A DNA stretch of 64,000 nucleotides from Antedon mediterranea (taxonomy: Eukaryota; Echinodermata; Crinoidea; Comatulida; Antedonidae). Below the pieces are notes generated by a model. That model made no database searches and was not told where the DNA came from. It worked only from the letters and a program-made list of their open reading frames with translations. Below are positions 1 through 64,000 of this stretch, in pieces (position 1 is the first letter of the stretch; each line of letters begins with the position of its first letter). The stretch lies in the NCBI RefSeq assembly GCF_964355755.1, contig NC_092676.1, positions 7,980,288 to 8,044,287 on the forward strand, read 5' to 3'. A program made the position numbers and the translations under genes.

Positions 1-1059
1 AAGAATGATTGCATGACAAACATAAATACTGTGCATGTTAATTAGGACTAAAACCAAATATAAGCCCATGGTCCTCAAAATGCTAGTTTGTACACCGATG
101 TTTGATAAATTCTTTTGCTTCGTGGTAAAAAGTCCAGTTAAATACAAAATAAGCAGTGTTGTATGCCAATTATACACAGATCCAATTAGGTCAGGAGGGT
201 TTTTAGGAGGGCTTTTACTTGAGGGAGGCGTATTTGAAATAAATACGGTATTGAATTAATCCAAGTATTAAAAATATCTCCTGCAGATTTAGTAGTGTAG
301 TATGAACCTGGGATGGTTGCACATGGCTAGGCTATCCCAATCTGATTGTGCCCAGTTGTCCAGTAAAAAGTTTAGGCAGTCTGAGGGAGCCTCGTTAGGT
401 CTACATCTATATGGGCTAAAAAACATAAAGCTATCTAGTTCAGTAGTACAAAATCATTGTTATGGAAAAGGAAAGTGTTATTCTTTATCAGCCATAACAA
501 ACACTAATACAATCGTCCAGTATATGTAATTTAGTACTAATATACTGTACCTTAATTTATGTAAACAATTTGAGATTACTCCTATATTTCATGGACTCGT
601 TTCGTTTTGGTAAGCTATAAAAACACTATCTACTACTGCCTACTGCAACTTAACATTAACAAATTCCAATCATACTGTATTGACTAATTCACGAGTCAAC
701 GAGAGGTCTAGCGTTTTAATCGCAAATATCACCAATCAATAACAACGATGAAAATACGAACAGAAATCAATGAGGAATTTCAAAAATTCAAACAAATATT
801 AAACTTACACAGAAAAGGCATAATGCATTAATAATTATATAATATAATATTTACATAATTATTAATTGCTAGAATTAGCACTAGTGAATACAGTATTTCA
901 AATTACCTGTTAAAACCAATAATTTGAATTACAGTTGCAATTTAACGTAATAACAACCTTTTATATATTCAAATTTTCACTAAAATGTACACATTATTGA
1001 AGGATGGGACAAACAACACGTGGTAAAACCTCTCTAAATCTGTCCAGTCCCAATTGCAC
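1..1059. other. AT-rich non-coding DNA
   Basis: No supported gene. Two short frames (35-259 and 302-529) show no domain, splice or family signal and I treat them as chance. No clear repeat boundary is visible. Confidence 0.5.
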
Positions 1060-1222
1060 AGTGGTTACTCAAAAGATGTACTAGGTTCAAGTGCACATGA
1101 GCTAGATGTGTACACTGGACCTATGGTTTATAGTCCTTATCCGAGAATAACTTGTTCTACCACCAGAACCATGGAGCGAGTGGGACTCTTGCCGATGTTA
1201 ACCACTCGGCCACTTACTTGCC
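1060..1222 (-). mobile_element. tRNA-headed SINE, truncated copy
   Basis: Read on the minus strand, this begins with a tRNA-like head (box A form GTGGCCGAGTGGTTAA near 1,205-1,222). It continues through the block found in the fuller copies at 17.6 and 62.3 kb: CCATGG, then GGTGGTAGAACAAG, then GTGTACACATCTAGCTC and GTGCACTT. The copy stops inside the core after AGTACATCTTTT, so the 3' third is missing. Confidence 0.75.
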
Positions 1223-2425
1223 TTAAAACATACCGTTTTACCAACTATTTTATCAATTTCATTGACAATTCTTTATTACAAATGCTCTAATAATGGTGGC
1301 AATGTCTGTGATGAATTACAATTTGTTAATTGGTTTTTCTTGCCATTTCGTAAATTATAATATTTATTGAATTTTAAATTATGCTGTTTTTAGGACAATT
1401 TTGATTGTATTATTGAAAACCATGGCAAGGAATAAATTAATTCTAAATCATCAAGAATATTGATAATGAATTTTCCAAGTAAAGCATCTACGGTATTGCC
1501 TGATAGTAAAAAATTGGAATTTTTATTTTTATTATGTATTAAAATGCACATGCCAATGCTACTTTGTCTGCCAAAGTGTTCACAAATTCTTCCATTTGGA
1601 ATCCTATCTTTATTATAGCAAGCAGCTACTCAAATGTTTATAGACTATAAGTCCAGTATAAAGTAAATGATAGAAATAAAGTTGTTGGTTTGTGTTCTTG
1701 TGAAAGCAGACATCTGTTTGCTGCCAATTAGCAATATAAATACTTTATTTTGAGTTTTTATTACAACATATATGTTTGTAGAAATTAAATCCTAAGCATT
1801 GATTATTTGTGTTAATTACAAATCTGTTTGTACTGTACATTCAAAAGTATGCCGGTATTTAGTGGTGCAACGGCTATGAGCACTCCCTGGCTAAACCCAG
1901 GAGCTCCCAGAGATTAAAGAACCCGAGAGCATGAGCCGCACAACCACCCAGCGTTGGAGGACCCTTAGGTGTGCTAAACCAGGTGCTTTTGCTCCCTGAG
2001 TTACACCACTTTCATTATGGTATTGTTTGTAAAAAACGTGTTGAAATGCCAGTTTGTCGGCATTGCGTTGCATAACTACAGTTCAGACACTAATTTTACA
2101 ATAGGTGTAGCAGGAGGTAATAAAAATGTAAATCAATAACGATATTGAAAATAAAACCGAATGAATAATAAAATCCTTTTGTTTACCTGTATGCACAGTA
2201 ACAACAACAATGAATTGATTACAATTTAACTATCTTTCCATTGTAAAATATTTGTAGTGCTACGTATGCATGGGAATTTGTATCGTGAGTGACTTGGACA
2301 TAAGGCCTATAAATAAGGGCAGGACAATGATTGTGAACTATAAAACAAGATACAGTAGCTAAACTCTTCTTTGGGAGACCGTAATTAAAGGTACACTTTC
2401 CCATGAAAAGGTCGTTTTAACAATT
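1223..2425. other. Non-coding stretch with a possible SINE fragment
   Basis: No gene is supported. Around 1,855-2,020 a GC-richer block contains ATTAAAGAACCCGAGAGCAT, which resembles the conserved TTAAAGAACC part of marine SINE cores. It could be an old SINE fragment, but I cannot define its ends. The frame across it (1,891-2,073 minus) is not convincing as protein. Confidence 0.35.
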
Positions 2426-2530
2426 TACAGTCAGCCTAGAGATTCAGATGACACCCCAGGCTATTTAAAGAAGGGGGTGGGAGGTACCCTGTTGAGTCAC
2501 AAGGTGTCGCCTTTATAGTGGTTCTACTAT
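2426..2530. mobile_element. Small palindromic MITE, family C (relic)
   Basis: The outer ends are ACAGTCAGCC on the left and GTGGTTCTACTAT on the right, with internal GACACC/GGTGTC complementarity. The arrangement matches the clearer copies at 7,063, 9,313 and 25,113 (ACAGT-AACCCC...GGGGTTCTACTGT type). The family resembles termini of Tc1/mariner or pogo-like elements; that assignment is inference. Confidence 0.5.
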
Positions 2531-3984
2531 AATAAAAATCTATGAATCGGTCAGAATGTTGTATACAGTGTATTAATTAATATTCCAATGGTAAATTTAG
2601 AATCATTATCGCAGTTATTAAATAGTTGTTCACCTGCAGGTGTCGTGTGTAGTAAATGCTTTTGAGTTTGTAATGAAATGTTTATTTGTTATTGAAGTAT
2701 TGCGCTCCATCATGTCTGCAATATATTGAATAGTTGTATTGCAGCAGCTGCTTTATAGTCAGTTACTGTAGTATAGAATCATCACTTGCAATACATAAAT
2801 CTGTCAGAACTCATAAGACAACAGGATTATAAAACTGGGGCGTAGGCTCGTAACTACCGATCTGACTTCACAAAATGGTTGGGCCTCAAGCAGGCCAAGT
2901 CTAAGAGTGCTTGTCTGGCAGTGAACAAAAGCAGGCCAGAAAGAGAGTCTGGATTAAAGGCCAATTCAAGCCTTGTCTTTTATGGCGAGTGAGTGCGATC
3001 ACTCACCTAACACTCCTAAACTGCCCTTGAGGAGTGCGATTTACAACACGCTTAAATTTGGTAAACTTCTACACACCTAAGTACAAACAGCACCTACAGC
3101 ACCTAATAAAATTCGCTATAGGATTCAGGGAAGGAGAGTACCACTGCGGTTCCAACACTTTTTTCAGTCACAAACAAAATCTGAAGTTTTCAATTTAAAA
3201 TAAATTATAAAGTAGATACATTTAAATGACTTGAATTGAAATATTCCTGAATCGTACTATATTGAACACATACAGTAGATATTGGCTATTGTATTTTAAT
3301 AGTACAGTATGAAATAATAAGCAAGAACACAAGATCTTACCCAATGGACATGAATGTTTAACCGTTGTAGTCTTTAAACCTTTACTTGGCATTGTCGCAT
3401 TACGATCCAATTCCTACTACTGCTACCTATCTAGCTTCACATTATACCAGACAATAGACTGATTTTCCTCCTCGTGATCACAGGGCTAACATTGATTGAT
3501 CTATCTGTCGTATTCAAAGTCCCCTTTATATTATTTCACTACACTGCAGTTGGTAGACTTTCAATGCACTCATGAAATGTAAACAACGTCGGAGTGTAAA
3601 GCAAACTCAAGTTCATTTTTAGACGGTACAATTGTGAATCATATCAAATTAGCATTCAAAATAAAAAGATAATATTATTTATGTATGAATTGTGAATATT
3701 GTATGAAGGCAGCACTACACTTGTATTGTGTTGTACTTGTATAGTACCCAATATGGATATTGGAAAAGACCTAGGCTATGATTCAGATAAAAATGTGAAG
3801 TAGAAATTTATTTAATTTTCATAAGATTGGTTCCTTCAAAGCAATTTTACTTAGTACAAGTGATTGATCATTTGATCTGTCTGTTAGTGTTAGTAAATTT
3901 ACTTATGTTGCACATATTTGCATTGAATCTCACTGGTAACTAAGCTTTATATTAAATGAATTATTCTTGGTCCTCAAACTTAAC
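2531..3984. other. Non-coding stretch, one weak exon candidate
   Basis: No firm gene. On the minus strand 3,343-3,410 is open in one frame between an AG and a good donor (TTGG|GTAAGATC), encoding peptide pieces such as DRNATMPSKGLK and KHSCPLG. The acceptor has no pyrimidine tract. Its end phase would suit the unknown minus-strand gene, but the evidence is too thin to call an exon. A GC-richer block at 2,840-3,040 is unassigned. Confidence 0.3.
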
Positions 3985-4345
3985 TGGAAACTGAGGAAAT
4001 TCGGATTAGGCCCTACACGGACCCACGGCAACCGCAGTGCAGCGCCTACCAGATCAGTACATCGGGAGACGACCCCCTACTCTTTCCGAATAGTGTACAA
4101 AGTTCTATATCTACACAGGACCAAAGACTTTACATCCCATCCGAAGCACGAGGCAATGAGAAAAAATCTTGCCTAAGGATGCAATCAGTATGGTACGGAT
4201 AGGCTCAAACCCATTCTAGTACGATATTATCATTACACCATCACTCACACTGGTACAATATACAGCACTTGCTGCCATTGCTAGATGGTCTCCCACCCCG
4301 ACTCAGCCTAATGGTGCTTAACTTTCATGATCTGACGAGAACTAG
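3985..4345 (-). mobile_element. 5S-rRNA-headed SINE (SINE3-like)
   Basis: On the minus strand, 4,340 down to about 4,261 reads like the second half of 5S rRNA: TCTCGTCAGATC, then GTTAAGCACC, then GAGTCGGGGTGGGAGACC, then GCAAGTGCTGTA. In 5S rRNA these correspond to TCTCGTCTGATC, GCTAAGCA, GGGTCGGGC, GGGAGACC and GGTGCTGTA. It is followed at about 4,100-4,000 by a SINE-core-like block with TTCGGAAAGAGTAGGGGG. Sequence 5' of the 5S half is absent, so this is a 5S-derived SINE or a 5S pseudogene joined to a core, not a functional 5S gene. Confidence 0.6.
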
Positions 4346-7062
4346 TGTTTCAACACAGTATTAGTTTAGTTGGAAACAGGCCCTCTAAGACAGCACAGTG
4401 CCATGATCAACTCACCAGGAAACTATTCCTTACTCTGGTTTTATAGGGTACACAATATCATGGCCTAACCTACTCTATTTGAAGTACACACACGTCTATT
4501 TACCTACAGTAACATTAACTCTATTGGATATTAGACACACTCAACACCAATCAAGATGCACCATTTTCTGTATCCCGTCCTCCCTAAAAAAAGTTACAAA
4601 CCACCATCTTTTCACTAACTTCAAAATAGAAAATCTTCAGGTGGCTACAGTACTACCACAATATCTTTCAATCAAAGCAAATACAGTATATGCATTTCTC
4701 AGACAATATCATTTTGTATTGTCTACTATCTGCTTACCTATCAAGAAGGAACTATCTATGAAATATGCTCATCTTGAAGGTGTAGTCATCAAATATGACA
4801 AACAATATTATTATAGTGTGTGTACATTGTTTGTTTGATAAGCAGTGACTTACCCTCTTGTTGAGAACATTTACTAATCCTTAAACCAGCTAATCCTAAA
4901 GATTAATAATAATCTCATTGTTTTACTGAAAGACACAATGCTATGAACTTCTCATCATCAAAACTATGATCCAAAATTTTTCTACAGCTTCATATTCCAA
5001 AAACAGATGATTGTTTAGATGACTCGACGTGATAACCCAACAACGAAAATGAGCAGCGAGTAATTATGCACTATACTGTAATCAATTCTTATCCACTTAT
5101 ACAGCTTCTTGCCTTAGCCTGGCTTACCAGACTTGTATGTATTGTTACCAATCTATCTGCTTCTCATGCTGCTCACACAGCTAGTAAGGAATCTCCAATC
5201 ACATTCCAACAACCTCAAGTCAGACACACTATTTAAAGCTTGACCTTTAGCGAGATAATCAACATAAATGTGGGGTCATAACCTTTAACCTTGTTGTATT
5301 GATAAATCTCTTAAAGCATAATCTGTCAAATTGCTACCCTGCTGGTAAAACAGTAATTGCCGACTTACAGTAGATGAGATCAAACCGGATACGATGCATT
5401 AATAAAAATACTGTTTTCCCCTTTTTAATGCATAATTATGTATATGTTATGTTTATTGACAATATAATACGCATCCAATACTCGTAATACCTAGCAATAT
5501 TATTCTTATTATTTCTCATGTAGTAGAAAATGAAATAAAGGTTGAATTAACATTTTTCGTGAATGTTGAAATAATTCTATTGTAAACATAGTAATCGCAG
5601 GTTAAGTTTAAAATTAAATTTCTCAAAGTTAAAAAAACAATCAATTAAGCCTACAATGAACGACGTTTAAAATATCGAAACCAATATCAATATTGTTATC
5701 ATCCGAGTTAGGTGTGGCAAATTGATTCTTTAATTAAATGTTGATACTAGTAAAAATTAATCAAATCGATGCCTATAACATTAAATATTAACATTAGATA
5801 ACAAAGAGAGAAAAACATAATGACCAAGTGCAATGTATTGACATAGTAAAGTGGCTACATGCTATTTCCTTTGTCTGAATTTAAAAATTAAAAATATAGC
5901 GTGCTTTCTCGGCCAGTTGTGCTCTTTCTTCAACATCGCGAACAAACAATTCTTATCAGAAGATAAACACATTCATGTTAAGTTTCCTCTTGCGAAGCGG
6001 TGACAACATTATACGCCAAAGACTGTATTGCAGTCACAGCTAGACTGTTTATTGACAATAAACAGTCTGGTTGCTCTAATGTCATTAGTTTGTGGATGGA
6101 GGACATGTTTTGTGGCCGAAGGAGCGTGCTGATTCTTACTAAGCTTTTGGTATTGAAATATAGATATGTGAAATATAGATATGTGAAATATAAATATGTG
6201 AAATATAGATATTTAATATGTAATATATTTAATATAGATATTTAATATAGATATGTAATGTAATAAATAGATACAGTAAGTTTAAAATATTTAGAGAAAT
6301 ATTTCATAGAAGATTTAATTGTAAAGTTTGGGTGTGGCATTCAAATTTATAAAATGGAACAATAAAGGATGACCATGCCATTTTAACTCACCTAAATAAA
6401 AAATGGTAGATATGGTGATTTCATTATGGAAATCTACCGAGAGTGGGCAGCAGGTTAGGTTTGATGTTTTAATAATAATATGTTTTAATAATAATTTGAT
6501 TAAATCAGTAATTATGAATTTTAATTTCAGTCAACACAATAAATGAAATATGATGACAGCATCAACAAAAACATATTAACAATTCACACCTATTGCATCC
6601 TCATCATGTGATTATAACAATTACTTTCAATTTTAGAAATATATTAGATAATGGCAATAGTGAGACACCCACTGTTATTATAATGTGTTTTATTCTATGT
6701 TCTATTATAGTGTCTCACTTGTGTGATGATTCATGAAAAGGGATCGTACAGTACAATGAGAAGAGTTAAAACCAGAAGATGATTATTGTTATTCTGTCCT
6801 ATAGAATAAGATGAGGCCATTTTACTGTACATTCTATCAAAGCAATTAATTTTGATTACAATATAGTACTAGTAGTACACTAGATCTAAATTTAACGATT
6901 TTACAATTTATTTAGTGTTAATATTATTCAATATCAAATATAATATAATATTTATTCTTCTGAACATGATTTTCATAATGAAGTATTAACTATTCAGTGG
7001 TCAAACAACTATTAAGGGGACACTTTACCATGAAATGAATGATGGGCAATATGTATAACACT
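4346..7062. other. AT-rich non-coding DNA with a short tandem repeat
   Basis: No gene is supported. The 119-aa frame at 4,479-4,838 has no recognisable domain. An AT-rich short tandem repeat of about 13 bp (AAATATAGATATGTG) occupies about 6,152-6,260, and the frame at 6,000-6,245 reads into it. Confidence 0.5.
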
Positions 7063-7136
7063 ACAGTCAACCCCCATTCAGGGGACACATTGTTGGTTCC
7101 TGAATGTGGTGTCTCCTTAATGGGGGTTCTATTGTA
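7063..7136. mobile_element. Palindromic MITE, family C
   Basis: A 74-bp near palindrome. The left end is ACAGTCAACCCCCATTCAGG and the right end is CTTAATGGGGGTTCTATTGT, with GGGACAC/GTGTCTCC inside. It has no coding capacity. The same family recurs at 2,426, 9,313, 25,113 and, in degraded form, 32,245. Confidence 0.75.
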
Positions 7137-7142
7137 ATTTAA

Positions 7143-7300
7143 GCTTGGTTCCCACTAGGGCACAACGCAAGGACGCAAGCGCAACACAAGCAAGTTGACC
7201 AATCCCAAGTGAAAATTTGGATAATCCATTGGTTGTGATTGGTTAAATTCCTTTGTCGCTTTTACGTCGTTGCATTACGTCCTAGTGGGAACCCAGGCTT
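7143..7300. mobile_element. Palindromic MITE, family B
   Basis: A 158-bp inverted-repeat element. The left end is GCTTGGTTCCCACTAGGGC and the right end is CCTAGTGGGAACCCAGGC; both arms carry GCAACG/CGTTGC blocks, and TTGACCAATC...GATTGGTTAA lies inside. It begins 7 bp after a family C copy. Other family B copies are at 45.5, 49.7, 55.3, 55.6 and 55.8 kb. Confidence 0.8.
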
Positions 7301-9312
7301 TGTAAAGTCACATCCTACATATCATTTTATATAATAGTAGCCACCATACAACATTTAAGTTCTATTTTACATTTGTTAGTATCAATAACCATCCTAAAGT
7401 GCCCAATTAACAAAATCTCTGAATAAAAACTAATTACAGACAACTATACTTTAATTAATCAACATAGCGAACAAGTAGTTGAGATCAGCTGACTCGAGAA
7501 AGACTGTAATTATCTTACAATTGCATCTAATTAACATACAGTACAAAATATCAGAAGAAATTACATATTCTTGATATAATGTATGCTGCCCTCTATAGTT
7601 TATCTATTTATAAATAATAAGGGATAATGTTAAATTTATATCAGTGTATTTATTGACACACAGGCACAGAACATTAGTTATAAACCACCCAGTAATATAA
7701 AATGTTTTTGATGGTTAAATATTATTTAATATTATGCATTCAGTATTTTCCTTACAATGTTATACATTAAATAATGCTAGTTAGTATTGCTGCTATGCCA
7801 GTAGGTTAATTTTCTCATAAAACGAATGAATAAATATTCAACGACCGTGTCTGCCAAGTACATCATACAATAAAATAATATGTTAATTACTGTTAAAGTA
7901 GTGTTATTGTACAATAATAACTTCAATCATTTAAAGATCGGCTCAATCACATGACTATGACCAGGTGACAGATCACATGACCCATGACTTAGGTTCTTTA
8001 CAGGAACAAATAAACGTTGCTTAATATAATTTGCTGTCTTTATTAAACAGAGAAATTACAGCATTCACGTAGTGTCTTAAGTAATCATTTTGTTATTTTT
8101 AAATTCCTAAAGCCATTTCCATTCGTAGAAAATGTCTATCAATTTAAAGGCCAATCAGTGCTTTAAATTGAATTTAAAAGTTAGCGCAATCCAAAGGCAA
8201 GGCAATGTACTGTACAATGCGGAAAAAAAAAAAGAATTTTATTTTATTCAATTTAGCCATTTTGACAAGAGAAAAAATGGCAACCTATCCAACCAATATA
8301 TTGGCAGACAACAGATCAGACAATATTTCATAAGCCTGTTCAATACAATATGATTTTGTGAGGTCTGTTTCGGGCTACCACAAATGCCATTACTACGAGC
8401 AAGTAGCCAGCCCGATAGCAAGAAAACTGTGTCCAGATTAAATTCCAAAACAAGCATGAAACGAAAATTCACAGTATTCATCAAATAATTATGCTGGTGT
8501 GTTTATCGACATTTTGTAGTATTCCTTTGAACAGCTGGAATTCACAAAAAGAATTAATAATGAGATTGTGATACAGGTTGCATCAATAATGATATTGTAC
8601 CACCAGCAATATTTAAAATGACAAGGCCAATCAATAAATGAAAAAAAAAATACATAAAATGATGTGGACAAGCCTGTAACCAGGATTTTTACAGGTGGTT
8701 CTTTTTTGCATGAATTGGGGCAAGTACAAGCGTAAGCAACTGAAGAAAACAGATTTAGGCCTAGCTTAGTAAATGAAAATAATTTGCTATTTAAGTTAGG
8801 CCTATTTACTTGCACTTTTTCTGTTGATATGGGCACTTCAGAAAAAGGGGGTTCGAAACCCTCTAGCTACGGGCTTGCTGTGTCTCCACAAAATAAAACC
8901 AAAGTAAAGTAATAATATTTGTCTAGTAGTACAGCATCCGTTATTCAGGCATGCAGTTTCTCATAGTATGTGATGCCTTAAGGTTAGGTGATGGTCTACA
9001 GTATGATACTAGGCGATATGTGAAACACATGTGATAATGTATTATGGAATTTTCCTATGACAGCACTGAAATCTAGATAATTACAGAGAATTGGGTGAAA
9101 TATAAACACAACATAACCGTAGTTACAATGCTAATAATTGAGGTGGGAAAGGGAAGGGTAAGTCAACCTCTGGACGGACCGACAGGCGACATGTGACACA
9201 TGTGTTGATGTACTGTACTGTATTATGGAATTTTCCTATGATACTGCACGAAACATATAAACGAGAATCTGGTGAAGTCAACAGGCAGGCAATCTAAAAT
9301 AGTGTAATGTAT
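7301..9312. other. Non-coding DNA
   Basis: No supported gene. The opposing short frames at 8,132-8,353, 8,248-8,484 and 8,489-8,836 show no family signal. No repeat boundaries are evident. Confidence 0.45.
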
Positions 9313-9410
9313 TACAGTGGAAACCCTGGGACATCCCTATTAAGGGGATATCCCTATTCAGGGGGACATTTTTGGGGTCCTTAAATGTACCCTTAATAGG
9401 GGTTCTACTG
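9313..9410. mobile_element. Palindromic MITE, family C
   Basis: The left end is ACAGTGGAAACCCTGGGACA and the right end is CCTTAATAGGGGTTCTACTG. Internal copies of CCCTATTAAGGGG and CCCTATTCAGGGGG show a short internal duplication of the subterminal motif. That is the same kind of motif that expands into the array at 15.8-16.2 kb. Confidence 0.75.
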
Positions 9411-9995
9411 AATACTGATATAATACAAATTTATTTTATTATTAAATATTACTAATGTTAATTGTCAGAAACACAAAACAAAACTACAGAAACCAGAGAC
9501 TGATGTTATTTTCAGAATTCAACAAGGGAAACAACAATCCTATGTATTCCGTATTCGTCCCATTTCCTCAATTCTGGGGTTAAACCAGACTTCCCAAAGG
9601 AAGTAATAACTATTATGAAATAGCACCTAGATAGATAAGACAAATGTTTTCTTTACAATGCCCTTCATTAATGAATACACATTTTATTAGTATTTAATAC
9701 GAACAACTACATAGCTGCTAAGTATTAATGTATGATCTTTATTGCATGGTTACAAACCAATTGATTCAGCCACTACAAAATATATTGATTCTTTCTATAG
9801 TTGATGAAATAACAATGCTGGTTGGTTAAGTAAGCATGAGATTTGAGAAGATATGTTGCTCTGTCAGAAGGTATATTAACAGAGGCTACGTTGTCCAAAA
9901 TCAGCTTCATATCCTTTAAATACTGATGGTAGTAAACTGCAAGAAACCTTAGAAAAACATCACCATTTTACATTGATAGTTGCTAATGTTCTTAC

Positions 9996-10409
9996 CTTCT
10001 TTGGCGGCACCTTGAGTAGTGTCTGGTACTTTCTCAGCTGTTTCTTTACTTGGTATGTCCACTGGTGTACCATCAACTGGTGTGCCGTCAGCAGGGATGG
10101 TCTCAGTTTGCTCTGGTTTACTTGGGTCTTCTGGTAAAATTTCAGAATCAGTAGCGCCACCTACTTCTGAATCAGTAGCTCCTGCTTCCGAGTCGGTGAC
10201 TATGGGCTCCGAATCAGTTATTCCGGCTTCGGAGTCTGTGATTCCGGTGTCGGAATCTGTGGTAGAAAAGGTGTTTTGTAAAGGTACTAGGGAGTCTCCA
10301 CTTTCGTCTACGATATGGTGTGAAGGCGTGTCTTGGGGTTCGGTGTCACTTGTTGGTTTAGAGGCGTCGTTTAGGCTTGGTGCTTCGGCCTCATTGCCAT
10401 TATATGCAC
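9996..10409 (-). CDS. Acidic Ser/Thr-rich exon of an unrecognised gene
   Basis: A 414-nt internal exon, fully open in one minus-strand frame. The acceptor is TATTCTTTCAG and the donor GAAG|GTAAGAA. It starts and ends in phase 1, which fits the end phase of the start-codon exon at 37,542-37,590. The 137-residue translation is rich in Asp, Glu, Ser, Thr and Pro and looks disordered. Its centre repeats the motif TDSE (TDSEAG, TDSEPIV, TDSEAG, TDSEVG, TDSEI), followed by two copies of DGTPVD. GC content and codon use stand out from the AT-rich surroundings. No catalytic or binding domain is visible and I do not recognise the family. The next exon would lie further left, possibly outside the window. 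Confidence 0.72.
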
Positions 10410-11424
10410 CTGAAAGAATACAATATTTTTACTATTATTAAATAATGTAACTTTTTGTATCAAAGCACTCCATTGGAGAGCAGGGCTATTGTCGGTTTAT
10501 CCAGGTAAGCAGGCACGAAATAGACTTTCACTATTATACAGAAAAACAAATTTAACAATACTTATCATGATAATAATTATCATCATAGTAATAATCATGA
10601 TCACAATCAAAATCAGTGAAATCAATGATAATGAATACAAATATGGATACTGTTATTCTTCTGGATAGGTCGTGAAACGTTGCTGTTTACTAAACAAATA
10701 GAGTAACAGTTGATTAGACATTTATCTTTCCAAACTCAATGATGATGAAATGTTTTATCTTATTATAAAAACTTATTCACAAACTAATTCTTATAAAAGG
10801 TCTTATGAAGGAAATAAGGAATAATCAGCTTCAATAAAAATTAATAAAACTGTATAAACTAATGCATTAAAACAAGACTACTTAACTTATAGTTTGAAAC
10901 TTATTACCTAACTTTGTACAGTATGTTAAATTTGGTATCTTGTTATATCTATCCAATGATCAAATTGGCATCACGTTGAAAAAGGGTGGATTGGGAGATT
11001 AATAAAGTGACTTCAGATGCATGGCCCTTTATAACAGGAAGGAAGGTCGTGATATCAGCCTAGAAACTTGGCTGGTTTTAAACAAACCAAAATGGCTGAG
11101 CTTTTGTAAACAGCCGGCGGACACAAGTTCACAGTAACAAGTGAAACTTGGCTAGGTTTGACAAGACATTATGGTACTTGTAAACACTGATGATAATGTT
11201 ATGTACATTGTTTAGTTCATGGTAAAAATAAGTCAAAAACATAGAGAACACTAAAACCGTTGACCAATTTTATTCAAAAACTTTTCAAATAAAATATTAT
11301 AAGCTACTGTACCTACTGTACTATGTTTTTTTTTTTAATAAATGAGTAAAATTCTTAATAGATTTAAAATTATAACCATGGTTTCTAACAAAAAAAGTCT
11401 GCAAAGAAATTATCATAGAAATTA
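10410..11424. other. Intron of the minus-strand gene
   Basis: Intron sequence upstream of the acidic exon. It contains one copy (about 10,498-10,518) of a dispersed motif, CCAGGTAAGCAGGCACGAAA, found again near 30,990, 31,404 (inverted) and 31,591. No exon is seen. Confidence 0.5.
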
Positions 11425-11582
11425 AAGCTCTGTCTACACTATCAAACTAATTTTCAAAAAATATGTGATGCTCAAATATGGTAGTGACATGCCTAATGGT
11501 ACTGATATGACATCATCGTGTCCATATACTGTAAAGGCACATTACATTTTAACATAAAGTTTGATAGTGTTGACATCAGAGA
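11425..11582. mobile_element. Palindromic MITE, family A
   Basis: The left end is AGCTCTGTCTACACTATCAA and the right end is AAAGTTTGATAGTGTTGACA. Between them lie ATGTGATG, a GGTAGTGACATG block, TGACATCATCGTGTCCATA and CACATTACATTT. This is a non-coding inverted-repeat element with further copies at 29.5, 31.7, 36.2, 45.6 and 49.8 kb. Confidence 0.78.
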
Positions 11583-14333
11583 TTAACAGTATATCTACTG
11601 TCTTGCTGTAATTTTTAAAAGTGTTTTGGGAAAAATTTAAAAATTGAATTGTGTTGTCAAGAATCATTTTCCATGATACCAGGACGTGAATTACTGTAGA
11701 TACTAGGACAATCCTTATAGATTGTATATTTATTGAAACTTTACCACTTTACCCACAAAATACACAAAAAAATGAAAACATGTCGATATCAACAGGATTA
11801 TCGACCGTCCTACCATTGATTTCTTCTCTTGAATAGATTGTTAACATTAAAACAAAAAAATCTATTATTTCAATGAATTCAACAAAACTAGGAAAGGACA
11901 AATCTTAGTTGAGCATAATCCCCTTATTGTGCACAGTATCAGTCTTACTTTGATGTGCCGATACGTATCTTAACACAACATTTTCAGGTTCAGTAAATAA
12001 GTATGTCAGTGTCTAAGGTCCTGTGACCACCGAGTGGGTCGTATCGGTGACTGTACAACTGAGTAATCACATTAAATTACAACATTAATATTTAGGCACA
12101 AACTTATGTGATTTTTTTAAAGCATGAAGAACATCATAAAGAATAACTGTTTTCATCGTATTCATTTATTATATTTTTAAATGTCCACAAATTATGTCTT
12201 TATAGGCTTGGTTGTCTATGCAACAAAGTAATTGGACTGATGGCAAATTGCACTGTTTGACGAATGTCATTGAGGGAGCTTTTGATTTGTATTGACCTAA
12301 AGTCCTATGAATTAATGCATTGTCGGTCGTCGTCTGGACCTAGAAACCAAAAAAAAAACTGTGTCTCGCATGCGTACAATTAATTTACATGACCCAACTT
12401 GTTCTTAAGTTGGCGGTCTTAGCCAATGTCCCTATTGAAAGATTTCAATTAATTTTTGGGAGAGTTTTCAGATTTCAGTATTAAGTTCGGTTTTGAAATA
12501 TTTGATTTATTTTCGTCTAGTTACTTATTTTTTATTCATATGATTGAAATAAAAATTCTTTTGTAAAGAATTAAGGACGTGTAAGATATTAATAACAAAA
12601 ATAGGACATTGCTATCACAATTAAATAGTTCAAATTAGAATGTAATATTCCTTTGATAACTCTACAAGCATTCTAAATTGATTGATAGAATGACCTTTGC
12701 CCTTTCAGCAACATTACAAGTAGTCATGTTCATCAAGTCACAATGAACATTCAACAAAAACATTTGTTAAAATTAGATCATCACGAAATCATCAATACAC
12801 AAATGGACAATATCGTTACACAAAAGCGTAGAATATTTTGCATCTACTCGTAATCAGGCATAATAATTGAAGCACGAAACCGGAGTGCTGTATGAATGCA
12901 CAAAGAGAAAAAGCTCAGGAATCAGCTAATCAACCGATAAAACTTTCAATACCTCTCAAATTAAAATATTGTTAAGTCTGTAAGGCGGTAGTGTCGGTTA
13001 TGAAAGCCTAATTTGTTTGTTTATTATACTATTAGAAACACGCCCTTTAGAAATTCACACTTGTACATGCTGTGAATACATTAAAAGCTGTCATTATTTT
13101 GTCAGGACCATCAGAGTCAAAATGACAACCTCATATATTACTACTGTACACCATTACTTTAGTACTTTACGTAACTGTAGTACTGGACTCTAATAGACAA
13201 TACATGCGTCCTCCTCCCACAATTATATTTATTAATTTATGTTCTGTATATATTGTATATTGTATTGTGTGAAACAATAAACTTTAAACTTGGTTTAAAC
13301 ATTTATAGTTTATAAGTAATCTACTTTATCAATTATAAAAATTGATAATCAAATAAAATTTTAAAAAAACATTAATCGAGATGATAATGATAATTACAAG
13401 GCAGATGATGATAAAGAGCGCAATTATGATAAACTTATGACAATAAAGATGATGACAATGAAAAAGATTAGGTTGGAATGATATTGATTTTTCTAACTTT
13501 GTATGACAATGACATTCATGCAAAATATTGTGAATAATTTGTTTAATTTAAAAATAAATAAAGTCAAAATAGTAGCACAAAAACGACAAATCCATACAAT
13601 AAAAATGTTAATCCTTTTTATTACAAAAAAGGAAAAAAAAAGAACTTTGAATCAACTCGGAATTCTGGTCAAGGCAATACTGGTAATCCTCCTTAACCAT
13701 ATCGCAGTTAAAAATCAGCCAAATTTAATCAGTCTAGTTTTTGTTTTCAAAGAAAGCCTTAGGACAAAAACCACCCAATATTTTGTCTTTCTAAACTCAG
13801 TTCATATTTTAAGTGGACAAAAAATAATTGTCAACTGAGAAAAGTTACGGTAAGCAAAGAAACCATCATTTCGTCTAACTATACTATTAGATTTTGAAAA
13901 TATAATTTATATTTTTGAATTATATATTAATTTTCATGTTATTTAATTCTTTGTGATTTGTTCTACAACTTTTGATGTAAGCCTAGTTATAAAATAAATG
14001 TGATTTTAAAGAATAAATAAAATTGAAACTTCTATTAATTCTCCAATAACCACAAATTAAAAATCATTTGATTGCAAAGTCAAATTTTGTTGCATAACTT
14101 TATAATACAATACAATATGGTAAAGAATTTATGCTGACCTGTCTATGACCTACGTTAAAAAATGACAGTGTCAATTCTGACACTTTGTCACTTATTAGCT
14201 CCACCCATCAAATGCCACCTTTCACTTGTTACAGTATACTGTACAGTGAGTTTACTGTAGTAGAATATAATATTCTACTTCTTGACTTTTATTAGGATAC
14301 AGTACAGTATATGAGATAGGGATGGAGAAAAAA
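11583..14333. other. Intronic or non-coding AT-rich DNA
   Basis: No exon is recognised. The frames at 13,329-13,523 and 13,503-13,838 are low-complexity, lysine- or isoleucine-rich readings of AT-rich DNA. Confidence 0.45.
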
Positions 14334-14506
14334 AGGGGGGGGGCGAGTCCGAGGGGTTGGGGGCGAGTCCGAGGGGTTGGGGGCGAGTCCGAGGGGTTGA
14401 GGGTGAGTCCGAGGGGTTGGGGGCGAGTCCGAAGGGTTGGGGGTGAGTCCGAGGGGTTGGGGGTGAGTCTGAGGGGTTGGGGGTGAGTCCGAGCGGTTGG
14501 GGGGTG
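14334..14506. repeat. 20-bp G-rich minisatellite
   Basis: About 8-9 tandem copies of GGGGGCGAGTCCGAGGGGTT, with C/T changes (GGTGAGTCC) and one AGTCT. The plus strand carries repeated GGGG-TT-GGGGG runs able to form G-quadruplexes. The proline-rich open frames on the minus strand are readings of this array, not genes. Confidence 0.9.
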
Positions 14507-14633
14507 TAACACCAAGTGAGGAAAACCGTAAAAGTTCTATTTAGGTATAAATAAATGCTAATTTTGTAAGCATTATTTATAATTATATTGAATATTCTCA
14601 TAACAAAAATGTGTACAAAATATCAAAACATAC

Positions 14634-14685
14634 CTGCCCATAAATAATCAAACTTCTTAAACATGGATGGTTTGTTAAGGTCAGC
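14634..14685 (-). CDS. Possible 52-nt exon of the minus-strand gene
   Basis: This lies between an acceptor-like TATTTTTAACAAG and a donor GGCAG|GTATG. It is open in phase 0 and contains DLNKPSMFKKFDYLW. Its end phase (1) matches the start of the exon at 10,409, giving Gly-Ala-Tyr at the join. It cannot follow the first exon directly, because the phase would create a stop; another exon would be needed between. It is a candidate only. Confidence 0.28.
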
Positions 14686-15784
14686 CTTGTTAAAAATACA
14701 AACAACATGTACAGGCTTCAAGCTCGGACAAATATGTGAACGACGAATGATCTGGACGGGTCAATACGAAGCCAGAACAATCATCAAGGTTACAAACGCT
14801 CAACAGTGTGCGAATATCAATAATTGTAGCAGAAACATTTGAATTAATATTGAACTTTGCGACAGATTTGAATGGCAGAAGTCAGGAATTGGACTGTTCC
14901 ATTTATTGTGGTGGTGTGAATTTTATATTAGATTGTTCTTAGTCATCTAGTATTTTCCGATTACCATATTTTATATGGATGGGTTTGTACACTATACTGA
15001 TACTGTACATTCATTGTACTACATGTTACAAAATTATTTAAACATGTAACTAGAAATTGTTCATTTTATGATACAGAATTATAAAATATAAACGTCTTAT
15101 CGTCATTTCTATACTATTTTTCTTTCTATATTCTAGCAAACAGAAAACTGAAATAACTAATCATTGAAAAATATCTCCTGATTTACAGTAGTATTTTGGC
15201 CACTGTCCGTTAAACACATCATGGGTAAATCCAGGGGGAACACAGTAGACTTGCACAATTCCTTTTTTTCACAGCTAAAATGAAATCATGGACTATTTTT
15301 TTTACTATTTTATATGTAATAAACATTCTGATTTCGGGAAGAATTTGATCGTTGTTTTGGCACCACCGAGTAGGATGTGGTTGGTGGAAACCTACACAGG
15401 AAGACGTGGCCGATTTCTTTACAGGTTTCTCGTTTCCTGTTTATGCCATTGAGGAGAACTGAATGAAGAAATAGTGAATAGTATTGCCAAGTCAAGCGGT
15501 AAATCAAGTCATCGTTGAACTGAAGAGAGACTTCATTTGAATCTAATTATTATCTGTACAGTAGTCATAATTAGATGCCACCTAATTCCTACTAGTGTAC
15601 AGAAGTAATAGTACCAGGGAAGAGTGAAATTACATTATACACTTGTAGATATAAGGCGACAGGTCACGAAAGCCTGACTAGCAGTGTGTTGCACTTAAAG
15701 GCTATCACTGATGTCCAGCACAGTTAAAATAGCCAACACTATTATGTAGACACTTTAAAAACAAAGTGCGAAACATGATTTACA
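14686..15784. other. Intronic or non-coding DNA
   Basis: No gene or clear repeat is recognised. The frame at 15,310-15,507 (minus) has no family signal. Confidence 0.4.
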
Positions 15785-16165
15785 ACCATTCAACGCCTAT
15801 TCAAGGGACACACTTATTCAAGGGACACCCTATTCAAGGGACACACCTATTCAAGGGACACGCCTATTCAAGGGACATACACTATTCAATGGACATACAC
15901 TATTCAATGGACACACACTATTCAAGGGACACACCTATTCAAGGGACACACCTATTCAAGGGTCACACTTATTCAAGGGACACCCTATTCAAGGAACACA
16001 CCTATTCAAGGGACACCACTATTCAAGAGACACACTTATTCAAGGGACACCATTTTCAAGGGACATGCCTATTTAAGGGACATCCCTATTTAAGGGATAT
16101 GCCTATTTAAGGGATATGCCTATTTAAGGGACATCCCCATTTAGGGGACATCCCTATTAAAAGAA
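15785..16165. repeat. Minisatellite built from MITE end motif
   Basis: About 20 imperfect copies of a 14-19-bp unit, CTATTCAAGGGACACAC, drifting rightward into CTATTTAAGGGACATCC and CATTTAGGGGACATCC. It ends in a family C-like right part (TTGTTGGTTTTACCTTAA, to about 16,185). The unit is the subterminal motif of the family C MITE. The 114-aa frame across it is an array translation. Confidence 0.88.
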
Positions 16166-16190
16166 CATTTTGTTGGTTTTACCTTAATAT

Positions 16191-17623
16191 TGTTTAGTAG
16201 TAAGTAGTACACATACCTTTAATTTACAACAATGTATCCGTGATACAGTAAATCCTATAATTAATGTTAGTTTAAAGAAGTTTTTAGAAATCGTTTAAAT
16301 ACTGTAGCGAGTGAAGTTCAGCAGATCTGAGGTATGATATATCCAGAAATAAATTACCACAAATGTTGTTGAGGATTTCCTTTTATATCAATCTGGTTTG
16401 GATTTGGGTCAAGATTGGCTTTTTTGATGAACAATAAAGTGAAAAGAAGAGACAATAATGATGGTATTTAAACAACAGTAGCAAAAAAACAAATATTGTG
16501 CATTTAGTTGAATAAGGACAAGGTTGTGGATTACGTAAACGTAACAAAAAAGTTATAAAAGAATCTGTGGTGGTCGATATACACGAAGCATGAAGAGGAG
16601 GATTTTGTACAATAGCAACGTATCAAGGTTAATTTTATACAAAAGAAAGGTATCAATGAAAGACCAGTTTAAATACACATGCTCTTGGACATGTTAAGAT
16701 CATATTAAGTACTAAACCCAGAGGATATTGTACAATGAATGTGCAAACAAAAATAACTAATAACAATAATAATCTATTTGAAAGGCAAACACCATACATT
16801 TTTAATGTATTATCAGGCATGAATGCTTGTTGACATTTAGTACAATAGTAATTAGTAAACAAATAATATTTTTTATAAAACTTATATAAAATCACTCCAT
16901 TGTTGAATAAAATTTGTTTACAAATTGACTGAAGAAAAATGTTAATATTTTTAATAGTGGAGATGGTGGTATTAGAGAAAATTAAATTCTATTTTGAAAA
17001 GGATATCCTTATAGCAAAATATACACTATTATTATAAACATATTGTACTAGGTACTTCACTTGAGCAGTATGACGAAATATGCTGTCCACTTCAAAAACA
17101 AGGTCACATAATATTACACTGTACAATACACAGTAGGCAAAAGAAAATTTAATAATAATATTCTCTATGACATGACATCATGCTGGGCTCAACATTTTGA
17201 CGTCATATTATATTATGTCTTTTTGGCAAATTGGTAAAATGTTGTAAATTTATGTGATTGTACCATACTAAAAAACTGAAATGAATTCACCACTAGTAAA
17301 ATAGAATCTAATAAGTTAAGTGAGACCATAATATTGCAATACAAAAAATATAAAAATTTATTCATTTTTTGTAATTTATTAAAGACATTTCTTTACCAAA
17401 TTTTAGCCAATTATCGGTACTGTATATACACTGTACAGAAATGAATCACAAATTATGCAAGTCCCGTGTCACATGCATACCACATGCCGCCTGTATCATA
17501 GGCAATAGGCCTTACCGAACTGTAACAATAACATACTGTGAAATTAATACAGGTACAATGTGTGATACATATGTGACGCTGTATTACAGTATTTGCCTAT
17601 GGATTACTGTACATAGTATGTAC
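16191..17623. other. Intronic or non-coding DNA
   Basis: No gene is recognised. The frame at 16,653-16,895 (minus) is unsupported. A TGACATCATG and a TTTTGACGTCATAT motif near 17,172-17,206 recall the centre of family A MITEs, but no inverted ends are seen. Confidence 0.4.
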
Positions 17624-17945
17624 AGTGAGTGGCCGAGCGGTTAAAACAGTGGAACCGTAATTACGTAGCCATAACATCGGCAGGGGTTCGAGGCTCACTC
17701 ACTCCATGGTTGTGGTGGTAGAACGAGTCTTCTCGGATAAGGACTATAAACCATAGGTCCAGTGTACACATCTAGCTCGTGTGCACTTTAAAGAACCTAG
17801 TACATCTTTCGAGACGAGTAGGGGCTTACCCCGGTGTATTAGTACATCACAGCCACTGATCATAAATGGGCCCTCTGGGAGGGAGGTCAGTCTTTGACTG
17901 AAGAGGTTATCCAGTATAAATATATATTTCAATCAATCAATTCAA
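17624..17945 (+). mobile_element. tRNA-headed SINE, near full length
   Basis: The head is class II tRNA-like (Ser/Leu type): GTGAGTGGCCGAGCGGTTAA is the box A region, and GGGGTTCGAGGCTCACTCAC is the box B and acceptor end. The body contains CCATGGTTGTGGTGGTAGAA, GTGTACACATCTAGCTCGTG, GTGCACTTTAAAGAACC, TTTCGAGACGAGTAGGGG and TACCCCGGTGTATTAGTAC. The tail is (AATC)n-like. It abuts the large inverted-repeat element at 17,953. The TTAAAGAACC and GAGTAGGGG core resembles conserved SINE cores of marine invertebrates; which named domain it is cannot be settled here. Confidence 0.85.
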
Positions 17946-18924
17946 TCAATATGGGTGTTTCCATAAATAAAGGGGCCAAGGTGTGACATTAGGGTCAGAA
18001 TTTCAAAGTGTGACATTCTAAGTCTAATAATCAATTCTAAATAGTATATCATGTACTTGAACTAAAAAAAAAAGCAAAATACACATTAAATCTGTTGTCT
18101 CTATGTAACAGCATTTATATAGTATCAACATGCATAGCAAATTTCACGTGTAACGGAGACACCAAAATCACATTATCTACCCCTTTTATAAGTTATTATT
18201 AATAACCTAAAACTGTTTAAATTGGATTTTTAAATAGCTTTTGGGAACATCTTCAATGCAGAAAAATATCATTTAAATCACACCTTTTCAAATTTAAAAA
18301 ATAGCTTATGAAATAATTATGCAAAGCCGTTAAAGTTGACTTAATTTCTATATAAAAGATTTGTAAAGTCACTGCTGTTTAAAAATTACATGTAAACAAT
18401 ACAGAAATGAACAGAATATACCTCAAGTATATACATTTACTAGCAACAAGTCAAATCAGGATCATACCTCTATGTGGAAATAAAACAATATGGTTCATGA
18501 AATATAAATGGAAGATTTCACGTGTAACGGAGACACCAAATGTTCACTTTAACTCGTCACAATGTTTTATGAAATGGTTTGATATGCAGCCATTTTTAAA
18601 GTGTAACAAATGTGGTTACTACTGCATACAATTGATAAACTGGTAAAAATAGTATATCAAATACTATCTTTTAATCAATAAAACAATATAATTCATGCAA
18701 TAAAAAATTGAAGTTTCCACGTGTAACAGAGACACCAAAAAGTTCACTTAAATAAGTCAACAAGAACTACTACATTATTTTTAAAGTGTGACAACTGTAA
18801 TTACTACTGCACACAACAAACTGCTAAAATATACTATTAATAGTCATTTACAGTAAAATCATTGAGAATACATTTGGATATACTTCGCATTAACACTCTT
18901 GTTCAATCATTAAAACGTATAATC

Positions 18925-19065
18925 TATATAAATTTACGTAAGGGAAAAATTTGGTAAATCGCGCATTACTTTTAAAATGTTTACTCAATGGTATATAAAG
19001 TTGGTTCGTACTTTCAGTGCTGATTTTAACCACCTGATGTACAGTAACCCTGTTTAATAATTTAA
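18925..19065 (-). repeat. Dispersed repeat shared with 44.3 kb
   Basis: Its reverse complement matches 44,312-44,445 closely. Shared blocks include GTACGAACCAACTTTATATA, GAGTAAACATT, GCGCGATTTACC and CCCTTACGTAAATTTATATA. The 127-aa minus-strand frame at 18,890-19,273 runs through it and is probably transposon sequence rather than a host gene; I find no domain. Confidence 0.7.
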
Positions 19066-19789
19066 TTTCAGTTATGTAATTTTTTTTTATGCTGAAATTA
19101 CTGTATATTCGAGAACCGTCTGTGGGCTGATGTTTCTTTGGTTGGTCTTTTTGTTGATGCGGCATCTCTATTTTTGGGTTAAATGCAGTTCTCAATTGGA
19201 ACGGTAACATTGTTGATAAACTGCTGATCTGTATAGATGAAAAAAATGACAATGAAACATTAGATTTGCCCATCTGGGTTAAATTTGATTCATCATCATA
19301 TAGAAATATAAAGTATGTAATTAAGTATTTTTAATATAAATTATACCAATTTAAATAAAAATAAATATATCTATTATTATTATAAAATATGTTAGGCCTA
19401 CTATACTAAAGAAAGAGTTTTCTTATCTTATGTTGATGGATTATAATATTTATTATTATTAATTATAAAACAATAAATGAACACTTGTCTTTCTTGAGTT
19501 ATGCTCATAAATTGATTTGACTAAAACTATTGCTTTCTTTTCAGATTATTAGTTTAAAATATTAATTTTATTCATCAAATATTTATTATTATCATTTTAT
19601 TATTATAATAAAATTAATATGTTACTGATTATTTTGTCTTAGTTATACTGGGTATAAATGTTTTTTACGTATTATTTTTAAATGTTGTAAAATGTCTGTT
19701 GACTTTATTTCTCATTCTTTTATAATTGTTTTCAAAACCACATCGGGAAAACAGTAGACTAGTTATAATGTTGAAGTCTATGGAATATA

Positions 19790-20350
19790 TTTAAAACGAA
19801 GAGTAAATAAAGGTTCCCCATTAAACTAAGCGCGATCTCTTTGTAGGGAGCCGACGAAGGAAGCGTGTGGGTTTTGGCCAACAAAATAAAGGTTCACCGA
19901 ACCATGACCGAAATGATACCAGTCACCCCATTTGAGCACCGGGAGTCGCCGAGCCAGCAATCACGTTGGTTTTCAATAAAAATTAAAAAATAAAGGTTCA
20001 TCAAACTGAACAGCTAAAAATAAACGCGATCTCAATTTGGAGGAGAATTTTATTAGCCAAGCACGTGGTGTTTCGGAAAACCCTATTAATAATTATCGTA
20101 CATGGAGTATACACTGTCGCTGTAGAAATACCGCCGGAGTCGCCGATCTCAATGTGGAGGAGAGTTCATTAGCCAAGCACGTGATATTTCGGAAAACCCT
20201 TAATAATTATCGTACAGACCTGTAGAAATACCAGTCACCCCTTTCAGCTTCGGAGTCGCCGAGCCAGCTAAAAATAAAGTTATCGCAATGTGGAGCAGAG
20301 TTCATTGCCCAAGCACGTGGTAATACTATCCTATTACTATTAGGAGAACC
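19790..20350. repeat. Diverged tandem repeat of unknown kind
   Basis: Three to four imperfect units share GCGATCTCAATGTGGAGGAG, AGTTCATTAGCCAAGCACGT, TTTCGGAAAACCCT, AATAATTATCGTACA, ACCAGTCACCCC and GGAGTCGCCGAGCCAGC. Unit length is roughly 130-170 bp. The GC-rich ordered blocks stand out from AT-rich surroundings. It is not a tRNA, snRNA or rRNA that I recognise. Confidence 0.65.
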
Positions 20351-21966
20351 TATTGTTCTTTGTTGTTTTGATTTGATTTCGTTCATAATAAATTGTTATC
20401 CACAGCCTTGCGTTTATACTATATGTAATTGTTTTTATCAATTTAAATAAAGTTATTAATTATTATTAAATTTATAAAACCTTAGTATATCTTCCGTAGA
20501 TTGAAACAACTTAAATATTCCCTACACATCAAGTGAAATCGCCCAAATATGATAGGCGCGCATACGCGACAACCAAGTTGCTTGGACTCGCTCACTATAG
20601 TGGAGGGTATTTTAAATGTATATTATAGTAAACATTTAATTCATATTTTATCTTGTTGAATAGCAACGTTAAATAAATAAACAAAATTATGTACTAATAT
20701 TACACATTATTTTGTGTAATATGTTTTTTATTATAACTGAAATGAACCAAATACAATTCTTTTTTTTCCCACAGTAACAAATAGAATAGTCAAAAACGAC
20801 GAATTTGTTTTTATTCTGAAAGTGGTTGTAAACTATGGACTTTTATCCCTATTTCTTGTGACAATAATTAAATAACTTTTTATTTTTCTGTGTCATATAG
20901 AAGCAATAACCAAATAGCAAACACATAATGTAAAATTTAAAGATTTTATGGTAACTAATTGCTAATTATTTGCAAAATACTACACCAGTATAAGGTCTAG
21001 TACACTACGTAACAAGACACGGCGTATCTTCTACGATGTTACGCTGTAACCTGCCTAGTGGAAAATGTTTTGCAATTTTGCTCATTAATTTGTTAAATAT
21101 TAATCAATTATAGACATATCTGTTCGCGGATCCTAGCGATGATTTTTTTGCCGAGACTTTAGTTCGCCTGCTTCTTGAATCACGTGACCTTCAACTTCAG
21201 AAATAGCTCTCGCGGCGTTCACCACCGATGGTCTATGAATAACTACGTAACGAATATACGAGACACGAAATGTTCTAAAAAAATAGTTTTTCGTCTGTAA
21301 CTGACTAAATAAAATCGCCATTTTGTAGAACATTGTGTAAGGTAAATTTCAGTGATCTGTTGAAGTGAATGTAATTCGATTTTCGTCATTATAGTGGTAC
21401 TTCTTGTGTCTGTTCACTAATAAAGATCGTACTAACAACGTAACAAAGTGAGACACGAAATGTTACGTTGTGATGCTGGACGTCGCGGACCGTTGTGTGG
21501 AAAACAAAAAATCGTGGGAAATTGTAATTAGCTTATATTTAACGTTGCTTTGTACTCTATTGTGATGATAAATAAATACAAAATAACTATTGCTGTAGTA
21601 TATTTTTTAAACTCTGATATGTCAGTGTATTTAAATGTCACACATATTTTAATAAAATGAGCTAGACACCACGATATATTTTTTTTTAAATCGTTTTTTT
21701 TTTCAATTTTTTTTTTCCTACATGTAATAGTATTAACCCATATTATTGTTCTATCATATGATAAAATCATTTTTTAAATAACTATTACCAATTTAGAGTA
21801 AACAGCAAACTAACTATCACCAATACTAAAATACCCACTGGCCCCTTAATTTATGGAAACACCCATATATAAATTATGTGGAGATTCAGTAGAAAGAATG
21901 TTTGGGGAAATTTATTTGATGTTATATAATATATCACAAGAGAAGCACGAACAATTTGTCTAAAGC

Positions 21967-22138
21967 CCCTTTCAGACAGAGCTGTAAGACGGTAATATTG
22001 CGGTAATTCGCGAACGCCGGCTTATGTGTGAAAGGGTAAAAACCCCTTAATGCCGGCTTCCTTTAGACCGCCTCTGGACCTAGTAAAATCGCGGTAATAT
22101 TACCGTCACGGTCGTAAGCCTGATCTGTGTGAAAGAGT
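21967..22138. mobile_element. Palindromic MITE, family D (copy 1)
   Basis: The ends are CCCTTTCAGACAGAGCTGTA and CTGATCTGTGTGAAAG, with GGTAATATTGCGGTAA and GCGGTAATATTACCG in the arms and CGCCGGC/GCCGGC at the centre. A second copy lies 600 bp to the right. Confidence 0.65.
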
Positions 22139-22742
22139 CCACGATATAACGCCTGCTTACGCAGTGAAGCAAGGATAAATTCGGGACATTTTCCTTGATT
22201 GAGAAAGACTGTGGCAATTACTTTAGGCCAAATTATTAGATTATATCCATATATATATTTTTAGGTTAGTTTGTAAATAATACAATGGAAGAATACGGCC
22301 AATAATAAAAAAAATATAACATATATTGCCATTGGTCCAAAGATTATTTAACTTGCTGTAACGTTGTATACGTAAGCCTAGGCCCTAGTTAGCATAGTTC
22401 TAGCAGGAACATCCTCCGGTGCGCGCTCCCCGGTGCTAGCTCATAACAGCTTCTGATAATTAAATTCGCGTCTATTTGTAGGCCTAATAGATTTTGTTTC
22501 TGTAGAATGGCCATCACGATCGGGCAGTTTAGCACGGAGTGGTGTTGGGCAAAAATATAGATTTTATGCATCGTAAATAAAAACCAATAAAACTAAACGA
22601 CGGACACACAAAACAACATCAGCAAACATGTGCGCGCATGGCATGTTTTGTCGCCGGTGCCCGCCATTTTTTTTTTCTCTAAAAGTGCGACCTCTATTTT
22701 ATGAAGACTGTAATCTTTAAAATATTGCGCCTTTTCACTGTG

Positions 22743-22860
22743 GCCTTTCACACAGAAGACGGTAAAATTACCGTAATATTACCTTTTGTGTGAATGGGTT
22801 TAGACCGGCAATAACGCCGGCTTGCTTACCGCAATATTGCCGAAGTTCTGTGTGAAAAGT
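22743..22860. mobile_element. Palindromic MITE, family D (copy 2)
   Basis: The left end is GCCTTTCACACAGAAGACGG and the right end is CGAAGTTCTGTGTGAAAAG, with TTACCGTAATATTACC and TTACCGCAATATTGCC inside. The two copies could instead be the two ends of one roughly 900-bp element (21,967-22,860), since the outermost ends are also inverted. Confidence 0.65.
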
Positions 22861-24084
22861 TTGTTTTGTTGTCAGTAGATAAAGTATTCAATTAAAAAAC
22901 AGCAATTGAAAGAAACCATTGAATACTTCTACAATGGCATAAAGTGCTAATAGACAACAATAAATCACATCCATAAAATTTAGTAGTTTAAAAAGGGAGT
23001 TATTGACAGGCCCACAAGGAATCTGTACAACTGGTTTGCATGCAATGGTACATATTGAAAGCAATATACTTACTGTAATAGCAGTTATCTTTAGCCAAGA
23101 AAATCAACCATATTTTAACTTCTAAAACAATTCAAAATATCTAGACTATGTTTTAAAAAAAAAGCAACTACTTATGGTAAAAGACATGATGGAATTACCC
23201 TTAAAAAACGAGCAGTTATTCAGCCATTTTTTATCTTTAAATTGATTCACTTAACGATATGACAGAAAACGCCGGCAAAACGAGCAGTTACAGTATATAT
23301 ACTCGGCAAAAAAAACTAACATTAAGAATTGGTTTTTTGAACAATATGTTAGAAACTCCTTCAAAATGAACAGTTACTAATGTTGTACTAAACTAGATAA
23401 CTGAATCATATGTTTTACCCTTTTAGTTATTCACTTAAATTATCCAAGATGTAATATATTCCAATTGGTGCAACGATTTGATGGAAACATCCTCAAAACA
23501 AAATGATTACTCAGAAAAAAACTAACCATTTTACCTTTTAATTGCAAGAACTCAATTTACGCCGAGTTCAGTAACAAATAACTTGCGTGCAGTTATGATG
23601 AAATAGATTGCACTCGTGTCTGTTACTCGGCAAGCTTAGCATAGATAAACTAAACTACCTTTTATTGCTGGATGATCCTTAAGCTAGCAATAACAAAGAC
23701 AATCCCACACGTTATTAGCATCAAATAAAGACCCCTTATACCAAGATTATCATCCAACCAACCAAAATGTGATACCATACAAATACGAGATAAACAACAA
23801 TTGTGCTTTGTCGTTACAATATTTTATGTGGTTTCAATTTAAGAGGCGTGTCAAATTTGCATAAATTTACTGTTAATAATAATTATTAATAGATAATTTT
23901 TTTTAACGGAAAACATAAGGGCATTTACAATTTGCATTGTGTACTTGATGCTACTATGTTGTGATAAGGTTTTAAAACAGGATTTGAAGGTAAAACATTG
24001 CATTATTATTTTCCAATAATAATTAATAACTGTATTATTACATATTAATTTAAAGGCAAATTACTGAAAATAATGACAATGCTG
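22861..24084. other. Intronic or non-coding AT-rich DNA
   Basis: No gene or clear repeat is recognised. Confidence 0.4.
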
Positions 24085-24180
24085 TGGGTATCAGTGGCTG
24101 GATTTTAATGGAGCTATACAAAATAAAATAAGCAAAAAGCTTAAGCAGCATAGCTTTCGGGCAACACTAGCCCTTCATAT
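24085..24180 (-). repeat. Retroelement-type repeat, short copy
   Basis: Shares GCTGTGGGTATCAGTGGCTG at its left and GGGCAACACTAGCCCTTCAT at its right with the longer copy at 50.9 kb, with a deletion in the middle. On the minus strand it reads GAAGGGCTAGTGTTGCCCGA then AAGC, a stem-loop ending in GAAA. Confidence 0.65.
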
Positions 24181-25112
24181 TAAAATAGTTTATTATAATA
24201 ATAACAAATAAGGCATCTCATAATATACCATTGTCATGTATCATCTATGATAATCTGTCTTTTTATGAAATCTTAAATGGATTCGAACCTAAACCTGTGG
24301 GACAAAAAAGCACTAACCTACTCTACCACTACTTTCAAACGAGATATTGTATGTGAACTAGATTAAAACAACAATAATATGATTCTTTTATGACAGGTGT
24401 TATAATTGGCCAAGTGTTTATAAAAGGCTAATAGTGACTCGATACAAATTCCTTTTCACGTGAGCGAGCAAACTATATAGCATGGATTTTACGTTAACTC
24501 CACTCGATCTTCTGCACATGTTCACACAGGACAGCGTATGGTGAAAACGTAGTATTTGTCGCTAAGTGAACCTGTAAATTTAAATGCCAATCAGATACAT
24601 AGCGAATGAGGCATATCAGAGAAGGTAAACAGGTACAGTTTTACAAAAGACCACAACAACTAACTCATCCATAACTGACAATAATAGTTATCAGTTTGTT
24701 ATGGTCCAGAATTTCAAACCATTTGTTTGTATTGTTGAAATGTTACATTGAACAAAATAAAGTCTAGTTTGTCCCAAAACAATGTATGCGCATTAATATT
24801 AATAGTGAAAGGATGCTGCTGTGGTGTGTTATTTATATGGTGAAATCAACTACAGTATCTGTAAAAATATAACACAACAAAGTGTTAATCTTATTTATTA
24901 ATTTTATAGTTATCAAGCTGCTTGTAGAGTATAGTACTCTAATGTACGGCCATGAAATTAAGGAGTAAACATTGCACAGTTGATTTTTTTTCATGTAATA
25001 TAGTAAACTTTTCTTTTTGGGAAATCCCTCTTTTGGACACCACTCTTCAAGAAGACCTCCAATTAAGAGATGACTTACCAGTGAAAAGAAAAAGGGGCAA
25101 TGTTTTAACATT

Positions 25113-25190
25113 ACAGTCAATTCCTATTTAAGGGACACCCATAATCAAAAACTTTAATCCGGAAGTTGTCCCTTAATAGAGGTTTTACTG
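25113..25190. mobile_element. Palindromic MITE, family C
   Basis: The left end is ACAGTCAATTCCTATTTAAG and the right end is CCCTTAATAGAGGTTTTACT. GGGACACC and GTTGTCCC form the inner arms. Confidence 0.72.
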
Positions 25191-25629
25191 GAGTTTAGGG
25201 TGTGGATTTGAAAACATTTATTAGTAAATAGCTTGTTGCACTGAACAGAATATTTAACATTGATTATAACACATCTACCTACATAGTTATAGCCTCTATA
25301 AAATTCACAGTAATATCTATGGAATATAACACTTTCAAATGCAAATATAATCGCATCCATCATTGGTATCAATGCCTACATCTTCTTCTCTGCAAAATAT
25401 TTAGCCAGTCAAAATATGTGCATCTGTGATATGCTTGAGTTTATCGTTATATCGAATGCATTTTACAAAATATTGATCAGCATACCTGAAGTGTTGATAA
25501 GTAGGCATCAATGCAATGTAATCAATCTTATGGATGAAATGACAGGTATTACACTAGTAGACCTATTAATGTATAACATCCAAACAGTGTTTCATTTTTG
25601 TACTCCAGTTTAATAGTATCTCATGTCAG

Positions 25630-25960
25630 GCCAGCCAAATGATGTCTTTTGGTCCAGCCAAATGGTGCGTTTCTTTCCCCATTTTGGGCCAGTCCAGTGA
25701 TGTGTCAATTTGCTCCACCTCTATGGTGACTCATTTTGGTCCAGCTTAATCTTTTTTCATTTTGGTCTAGCCTGAGGAATGGTCCAACGTTTTGGTCGAG
25801 CCAAATGCTTTCCCCATTTTGGGCCAGTCCAGTAAAACGTCAATTTGCTCCAGCTCTATGGCGACTCATTTTGTTTCAGCTAAACACTATAGTGACTCAT
25901 TTTGGTTCAGCCCAATCATTTTTCATTTTTGTCTAGCCTAAGGAATAGTATATCATCGTG
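25630..25960 (+). repeat. Tandem duplication of about 130-145 bp
   Basis: Two imperfect copies share CCCCATTTTGGGCCAGTCCA, GTCAATTTGCTCCA, TCTATGG-GACTCATTTTG and TCATTTT-GTCTAGCCT. Each is itself made of shorter units with the theme CATTTTGGTCCAGCC. The 66-aa frame at 25,736-25,936 is a translation of it. Confidence 0.8.
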
Positions 25961-28900
25961 GTCCAGCTACTGTAAATGGTGTCCACCTGGTAGACAATCT
26001 ACATCACACATGCCCAATACAAAATATGGAGGTTGGTTTTACCAAATACCTAAGGTTCAACCCATGTGATATTAAATACTACATAAAACTAATTAATTAG
26101 CTTCACAGAGGGCTTAATTAGCACTTACAAATTTGAAATAATTTTTATATTTTGTATTCTAGAGTACTACTAAAGAAAGAAGCAATTTCACAATTTGTTA
26201 GAAAATATTGCATATTTCACAGAGCTTGTAAAGGCAAGTAGACCATGCCATTAATATGCATCAAATACAACATATCATTAAAGCATTATAATTATTTTAA
26301 CAGATCTGCCAATAGAGGGCACTCTTTCTCTGTCTGCAATGATGCTGGAATAATATTATGCATCCTCATAAAGTTATTTTTAAAGAGTACAATATTCCTA
26401 CTGTATAATGCTAATTTTCAGCTATAAATTTATTGATAGGCTTTCATTACGAGCTGTTAACACGCAAATTTCAAGGTTATAACATTTTATTAAAATTCAC
26501 AAGGTCGTTTAAACATTACCAAAATATAACCAATTCTTATTTATTGGTTTTTCTGTCTTATATCATGACCTCACATGTCAACTGTTGTAGCTTTTCCAAT
26601 ACAGACACCATCATTATTAAAATGTTACACTCGTATATTTCCACTGCCCGAAATGTTAAATCATCTTATAGCACGAGTTTAGAATTCTAATGAAAGTAAC
26701 GGTTCTATAATATATTATTAGTCAAGTAATGTAGGACACCCGTGAAAAATCAATGATTTGCAGAAACTTTGATATCTCCAGTAATATTTCACAATAAGTC
26801 TCCGATATCAAAACATGAATGTAACACACCGTGATAGCATATTGGAAATCCCAACTCAATATGCCGAAAAGCGTATCTGATGTCTATAATAATTAATAAT
26901 TAATACTGTATTTGTGTACTAGTGAACACAACCATAACTTTATGCCTTAAAAAATACTACATTAATATAATTTTGTCAAAACTAATTTAATTTATATGTT
27001 TGATTTCAAAACACTACTTCAACTTCAATGAGTTTTAATTTGTTTAATTATTTTTTAACGCACATTATTTTCGTTTATTATTGTAAAAACGTCATCAACA
27101 AATACAGTACAATTATTACAATATTTAGTTAAAATGTTAACCTAGGAATCACATACTGTATCATCCAGGCACTTAGAAATTATAAAATATGTTGACCTAA
27201 TAATAATATTTAGCTGCTTACGCCAACATCTGTCTGGAAAATGCGTGACCTACTTGAATTATATTTAGTCTATATTTGTAATGATCAAATCTTTTGTATT
27301 CTGGTAACGTAGTGGAAGATGTTGATAATGAGCAGACACAGGTATTGTAAATTGGATATGTTTAAGCAAAGCAACCTGCCGACATCGTTATCATTAAATG
27401 GCTAAATTGAAAAATGCGTCACTTATCATATTGTACACTGTTACTACTGTAATATCCTCGACCAGACATGCACGCATTGTGATGCAGTCAGTAGTGATTG
27501 GAGATATCAAGAAATTTTGCTGCTAATCGCAAATGTCAGACACTGCGCCGTGGAGAATATGTACTGTATATCGTACAGTATTGTTTGTCGAAGCCAGACA
27601 TAAGATCAAAAGACTTTTAGGAGTCCTTGGCAAGACGAGCTCAGTGCCTTGTTAGATTGCCTTGGTCTAGGGCTGTATGCTCCCCTTCGCCACCATAACC
27701 TAACACTTTTTTAATCAAATTATGAACTTTCTGATCTATTTTTGACAGACTATTAATTAATATGACTTCACATGGGTTTTAACTGCACTATTTAATATTA
27801 ATAATGATTAGAAAAATGAATTTTCATAGAAAAGGACCAGTAAATGATAAATGTATTCCAATAAGGAAAACCGAATACCAAAATTAACATTCAATTTGGC
27901 TAAAAAGAGGTAATCTAAATTTTGTGACATTGTATTGTATAATGATACAAGGAAATCCGTAACAATTTAATTTGAAGTGAAAGATGTAACCAGTGGTATT
28001 ACTTTTTAGATTTAAGTGGACTATTAAGTGTAAACAATCTATTATCAGGAAAATCATAAAAAAATTGTGTCATTACAATGTAAAAAGTAGAATAAGGTCA
28101 TAGCATTAATTATAGAATTTACTTTGATTTGAGGACTAAACAATGATACGCTATCAGGAAATCATAACAAAAATAATATTTGTGTAAATGTTAAAGTAGA
28201 ATAAGGTCATGGTATTAATTATGGTAAAGTAGGCTTATTAATAACGACCCCCTATGTGTCAAACAGCCATGAGCGACAACAAGCCCTGGATTACGTACAT
28301 CAAAACATGGATTTGTTTCCTAGGAAGCCATAATTCTACCAAAAAACATCACAAACAATTGCCTAAAAACGGGCGTCTTTTCCACCTCAGTAGCTTTTAT
28401 GTGGGTTCTAGGAAGGTACTGAGCATTGATGGCTTTTTACAGGTAGCTTTTTCTGATTTCCGGTAATTGGGATTCATAAAGGGCCAATTTTTAAAACAAA
28501 TTATTCATTGAGACTAGTTTGTTTGCAACATCAAAGAGATTTAGCAAGTTACTATTTATTAAATTAAAACTGGATTCTCATTCGGTGATCATTTGTGGTT
28601 TGTTGCAGAATAACGTCATTATTATCCACGAACAGTTCCAAGTAAAATGTTCACGGCAATTAAGAACGTAATAAATTCAGACCGTGATTACATTCAGACA
28701 AAATGTTATTCCGCAAAAACTGGTTTAAAAACTATTCTTAGCCATCAAGACTGAAATCGATGGGGTTTTTAAAACCGTATTTAATTTTAAGATCACTTTT
28801 TTTTTTATTGGTAAAGGTCTCTTTTCAAAAGGGAAAGAAAATTCTATTCTTTCAAATTTGTTTTTTTTCTTTTCCCAAGGAACATGCTCAACTGTCAGAT

Positions 28901-29520
28901 ATACTAGTATCAGTCAGGTAAAGAAGCAAAATACTAACAGATTTTCTGTGCTGATTTGTGGTACTAAACAATCAACAAAAGTTTTACCACATAGCAGGTA
29001 GTCTGTGGCTTGGGCTGACCTTTTGTCAGGGAAGTCAAGTGTACTGAATGGACTACACATGAAACAAATAAAAGCCCCATATACTTCCTGTTGAATGAAA
29101 TACATGACTCATCGTAAAGTTTTTAAAATCCACTTTTTTCCTTTCCAGGGTGCCTTTTATTTGTATGCCTCATTGAATATGATCATCATTTTGCAAAATA
29201 CCGGAAGATTTAATTACCTGCCGGAACAAATTAACTTTCTTTAAATAGTTTTTGGCTAATTAGTGGGACACGCACGTTAAGATCGATCCACTGCTGTCCA
29301 ACAATTCTTTAACAATGTGTTATTGTATTCCAATTCCTCTGAAATGTTGTTACTGTATTACTAACTGTTACAAATTGTTTAGTTATTATTATTAATTAAT
29401 TAATCAATACAAACTTATGAACATTCTCCATAAAAATCTTTCACACATTTGCACCAACACCGACGTAGTACACAAATTTTACCCATACGTATAATTATAG
29501 AGGTTGCCCAAACTTCCTAA
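25961..29520. other. Intronic or non-coding DNA
   Basis: No exon is supported. The frames at 26,245-26,690, 28,254-28,466 and 28,914-29,105 lack family or splice signals. No repeat boundary is clear. Confidence 0.4.
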
Positions 29521-29592
29521 AGCTCTGCAGTCTACACTATCAAACTTCATGTGACAAAAAAATGTGATGTGTACTATCAAATGTTTTACTCT
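29521..29592. mobile_element. MITE family A, short deletion copy
   Basis: The left part AGTCTACACTATCAAACTT is joined to AAAAATGTGATGTGTACTAT. Most of the centre and the right end are missing. Confidence 0.55.
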
Positions 29593-30659
29593 TCTATTGA
29601 AAGTTCTACACTTACTCTCTACTGTAAAACCAGAAAATTTTGCGCACACATTAAACTTTTCGCGAGTGATTGAAATTTGCGAAAGTTTCATGCCGCGAAT
29701 AATTTTCAGTAGGCCTACTACTGTATACAATAGCTTATGTATTAGCATCTTTAAACCATAAAGGTCGCTCATACGCGATCTTGTTACAGTATTTACTTTA
29801 TTACTTATTACTATATTTTTCAAATTCGCTAAAAAGTTTTATGTTGCAAAAATGGCCAAGTAGCCGATTCGCGAAAGATCCATGTAGCGAAACTTTTATA
29901 GTTATAGCTATACAGTACAAAATATTAATGCTTTTGTTGTACTATATAATATTTCAAACAGAACTGTAAATAATATAATGGCTGATGTTATGATTGGTTT
30001 AATTTGTTATTGCTGCGATTTATCATACCTTAGTTGGTTCAGTTCCTGTGAGCAAAGTTTCGAGCTGATTTCCGATGGCACGCTAGCTAAAATTGTGACA
30101 GGAACTCTAACTAATTTACCACTTTGTTTTGCCTTTGTTTTGAATAAAAACGGATGCAATATTCTTTCGGGTAGACTTCACTCAGAATTTTCAAGAACCT
30201 AGACATCATAGCAAAATGTGAAATAATACTACTGTAATTACTATGTGTACCTTATTCAATGTTTACAATCATAATTTAAAGAATAAGATACAGAGGTCCA
30301 TTAGTAATAGTATGTACTGTATGGGTAACTAAAGCCTAAAACTATTACTTTCACCTCCAACAAATAGCCAAAGCCAAAATTGATTTTGAGACATTATCGT
30401 GTATATAAATTTAGTAATCTATGAAGACTCTTTGAAAACCAGATGTTCTGTAAAACAATAACCTCAAATTGAATTCAGCCAAAGAGAATCCACCTTTACA
30501 AGAGAGTGAAAAAAAAACTATTATTTTAATATTATACAATGTGTACTAACACTACAGCAAGCAACTATAGCTAATTATAGGATGGATTCAAGCTAATAAA
30601 GTCTCTATTTTAACGCAACAGTCATGAAAAACAACTTTACTGTAGCTGTAACAGTAGGT

Positions 30660-30728
30660 CAGGATTGAACCCTTAACCTTGGGATTGAAAGGCAAGCATG
30701 CTACAACAACCAAGCTACAACTCCACTA
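30660..30728 (-). pseudogene. tRNA-like relic
   Basis: The minus strand reads GTGGAGTTGTAGCTTGGTTG (D-arm-like) through GGTTAAGGGTTCAATCC (T-arm or box B-like). The acceptor stem does not close well and no anticodon can be named with confidence. It is probably a tRNA pseudogene or SINE head. Confidence 0.35.
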
Positions 30729-30972
30729 GATGTTGTCAATGATAAAGCCTAAATTTACGATGAAACAATTTAATTCAGTTCATTGTAAGTAGCTTATATT
30801 ATTCATCACTGCTTAATGCATCTCTACATATCCTCCCTTGCAACCACAACCTCCCACTCCCTCCCAATCCCCAACAAAAATCCTAGAAACACTGTCGATG
30901 CATAACCACATCTTTCCCTCCCACCCACACAACAACCCTGGAAACACCATTTATTATCTTGACTTGTACAGT

Positions 30973-31460
30973 AGCTCTCTTCTCGGAGAATATCCAGGTA
31001 AGCTAGGCACGATATAAACTCTGAAAATCATGTAAAAAATTAATCAGGTTACGGTATAGACTTAAAACTGAACTAATCCAATTACCGATGCCACAGTTGC
31101 TATTGTGCATTCCTTTCTTTCAGTTAAAATTGCAAATCAATTGAATCTATTGATAGTGATGTAATCCTTACTAATGACATGTCATTTGCTTTCATCTCTT
31201 TGTCTGCTCAATCTTCCATGTTCACATGTCATGAAAATGTTGATGGGAAATCCATGCAACAGAAACCTAATTATTATCTATTTCACTTTTAAATTGATGT
31301 TAAATGTATAATTAATATTATAAGAAAAATTTAAAAATGATCTACTTAGTACAGTAATAGTCGCTAGTGTTTTTAAGCTAAAATACACAAATCTGTGGTA
31401 GTCTATCGTGCCTGGCTTACCTCGATAAACCAATATTAGCCTCTCTCTCTCCGAAGAGAG
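30973..31460. repeat. Inverted copies of a donor-like dispersed motif
   Basis: TATCCAGGTAAGCTAGGCAC (about 30,991) and its inverted form near 31,404-31,427 flank about 400 bp. Both are preceded by a CTCTTC-GGAGA block. A third copy is at 31,591 and a fourth at 10,498. Each carries a perfect CAG|GTAAGC 5' splice consensus, but nothing shows that it is used. Confidence 0.55.
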
Positions 31461-31711
31461 GAAATACATTACAGTCCTAATACATACATTAAAATATCAC
31501 ATCCCCTTTGGATAATGGTATAGTCTATACCATAGCATCCTCAAGTGGGACATAGCCACCTAACATCGTCATCATTTGTTTAATGTATTTTATCCAGGTA
31601 AGCTAGGCACGAAGTTTTTGTTGTACAGTAGTAATTGATTTTTAATTAAAAATTAACAGTTAAACGTTTGGCAATGGCATTTCGTATCTAGTTTTACAGA
31701 AAAGGTTTTAG

Positions 31712-31836
31712 AAAAAAAAAGTGGGATGTGTCCAAATATAATAGTGATATGACATCATCATGTCCATAATATGGGCACATCACATTTTGTTGTCAATGTC
31801 AGTCACATATTAAAGTTTGATAGTGTAGACTGAGAT
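31712..31836. mobile_element. MITE family A, left-truncated
   Basis: Retains GTGGGATGTGTCC, ATAGTGATATGACATCATCA, GGGCACATCACATTT and the right end AAAGTTTGATAGTGTAGACT. The left terminal repeat is lost. Confidence 0.65.
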
Positions 31837-32244
31837 TAATAGAATTATGATTCCAATAACAACAGGTGTTTTTCTTTTTTAAACACATGCTGTGCATTTA
31901 TACAAAGTTATGCATAAGGATGCATGTTGTACAGTATTTCTATGAACTTTGACCTTTAGTATGTATACACAAATTCCCATATGGTTGAATAATTACAGTA
32001 TACAGTGCAACTAATCAGCAAAGCAAAACCAAAAATAAAAATCTACTTATCAAATCAATAGCTGGGGGAATAATTTATCATAATATTATTTTCTTGAATA
32101 TTTAACTGACTATTCTGTATACTTAACTCAATGCATTTTATCTATTTTCTATCTATTGAACTTCATTGTAAAATGTCATTAAATCTTAGAGCTTAGTTCA
32201 CACTTTGTGTATTACAATTTAGTAAACAATAATACATTAACCCC

Positions 32245-32330
32245 TCCTATGGGACACACCCTATTTAGGGGACACACATATAAAATTAAGGGGACACTAC
32301 GGCCAACCCATATTCAAGGGAAATCATTAT
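32245..32330. mobile_element. MITE family C-like relic
   Basis: Repeats of GGGACACACCCTATTTAGGG and GGGGACAC, with a CGGCCAACCCATATTCAAGG end. It is a degraded element just left of the 39-bp minisatellite. Confidence 0.45.
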
Positions 32331-32517
32331 TATTACTTTGTTAGGTCCCTTTCTTTTTTAATTATTCCCTTGCTTTAAAAGCTCGTCGTACTCGATTGTG
32401 CAAGGAAAACTGAAAACACCAAGTCACCACACATTGTTCCATACCAATTGAGATCAGTCACTGAATTTTTTATCAAGTAGTAGTACAATACCATATAGAT
32501 CAAAGAACTTTATTATC

Positions 32518-34033
32518 AACACCGGTATCTTTAATGTTTGGTAGTTGCCTTTTATCAACACCGGTATCTTTAATGTTTGGTAGTTGCCTTTTATCAACAC
32601 CGGTATCTTTAATGTTTGGTAGTTGCCTTTTATCAACACTGGTATCTTTAATGTTTGGTAGTTGCCTTTTATCAACACCGGTATCTTTAATGTTTGGTAG
32701 TTGCCTTTTATCAACACCAGTATCTTTAATGTTAGTTAGTTGCCTTTTATCAACACTGGTATCTTTAATGTTTGGTAGTTGCCTTTTATCAACACCGGTA
32801 TCTTTAATGTTTGGTAGTTGCCTTTTATCAACACCAGTATCTTTAATGTTTGGTAGTTAGTTGCCTTAAATCAACACCGGTATCTTTAATGTTTGGTAGT
32901 TAGTTGCCTTAAATCAACACCGGTATCTTTAATGTTTGGTAGTTAGTTGCCTTTTATCAACACTGGTATCTTTAATGTTTGGTAGTTGCCTTTTATCAAC
33001 ACTGGTATCTTTAATGTTTGGTAGTTGCCTTTTATCAACACCGGTATCTTTAATGTTTGGTAGTTGCCTTTTATCAACACCGGTATCTTTAATGTTTGGT
33101 AGTTAGTTGCCTTAAATCAACACCGGTATCTTTAATGTTTGGTAGTTAGTTGCCTTAAATCAACACCGGTATCTTTAATGTTTGGTAGTTAGTTGCCTTT
33201 TATCAACACTGGTATCTTTAATGTTTGGTAGTTGCCATTTATCAACACCGGTATCTTTAATGTTTGGTAGTTGCCTTTTATCAACACCGGTATCTTTAAT
33301 GTTTGGTAGTTGCCTTTTATCAACACCGGTATCTTTAATGTTTGGTAGTTAGTTGCCTTTTATCAACACCGGTATCTTTAATGTTCGGTAGTTGCCTTTT
33401 ATCAACACCGGTATCTTTAATGTTTGGTAGTTGCCTTTTATCAACACCGGTATCTTTAATGTTTGGTAGTTGCCTTTTATCAACACCGGTATTTTTAATG
33501 TTTGGTAGTTGCCATTTATCAACACCGGTATCTTTAATGTTTGGTAGTTAGTTGCCTTTTATCAACACTGGTATTATTAATGTTTGGTAGTTGCCCTTTA
33601 TCAACACCGGTATCTTTAATGTTTGGTAGTTGCCTTTTATCAACACCGGTATCTTTAATGTTTGGTAGTTGCCTTTTATCAACACCGGTATCTTTAATGT
33701 TTGGTAGTTAGTTGCCTTTTATCAACACCGGTATCTTTAATGTTTGGTAGTTGCCTTTTATCAACACCGGTATCTTTAATGTTTGGTAGTTGCCTTTTAT
33801 CAACACCGGTATCTTTAATGTTTGGTAGTTAGTTGCCTTTTATCAACACCGGTATCTTTAATGTTTGGTAGTTGCCTTTTATCAACACCGGTATCTTTAA
33901 TGTTTGGTAGTTGCCTTTTATCAACACCGGTATCTTTAATGTTTGGTAGTTGCCTTTTATCAACACCGGTATCTTTAATGTTTGGTAGTTGCCTTTTATC
34001 AACACCGGTATCTTTAATGTTTGGTAGTTGCCT
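32518..34033 (+). repeat. 39/43-bp minisatellite, about 37-38 copies
   Basis: The unit is ATCAACACCGGTATCTTTAA followed by TGTTTGGTAGTTGCCTTTT (39 bp). About ten units carry an extra TAGT (GGTAGTTAGTTGCC), making 43 bp. Because 39 is divisible by three, both strands stay open over several units (MFGSCLLSTPVSL on plus, LIKGNYQTLKIPV on minus). Each 4-bp insertion breaks the frame, so these are not genes. The array is bracketed by inverted TTTTCCTTGCACA: its complement ends at about 32,397-32,410 and the other copy is near 34,033-34,046. Confidence 0.92.
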
Positions 34034-34046
34034 TTTCCTTGCACAG

Positions 34047-36161
34047 TTGGATACCCGGCTTTGTTTTTTGCTGTTTGTGACTTTTTTTTACGGTACTTTT
34101 TTATATTTATATATTTCTTGCTTTTTAAAATGAATTGTAAATATCCCAATCTTATATTTTTTCATATATTGATTGCAATAACGATGAATAAATGAATAGG
34201 TGCAGAGTTGAAATTTTAAAAACAGTTTCAGTTTGGTTCAGAACAAAATTAGTGTACTTAAACTACTGTATACTGGCCAGTGTCAATCATAATTATTATT
34301 TATGATGAAATTACAATTACATAATAGTACCATCAATATTTATTATACCTACAAAGGAATTTGTAACTAAACGGATTAAAATCATTGGATTACATCAACC
34401 TATTCTATACAGATACAGTATGATATTAATTGTTATGCAAAGCAATATATCGTTATTCCCAACATATCATTATCATCCCATAGCTGTAGGAGAAAGTGTG
34501 CAAAAAGTTCCTAGCATAGTTAGTAATATACAGGCATATTAATAGAGGCCATTAGGAGCATATTATTAGCATACAACTAGCCTCACTGGACTAACAAATC
34601 CACTACTGTAATTACATACATGATACACATATGTGCACAGAATATACTTGGCCTCCATAAATTGCCAAAACGACTTCCTTTTCAAAGACTATACTAAAGG
34701 CTACAGTTAAAAAAAAAACTACTTATCAATGATAATATAATACTGAATTTTAACATTATTTCAGCGACTAGTAGCTCTCAACAAGGCTTTAACTCTTAGC
34801 TACTGCAGACTGTCATTATGTCAGTTTTGAAGTACTGTAGTTTGTGACAGCATTTTAAAATGAATTTTCAATATATGTGACCTTTTTATAAATTATAAAT
34901 TTACATGTACTGCTGACTTACATCAGTACTCGAAAGATAGTGTATATTTTTACGAGCTATAATTTTTTAATATTAAATGTTCTGAAATTTTGAATTTTAG
35001 AAAATAGTACAAAATCATTCAGGCTGTTAATGATTTTTATGCGATATAATAATTAATAATATACAGTATATTTTTTTTTAAAGCACAGAACAGTAGTTCT
35101 AAACCACCCGGTGATATACTGAAAATGAAAAAATTTGAAATGATAAAGATGAGGAAATCTGTGAGAATGAGAAAAAGCCGCACACAACCGAGATTCGAAC
35201 CTGGAACCTTCTGCATATTATATATCTTGTTACAGTTAGTTCATTATTATTCATTAATTTTTTATTGAAAAATTAACCAGGTATGATACTAAAAAGTTGA
35301 AAATGAAACTCAATGATTAAAATAAAAAATTCTTGCAATGTTAATAACAAATTATAACAATTGACCGCCACACCTAATGCAAATGAACGAAATATATCCT
35401 CAGGAGTTCTGAGGTAATAGGATGAAGCACGATCACACACCTCAGTAATGTACGTTGTGATCACACACCTCAGTAATGTCCCTACAATGTGATCACACAC
35501 CTGAAATCACAAAGCCTGGAACCGTACTGCAGTACTTGTTGTATCACAAATTATTTGCAGATACTACATTGTTTGTCATTCAGATCTTTGGTATAGGCAG
35601 GCCTACTGTAGTGTATACATCAAGTCACTTTAATTCACACTAGTACTAATACTTGGCCTATTTGTTGATAAAAATTAACAACATTTCCAAGTAGGAAATG
35701 AATTCAACTTGACCCCTAAACCTATTAGCATAATGACCTTGAGGGCCTAAATTTCTACACACACCATTGATCTATGCACTTGTTTTATCATCTCAGATAG
35801 TTGCAGACAATGTTAGTTCATTTTATTGGTTCATAAATTTAATCGACGCTATTGATTGCAGAAATCATTATAAAGCACATACAATTTATTTAGATAGCTC
35901 CATCCTTATTCTGTCAAGTGTCATACAGTAATTACAATGCAGTATAACAAGCTGGATTTCCTTAGTGGATTCATACAGTAGATGTTATCTTATCATTAGA
36001 CCTCAAAAGATTTGTTTCCCATTAAAATTTCATCAAAGAAAACAAAAAAGGTTGGTTTATACATTTTTTTAATAACACCTTCTTTAAATATCCCCTGCCT
36101 TCTTTAAACACTTCCTTGACCATACTCATTAAAATATCCCCTTCTCCCTACCTCCTTAAAC
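34047..36161. other. Intronic or non-coding DNA
   Basis: No exon is recognised. Three tandem copies of about 28 bp (GATCACACACCTCAGTAATG) lie at about 35,430-35,505. A tRNA T-arm-like GAGATTCGAACCTGGAACC sits near 35,190. Confidence 0.45.
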
Positions 36162-36340
36162 CTCTATCTGCACTTATCAAACTAGTGACAAAAGTGTGAT
36201 GGGCTCAAATATGGTAGTGATATGGCCAAATATGGTAGTGATATAGCTAAATATGGTAGTGATATGACATCATCACATCCATATATAGGGCATGCACATC
36301 ACATTTTTGTCACATAAAGTTTGATAGTGTAGACAGAGCT
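36162..36340. mobile_element. Palindromic MITE, family A
   Basis: The left end TATCTGCACTTATCAAACTA and right end AAGTTTGATAGTGTAGACAG enclose three copies of AAATATGGTAGTGATATGRC. One internal unit has been triplicated relative to the other copies. Confidence 0.78.
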
Positions 36341-37137
36341 TAACACTCACCCTACCCTAAATTAAAGTAATTTTATGTAATACTTCAATGTATAGACAAA
36401 TACATGTCATTTTAACTGTTTTATTGGTGTTGTACACATTGTAGATAGTGCTAAAAGGGGTTGTCATCTGTGGATCTGTCAGCTAAAGGTCGGGAGACAA
36501 CAGAAGACGATGTTGGTCTATTCAAACATTGAGGGGAAAAAAGGTGTTAAAAGCATACAACTATTAGTATTACACAGACTAAAATTGTTTTCATGCATTT
36601 GGAAGGCAAGGTTGGGGTATCATATGAGGATGTTATTGACTGTATAATGTTCAATAATAATAGTACCTTATCTTTTGTTTGCTTATCAGCTTTGTGTAAG
36701 TAAGTACTTACTGACATTATGGTATGTTGACTTTACTGTCTGTCACCAAAATGTCTACATTTTTACTTCTTCATTACTTATTTCAGATGAATTTTCGGAC
36801 CTACTGAATGCAGTCAACATCTGACATGGTATATTGATTAAGAAAGTCAAACTCATAATGCATGGCGTTTTTACGGTTAAAATTTAAGCATAGGGATTTA
36901 GTTTAACAAACAGATCACAATGCACAAAGGTCAGTAAAAGTGTTCTTTTGATTTCATCAACTTACTATAGCGGGATTTTCAACATCGGGCTACTTAAATT
37001 TAGACATGGAACATTGAAATTGAAGAGTAACCACTGCAAAAATATGTCATGATGGGGTGGGGGTTGGGGAGTTAGGCCTGGGCCTTAGCTGGATCTGTCA
37101 TTAAAAAAGAAAAATTTTGATTTTCCTTTTGTGAGTG

Positions 37138-37385
37138 AATTGATTATAGGCCTAGCCTAGGCTAGGTCTAGGCCTAGGCCTATATGCACGTTCAATTTAT
37201 TTATTCATATTATAATGAAGACTAATATAGGCTAGCATCCTGCATAGATAGTCCTATCTTAGGCCCTAGCAATGCTTATGTTGAAGAAAAAATCTAAAAT
37301 TAAGTAACCAAATGTAACGTTCCAGTGCCGCAAATGAAATACGACATCTTGGCTATTAGGCTAGGCCTAGGCCTAGGCCTAGCAA
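37138..37385. repeat. AGGCCTAG-rich simple DNA
   Basis: Two clusters (37,148-37,182 and 37,362-37,383) of the self-complementary word AGGCCTAG/CTAGGCCT in tandem. The same motif dominates 61.1-61.5 kb. Confidence 0.75.
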
Positions 37386-37541
37386 CAAAGTTCTATCGTC
37401 TGTCAATTTGGATACAGGTTGGTCAATCACAGATTGTATATTCCGTACCGGCCAGAATCGCTCTTTTAAAGACAAAATGACATAATCAATCACTCGAGTT
37501 CACATTATTAAATATATAAACAAACATCACACAAGATTTAC

Positions 37542-37590
37542 CTTCATTTTGGCTCTCAATTTCCACAGTACTACCAGTAGTTTCCGCCAT
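37542..37590 (-). CDS. First coding exon of the unrecognised minus-strand gene
   Basis: The start codon is at 37,590, in a good context (AACAACATGG). It encodes MAETTGSTVEIESQNE and then splits a codon at GAAG|GTAAATC. It ends in phase 1, matching the acidic exon at 10,409, where the joined codon is glycine. That implies an intron of up to 27 kb, or further exons not seen. The peptide composition (Glu, Thr, Ser) resembles the acidic exon. No signal peptide is present. Confidence 0.6.
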
Positions 37591-37774
37591 GTTGTTCAAT
37601 ATATTTTCATGAGCGCCAGCTAGCTAACGAGTTACCAAGTCAAGTATTATACTCTCTCCAGGCAAGTAAAATGTGTGGTGGGCCTAGCATGTGAAAACCA
37701 AATCATGGAAAAAATGTGAAAGCCGGTTACTATAGAGGGCGACATTATAGTTTTGTTGGGTGTCAAAAAAAATT

Positions 37775-37845
37775 TGCATCGGCCGGGAATTGAACCCGGG
37801 TCCCCCGCGTGGCAGGCGAGAATTCTACCACTGAACCACCGATGC
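37775..37845 (-). tRNA. tRNA-Gly (anticodon GCC)
   Basis: The minus strand begins GCATCGGTGGTTCAGTGG and ends GGTTCAATTCCCGGCCGATG-C-A. The 7-bp acceptor stem closes, the anticodon loop contains GCC, and box A and box B are intact. A run of A on the plus strand just before it gives a minus-strand T run for Pol III termination. The length of 71 nt is typical. Confidence 0.95.
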
Positions 37846-38809
37846 TACATGTTATAGAAAACAGTATTATTGTATAATCTTTACTTTACTTGCTTATTTA
37901 TTTTATTATAATAGCCCGCTCCCTCAGCCTAGGCCAGTCTGGCCTAGTAGTAGAGGCTATATATGGTTTGACCTTGAAAAAATTCTAATAAAAGGTCTTT
38001 TGGTATTTTCTTGTAGCTTTAGGTGTCAATAATTACCAAAAAATTTTTGCAGCCTTCTAGTTGCTGCGTTAGTGAGATATTGAGGGTCAAAGGTCAGTGA
38101 CCTTTTTGTGGCATTTGATGGCTCATAACTCCTCAACTCCTGGGTTTAAAAAGACAAATGTGGTTTCTACATCTATGTTTTAGTGGTCAAACAACAAAAT
38201 AAAGTTTTTGGAAATTTCGGGTTACTTGTGCCATTGGTCAGATAGTCGGGTCAAAGGTCATTGACCTTTATTCATTAATAACTACTGCTAGTGTAGGACC
38301 TGAGTAAGATTTGTATGCATTCAATTTAGGAGAGAATATCTCAACTGTTATAGGATAATTTGACCCCAAGGAACAATATGGGATATGTGTCAAATTCGTT
38401 ATCTGGGGCGAAGATGCCCAAAATCGGGGTCAAGGGTTAGAAATGTGTGGTTCTTATATCTCGACAACCACTTGTCATACAGATTTGCTTTTGGTGTCAA
38501 ATTGTTCAGAATATACATATTTATATTCGGTCTAACACAACTTTTACCCAAAAAAATGACCGGAAATGCTTTTACTGACCTTTGACCAAAAAACACATTT
38601 TCGGGTTAAATATTTAAAATGTCAATGGACACACTGTATAGTATCAAATGAAAGCATATACATATGCTACCCATTGCTACCCAACTTGTATTTAATTATG
38701 TGATGTTATTTTTGGAAAATATGCATATTTTATTAAATTTAGACAAAAATGAGTATAAATTAATGTAAGTTTATTTTAGGTGAAATAATTCTAGCGTTGT
38801 AATGAAATA

Positions 38810-39860
38810 TTTGGTATAAAAAAGAAAAGAATTAGTTGTAGTTTATTAAGTTCTTTATTTGGTAGACCAAACAAAATGGCATTGCAGTAATCTAACTGTG
38901 ATGTTATTAGTGCATGGACAAGTCTAATAAGCGAGGAGTGTGTTTGCGAATTGGTCTTATGTTACGAAGGTGGTAGGTATCAGTTTGACTAATGTTGTTG
39001 ATATGTCTGGACATAATCGTTGCTGAGTCAAATACAACTCCGATATATCTAACCTCCAACGATGATGTGATTGATGTTTCTAGCAATGGCCAATTTCTTG
39101 AAGTGTTTTGAATGAAGACATAAGATTTCTGTTTTACCAGGTTTAAAAAGAGCATGTTTTTAGTTAGCCAATCCTGAACATCAACAACACAAGCTTCGAT
39201 AACCGATTTCGCCTCATTAAACTCTGCTGGATTAAAGCTGATGTACAGTTGTGTATCATCTGCGTACACATGATATTGGACACAATGTCTCTTAATGATA
39301 TCACTCATGGGCGAGATGTAAACTAAAAACAATACTGGACCCAGTATTGATCCTTGAGGAACACCGCATTTTAGGTCGATAGAGGTGGATTTGACATTAC
39401 CAATCCGGACCTGCTGCTTCCTAGAAGACAAATATGACTTGAACCAATTTAGAGCAGATCCACGGATACCAATAGACGAGAGTCTTGCAATAAGAATGGA
39501 ATAGTCCATGGTATCAGAAGCTGCCGACAGGTCGAGGTACACAGAAAAAAGACAATTACCTTTATTCAGAGTTAAAATAATATCATTATGCACCTAGAGA
39601 ATGGCTGACTCTGTACTGTGGTGCTTTCTATATGCTGATTGAAGAGGGTCGAACAGATTATTGTCGTCAAGAAAATGTATGAGATCTAAAGCAACGCATT
39701 TCTCAAGGATCAATTAGATAAAAAAGCGACATTAGAAATAGATCGAAAATTTGCCATGCAAGTATGATCCAGTGAAGGTTTCTTTAAAATAAATGTAACT
39801 AGACCCAACTTCAAATCATCAGGAAAGGTCGTACCAGTTGATAAAGATAAATTAATAATA
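38810..39860 (-). pseudogene. CR1/L2-type LINE reverse transcriptase fragment
   Basis: The open part 38,907-39,593 carries RT motifs in order: motif A as YLDLSAASDTMD (an F-to-S change before the aspartate-containing DTMD), GVPQGSILGPVLF (motif B) and YADDTQLY (motif C, catalytic DD). Upstream, interrupted by stops, pieces such as FDPLQSAYRKHHSTE and LKKPSLD continue the palm and fingers. Downstream, after a frameshift near 38,945, [15 protein letters not shown] follows. No endonuclease domain and no 3' tail are present. The phrases are typical of CR1/L2/Rex-type elements. The fragment is inactive and lies in the centre of the fold-back element. Confidence 0.85.
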
Positions 39861-40040
39861 ATTCTAAATACTGAAGTCAATTATGCACATTTTCCATAAA
39901 GTTATATTTCTAATTAAAAATTTCAATACAAGTTGGGTAGCAATGGGTAGCATATTGTATATGCTTCCATTTTATACCATACAGTGTGTCCATTGACATT
40001 TTAAAGAATAATTTAACCAGAAAATGTGTTTTTTTGGTCA

Positions 40041-41755
40041 TTTTTTTCGGTCAACCAGCATCGGCCAACAGCTTAAGATCTGCATGGCAACTTGTCAAAC
40101 AACTCTCAGGGAAGAGATCTCAAAGTGCCTGCATCATGGGAGAGGATCGTCTTCTAGCATGGAAAACTCACTTCCACAAACTACTATCGGTGGAGACTTC
40201 AGTGGTAGATGACATGGATATCGTCAAAATCTTCAACTTAACCACCAGATAAGCTCCGAGAGGTTCTCCGAGGCCGAGGTGTAAATTGCCTGCAAACAGA
40301 TGAAATCTGGCAAAGCACCTGGTCTTGACGGTCTTCCCATCAAAATATGGAAATTACCTGGCACCCAGAAAGCTCTCACTTCTTTCTGCAATCAAATTCT
40401 TGATGGAAACAGGCCATCAGAATGGGGAATTTCGTTCATATCCCGAAAAAAGGTGATCTTTCAAAACCAGATAACTACAGGGATATTTCATTATCAAAAT
40501 TGGCTGCAAAGATCTACAATCGCCTGATTTTAAATAGGATACGTCCTGTGATTAATGAAGTTTTACGCCCCAACCAGAATGGCTTTCGTCAGGCACGATC
40601 AACAACTACGCACATTCTTGCACTGAGGAGAATTGTTGAAGAGGTTAAGAACCATCACAAAGAGGCAGTCATTATCTTTATTGACTTTCGCAAAGCCTTC
40701 GATTCCATCAATCGCAACATCATGATGAAGATCCTCTTAGCATACGGCATCCCTCATAAAATTGTAGAAGCCATCAGAGTAATGTATATCAATACATCAG
40801 CAGTTGTCCTGACTCCAGATGGTGAGACTGATTGCTTCAACATCGACTCTGGCGTAGTTCAAGGAGACCCTCTTGCTCCATTCTTGTTTATTGTCTGCCT
40901 TGACTATGTAGTGCGATCAGCAACTACATCATCAGACGGTCTCACCCTCCGCCGTAGTAGAAGACATCCAGCTGAAGTACTACCAGACCTGGACTTTGCC
41001 GATGACATCGCCATTCTTGAAGATTCCATACATGTTGCCGAAAATCTACTGCACAGAATTCAACAAGCCACAGAAGCTATAGGTTTATACTTAAACATCA
41101 AGAAGACCCAATTCATACATTTAACCCCTCATCACCTTCTATAACTCTCGCACTGGATGGATCAGCAATAGAACAAGTAGAGGATTTCAGCTACCTCGGA
41201 AGCTACTGTTCATCCACTAACCATGATTTCGAAGCAAGACTTGGTCAAGCATGGGGTGCGCTGAACAGTCTTTCAAAAAATATGGGCATCTCGTATCAAC
41301 AAGTCCACAAAAATCCGCCTCTTTAAGTCAACATTTGAAGCCATTCTTCTTTACGGCTGTGAGACATGGAGTCTTACTTCATCGCTCTCAAAATCATTGG
41401 ATGGAGCATACACCCGCATGCTGAGGAGGAAAGTCCAAAACATCCCATGGTCCTCACACGCCACCAACAAGACACTATATGCCAACCTTCCCCGTCTTAC
41501 GACCATCATTCAAAGACGTCGCATGGGCCTTGCCGGTCATGTTATAAGAAGCTCTGAGCCTGCCTCAAGAGTTCTCCTTTGGGAACCAGAAGAGAAAAGG
41601 AAAGTGGGAAGACCTCAACTGACTTCGCTCGACATTCTGTTGAAAGATACCAAACTAGACCTGAGTGAACTGAGAAAGAGCATGCTTGATAGAGATGTGT
41701 GGAGACAAATTATCATGGCACCCACTTAATAGTGGGATGACATTAAGTAAGTAAG
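40041..41755 (+). pseudogene. RTE-like non-LTR retrotransposon, 5'-truncated
   Basis: The 1,715-bp insert is flanked by an exact 8-bp duplication TTTGGTCA (40,033-40,040 and 41,756-41,763) and ends in a short (TAAG)n tail. The reading passes through frameshifts. It starts with GKAPGLDGLPIKIWK, then gives KPDNYRDISL and QNGFRQARSTTTH. Motif A is FIDFRKAFDSI, motif B GVVQGDPLAPFLF, motif C LDFADDIAIL. After further breaks come LLYGCETWS and RRMGLAGHVIR. The endonuclease is missing. Clade assignment to the RTE side is from overall style and is moderate only. Confidence 0.85.
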
Positions 41756-42414
41756 TTTGGTCAAAGGTCAGCAAAAGCATTTCCGGTCATTTTTTGGGGT
41801 AAACGTTGTGTTAGACTGAATATAAATATGTATTTTCTGAACAATTTGACACCAAAAGCAAATCTGTATGATTTGGTTGTCGAGATATAAGAACCACACA
41901 TTTCTAACCTTTGACCCCGATTTTGGGCATGTTCGCCCCCGATAACGAATTTGGCACATATCCCATGTTGTTCCTTGGGGTCTAATTATCCTATAACAGT
42001 TGAGATATTCTCTCCTAAATTGAATGCATACAAATCTTACCCAGGTCCTAAACTAGTAGTAGTTATTAATGAATAAAGGTCAATGACCTTTGACCCGACT
42101 ATCTGACCAATGGCACAAGTAACCCGAAATTTGCAAAAACTTTATTTTGTTGTTTGACCACTAAAACATAGATGTAGACACCACAGTTGTCTTTTTAAAC
42201 CCAGGAATTGAGGAGTTATAAGCCATCAAATGCCACAAAAAGGTCACTGACCTTTGACCCTCAATATCTCACTAACGCAGCAACTAGAAGGCTGCAAATT
42301 TTTTGGTATTTATTCACACCTAAAGCTACAAGAAAATACCAAAAGACCTTTTATTAGAATTTTTTCAAGGTTACATAGGATAAATGTCACATATAGCCTG
42401 TACTATAGGCCTAG

Positions 42415-42695
42415 ACTGATTAATATATCCATTAAAGACATTTTTTCCCCTAAAATTGTGAATAGGCCTGTACACTTTTAATGTCACGTAATAAACTATT
42501 AGTTTGATCAAGAACTGACAAAATATAATCTAAAGCCAAAATAATTAAATTGTCTGTCAGACAATAGTTTTATTTATTTTTTATTTTTTTACAGAAGTAA
42601 CTTTATTAAAATGGCCTATTTAAAGTCTGATTTTATTCAGATCTAAATTGTTCATGTTTTAGGTGGGGAACAATACATCTTTAATTACTATAACT
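42415..42695. repeat. Segmental duplication gamma, copy 1 (right part)
   Basis: From CTAGACTGATTAATATATCC to ATCTTTAATTACTATAA this matches 46,625-46,905, including GTCTGTCAGACAATAGTTTT and AAGTCTGATTTTATTCAGAT. Its left part (37,846-37,940) lies beyond the fold-back insertion. Confidence 0.85.
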
Positions 42696-43049
42696 AAATG
42701 GTACGCTCGCTTCGCTCGCGTACCATCTAGGTCGTGCCCACAGATGGTTCGCGAATACATAATAATTTCAGCGTTAAAAAACTGGCGATTTCAAATGTAC
42801 GTATCGCAGGACAATAATACATGTCGTTTACAGCTACAGGAACGAATAAATAGACACTGTGATTTATGTACTCAACTAAAATTAGCACCATGGGAATTAC
42901 TTCCGAAAGAGAAACCAATTGTTTAAGTCAAATTTAAACAAACTTAATTTGTGTTTTGTATGTAACATTAGGGTTGAGGGATGGGGAAGAGGATGGGTGC
43001 AAAGAGGAACAATTTTTAAATATTATTCTTTATCCATTTAGTAACGAAA
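42696..43049. other. Non-coding DNA with a GC-rich hairpin
   Basis: Starts with an imperfect palindrome, GGTACGCTCGCTTCGCTCGC followed by GTACC. The 87-aa frame at 42,663-42,926 spans the duplication edge and has no support as a gene. Confidence 0.4.
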
Positions 43050-43375
43050 TATAATTGAACTTATTCAACCTTATGTTCCTAAGCGGTCTCGGAGATCTAG
43101 ATCTGAGTCTCTTCTTGCCCATATATTTCATCCTTCCACTAAGTTTTATGGAAATCGTTCATTTTCTTCGGCATCTGTTTCTCTATGGAATGCGTTGCCT
43201 ATTGAAATCCGTCAGGCTACTTCCACCAGTGTCTTCAAATCTCTCCTCAAAACCCACTTTTTAATTTGTAAATTTCTAAATTGTTCTGTCTTTGTAAAGC
43301 GCATTGAGGCTTTCAGCATAATGCGCTATATCAAGTACCAGTTATTATTATTATTATTATTGTTTTCATGTTTTA
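43050..43375 (+). mobile_element. L2/CR1-type LINE 3' end
   Basis: One frame gives VPKRSRRSRSESLLAH, FYGNRSFSSASVSLWNALP and IEIRQATSTSVFKSLLKTHF, the usual C-terminal end of CR1/L2-type ORF2. It is followed by an untranslated tail TAATGCGCTATATCAAGTAC and (TTA)n. The 5' part is absent. Confidence 0.8.
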
Positions 43376-43824
43376 CAAATAATATACCACTAAACACAGT
43401 AAAACATTGCGACGTAATACTTTGTTGAAACTATCACCGTCCTAGTCGATTGAAATAGTACAGTAGGCCCTACATGTAACGATACATCACTACGACGTGT
43501 ATATTTATATAATGTAAAACAATTTGTGAAAACCACCTCTATTCGGGAAAATCATAAATTCGATTTAATCGTCAATAAATATTAAATTATCTAACTCAAC
43601 TTAATTAGTAGGCCTAATGGTTTTCAATTGTTTCTTAGAGCCAATTCATACTTAAAAGTTGGTTCTTACCCTACCCACCAAAGTTGTTCTGCGTTTAGGG
43701 CATGTGATGTACCGTAGGCCTATCCTCTACTGGTTTTACAACGCTACTCATGCCAGTGAGGGAAGGGTGATGATGTGGGTGGTTTAACTGCAATAATAAA
43801 GATTTTATACATAATATACGGCGA

Positions 43825-44256
43825 GTGAAAACGCTAGCTCTTTATCCGTTTAAAAAAAATTTATATCCAACCTCTGCAGCACAGATTGAAAAAAAAAATG
43901 GATCGAATTTCTGTTATGAGTATACAGTAGTTGCCTTTACGACGCCTGACGGAATAGACACTTGTGGAACAGAGATTGGAATGTTCCATTCATCGCAAAT
44001 CAATACATTTGTATTAACGTATATTAAATCTATCAAAATAGTATTTTTTAAAGAAAATCGGCCTGTCTTCAACATTATGATGCTGTACTCGAGCTGTTCA
44101 ACCGGTTTTCAGCCATTAAAAACAATTATCGTAGGAGGAGATAGGAAAATGCGAAGCATCCTCGTATTATCGTCTGCGGGTATTTTTCAAGACGGACATC
44201 CATTAGACAGTGTATACCACGATCGAAAAACACCCCTATTTGGGGCAAATCGTTGA
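43825..44256 (+). other. Open frame of 143 codons, unrecognised
   Basis: The frame starts MKTLALYPFKKNLY and contains TTPDGIDTCGTEIG. No domain, signal or splice context is evident. It ends 56 bp before the repeat shared with 18.9 kb (44,312-44,445), so it may belong to a transposon. Chance is also possible. Confidence 0.2.
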
Positions 44257-44311
44257 ACCTAAATTCGTTTTAATCGTCAATAACTAATTATCGAACTCAA
44301 TTTAATTAGTA

Positions 44312-44445
44312 AACAGGGTTACATCAGGCGGTTAAAATCAGTACCGAAAGTACGAACCAACTTTATATACCATCGAGTAAACATTCTAGAAATAACGCGC
44401 GATTTACCGAATTTTGCCCTTACGTAAATTTATATAATAGATGTA
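44312..44445 (+). repeat. Dispersed repeat shared with 18.9 kb
   Basis: Inverted match to 18,925-19,065: GAAAGTACGAACCAACTTTA, TATACCAT-GAGTAAACATT and GCCCTTACGTAAATTTATAT. At 18.9 kb it lies inside the 3.9-kb inverted-repeat element. Confidence 0.7.
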
Positions 44446-44743
44446 GGCCTACTATTATTTTTATTTAACGGAAATTTGCCATGACAATTGGTTCATAAAT
44501 TAATTGGATCATTAATTAAACGTGTAACATTTGTATATTAATAATATATATTAAAAAGTTATAAAAAGAGGATAATTGAAAATGTGCCATTAATAAAAAT
44601 GCTGTATAAAAATTGCATCGGCCGGGAACTGAACTATAAATAATAACTCTAATTGTTATATTGTTTAGGTTATAATTTGTGGAACTAATGTTCGATATTT
44701 AAATTGTGTAAATTGTCCTGGAGTATTAATAAAGAAAAAACAT

Positions 44744-44814
44744 TGCATCGGCCGGGAATTGAACCCGGGTCCCCCGCGTGGCAGGCGAGAATTCTACCAC
44801 TGTACCACCGATGC
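44744..44814 (-). tRNA. tRNA-Gly (GCC) with a D-stem change
   Basis: Identical to the other copies except CTGTACCACC for CTGAACCACC on the plus strand. This is a U-to-A change at about position 12, which breaks a D-stem pair and alters box A. The T-run terminator is present. It may be weakly functional or a recent pseudogene. Confidence 0.85.
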
Positions 44815-45010
44815 CTCACATTCTCGATATCTCGTGTTGTTGAACTTTGAACAAATTCAAATTTATACAAATTCATGATGACATAATCATTTCCTTTTTT
44901 TCAGGGAAAGTAAAAATCAACTTCTTGAACAAAATTGGGAATTGAAAGAAAATTTATGTATTAATAAATAGATTCTTTTTAATTCTTTATATACATCTCG
45001 ACAAGACGTT

Positions 45011-45168
45011 TTACATCGAATGTGCAATGGATGAAATATTGTTAGACAGAGTTGACGTCACAATGTTGACGTTTGACAGGTGATCCTCTGAATGAGGCTT
45101 TAATATACGAACGTAACCAGCTGGAAAGAGACCAATTTTACTGCCGATACGACCATACGCCCAGCCAT
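45011..45168 (-). pseudogene. Duplicated fragment of the F-BAR gene's last exon
   Basis: Nearly identical to 47,918-48,078: the second half of the SH3 domain (GWAYGRIGSKIGLFPAGY) through the same stop. The acceptor and the first residues of the exon are missing; the sequence switches at 45,168 to the beta block. It has no splice acceptor, so it should not be translated as an SH3 exon. Confidence 0.85.
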
Positions 45169-45512
45169 TACTAATTACTGATTGCATTATGGGAGTATGT
45201 TTCCATACGTGTTTGATCCCAAAAAAATAAGCGCTATTATTCTTTCTGCCTCGATAAAATTACCCATGTTCAACGCGTTATTAGTTTTGTTTGTGACCTA
45301 TTTAACCGGTGACCATGCCTTCCACAAACTTATTTTACTTTTAGGCCTAGGCCTACAAATTTTATTTAAGCTCATTATACTTTGTTTGTGGAAATAAACA
45401 AACAATGTCTATCAGGATTAAAACAGGAAAACAAAATATAATGTGTCATAAGAATATTCCAATATCCAGGTTTTCCTCTCACATTGTACATTGTCATCTA
45501 TTTTAACACATA

Positions 45513-45810
45513 AGCTTGATTCCCACTTGCCACGTACCCAACGCAAGTGAGTTGACCAATCATAAGCGATAGCTTGGATGATCCATCGCAGTATGATTAG
45601 TCAAGTCACCTTAGCTCTGTCTACACTATAAAACTAGTTTGACCCAAAAAATGTGCCCAAATGGTAGTGATATGCCAAAATACCGTAGTGATATGACGTC
45701 ATCATGTCAATATATGTGAAGATCACATTTTTTGTAACATAAAATTTGATAGTGTGGACAGAGCTTTACGTTGCGTTAAATATTAAAATGTATACAGTGG
45801 GAACCCAAGC
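45513..45810. mobile_element. MITE family B with nested MITE family A
   Basis: The family B ends are AGCTTGATTCCCACTTGCC and CAGTGGGAACCCAAGC. Within it, 45,613-45,765 is a family A element (TAGCTCTGTCTACACTATAA ... AATTTGATAGTGTGGACAGA) with a central TGACGTCATCATG. The GCAACGCAAG block of family B lies on the left of the insertion and CGTTGCG on the right. Confidence 0.82.
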
Positions 45811-46463
45811 ATTACCTTTCCATGATTTATCTACACTATCATGTTCTTCAAAATCTGACTGAAAAATATTGTAGGACCTGCGAAAACAAAATAAACAGGG
45901 ACATAAGAATGTTTTCCGTAGATCTTCTAATTGTAACTCTGGGTTATTATTCTTTGATTGTTTTTTAGGGTGGGTTACAATTAGAAGGTGGGGGGGGGGG
46001 GGTTACTATTAGAGTATTGGGTTACTATTACTAATCTTAAATTAGACACCACCTGAACATAGTAACCCACCCCAACTTTTCCGGTCAGCAACTTATAGCA
46101 AAATAATAAAACAGTACGAATAAACAAATTTGGTTGAACTCTAAGATAAACTCAAAAACACTCAATCCTCCCCCACTCCCGAGATCAAACATCTCCTTAT
46201 TTTCAAAATACGGCTGCATCATAAGTTTTATTTAAGTTTTACGGCTGCATCATAAGTGACTCTGGGTTCTATTAGAGTAGTGGGTTACTATTAGAAGATT
46301 TACGCTAGTACGGCACTTTACTTTAATTCGAAAATGTTATAAAAAATTGAAAATTAAAAATGTTGTTATCGTATGAATAAAAAATACGTAAGTGTGACTA
46401 AAAACATAAAATAGATAAATATATTTTCGCAAAACAATTACATAGTAGTAATTAAAAAAAATT

Positions 46464-46534
46464 TGCATCGGCCGGGAATTGAACCCGGGTCCCCCGCGTG
46501 GCAGGCGAGAATTCTACCACTGAACCACCGATGC
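46464..46534 (-). tRNA. tRNA-Gly (GCC)
   Basis: Full-length copy, identical to the canonical unit. An eight-A run on the plus strand before it provides the terminator. Its downstream flank (46,535-46,905) is the copy of the 37.8-kb flank that lacks the fold-back element. Confidence 0.95.
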
Positions 46535-46905
46535 TACATGTTATATATAATAGTATTATTGTATGGCCTTTACTTTACTTGCTTATTTATTTATTATATT
46601 AGTCTCCCCCCCCCCCAGCCCCAGCCTAGACTGATTAATATATCCATTAAAGACATTTGTCCCCTTAAATTGTGAATAGGCCTATGACATGTTAATGTCA
46701 CGTAATAGTTTGACCAAGAACTGAAAAAATATAATGTAAAGCCAAAATACTTAAATTGTCTGTCAGACAATAGTTTTATTTATTTTTTATTTTTTTACAG
46801 AAGTAACTTTATTAAAATAGCCTATTTAAAGTCTGATTTTATTCAGATCTAAATTGTTCATGTTTTAGGTGGGGAACAATACATCTTTAATTACTATAAT
46901 GTAGG
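46535..46905. repeat. Segmental duplication gamma, copy 2 (empty site)
   Basis: Matches 37,846-37,940 joined to 42,415-42,695. The bases AGCCTAGACTG are contiguous here, where the 37.9-kb locus carries 4.5 kb of fold-back element. Confidence 0.88.
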
Positions 46906-47600
46906 CCTACTATTATTTTAATTTAACGGAAATAAAATTTGCCATGACAATTGGTTCATAAATTAATTGGATCATTAATTAAACGTGTAACATTTGTATA
47001 TTAATAATATATATAAACAAGAATATTTCTTACAAAAAAACGCTGCTTGCTTATTGTTATTGCTAAGGTCAAGTCTGGGGGTCACTTCGTCAAGCCTAGA
47101 TACTTCAAGTATCCTATTACAAACAAAAACTTCAATGGACTGTTTTGATAATAATTACAGTGAATTATAGTAATATCATGGGACTCATAAATACCAGAAA
47201 TGCTTTGGGATTTGTCATTAGACTCTTTTCCCAGCCGTTTTTTGGATTCAACAGGTGGTACCTATAAATTATAGTCGAGTTTCCATTTTAACAAAAATTT
47301 CAAAGTGTAGTACTATACTGCTGCTTGATTTCATCTAATGAATGAGTCATCTCGTGTGACGTAGCGGGCTAGAGCAGCAGCGTGAAAAGTTATAAAAAGA
47401 GGATAATTGAAAATGTGCAATTAATAAAAATGCTGTATAAAAATTGCATCGGCCGGGAACTGAACTATAAATAATAACACTAATTTGTATATTGTTTAGG
47501 TTATAATTTGTGGAACTAATGTTCGATGTTTAAATTGTGTAAATTGTGACAAGTTCAGGTCAAAGGAAAACTAAACTGCCCTGGAGAAATAATAAAGAAA
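46906..47600. repeat. Segmental duplication alpha, copy 2, 5' part
   Basis: Duplicates 44,446-44,740 with an extra block at 47,012-47,387. Includes a 20-bp tRNA-Gly 3' remnant (GCATCGGCCGGGAACTGAAC, about 47,444; its counterpart is at 44,617). Confidence 0.8.
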
Positions 47601-47606
47601 AAACAT

Positions 47607-47677
47607 TGCATCGGCCGGGAATTGAACCCGGGTCCCCCGCGTGGCAGGCGAGAATTCTACCACTGAACCACCGATGC
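47607..47677 (-). tRNA. tRNA-Gly (GCC)
   Basis: Canonical full-length copy, 240 bp downstream of the F-BAR stop codon and on the same strand. The terminator run AAAGAAAAAA precedes it on the plus strand. Confidence 0.95.
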
Positions 47678-47783
47678 CTCACATTCTCAATAGCTCGTGT
47701 TGTTGAACTTTGAACGATAACGTTATCGCTCCTTACGCTATACTTCTGTATTATACAAATTCATGATGACGTAATCATTTCAT

Positions 47784-47789
47784 TTTATT
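47784..47789 (-). promoter_or_regulatory. Candidate polyadenylation signal of the F-BAR gene
   Basis: AATAAA on the minus strand, 129 nt after the stop codon at 47,918. It precedes the tRNA-Gly at 47,677 by about 110 bp, so cleavage would fall before the tRNA gene. Confidence 0.4.
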
Positions 47790-47917
47790 CAGGGAAAGTA
47801 AAAATCAACTTCTTGAACAAAATTGGGAATTTAAAGAAAATGGGCGCAGGCAAACACAATTTATGTATTAATAAATAGATTCTTTTTAATTCTTTATATA
47901 TATCTCGACAAGACGTT

Positions 47918-50900
47918 TTACATCAAATGTGCAATGGATGAAATATTGTTAGACAGAGTTGACGTCACAATGTTGACGTTTGACAGGTGATCCTCTGAAT
48001 GAGGCTTTAATATACGAACGTAACCAGCTGGAAAGAGACCAATTTTACTGCCGATACGACCATACGCCCAGCCATCGTCATTGGTAGGACCGATTTGGGA
48101 AAAGACTTCACCTGAAAAATGACAGATAAATGACGTATTGAGCTACAAGAACTTTGTTAGACCTGTTTTTATCGAATTTATTATATATACAGTACAAGAA
48201 AGAAAATAGATTCAAGGCAAATCAATTAATCTTTGCATAGAGATAGATATTTTCATCATAGTCTCTAATAATAATAATAATAATAACAGGATTTTTATAG
48301 CGCACATACCACTCAAGAGTGCTCAAGGCGCATTAAAAAAAAATAAAAACATAAAAACATCATAATCTCTATGGCCCTTGCAAAGAATTAGTTTACATTG
48401 TGGTCCTTAAAAACGGGTCCTCCTAAATCCCAAACATGGGCCTGCCCTACCAAGCACTGCCAATAAAAGTGTACGAACCATGACTTTGTATGGGATGGAG
48501 TTCTAAAGTGATTTTTATGTTTGTTGTGGTTTTAGACAGAGAGGTTATCGAGATGACCGAGAGACGAAAAAATTATAAAGTTACATTACGCATTGTTCTA
48601 TGGTTCAATAAGATAAAGTGATTGGCAACAAATTAATATCTGTAATTTTAAAAAAAAGAGACCAAAAAGCAAATAATCTGATCAAGCATGGTGCTGTACC
48701 AACCTCTTTGAAGAGCCAGTTCATCATGTTGGCCAGGTTCAAAGTTCCATAATGCTTGGACATTGTGTTCTGTTTGGTCTGAAGGCAGCGATATTATATG
48801 AAAGCTTCTATACGACTTGGTCTTTTTTGCGACGTCATCATTTATTTTATTCAAACTATTTTTTCCAGGTATATCACTGCCAGTCTCTCGACTGACAGTA
48901 CGACGGAACTGATCACGAGCTTCAGAACTATGGACTACGCATGACCGACTATTTGGTAACCAACTACGTTGATCATGAGAATGATTAGTGTGAGCAGAAT
49001 TTATTTTACTGCCAGAGGTATCAGTGCTCCAGTGAGAGCTGCTGTGTTGCTCAAAGACGTGTGATGTCACAGGAGATGGTACATCCTGGTGGTCGACTGG
49101 TGGTTTTGCGTCACTGGTACTCTGTGATCGTTGGGTTGACGTGACGCTTGGCTGAGTGGCTTTCTGGTGTGCCAGTGAAAGAAGTCGTTGCTGGACTGCT
49201 GATATGGCTAAGTTTTGAGAAACTCGCTTTCTGTCAGTCTCGATTAAGTGTTTGGTTACATAGTCTAAGACAAAAATAAATGACTGATAAATAATTACGG
49301 TACGTATGTAGTAGGCCTAGCTGGTGTACCACCGGAGAAAAAACCAGAGACGGAGAATGTGTGTATCCACAACTTTGCGCTGATTACTTGCTGCATTATA
49401 GGAGTATGTTTCCATACGTGTTTGATCCCAAAAGAATAACAAAATAAGCGTTATTATTCTTTCTGCCTCGATACAATTACCCATGTTCAACGCGTTATTA
49501 GTTTTGTTTGTGACCTATTTAACCGGTGACCATACCTTCCACAAACTTATTTTACTTTTAGGCCTAGGCCTACAAATTTTATTTAAGCTCATTATACTTT
49601 GTTTGTGGAAATAAACAAACAATGTCTATCAGGATTAAAACAGGAAAACAAAATATAATGTGTCATAAGAATATTCCAATATCCAGGTTTTCCTCTCACA
49701 TTGTACATTGTCATCTATTTTAACACATAAGCTTGATTCCCACTTGCCACGTACGCAACGCAAGTGAGTTGACCAATCATAAGCGATAGCTTGGATGATC
49801 CATCGCAGTATGATTAGTCAAGTCACCTTAGCTCTGTCTACACTATAAAACTAGTTTGACCCAAAAAATGTGCCAAAATGGTAGTGATATGCCAAAATAC
49901 GGTAGTGATATTACGTCATCATGTCAATATATGTGAAGATCACATTTTTTTGTAACATAAAATTTGATAGTGTGGACAGAGCTTTACGTTGCGTTAAATA
50001 TTAAAAATGTATACAGTGGGAACCAAGCATTACCTTTCCATGATTTATCTACACTATCCTGTTCTTCAAAATCTGACTGAAAAATATTGTACCACCTGCG
50101 AAAACAAAATAAAACAGGAACATAAGAATGTTTTCCGTAAATCTTCTAATTGTAACTCTGGGTTATTATTCTTTGATTGTTTTTTAGGGTGGGTTACAAT
50201 TAGAAGGGGGTTACTATTAGAGTATTGGTTACGATTACTAATCTTAAATTAGACACCACCTGAACATAGTAACCCACCCCAACTTTTCCGGTCAGCAACT
50301 TATAGCAAAATAATAAAAAAGTACAAATAAACAAATTAGGTTGAACTCTAAGGTAAACTCAAAAACACTCAATCCTCCCCCACTCCCGAGATCAACATCT
50401 CCTTATTTTCAAAATACGGCTGCATCATAAGTTTTACTTAAGTTTTACGGCTGCATCATAAGTGACTCTGGGTTCTATTAGAGTAGTGGGTTACTATATT
50501 AGAAGATTTACGCTAGTATGGCATTTTATTTTAATTCGAAAATGTTATAAAAAAATGAAAATTAAAAATGTTGTCATCGTATGAATAAAAAATACGTAAG
50601 TATGACTAAAAACATGAAAAAGATAAATATATTTTCGCAAAACAATTACATGTAGAATTTAAAAAAATTTGCATCGGCCGGGAATTGAACCCGGGTCCCC
50701 CGCGTGGCAGGCGAGAATTCTACCACTGAACCACCGATGCCTTCGGAATAGACACGAAACATTACAATTATATTGTAATACAAATAATTTTTTTAATAGA
50801 AACATAGGCATATTATAGTAACAGATATCAGTAGAATTTGTGCTGCCTAATATTATGTAATTGTGGACCATTATTAAATTTTTGTACCTGTATATACTGA

Positions 50901-53900
50901 AAAAATGACAATGCTGTGGGTATCAGTGGCTGGATCTCAATGGAGATACAAAAAAAAAGCGAAAAGCTAAATCAAAACGATAATTAAAACAGCCAACAAA
51001 GTTAGCAGGGCTTTCGGCGGGCAACACTAGCCCTTCATCAGTGCAATATAGGCCTATATTGTAATAACTGTAAACATTTTGTATGGGTCAAACCTCTTAG
51101 TACGAGAGAGTTCCTCCGTTTTAAAGGAGAGTAACAAATAAATATTATTATATTTTTCTTATTATAATTATTAATTATTATTATTATTATCATAAGTAGG
51201 CCTGGTATCTAATTAATAATATTAGGTCAAGGGAAACTTAATTGTTCTGGAGATTTAATAAAGAAAAAATTGCATCGGCCGGGAATTGAACCCGGGTCCC
51301 CCGCGTGGCAGGCGAGAATTCTACCACTGAACCACCGATGCCTTCCAGAGATAAAAGACACATTACAACTATATACTAATAAATAAAATAAAATAAATAA
51401 AAACAAGTTCGAAAAAGACCGTTTAACAGATACCATATGTAAAATATAAGTAAATAAATAATTGATTATAACATTTTAATTATTTTATGTTTAGGTTGTA
51501 CTTTTATGTCTAGGTAAAACAAATGCTCAAGAATAATAGAATATTTAAATTGTGTATGTAATTTGTTGTGACAGGATTAGTCAAAACAAATCTTAATCGC
51601 CTTGGAGAAATAATAGCCTAAAGAAAGAAAAAATTTGCATCGGCCGGGAATTGAACCCGGGTCCCCCGCGTGGCAGGCGAGAATTCTACCACTGAACCAC
51701 CGATGCCTTCGACAAAATTAAGAAACATTACAATATAATTTTCAATAAAAATCGAATATTCTAATCGACCCTTTTTTAAAAATATAACAGAAACAAATCC
51801 AATATCTCTTAATACATTAATTGATAAAGTATATTAATAATTTTGTAGGCCTATACTATATTGTGTGTTTTTAAAGCGATAAACAAGGTTTCAGAATATT
51901 TAAACTAGGCCTAAAAAGGTTGATATGCAATTCGTCATTTGTCCTTAAAAAGTTTGAGATGCCACGTCGCAAAGTGACTTTAGTTTCCGCCAGGATTTAG
52001 CAAAACTTAAGTGCCCTGGACAACTGCTGAGAAATTACAACTACACACATACGGGATATAATTTGTCTACAAGGACGTGGAATGTTCCATTATCTGAACT
52101 TTTAAATATTATTGTTTTAATAATATTTTATAGTACTGATTGTTAAACTAGAATAATTTATAATAAATCATCTTTTAAATTATTAATTATAATTTGTAAG
52201 AAATATTATTTCTTGTTTATACATACTTAGACATATTAAGTGCGCGTTCCGCTGATAAAAACGTTAGGTCTTAAGATATATATAGTATATTTTATTCCAT
52301 TCCATTCTGTAAGGGGTGAGTTTCCCGCTGTTGAATGAGATGATGAAATCAATAAATAAAACAAAGAACACAAACAAAATTATAATATAGTATATTGCAA
52401 TAACTTACTGATCTTCATCCTTTCCACCATTTTTCAATAACATATTGATTTTATCAGAGTCAAGGTGGTTAACATCAATATCCTAAAAAAATATAAACAT
52501 CTAAAACATTATTCTGTTACTATACAAACTAGCATAAAATTGCATCGGCCGGGAATTGAACCCGGGTCCCCCGCGTGGCAGGCGAGAATTCTACCACTGA
52601 ACCACCGATGCTTCTGGTTGGTTCAACTGATACTGGTACGAAACTATTCCGGTTTGCCTGTCTAATTTACCTCAAACACTGGCCAGTAAGGTGCCAATGT
52701 CCCTCCATGGGTGTCGCTCCACTCTAATTTACCTCAAACACTGGCCAGTAAGGTGCCAATGTCCCTCCATGGGTGTCGCTCCACTCTAATTTACCTCAAA
52801 CACTGGCCAGTAAGGTGCCAATGTCCCTCCATGGGTGTCGCTCCACTCAAATTTACCTCAAACACTGGCCAGTAAGGTGCCAATGTCCCTCCATGGGTGT
52901 CGCTCCACTCTAATTTACCTCAAACACTGGCCAGTAAGGTGTCAATGTCCCTCCATGGGTGTCGCTCCACTCTAATTTACCTCAAACACTGGCCAGTAGG
53001 GTGTCAATGTCCCCCTCCATGGGTGTCGCTCCACTCTAATTTACCTCAAACACTGGCCAGTAAGGTGCCAATGTCCCTCCATGGGTGTCGCTCCACTCCA
53101 ATTTACCTCAAACACTGGCCAGTAAGGTGCCAATGTCCCTCCATGGGTGTCGCTCCACTCTAATTTACCTCAAACACTGGCCAGTAAGGTGTCAATGTCC
53201 CTCCATGGGTGTCGCTCCACTCTAATTTACCTCAAACACTGGCCAGTAAGGTGCCAATGTCCCTCCATGGGTGTCGCTCCACTCAAATTTACCTCAAACA
53301 CTGGCCAGTAAGGTGCCAATGTCCCTCCATGGGTGTCGCTCCACTCTAATTTACCTCAAACACTGGCCAGTAAGGTGTCAATGTCCCTCCATGGGTGTCG
53401 CTCCACTCTAATTTACCTCAAACACTGGCCAGTAGGGTGTCAATGTCCCTCCATGGGTGTCGCTCCACTCTAATTTACCTCAAACACTGGCCAGTAAGGT
53501 GCCAATGTCCCTCCATGGGTGTCGCTCCACTCCAATTTACCTCAAACACTGGCCAGTAAGGTGCCAATGTCCCTCCATGGGTGTCGCTCCACTCTAATTT
53601 ACCTCAAACACTGGCCAGTAAGGTGTCAATGTCCCTCCATGGGTGTCGCTCCACTCTAATTTACCTCAAACACTGGCCAGTAGGGTGTCAATGTCCCTCC
53701 ATGGGTGTCGCTCCACTCTAATTTACCTCAAACACTGGCCAGTAGGGTGTCAATGTCCCTCCATGGGTGTCGCTCCACGTTTGAACGTCGTCGGCAGCAT
53801 TTGCCAATGCAACTGTACTCTTTATTTTCTGATAAACATCTTCATATCTAAAAATAGCAACGATTGCTTGTTATTAGTCGAATCGGGTCCTCCTAAATAC

Positions 53901-56900
53901 CAAGACCTACCAAGACCTACCAAGAACTACCAAGACCTGTCAATTTAAAGTGTTAATTTAACGAAATATGATACAGTATATATAGACTTCTAATAGCATT
54001 TCCAACAATAAAACCTCAATTTTAGCGCGATAGACACCAAAAATGTTAAATAATCGACAAGCTTCGCGTTCGCGAAACGAACTGAGTTGATGCATACATT
54101 GCGTCACAAATGTCCGCATTGCGTCAACTAGTATGACCTACCAAGAACTACCAAGACCTGTTAATTTTAAGGTTTTATTTTAACGAAATATGATATATGT
54201 AGACTTCTAATAGCTTTTTCAACAATAAAACCTCAATTTTAGCGTGATATAGACACCAACAATTTTTAATGTAGACAGTAGGCCTACGACAGGAGAGCTG
54301 CGTCGAGTGTTAGTGAGCCATACTCTAGTTGACGCAATACGTACATTGTGACGCATGTATGCATCAAAAACTTAGTTCGTTTCGCGAAGCTTGTCGATTT
54401 ATGATTATTTAACATTTTTGTAACATTTTTGGTGTCTATATCGCGCTGAAATTGAGGTTTAATTGTTGGAAATGCTATTAGAAGTCTATATATATCATAT
54501 TTCGTTAAATTAATACTTTAAATTGACAGGTCTTGGTAGGTCTTGGTAGTTCTTGGAAGGTCTTGGTAGGTCTTGGTATTTAGGAGGACCCGTCGAATCG
54601 ATTCACCGGTACATGAACAATTAGGCCTACCCAGCTTGCTACGTATGTATATTATGCATTACGTCAGTAATCACGCATAATGAAGAATACGGTACCGCGC
54701 AGTATCGAAGACGTAACGCAGATGTGCGCAAGTGGCCCTCCAACGCTTTGTTTCGACATTATGTTAGGCCTAATGGATGTTTTTTTGTTTACCGCTGCGC
54801 ACTGCTCAGGGGCCCTCATAAGCTCCGATACACCACTGTAGACGCGTGCTAAACTAAACGTATAAGTTGAATGTTTTCTGTATAATACTTACCCAGGTAA
54901 AGCGGATATATCAAGTGCGTTGACAAACTTAAGCATCTCCTCCTTTAAGGTTCCAAGCCTTTCCTTTTCAAGTAACTGACATTTATCAAATTGCGCCAAC
55001 ATTTTCTGAAGAAGAAAAAAACATTTCAAGAGAACAAGGTTTTATAATAATTAATATACATAATTTTAAGTAGAAAATTGGAAAATGTTAGCTCGGATCA
55101 TCACTTGCATATCCATCTGATTACTGCGCTGTGATTGTGTACCCGATAAAACTAGATTCTCTCAATGTCAAATATTCGTGTGAATTGCGAGTATTAGGGC
55201 CTATTCGTGTTATTGTATGCAAAAATGCTGTAGTGCATCAATTAGACTCCGAAGTTTACATTAGTTTTTTTTTATATATACCGTAATGTATTTGACTTCT
55301 TTATTGCTTAAAGCGTGGTTCCCACTAGAACGCCACGCAGCGATGTATCGACGCAAAGTGCTAATTGCGTAATCATAGGAACCGACGACGCAATTAGTGC
55401 TGCAAACATCGTGGGTTTGATTTCACGCAGGCGGAGGCAAACACATTTATTGGAATGGCATTTGCTTACGGCGCTTAGGTTGCGTCACTAGTAGGAACCA
55501 TTAACGCGTACCATTTATTGTGTGCTTCTCATGCCACGTGACTATTGACATTATTCTATTTTTAACTTAGTATTTTTCTTGACTTAGGTGGAAATGCCCG
55601 AGTTCGAATTATATATTTATTTCTTTTGTTTATATAAGCGTGGTAGCCACTAGAACGCAACGCAGCGACGTATTGACATAGTGATGTACGTCTGCGTAAT
55701 CACAAGTGGGAACCGACGACGCAATAGTGCTGCAAAACATCGTAGGTTTGCTTTCACGCAGGCGAGGGCAAACACAATTATTAGAATGGCATTTTCTTAC
55801 ATTGCTAGTGGGAACCAAACTAAAGCGTGGTTCCCACTAGCGACGCAACGCAAGGACGTAACGCAACGCAACAAGTGAATTGACCAATCACAAGCGATGG
55901 CTTATTCGCTTGTGATTGCTAACTGTCTATAACTTCGCTTGTCATTGGTTAAAACGCTTGCGTTGCGTTTACGTCCTTGCGTTACGTTCTAGTGGGAACC
56001 AAACTTAACGCACTTATTGAGTGCTTCTCATGCCACGTGACTCTTGTCATTATTCTATTTATACCTTATAGTATTTGTTCTTGATGTTGCCATTACACAT
56101 CAATATGCCTTTAAGGTAGAATTCCTTTGCAGAGTCTCGATGTTTTGCAAATTGTTCTGCTCGTTTGTATAATTTATTTTTCGTTTCCGTTCCAATCCCT
56201 TCTTTTTTACTTTCTTCTTCGGCGAACTTATTGGCTTTGTGCGCTGAAATTATAGCCATGTGATACGCCTACAAAATTAGATACAATTGCGTTTTATTAA
56301 AAACGTAAATTTATTTTATTTTGTTTTCAATTATAACGCCAGGTAGCGAGGAGTCAATAGAAAATAGAAAATTGCACCAAGAAAAAAATATACAAATAGG
56401 CCTACATAATTTAGAAGTGTATTACACTTAATTTAATATTGTCTGTTACGGGGCGCCGTTTAGATAATTATGTCCCAAACGGCGTCCCGTATTGTAACGA
56501 TTATCTAATTAATACTGTATTAACAAAAATATACAAATGAAATAATTACTTTTTTAGCTTTTCTGATTTTCGATAACAACCTCATATAGCCACTTTGTGC
56601 ATCTGAGAATTCTTCTTCGAATTTTCTTATTTCTTGGACTCCACTAAATATTGTTTTATGACAATGTGACTTTTTCCATCTACAAAAATAAAATTAACGT
56701 TAGCACAAACTTGCAAACATTCAATCCATTTTTATTTCATGTTAACTGAAATAGGATAAATATAATTCGTTTTTTAATTTGAATTCACTCTTGGATTTGA
56801 TAGAATTCTCACAAATGGATTGAATTCTCGTAGAACTCAAAAACTCGTCACGGTTAAGAAGGTATTTTCACACAGATCGCGAGGAAGTTTATGATTATGC

Positions 56901-59900
56901 AAGTATCCAAACAAGAGCTTTGCATTATGATAAATAGGCCTATCGAAAACCTTGACTGGAGGTTAAGTCAAAGTTATTTTTTGAACAAAAAAACGTCTGT
57001 ATTTCAGTTAAATGTTTTTTTTTTGACTAATTTTTGGTGAAAGTTAATGATACTTCAAAATGACCCACTTTTTTTCGAAATCTTTTATTTTTTTGGAATT
57101 AGTCAAAGCGACAATACATCTTTAACAGACACTACGCGCCGCAGAGTGTAATGTACAGTTACAAATATTTTCGCACACTTTCCTATCTTGGTAAGGCGAG
57201 CTCTGTGTCCTGTTGTTAGATTGCCTTTTTGAATACAGTGTATTTTATTTTGATTATTCTTCGCACCTGTCGTCCACACATGCCACGCCTATTCTGATAC
57301 CTACTTTTGCATGAAAGAAAAGGGTCCTTCGTCTCCTAGAAGCCTTTTCTGACATTGCTCGTGTAAATTGGCTCTGTGTCCAGCTTCTTGTATACATGAA
57401 CATAGTGCTTCTAACGTCGAACCATACTCATAACCTGAAACAACAAATGGATATTTTCAATATAATGGTAAATAGTGATCATGAAAACAATGAGATTAAA
57501 GATAGAAAGTATATAGCGCTTTAGACCGCTCGGGCTGACTGCATACCTTTTTAAAAATGAAACACATTACCCATGGTAAGGTCTATTTGTTCCAAAATAA
57601 ATAAATAGCTCTATTAATAATTCCATAACACAAAATGTTGGTTTTAATAATGTGGGTGCCTATTATTAAAAGGATATTTAGGTTGTTTAAAATTAAAATG
57701 TTATCAGATGATTAAATATAAATAATATAACTTGAATTTAACGTTTCTTGTATTTTTATTCAACTTTAGAGCTTTATTTTCATGCTATAGCAAAAATTAT
57801 CCACCGTATATCCACCATCTTTGTTCACCTTCTAGGGAGACACCAGACATGTTATTGCATTAGGTTAACTACCTAACTACTGAAATAAAGTGTTCCTGGT
57901 TTTTATAGAACAATTTTGCCAAATTTTGTATTTGACCATTTTAAGGGAAATTTATGTTTTTTCGTCATGATTTTTGTTACAAATATTTGATTTATGTACA
58001 ATCAACCAGTCTATATTATATTTAAAATTCATGCCTGTACACGAGCTTTAAAAGGATATTTAGATGTTTTTAAATAAAAATAACGTGATACCGTATAATT
58101 TAAAAAAAAAATATTAGAGTCAGGAGTGGGATTTGAACCCACGCCTACAAGAGTAGACTGCGACCACTCGGCCATCCTGACAACATGCCACTGTATTTTT
58201 TTGTAAAACTCATTACCCTGGTAAAAAAATAAATAGCTTGATTAATTTCAATAAACGAATGTTGGTTTCAATCACGTGGGTGCTCATAATTAAAAGGATA
58301 TTTAGATGTTTTTAAATCAAAATAACGTAGTACCGTATAATAAAAAAAATATTGTCAGAAGTGGGATTCGAACCCACGCCTACAAGAGTAGACTGCGACC
58401 TGAACGCAGCGCCTTAGACCGCTCGGCCATCCTGACTACATGCCTCTGTCTAATTTTTGTAAAACTTATTACTCTAGTAAAAAATAAATAGCTTTAATAA
58501 TTTCAACAAACGAAATGTTGGTTTAAATTAATCACGCGGGTGCTATTAAAAGGATATTTAGATGTTTTAAATCAAAATAACGTAATACTGTATTACGTTA
58601 TTTTTTAGAAAAAAATATTGTCAGAAGTGGGATTCGACTTAGACCGCTCGGCCATCCTGACTACATCCCCCGGTTTTATTTTAAAACTCATTACCCTTGG
58701 TTAAGCATTTTATCCAAATTAAATGGTTTTTTTTATTCATAACACGAAATGCAGGTGTTATATTGAGATGTTTTTAAATCAAAATAATAATGTAATACTG
58801 TATAACAAACATTAGTGTCAGAAGTGGGATTCGAACCCACGCCTACAAGATTAGACCGCTCGGCCATCCTGATCCGGTGTCCACTTATTTGGGGAAAACA
58901 CATTGACGTGGTGGTAAGTTCATGAATGTTTTTATTTGGGAAATAAATCCTTATATTAATTGGAAAAATTAACACGGTAAAGAGCTATAATATTCGTGAA
59001 CTCCGTTATATATTGAAGAAATGTCGGTTTGAATCAGAATAGGTGGTTTCTAAGCAAAATAACATAATAGAAAAGGATACGAAAAGATTAGTGTCAGAAG
59101 TGGGATTCGAACCCACGCCTACAAGAGTAGACTGCGACCTGAACGCAGCGCCTTAGACCGCTCGGCCATCCTGACTGCCCGCTTTTTTTTACCCTGGTAA
59201 GGCGTTTTCGCCAAATAAATAGCTTTTGTTATTCATAACACAAAATGCAGGTGTCAATTAAAAGGCTACACGCCAATTATTTTTGAACGACACATTAAGA
59301 TCAAGACCTATAATATTCATGAACTCTGTTATATTGAAGAAATGTCGGTTTGAATCAGAATAGGTGGTTTCTGAGCAAAATAACATAATATAGGCCTAAA
59401 ATGATACTAAAAGATTAGTGTCAGAAGTGGGATTCGAACCCACGCCTACAAGAGTAGACTGCGACCTGAACGCAGCCTTAGACCACTCGGCCATCCTGAC
59501 TTGACTACATGCCCTCTGTTTGTTTTACCCTGGTAAGGCCTTTTTTCCCACAATAAATAGCTTAGGTTATTCATAACACGAAATGCAGGTGTCAATTAAA
59601 AGGATATTGAGATGTTTTTAAATCAAAAAAATAACGTAATACTGTATAATAAAACATAATTGTCAGAAGTGGGATTCGAACCCACGCCTACAAGAGTAGA
59701 CTGCGACCTGAACGCAGCGCCTTAGACCGCTCGGCCATCCTGACTACATGTTCCCTTTCTTCGGGGAAACCATAGAATATCTCTATGGGGAAACACATTG
59801 ACGTGGAGGCCTATCCATGCATCTTTTCTGAGAAATAATTATTGTTATTAATTTGAAAATATGAAAAGTTGGTTTAAATCAAGTGAATACCTATAATAAA

Positions 59901-60444
59901 CATTGTTTACCTGTTTTCAAAGCGTAATACGTAATTTAAAATGATAAAAAAAAAATGGTGTCAGAAGTGGGATTCGAACCCACGCCTACAAGAGTAGACT
60001 GCGACCTGAACGCAGCGCCTTAGACCGCTCGGCCATCCTGACTATTATGCATATTTTGTGAAAAATAACTTTCTATAGTACCTAGATATAATCAGACTAT
60101 TTTACAGTAGCCGTCAACCTGTTTGCGTACCTTTTTTCAATACATTAGTTGTCCATTTTTCTTCCCATCGTCTCAGTTTCTTTGCGTATTGCACTTCTAA
60201 CTCCGCCCTCTCTTGTATCATTGACATAAAATCATCACATGACCTACACAATGGAACAGTATTTACATAATCAATAATCATCAATAACATTACAATTTTA
60301 TTTTTACAATATTTTTTTTTTATTTTCTATAGTACTTCAAATAATAATAAACTTAACTTACTTAAAACCGTTTTCTATTCGTTCTATGATAATTCGATAC
60401 TGATCAATATCCCAGAAACTGTGTTCGTACTTTTTACTAGACAT
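47918..60444 (-). CDS. PACSIN: Syndapin/PACSIN-like F-BAR and SH3 protein
   Basis: Ten exons are recognised: 60362-60444, 60131-60243, 57305-57434, 56550-56679, 56065-56268, 54893-55005, 53727-53847, 52409-52482, 48704-49264 and 47918-48111. Phases agree at every join except exon 8 to 9, where a small exon must be missing. The product is about 573 residues or more; vertebrate PACSINs have about 420-490. Residues about 5-298 form an F-BAR domain: SFWDIDQYRIIIERIENG, IQERAELEVQYAKKL and KKAYHMAIISAHKAN, ending in PYWPVFE as syndapins do. A long Ser/Thr/His/Gln linker without NPF motifs follows, then an SH3 (ALWNFEPGQHDELAL, DDGWAYGRIG, GLFPAGY). Known syndapins bend membranes and recruit dynamin and N-WASP through SH3. 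It is divergent to DNAAF1. tRNA arrays, MITEs and a splice-site minisatellite fill its introns. Confidence 0.9.
48112..48703. other. F-BAR intron 9: LINE tail and MITE relic
   Basis: (TTA)n-type LINE 3' tail on the minus strand at 48,268-48,335 (AGCGCACAT, AAGGCGCATT). A relic beginning GGGTCCTCCTAAATCCCAAA at 48,415 is related to the MITE in intron 6. Confidence 0.6.
48704..49264 (-). CDS. PACSIN: F-BAR gene exon 9: linker and start of SH3
   Basis: A 561-nt exon with acceptor TTTTTGTCTTAG and donor AAAGAG|GTTGG. The first part (HLIETDRKRVSQNLAISAVQ) could be helical. Then comes a polar, probably disordered stretch rich in Ser, Thr, His and Asp (SQSTSDAKPPVDHQDVPSP), with no NPF motif. The last 20 residues begin the SH3. 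The reading frame needs a preceding exon ending in phase 1, whereas exon 8 ends in phase 2. Confidence 0.85.
49731..50028. mobile_element. MITE family B with nested MITE family A (duplicate)
   Basis: Same nested structure as 45,513-45,810. The inner family A element is at 49,830-49,983. The central motif here is TTACGTCATCATG. Confidence 0.82.
50670..50740 (-). tRNA. tRNA-Gly (GCC), in F-BAR intron 8
   Basis: Canonical full-length copy in the same orientation as the host gene. The terminator run AAAAAAA is on the plus strand before it. Confidence 0.95.
50900..51045 (-). repeat. Retroelement-type repeat with hammerhead-like core
   Basis: On the minus strand it reads CTGATGAAGGGCTAGTGTTG, then CCCGCCGAAAGCC. 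This is a CUGAUGA box, a GGGC/GCCC stem-loop and a GAAA box. It continues to CCAGCCACTGATACCCACAG at the other end. A deleted copy is at 24.1 kb. The core has an extra A after CUGAUGA and extra bases before GAAA, so a functional ribozyme is doubtful. Penelope-like elements are known to carry hammerheads; membership here is inference. Confidence 0.45.
51271..51341 (-). tRNA. tRNA-Gly (GCC), in F-BAR intron 8
   Basis: Canonical full-length copy. Plus-strand upstream run AAAGAAAAAA as terminator. Confidence 0.95.
51636..51706 (-). tRNA. tRNA-Gly (GCC), in F-BAR intron 8
   Basis: Canonical full-length copy. Terminator run GAAAGAAAAAA on the plus strand. Its flanks (CTTGGAGAAATAATAGCC-AAAGAAA) resemble those of the 47.6-kb copy, so it is an older duplicate. 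Confidence 0.95.
51707..52408. other. F-BAR intron 8, no exon seen
   Basis: AT-rich. A degraded copy of a tRNA-Gly flank (TTAGCAAAACTTAAGTGCCC-TGG) near 51,997-52,030 lacks the tRNA. The small exon required by the reading frame may lie in this intron but is not identifiable. Confidence 0.4.
52541..52611 (-). tRNA. tRNA-Gly (GCC), in F-BAR intron 7
   Basis: Canonical full-length copy with a short terminator (AAAA on the plus strand). It lies about 50 bp from the distal end of the splice-donor minisatellite. Confidence 0.94.
52662..53778 (-). repeat. 62-bp minisatellite made of an exon end and its splice donor
   Basis: About 18 tandem units. On the minus strand each reads TGGAGCGACACCCATGGAGG, then GACATTGGCACCTTACTGGC, then CAGTGTTTGAGGTAAATTAG-AG. 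The first unit in gene orientation is the true 3' end of F-BAR exon 7 (WSDTHGGTLTPYWPVFE, then donor GTAAAT). The remaining 17 repeat that coding end plus donor within intron 7. The unit length is not a multiple of three and each unit has an in-frame TAG six bases after the donor G, so read-through stops at once. Plus-strand frames with SLHSNLPQTLA are array translations. Confidence 0.93.
53727..53847 (-). CDS. PACSIN: F-BAR gene exon 7, its end amplified as a minisatellite
   Basis: Acceptor TGCTATTTTTAG, donor TTTGAG|GTAAAT. It enters in phase 2 and leaves in phase 0, consistent with exons 6 and 8. It encodes YEDVYQKIKSTVALANAADD and then QTWSDTHGGTLTPYWPVFE, matching the syndapin F-BAR end (HVYRELEQAI..., MNWPQFEEW). 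The 3' 51 nt are the source of the 62-bp array. On the 5' side a MITE ends 37 bp before the acceptor junction, leaving little room for a branch point of host origin. Confidence 0.85.
53885..54591. mobile_element. 707-bp MITE with 8-bp target duplication, F-BAR intron 6
   Basis: The ends GGGTCCTCCTAAATACCAAG and its complement CTTGGTATTTAGGAGGACCC are perfect inverted repeats. They are flanked by GTCGAATC at 53,877-53,884 and 54,592-54,599. Arms run about 250 bp. A second, diverged copy of the left arm interior lies at 54,130-54,270, indicating internal duplication. An 8-bp duplication is the habit of hAT elements, but the termini are not typical enough to name the superfamily. Confidence 0.85.
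54893..56268 (-). CDS. PACSIN: F-BAR gene exons 5 and 6
   Basis: Exon 5 (56,065-56,268; 204 nt, phase 0 at both ends) encodes the helical AYHMAIISAHKANKFAEE through MCNGNIKNKYYK. Exon 6 (54,893-55,005) encodes KMLAQFDKCQLLEKERLG through NALDISALPG. The two carry the lysine- and glutamate-rich long helices of the F-BAR. Intron 5 holds three family B MITEs side by side. Confidence 0.88.
55311..56004. mobile_element. Three family B MITEs in a row, F-BAR intron 5
   Basis: Copies at about 55,311-55,508, 55,637-55,820 and 55,822-56,004. Each begins GCGTGGT-CCACTAG-ACGC and ends CTAGTGGGAACCAAAC or its variants. The first two share an internal GAACCGACGACGCAAT and a CACGCAGGCG-GGCAAACAC block and are sisters. 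The third resembles the 7.1-kb type (TTGACCAATCACAAGCGATG ... CATTGGTTAAAACGCTTGCG). Confidence 0.85.
56550..57434 (-). CDS. PACSIN: F-BAR gene exons 3 and 4
   Basis: Exon 3 (57,305-57,434) encodes GYEYGSTLEALCSCIQEAGH and then RANLHEQCQKRLLGDEG. Exon 4 (56,550-56,679) encodes WKKSHCHKTIFSGVQEIRKF and then SDAQSGYMRLLSKIRKAKK, aligning with the syndapin wedge-loop region. Donor GCAAAA|GTAGGT and acceptor TTTTTGTAG give matching phase 2. Confidence 0.88.
58118..58181 (-). pseudogene. tRNA-Leu pseudogene, anticodon arm deleted
   Basis: About 20 nt covering the anticodon arm and D-arm edge are missing (GCGACCACTCGG on the plus strand). The acceptor and T arm remain, with changes (GGAGTGGGATTTGAACCC). 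Confidence 0.9.
58353..58436 (-). tRNA. tRNA-Leu (anticodon CAG), F-BAR intron 2
   Basis: Full 84-nt class II tRNA on the minus strand: starts GTCAGGATGGCCGAGCGGTC, anticodon loop TTCAGGT, long variable arm, T arm GGTTCGAATCCCACTTCTGA, discriminator A. An A run on the plus strand before it (AAAAAAAT) gives a Pol III terminator. Confidence 0.95.
58619..58661 (-). pseudogene. tRNA-Leu pseudogene, 43-nt remnant
   Basis: Only the acceptor stem, part of the T arm and the D arm remain. The middle 41 nt are deleted between GGGATTCGA and CTTAGACCGC. Confidence 0.92.
58816..58873 (-). pseudogene. tRNA-Leu pseudogene, anticodon and variable arms deleted
   Basis: The T arm is intact, but the plus strand jumps from CTACAAGA to TTAGACCGCTCGG. 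The terminal base is changed (CCTGAT). Confidence 0.92.
59092..59175 (-). tRNA. tRNA-Leu (CAG), F-BAR intron 2
   Basis: Identical in its 84 nt to the copies at 58,353, 59,661 and 59,959. No strong T run lies directly after the 3' end (GATTAGTG upstream on the plus strand), so termination may be less efficient. Confidence 0.94.
59419..59500 (-). tRNA. tRNA-Leu (CAG) with 2-nt deletion, probably impaired
   Basis: 82 nt. CGCAGCCTT replaces CGCAGCGCCTT at the D-arm and anticodon-stem junction, and GACCACTCGG carries a D-loop change. The anticodon and T arm are intact. Confidence 0.8.
59661..59744 (-). tRNA. tRNA-Leu (CAG), F-BAR intron 2
   Basis: Full-length canonical copy. Flanks (AAAGGATATTGAGATGTTTT, AATACTGTATAATAAAA) are shared with neighbouring units, showing tandem duplication of about 240-330-bp blocks. 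Confidence 0.95.
59959..60042 (-). tRNA. tRNA-Leu (CAG), F-BAR intron 2
   Basis: Full-length canonical copy nearest exon 2 of the host gene. A ten-A run on the plus strand shortly before it supplies a terminator. Confidence 0.95.
60131..60444 (-). CDS. PACSIN: F-BAR gene exons 1 and 2 (start codon 60,444)
   Basis: Exon 1 (60,362-60,444) starts MSSKKYEHSFWDIDQY and ends TTTTAA|GTAAGT. Exon 2 (60,131-60,243) begins after CATTGTGTAG and encodes SCDDFMSMIQERAELEVQYA and then RRWEEKWTTN. This matches the start of the syndapin F-BAR. The start is chosen because it is the first Met before the conserved SFW and lies close to the divergent gene. Confidence 0.88.
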
Positions 60445-61010
60445 CTTTTAAGCCTAGGCCTATTTATTACGAAGTTCTTTTGCTAAAAATGTATGGATTT
60501 ATGATGGGGGCCGGGGACTAAACTTTGTTGTCATAACATTGGATATCACCTAGCAAATAACGCGTGTGCGCAGCACGCGCAGTTTGCGTACATGCGCGGA
60601 TGGAAGGGGAATGTCCCCACACACAGCCACAGCAGCCGAGAGAGAAGAATGCGGGATGGGAGGTGGGTGTTTTAGTAGGGTGTTTTTTAGGTTTTCAGAA
60701 TGGTAAACAAAATTAAGTGAAAACTGAAAATAAGTGTAACTCAAGAAAAGATAAATGATGTCCTTCTTACACTTAATCACATGTGATGTCATATACAGTA
60801 GTCAATAATGAAATTTTATTTTGGCGACTCATTTTTAGATATACTGTAGCTGCTATAATGTTTGTCCTTAGCGCCCTCTATAGTATAATGAATAATGTTT
60901 ATTGTTGCCAAGCAGTACATGTACGCTACACACACCACACTTCGTAGTATAGTGTACGGCGGAAGTTTTCTGCTGATGGAAAGAAGAAATTAATTTTTAA
61001 ATATTTGGTA
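60445..61010. promoter_or_regulatory. Shared upstream region of the F-BAR gene and DNAAF1
   Basis: The two genes point away from each other. A GC-richer segment (60,550-60,660, with ACGCGTGTGCGCAGCACGCG) lies near the F-BAR side. GTTGTCATAAC at 60,527 is a partial resemblance to the RFX X-box expected for ciliary genes, but it is too weak to call. An untranslated DNAAF1 exon may end near 61,007 (TTTG|GTATGT). Confidence 0.4.
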
Positions 61011-61099
61011 TGTAGGGTTATGAATTAAACAATATTTATTCAAATAATACATTTCTTATTATCTATTATAACATAAGCTAGCCTTCTTAAAACAAGGTT

Positions 61100-61505
61100 A
61101 TCCTAAACAAGCATCAATAAAGGCTAGCTACTAGGCCTAGAGGTAGCCTGCCTATTCTTAGCCTAGCCTACTAGCCTAGCCTAGGCCTATACTAACTAGC
61201 TAGGCCTTAGAGGCCTATCTATCCAAGCCCAGCAGCAGGCCATCATCCTAAATTCCTAATGGCTATAGTAGTAGGCCTAGGTATAATTGTATGCGTTTGT
61301 AATAATAATACATTTATATAGCGCCATTTCAATAAAACTGTTCAAAGCGCTTTACAATACAATAGCATATAGCCTAGGTAGGCCTAGCTAGTATTACAAT
61401 TCAATTAGGCCTAGGCTAGGCCTATTTAAATCATTTTTATTATATGCTAGCCTATATTATTAGGCCAGGGAGATGTACATCTTCCTAATTAGTCCTAGGC
61501 CTAGT
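61100..61505. repeat. AGGCCTAG-rich DNA and a LINE tail, DNAAF1 5' region
   Basis: Dense TAGGCCTA/GCCTAGCC words. At 61,303-61,362 the minus strand reads a LINE 3' tail (TGTAAAGCGCTTTGAACAG, GCGCTATATAAATG, (ATT)n). Confidence 0.65.
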
Positions 61506-61586
61506 ATTGTTTTTGTAATTTTTTTCTAGTTTGTTTAACAGAAATCATAAAATAGGCGAAACCAAGAGGGATCGAAGGAGAACACG

Positions 61587-64000
61587 ATGCCATCCATTGT
61601 AGAAATTGAGAATAATGATCAACAAGAAGAGATCACAATGAAGGAAAAAGGTATCAAGGAGGTTCCTGCTGTAATACCAGTAACAGAAAATAAAACAGAT
61701 GAAGAGGAAAGGAAACAAATGGAAGAAGAAAAACAAAAAGATAAAAATAAATATCCCAGGTAGGTAGGCTAGCTCACTCACTGTCACAGGACTGAGGTGA
61801 ACTACAGTATATAAAAATTACTCTATTTAAATACAACAATTTATCAATAATAGTTTTGGTTAACTTTGAGATATTTTTTTGTGTAGAATCACAGAGAAGG
61901 CCTTAAAAGACCATTGCAAGGCAAATGGTCTTTACAGAACGCCAGAGCTTAATGATGTGCTGTATCTCCATTATAAAGGTATGTTTCTTCAATTAAACAA
62001 ATTAATTCAATATTGTTAGGATTGATATTCGTCCTAAGCAAGTAATTGTGTATTAAATAACGGAACAATTATACACTTGTCCACTGTATGACCCACTATA
62101 GACCCCCCAGGAAAGGTACATCTTTGGTGCATCATTTAAACTAATTATTGACGCAGTACGCCAAAAAATCACTTTACCATCCACCATATCATGAACAACA
62201 ACATGGGTGAATCAATATTGGTGCGTTATGGTCACTTAAAGGTAAGTCACTTTTTTTAAACGCATAAGGTCTGACACACATTGGACAAATGTCGCACCTC
62301 CCCAATTTTGGAGCAGAAACAACCAGTCAAAAAGAATATTGAGTGAGTGGCCAAGCGGTTAAGACAGTGGAACTGTAGTACCTTGCCATATTAATATCGG
62401 CATGGGTTCAAGCCTCACTTGCTCCATGGTTCTGGTGGTAGAACGAGTCTTCTCGGATAAGGAGTGTAATAAGTGTACACATCTGGCTCATGTGCACTTA
62501 AAAGAACCTAGTACACCTTTCAAGACGAGTAGGGGGTTACCCCGGTGTACTAGTATACATACAGCCACTGTCACTCTCATCTAGAGGGCCCCTTGATTGT
62601 CAGCATACGCTGTTTAGGGTCACCCTCTGTAAATAAGGTGAAATAAAATATATATATGAATGAGATCCTGATAGGGAATTAGAAGCACATCTTGCAATGC
62701 CAGCTAAAAGTTGCACATTTACATCCAATACAGAGATTAAAATGGTGGATTGATTGAAGATCATGTAACATTCCTAACTGTTAAAAATAAGTAGGAAATG
62801 AAGTAATAAAAATGGTTACATTTCTCTTGTAGGTTACACAAAGCTTGAAGGTCTTGAGAAATATACTGGCTTGAAGGCAGTTTACCTCGAGTGTAATGGG
62901 TTTAAGACAATTGAGAACCTGAGTAACCAGAAAGAGCTGCGATGTCTGTTCTTGCAGCAGAACCTGATTGACAAGCTGGAGAACTTAGAAGACCTTCAGG
63001 TGTTGGACACTCTCAATGTCAGCAATAACCTCATCACAAAGATCGAAAATCTTGGTAATGTTATGTATCATTTTTACTCGGGGTACCCAAGTCTAGGACT
63101 CGTTTTTTTGGAAACATGACCTGCCCATGTCCACTTTTTTCTTTTCACAGTTTCGAGTATGTCTTGAATATCGGTTTGCTCCCTGACAAATTTATTGCTT
63201 TTCCTATCTTTATAGGTGATGTTCAGCATACTCCTTTCACTTTATGATTAAATTACTTATGTTGCTCGTATGTCCTTGTTGTGTCTGCAGTTTATCAACC
63301 ATTAAAAGTTTTCTTATTTCATTTTTTTAGGTTGTCTTCCTGTTCTCAACACCCTCAACATTGCTCATAATAAACTTGTAAAAGCCGAAGATATTGAACA
63401 TTTAAAAGAATGTAAAAACCTTAGTGTTCTGGACATGTCACATAACCGACTCGATGATCCAGATATTTTTGATGTACTTGGAAGTATGGAAAGCCTGGTA
63501 AATATATATTTTTGTACTATAATAAGTATTTGTGCTATCATGTTCAAATTTTAATGATGCGTTTTAGCTGATAACAGTACATTATTTAACATTACTGTAC
63601 ATAGCGTTAGATTCAATCCGTAAAAGTTTTATTTTGATAAACATTTTTCCCTTTTTTTTTCAGCGAGTTTTAAACCTGATGGGAAATCCAATTATCAAAC
63701 ACACAAAGAATTATAGAAAGACACTCATCCTAAAAGTGGTTTGTACATTTTTTTGTGTCAAATATAAATTTTTTTATTTTGTGAATTCTTTTTCATCTCT
63801 TGTCTATCCAAATATTCCATGATATTGCAGAGAATATTTTACTGTACTACTTTATATAACATGTTGTAAAGGATAGGGGTCCCTCTTATTATTATACAGT
63901 ACCATTAATTCAGTAGCATTAATATGTCAAATATTTAAAAAATTATACAATTTATAGTGTACAACACTTTCTACTTACAGAAAACATTAACATATTTAGA
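61587..64000 (+). CDS. DNAAF1: Dynein axonemal assembly factor 1 (LRRC50), 5' part
   Basis: Exons: 61587-61759, 61887-61978, 62833-63054, 63331-63497, 63664-63738 and 63981 onward, all in phase. An in-frame TAA precedes the ATG, so this is the first possible start. Residues 1-58 are a charged Glu/Lys-rich N-terminus. Then come [20 protein letters not shown] and leucine-rich repeats ([85 protein letters not shown]), and [20 protein letters not shown] and TLTYLD of the LRR cap. These follow vertebrate DNAAF1 closely. The protein acts in the cytoplasm in preassembly of ciliary dynein arms. The gene runs off the window; the C-terminal half is not seen. Confidence 0.95.
62340..62655 (+). mobile_element. 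tRNA-headed SINE in DNAAF1 intron 2
   Basis: Same family as 17,624-17,945: GTGAGTGGCCAAGCGGTTAA head, GGGTTCAAGCCTCACTTGC box B, then CCATGGTTCTGGTGGTAGAA, GTGCACTTAAAAGAACC, TTTCAAGACGAGTAGGGGG and TACCCCGGTGTACTAG. The 3' part (AGAGGGCCCC, TTTAGGGTCACCCTC) extends beyond the shared core. The frame at 62,402-62,584 is a SINE translation. Confidence 0.85.

Follow-up and report, generated by a model that had tools for sequence, protein, structure and literature searches.

A minisatellite of 18 exon-end copies, each with a 5′ splice site, in a syndapin-like gene of the crinoid Antedon mediterranea: a likely young mirage

Introduction

What does it mean for a gene to carry the end of one of its exons, together with the 5′ splice site, 18 times in a row? 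The question is posed by a syndapin-like gene in a 64,000-nt stretch of Antedon mediterranea DNA (contig NC_092676.1; hereafter, the window), and it can be put as a choice between a switch acting on splicing and a tolerated accident.

The first-pass annotation of this DNA knew of no named system of the kind; two, however, are already in print. In amphioxus, minisatellite-like duplications of exon-intron boundaries are known as mirages, a name that goes back to Adh3; they are described for Adh3 and for the globin genes BflGb6 and BflGb9 (PMC3087553). PGBD5 provides cases of 60 and 108 bp with imperfect repeats, and TnC is also mentioned (PMC3902484). Mirage units measure 10-160 bp (PMC3087553, PMC3902484), Adh3 data and globin RT-PCR are said to suggest that regular splicing is undisturbed, with cryptic use of copies held possible, BflGb6 haplotypes carry 6 and 3 units, and the Adh3 repeat is somatically unstable (PMC3087553). 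In humans, the IFI6 (6-16, G1P3) minisatellite gives rise to multiple splice donors (Turri et al. 1995, cited in PMC4526556), and two downstream units are described as being used as donors, which generates isoforms (PMC4526556).

Results

The host gene, which lies on the minus strand, was modeled splice site by splice site from sequence alone (Table 1). The model runs from an ATG at 60444 to a TAA at 47918 and comprises 1785 nt including the stop, encoding 594 aa; all 10 introns are of the GT-AG type. Pfam detects FCH (5.1e-15) and SH3_9 (6e-11) domains in the product, which in the PDB matches human PACSIN2 (3haj, 3.4e-45) and, at 1.1e-39, a chain labeled Syndapin (3i2w) that is presumably the Drosophila protein. 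The predicted protein is of the syndapin/PACSIN type, with an F-BAR domain followed by a C-terminal SH3 domain and with PACSIN-related sequence. The exon 7/8 junction falls after residue 298 and coincides with the end of the F-BAR match: of the 15 F-BAR rows for syndapin/PACSIN chains that the PDB search listed, 14 end at query residues 298-302 and one at 322. The syndapin-like F-BAR identity proposed in the first-pass annotation is borne out by these matches, and its assignment of exons 7 and 8 and of their phase agrees with our 11-exon model.

Table 1. Coordinates of the gene and of the array in the window (a slash marks a splice site)
Feature	Position	Strand	Basis or remark
Syndapin/PACSIN-like gene, 11 coding exons, F-BAR + SH3	47918..60444	-	modeled from sequence
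Exons 1-4	60444-60362, 60243-60131, 57434-57305, 56679-56550	-	sequence model
Exons 5-6	56268-56065, 55005-54893	-	sequence model
Exon 7 (121 nt), entered in phase 2 and left in phase 0	53727..53847	-	model; last 51 nt = exonic part of unit 1
Intron 7, 1244 bp	52483..53726	-	sequence model
Exon 8, in phase with exon 7	52409..52482	-	sequence model
Exons 9-11	50095-50034, 49264-48704, 48111-47918	-	sequence model
Minisatellite, 62 bp x 18	52661..53778	-	TRF and unit-by-unit reading
Donor 1, GTAAAT after GAG	53721..53726	-	sole donor of 18 yielding the 594-aa protein (model)
17 further identical donors GAG/GTAAAT, intron 7	52665..53664	-	last exonic bases 53665 ... 52671
Two consecutive 7-unit blocks, units 3-9 and 10-16	52784..53653	-	same variant order

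Over the end of exon 7 and most of intron 7 lies a minisatellite to which TRF, run on the window, assigns a period of 62, 18.0 copies and 97% matches. Read on the gene strand, the unit consists of the last 51 nt of exon 7 (TGGAGCG...TTTGAG) followed by GTAAATTAGAG. Sixteen of the 18 units measure 62 bp; unit 13 has 64 bp owing to a 2-nt insertion, and unit 18 contributes 61 matching bases, its last base being different or absent before unique intron sequence begins. Apart from these two peculiarities, the units vary only at positions 28 (A/G), 33 (C/T) and 59 (A/G/T). The string GAG/GTAAAT occurs 18 times in the 18 units, and only copy 1 is attached to the upstream part of exon 7. TRF and the unit reading thus agree on what the first-pass annotation had described, an exon end with its 5′ splice site amplified into 18 copies, and its estimate of about 17 further donors within intron 7 proves to be exactly 17. 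The intronic part of the array (53726-52661, 1066 bp) makes up 86% of intron 7.

A chance match between exon and unit is ruled out, because the unit is identical, letter for letter, to an in-frame coding exon end. We also rejected the idea that a dispersed repeat had inserted at the exon, since all matches listed by the genome searches lie at the syndapin locus. The eight best matches to the unit (8 of 8 listed, being best candidates, so that a copy elsewhere is not strictly excluded) fall inside the array, as do all those listed among the best candidates for protein residues 280-298; neither search lists an unlinked copy of the array in this genome.

The junction can be compared with that of a second syndapin gene, which a genome search locates near 20.42 Mb of the contig that also bears the array; it should be noted that this array-less counterpart is a same-genome paralogue and not a sister-species orthologue. 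Exon 7 of the paralogue likewise has 121 nt, enters in phase 2 by our reading, and ends in TTTGAG/GTAATC. In the 30 kb fetched around the paralogue, TTTGAGGT has a single occurrence on the gene strand, and the junction is free of arrays. A 66-bp repeat of 2.2 copies is present in the paralogue intron, starting about 200 bp in and not including the junction. Since the paralogue shares the 121-nt exon 7, the phase and a single TTTGAG/GT, the junction looks ancestral, and the two sequences are most simply explained by an old intron and an array added locally in this gene. For the same reason, namely that position, exon length, phase and boundary are common to both genes, we rejected the gain of a new intron.

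The consequences of donor choice are, in the model, sharply divided. With donor 1, exon 7 has 121 nt and the frame stays open to residue 594. Every later donor (17 of 17) would give one and the same product, ending in FEVN with the stop after residue 300, two codons on. As the first-pass annotation had pointed out, an in-frame TAG stands just past the first donor; all later donors include it, and for this reason they share a product whatever the length of the extension modulo 3, and in-frame extensions are excluded in the model. This stop precedes the exon 7/8 junction by anything from 53 nt with donor 2 to 1047 nt with donor 18. Stops at least 53 nt upstream of an exon junction are expected to elicit nonsense-mediated decay, and transcripts made with later donors are therefore expected to decay; if translated, they would yield an F-BAR domain without linker and SH3.

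Little in the local sequence distinguishes donor 1. It is not a weak site as judged by its score of 7.08 bits, the third among the gene's 10 introns on a position matrix. All 18 donors and the 51 nt of exon sequence upstream of them are nearly identical, so that position would be the sole advantage of donor 1, apart possibly from a weaker upstream hairpin: just upstream of the donor, units of the G28 variant (10 of 18) form a hairpin of -12.2 kcal/mol, compared with -6.6 (donor 1) and -7.9 kcal/mol. Predicted folding of exon 7 with further array (193 nt) is not notable (z -0.96; 31 of 200 shuffles as good), and a two-unit inner stretch gives z -1.80 (8 of 200 shuffles as good).

The internal pattern of the array records part of its history. 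Units 3-9 and 10-16 form two consecutive blocks between which there are 0 substitutions, the sole difference being the 2-nt insertion in unit 13. A repeated block of at least 7 units arises in a share of 0.0001 of 20,000 unit-order shuffles (unit 13 coded as the type it has once the insertion is disregarded, unit 18 as consensus). The ends of the array do not stand out: units 1 and 2 have the same sequence, and the only peculiarity of unit 18 is its last base. Because a 7-unit block is repeated without substitutions, the block expansion appears to be recent and is the latest visible growth; it also hints at copy-number variation between haplotypes or in somatic tissue, age and copy-number change being read here from the internal pattern of one haplotype. 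The youth of the array in turn accounts for the near-invariance of its intronic copies, which therefore is not evidence for constraint.

How often such an array would arise by chance can be estimated roughly. In 284 kb, consisting of the window and 22 stretches of 10 kb (3 around the paralogue and 19 at hand-chosen round coordinates, hence not random), there are 29 arrays with a period of at least 20 and at least 2.5 copies, 28 without the syndapin array; their mean unit is 70 bp. A donor-like word of at least 7.0 bits is present somewhere in the unit of 6 of the 28 other arrays, so that such a word alone is not special. Extrapolation from this small, non-random sample to 354 Mb gives, roughly, some 36,000 arrays, the founding units of which would occupy about 0.7% of the genome. 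The genome being this rich in minisatellites, blind placement should meet some junctions; with 150,000 introns assumed, it would catch, again roughly, about a thousand donors before selection, and one such array is therefore not surprising. In another mirage candidate, at 6047-6309 of one sampled stretch (L029), no clear exon could be seen by eye.

Several further features of the window were recorded. The 3′ part of the syndapin gene is partly duplicated in tandem (44443-46534 vs 46901-50740; four aligned pieces, 89-97% identical); in the downstream duplicate, exon 9 recurs (about 45816-45877), as does most of exon 11 (45014-45172, with the same stop codon by our reading), and the exon 10 region is missing. 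Intron 6 contains, some 40 bp upstream of exon 7, a MITE-like foldback element (53885-54591) whose arms are 85% identical over 251 bp and whose ends bear the direct repeats GTCGAATC; its relatives are dispersed on all eleven large contigs, with at least 121 match rows, both foldback strands counted. Thirteen tRNA genes, eight of them tRNA-Gly(GCC) and five tRNA-Leu(CAG), are located at 37775-52611 and 58353-60042, all on the minus strand; one tRNA-Gly (52541-52611) adjoins the array within intron 7, and the tRNA-Leu cluster lies in intron 2. A 39-bp x 38 array at 32513-34036 translates on the minus strand, with frame breaks, into the 13-residue repeat LPNIKDTGVDKRQ. The word AGGCCTA is found 39 times and its reverse complement TAGGCCT 40 times in the window, together about 20-fold the 3.8 roughly expected from base composition, and both words recur often in most of the stretches sampled. 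Open frames resembling reverse transcriptase, from two elements, are recognizable by eye at 38910-41726. The window has a GC content of 34%. Among 37 homeodomain matches in the genome, four from the cluster on contig C2 were read: two have the ends RRMKAKKE and RRMKYKKE, which resemble those of echinoderm Hox8 and Hox7, and the Ubd-A peptide of protostomes is absent from all four, as would suit an echinoderm host.

Discussion

The array shares with amphioxus mirages units that span an exon-intron boundary, one copy in the authentic exon and the rest in the intron, many with splice signals. Here, the intronic copies each have a donor, the boundary itself being that of the sequence model, supported by the paralogue exon. 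In the amphioxus clusters the inner copies are homogenized; the present array shows a repeated 7-unit block, but its edges are not set apart. The likeness has its limits. In BflGb6, the cluster edges are described as escaping homogenization (PMC3087553), whereas here unit 1, on the exon side, equals unit 2; and BflGb6 duplicates the acceptor side and BflGb9 the donor side, whereas all 18 near-identical copies of the present array contain a donor. Moreover, the published mirages that we found come from amphioxus, that is, from cephalochordates, while the present array belongs to Antedon mediterranea, in which splicing is modeled from sequence. In the literature searched, where subscription journals are thinly covered, none of the matches listed describes a mirage-type array in this gene or host, and the search provided no usable passage on competition between identical donors.

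IFI6 is the nearest donor-specific precedent, in that a minisatellite supplies several donors, downstream units included. Its unit is reportedly 12 nt long. IFI6 units are thus short and the later donors make isoforms, whereas here the unit has 62 nt and, in the model, later donors bring a stop. Intron gain by tandem duplication, as described for potato RdRp and in the Rogers model (PMC4974935), also involves duplication across an exon-intron boundary, but no new intron is seen here, the position being common to the paralogue. Variable internal tandem repeats in human segmental duplications form another related class, in which boundary minisatellites alter gene structure by lengthening exons or introns, or by creating introns, between paralogues (PMC2812944).

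We consider it likely that the array is a young mirage minisatellite in which donor 1 is mainly used and the other copies are nearly neutral. The last 51 nt of exon 7, with the donor and about 11 intron bases, would have been duplicated in tandem to the 3′ side; the authentic exon would have retained copy 1, and all further copies would have fallen in intron 7. Growth would have proceeded by block duplication, as in unequal exchange or replication slippage. Splicing would mostly join donor 1 to exon 8, since definition of the 121-nt exon would run from the upstream acceptor to the first donor, and since transcripts from the other donors carry an immediate stop and should undergo nonsense-mediated decay. 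The remaining copies would be intron filler under little selection. In short, we are probably dealing with an accident that has been tolerated, not with a switch.

A role for the copies, whether through copy number or as U1 decoys, is less likely than this young and near-neutral mirage. If donors 2-18, or intron retention, were used in a fraction of transcripts set by copy number, the products would be decayed mRNA or a 300-aa F-BAR-only protein without SH3. It is in keeping with such a rheostat that 17 alternative donors lead to a single product, which stops about where the F-BAR match to PACSIN ends; that downstream repeat units of IFI6 can serve as donors (PMC4526556); and that contraction of an intronic repeat in dog LHX3 is described as accompanying aberrant splicing. 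However, amphioxus mirages are reported or suggested not to disturb splicing (PMC3087553, PMC3902484), and a long-standing function is unlikely because the array is so young. We regard this reading as unlikely, and its stricter form, in which exon 7 is extended more or less often according to how many downstream donors there are, so that the output of this syndapin paralogue is switched, as more doubtful still. The copies might instead keep U1 snRNP bound to intron 7 and so titrate it or suppress premature cleavage and polyadenylation, a purpose that 17 intact donors within 1.07 kb, each scoring 7.08 bits, would suit. Yet, alone among the gene's 10 introns, intron 7 contains no AATAAA and no ATTAAA on the gene strand, which leaves little to shield, and a single locus is not expected to titrate U1. 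This makes a decoy or shield highly improbable.

Two further explanations concern the nature of the array itself. Its inner copies could be on the way to recruitment as new exons, a model proposed for amphioxus globin mirages (PMC3087553) and for tandem duplications (PMC4974935). That intron or exon gain is underway here is nevertheless very unlikely, given that the intron position is common to the paralogue, that the unit appears by eye to lack an acceptor and pyrimidine tract, and that the unit length of 62 nt is not divisible by 3. Near-identical repeats are also prone to mis-assembly, so that the copy number might be an assembly or haplotype artifact; but the assembly is chromosome-scale (contigs C1-C11 of 22-41 Mb, C12 of 0.57 Mb), the array measures 1.1 kb and has internal variants, and the stretch read contains no N, which makes us give an artifact hardly any credence.

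The array suggests that mirages, described in lancelets, may occur in other deuterostomes too. Were the rheostat true after all, it would set a full F-BAR + SH3 protein against an SH3-less F-BAR or decayed mRNA, with a copy number varying from allele to allele and perhaps somatically. For the study of 5′ splice-site choice, the locus is a natural experiment: 18 donors with near-identical flanks stand 62 nt apart, one choice alone leads to the full protein, and an array-less junction is available in the paralogue.
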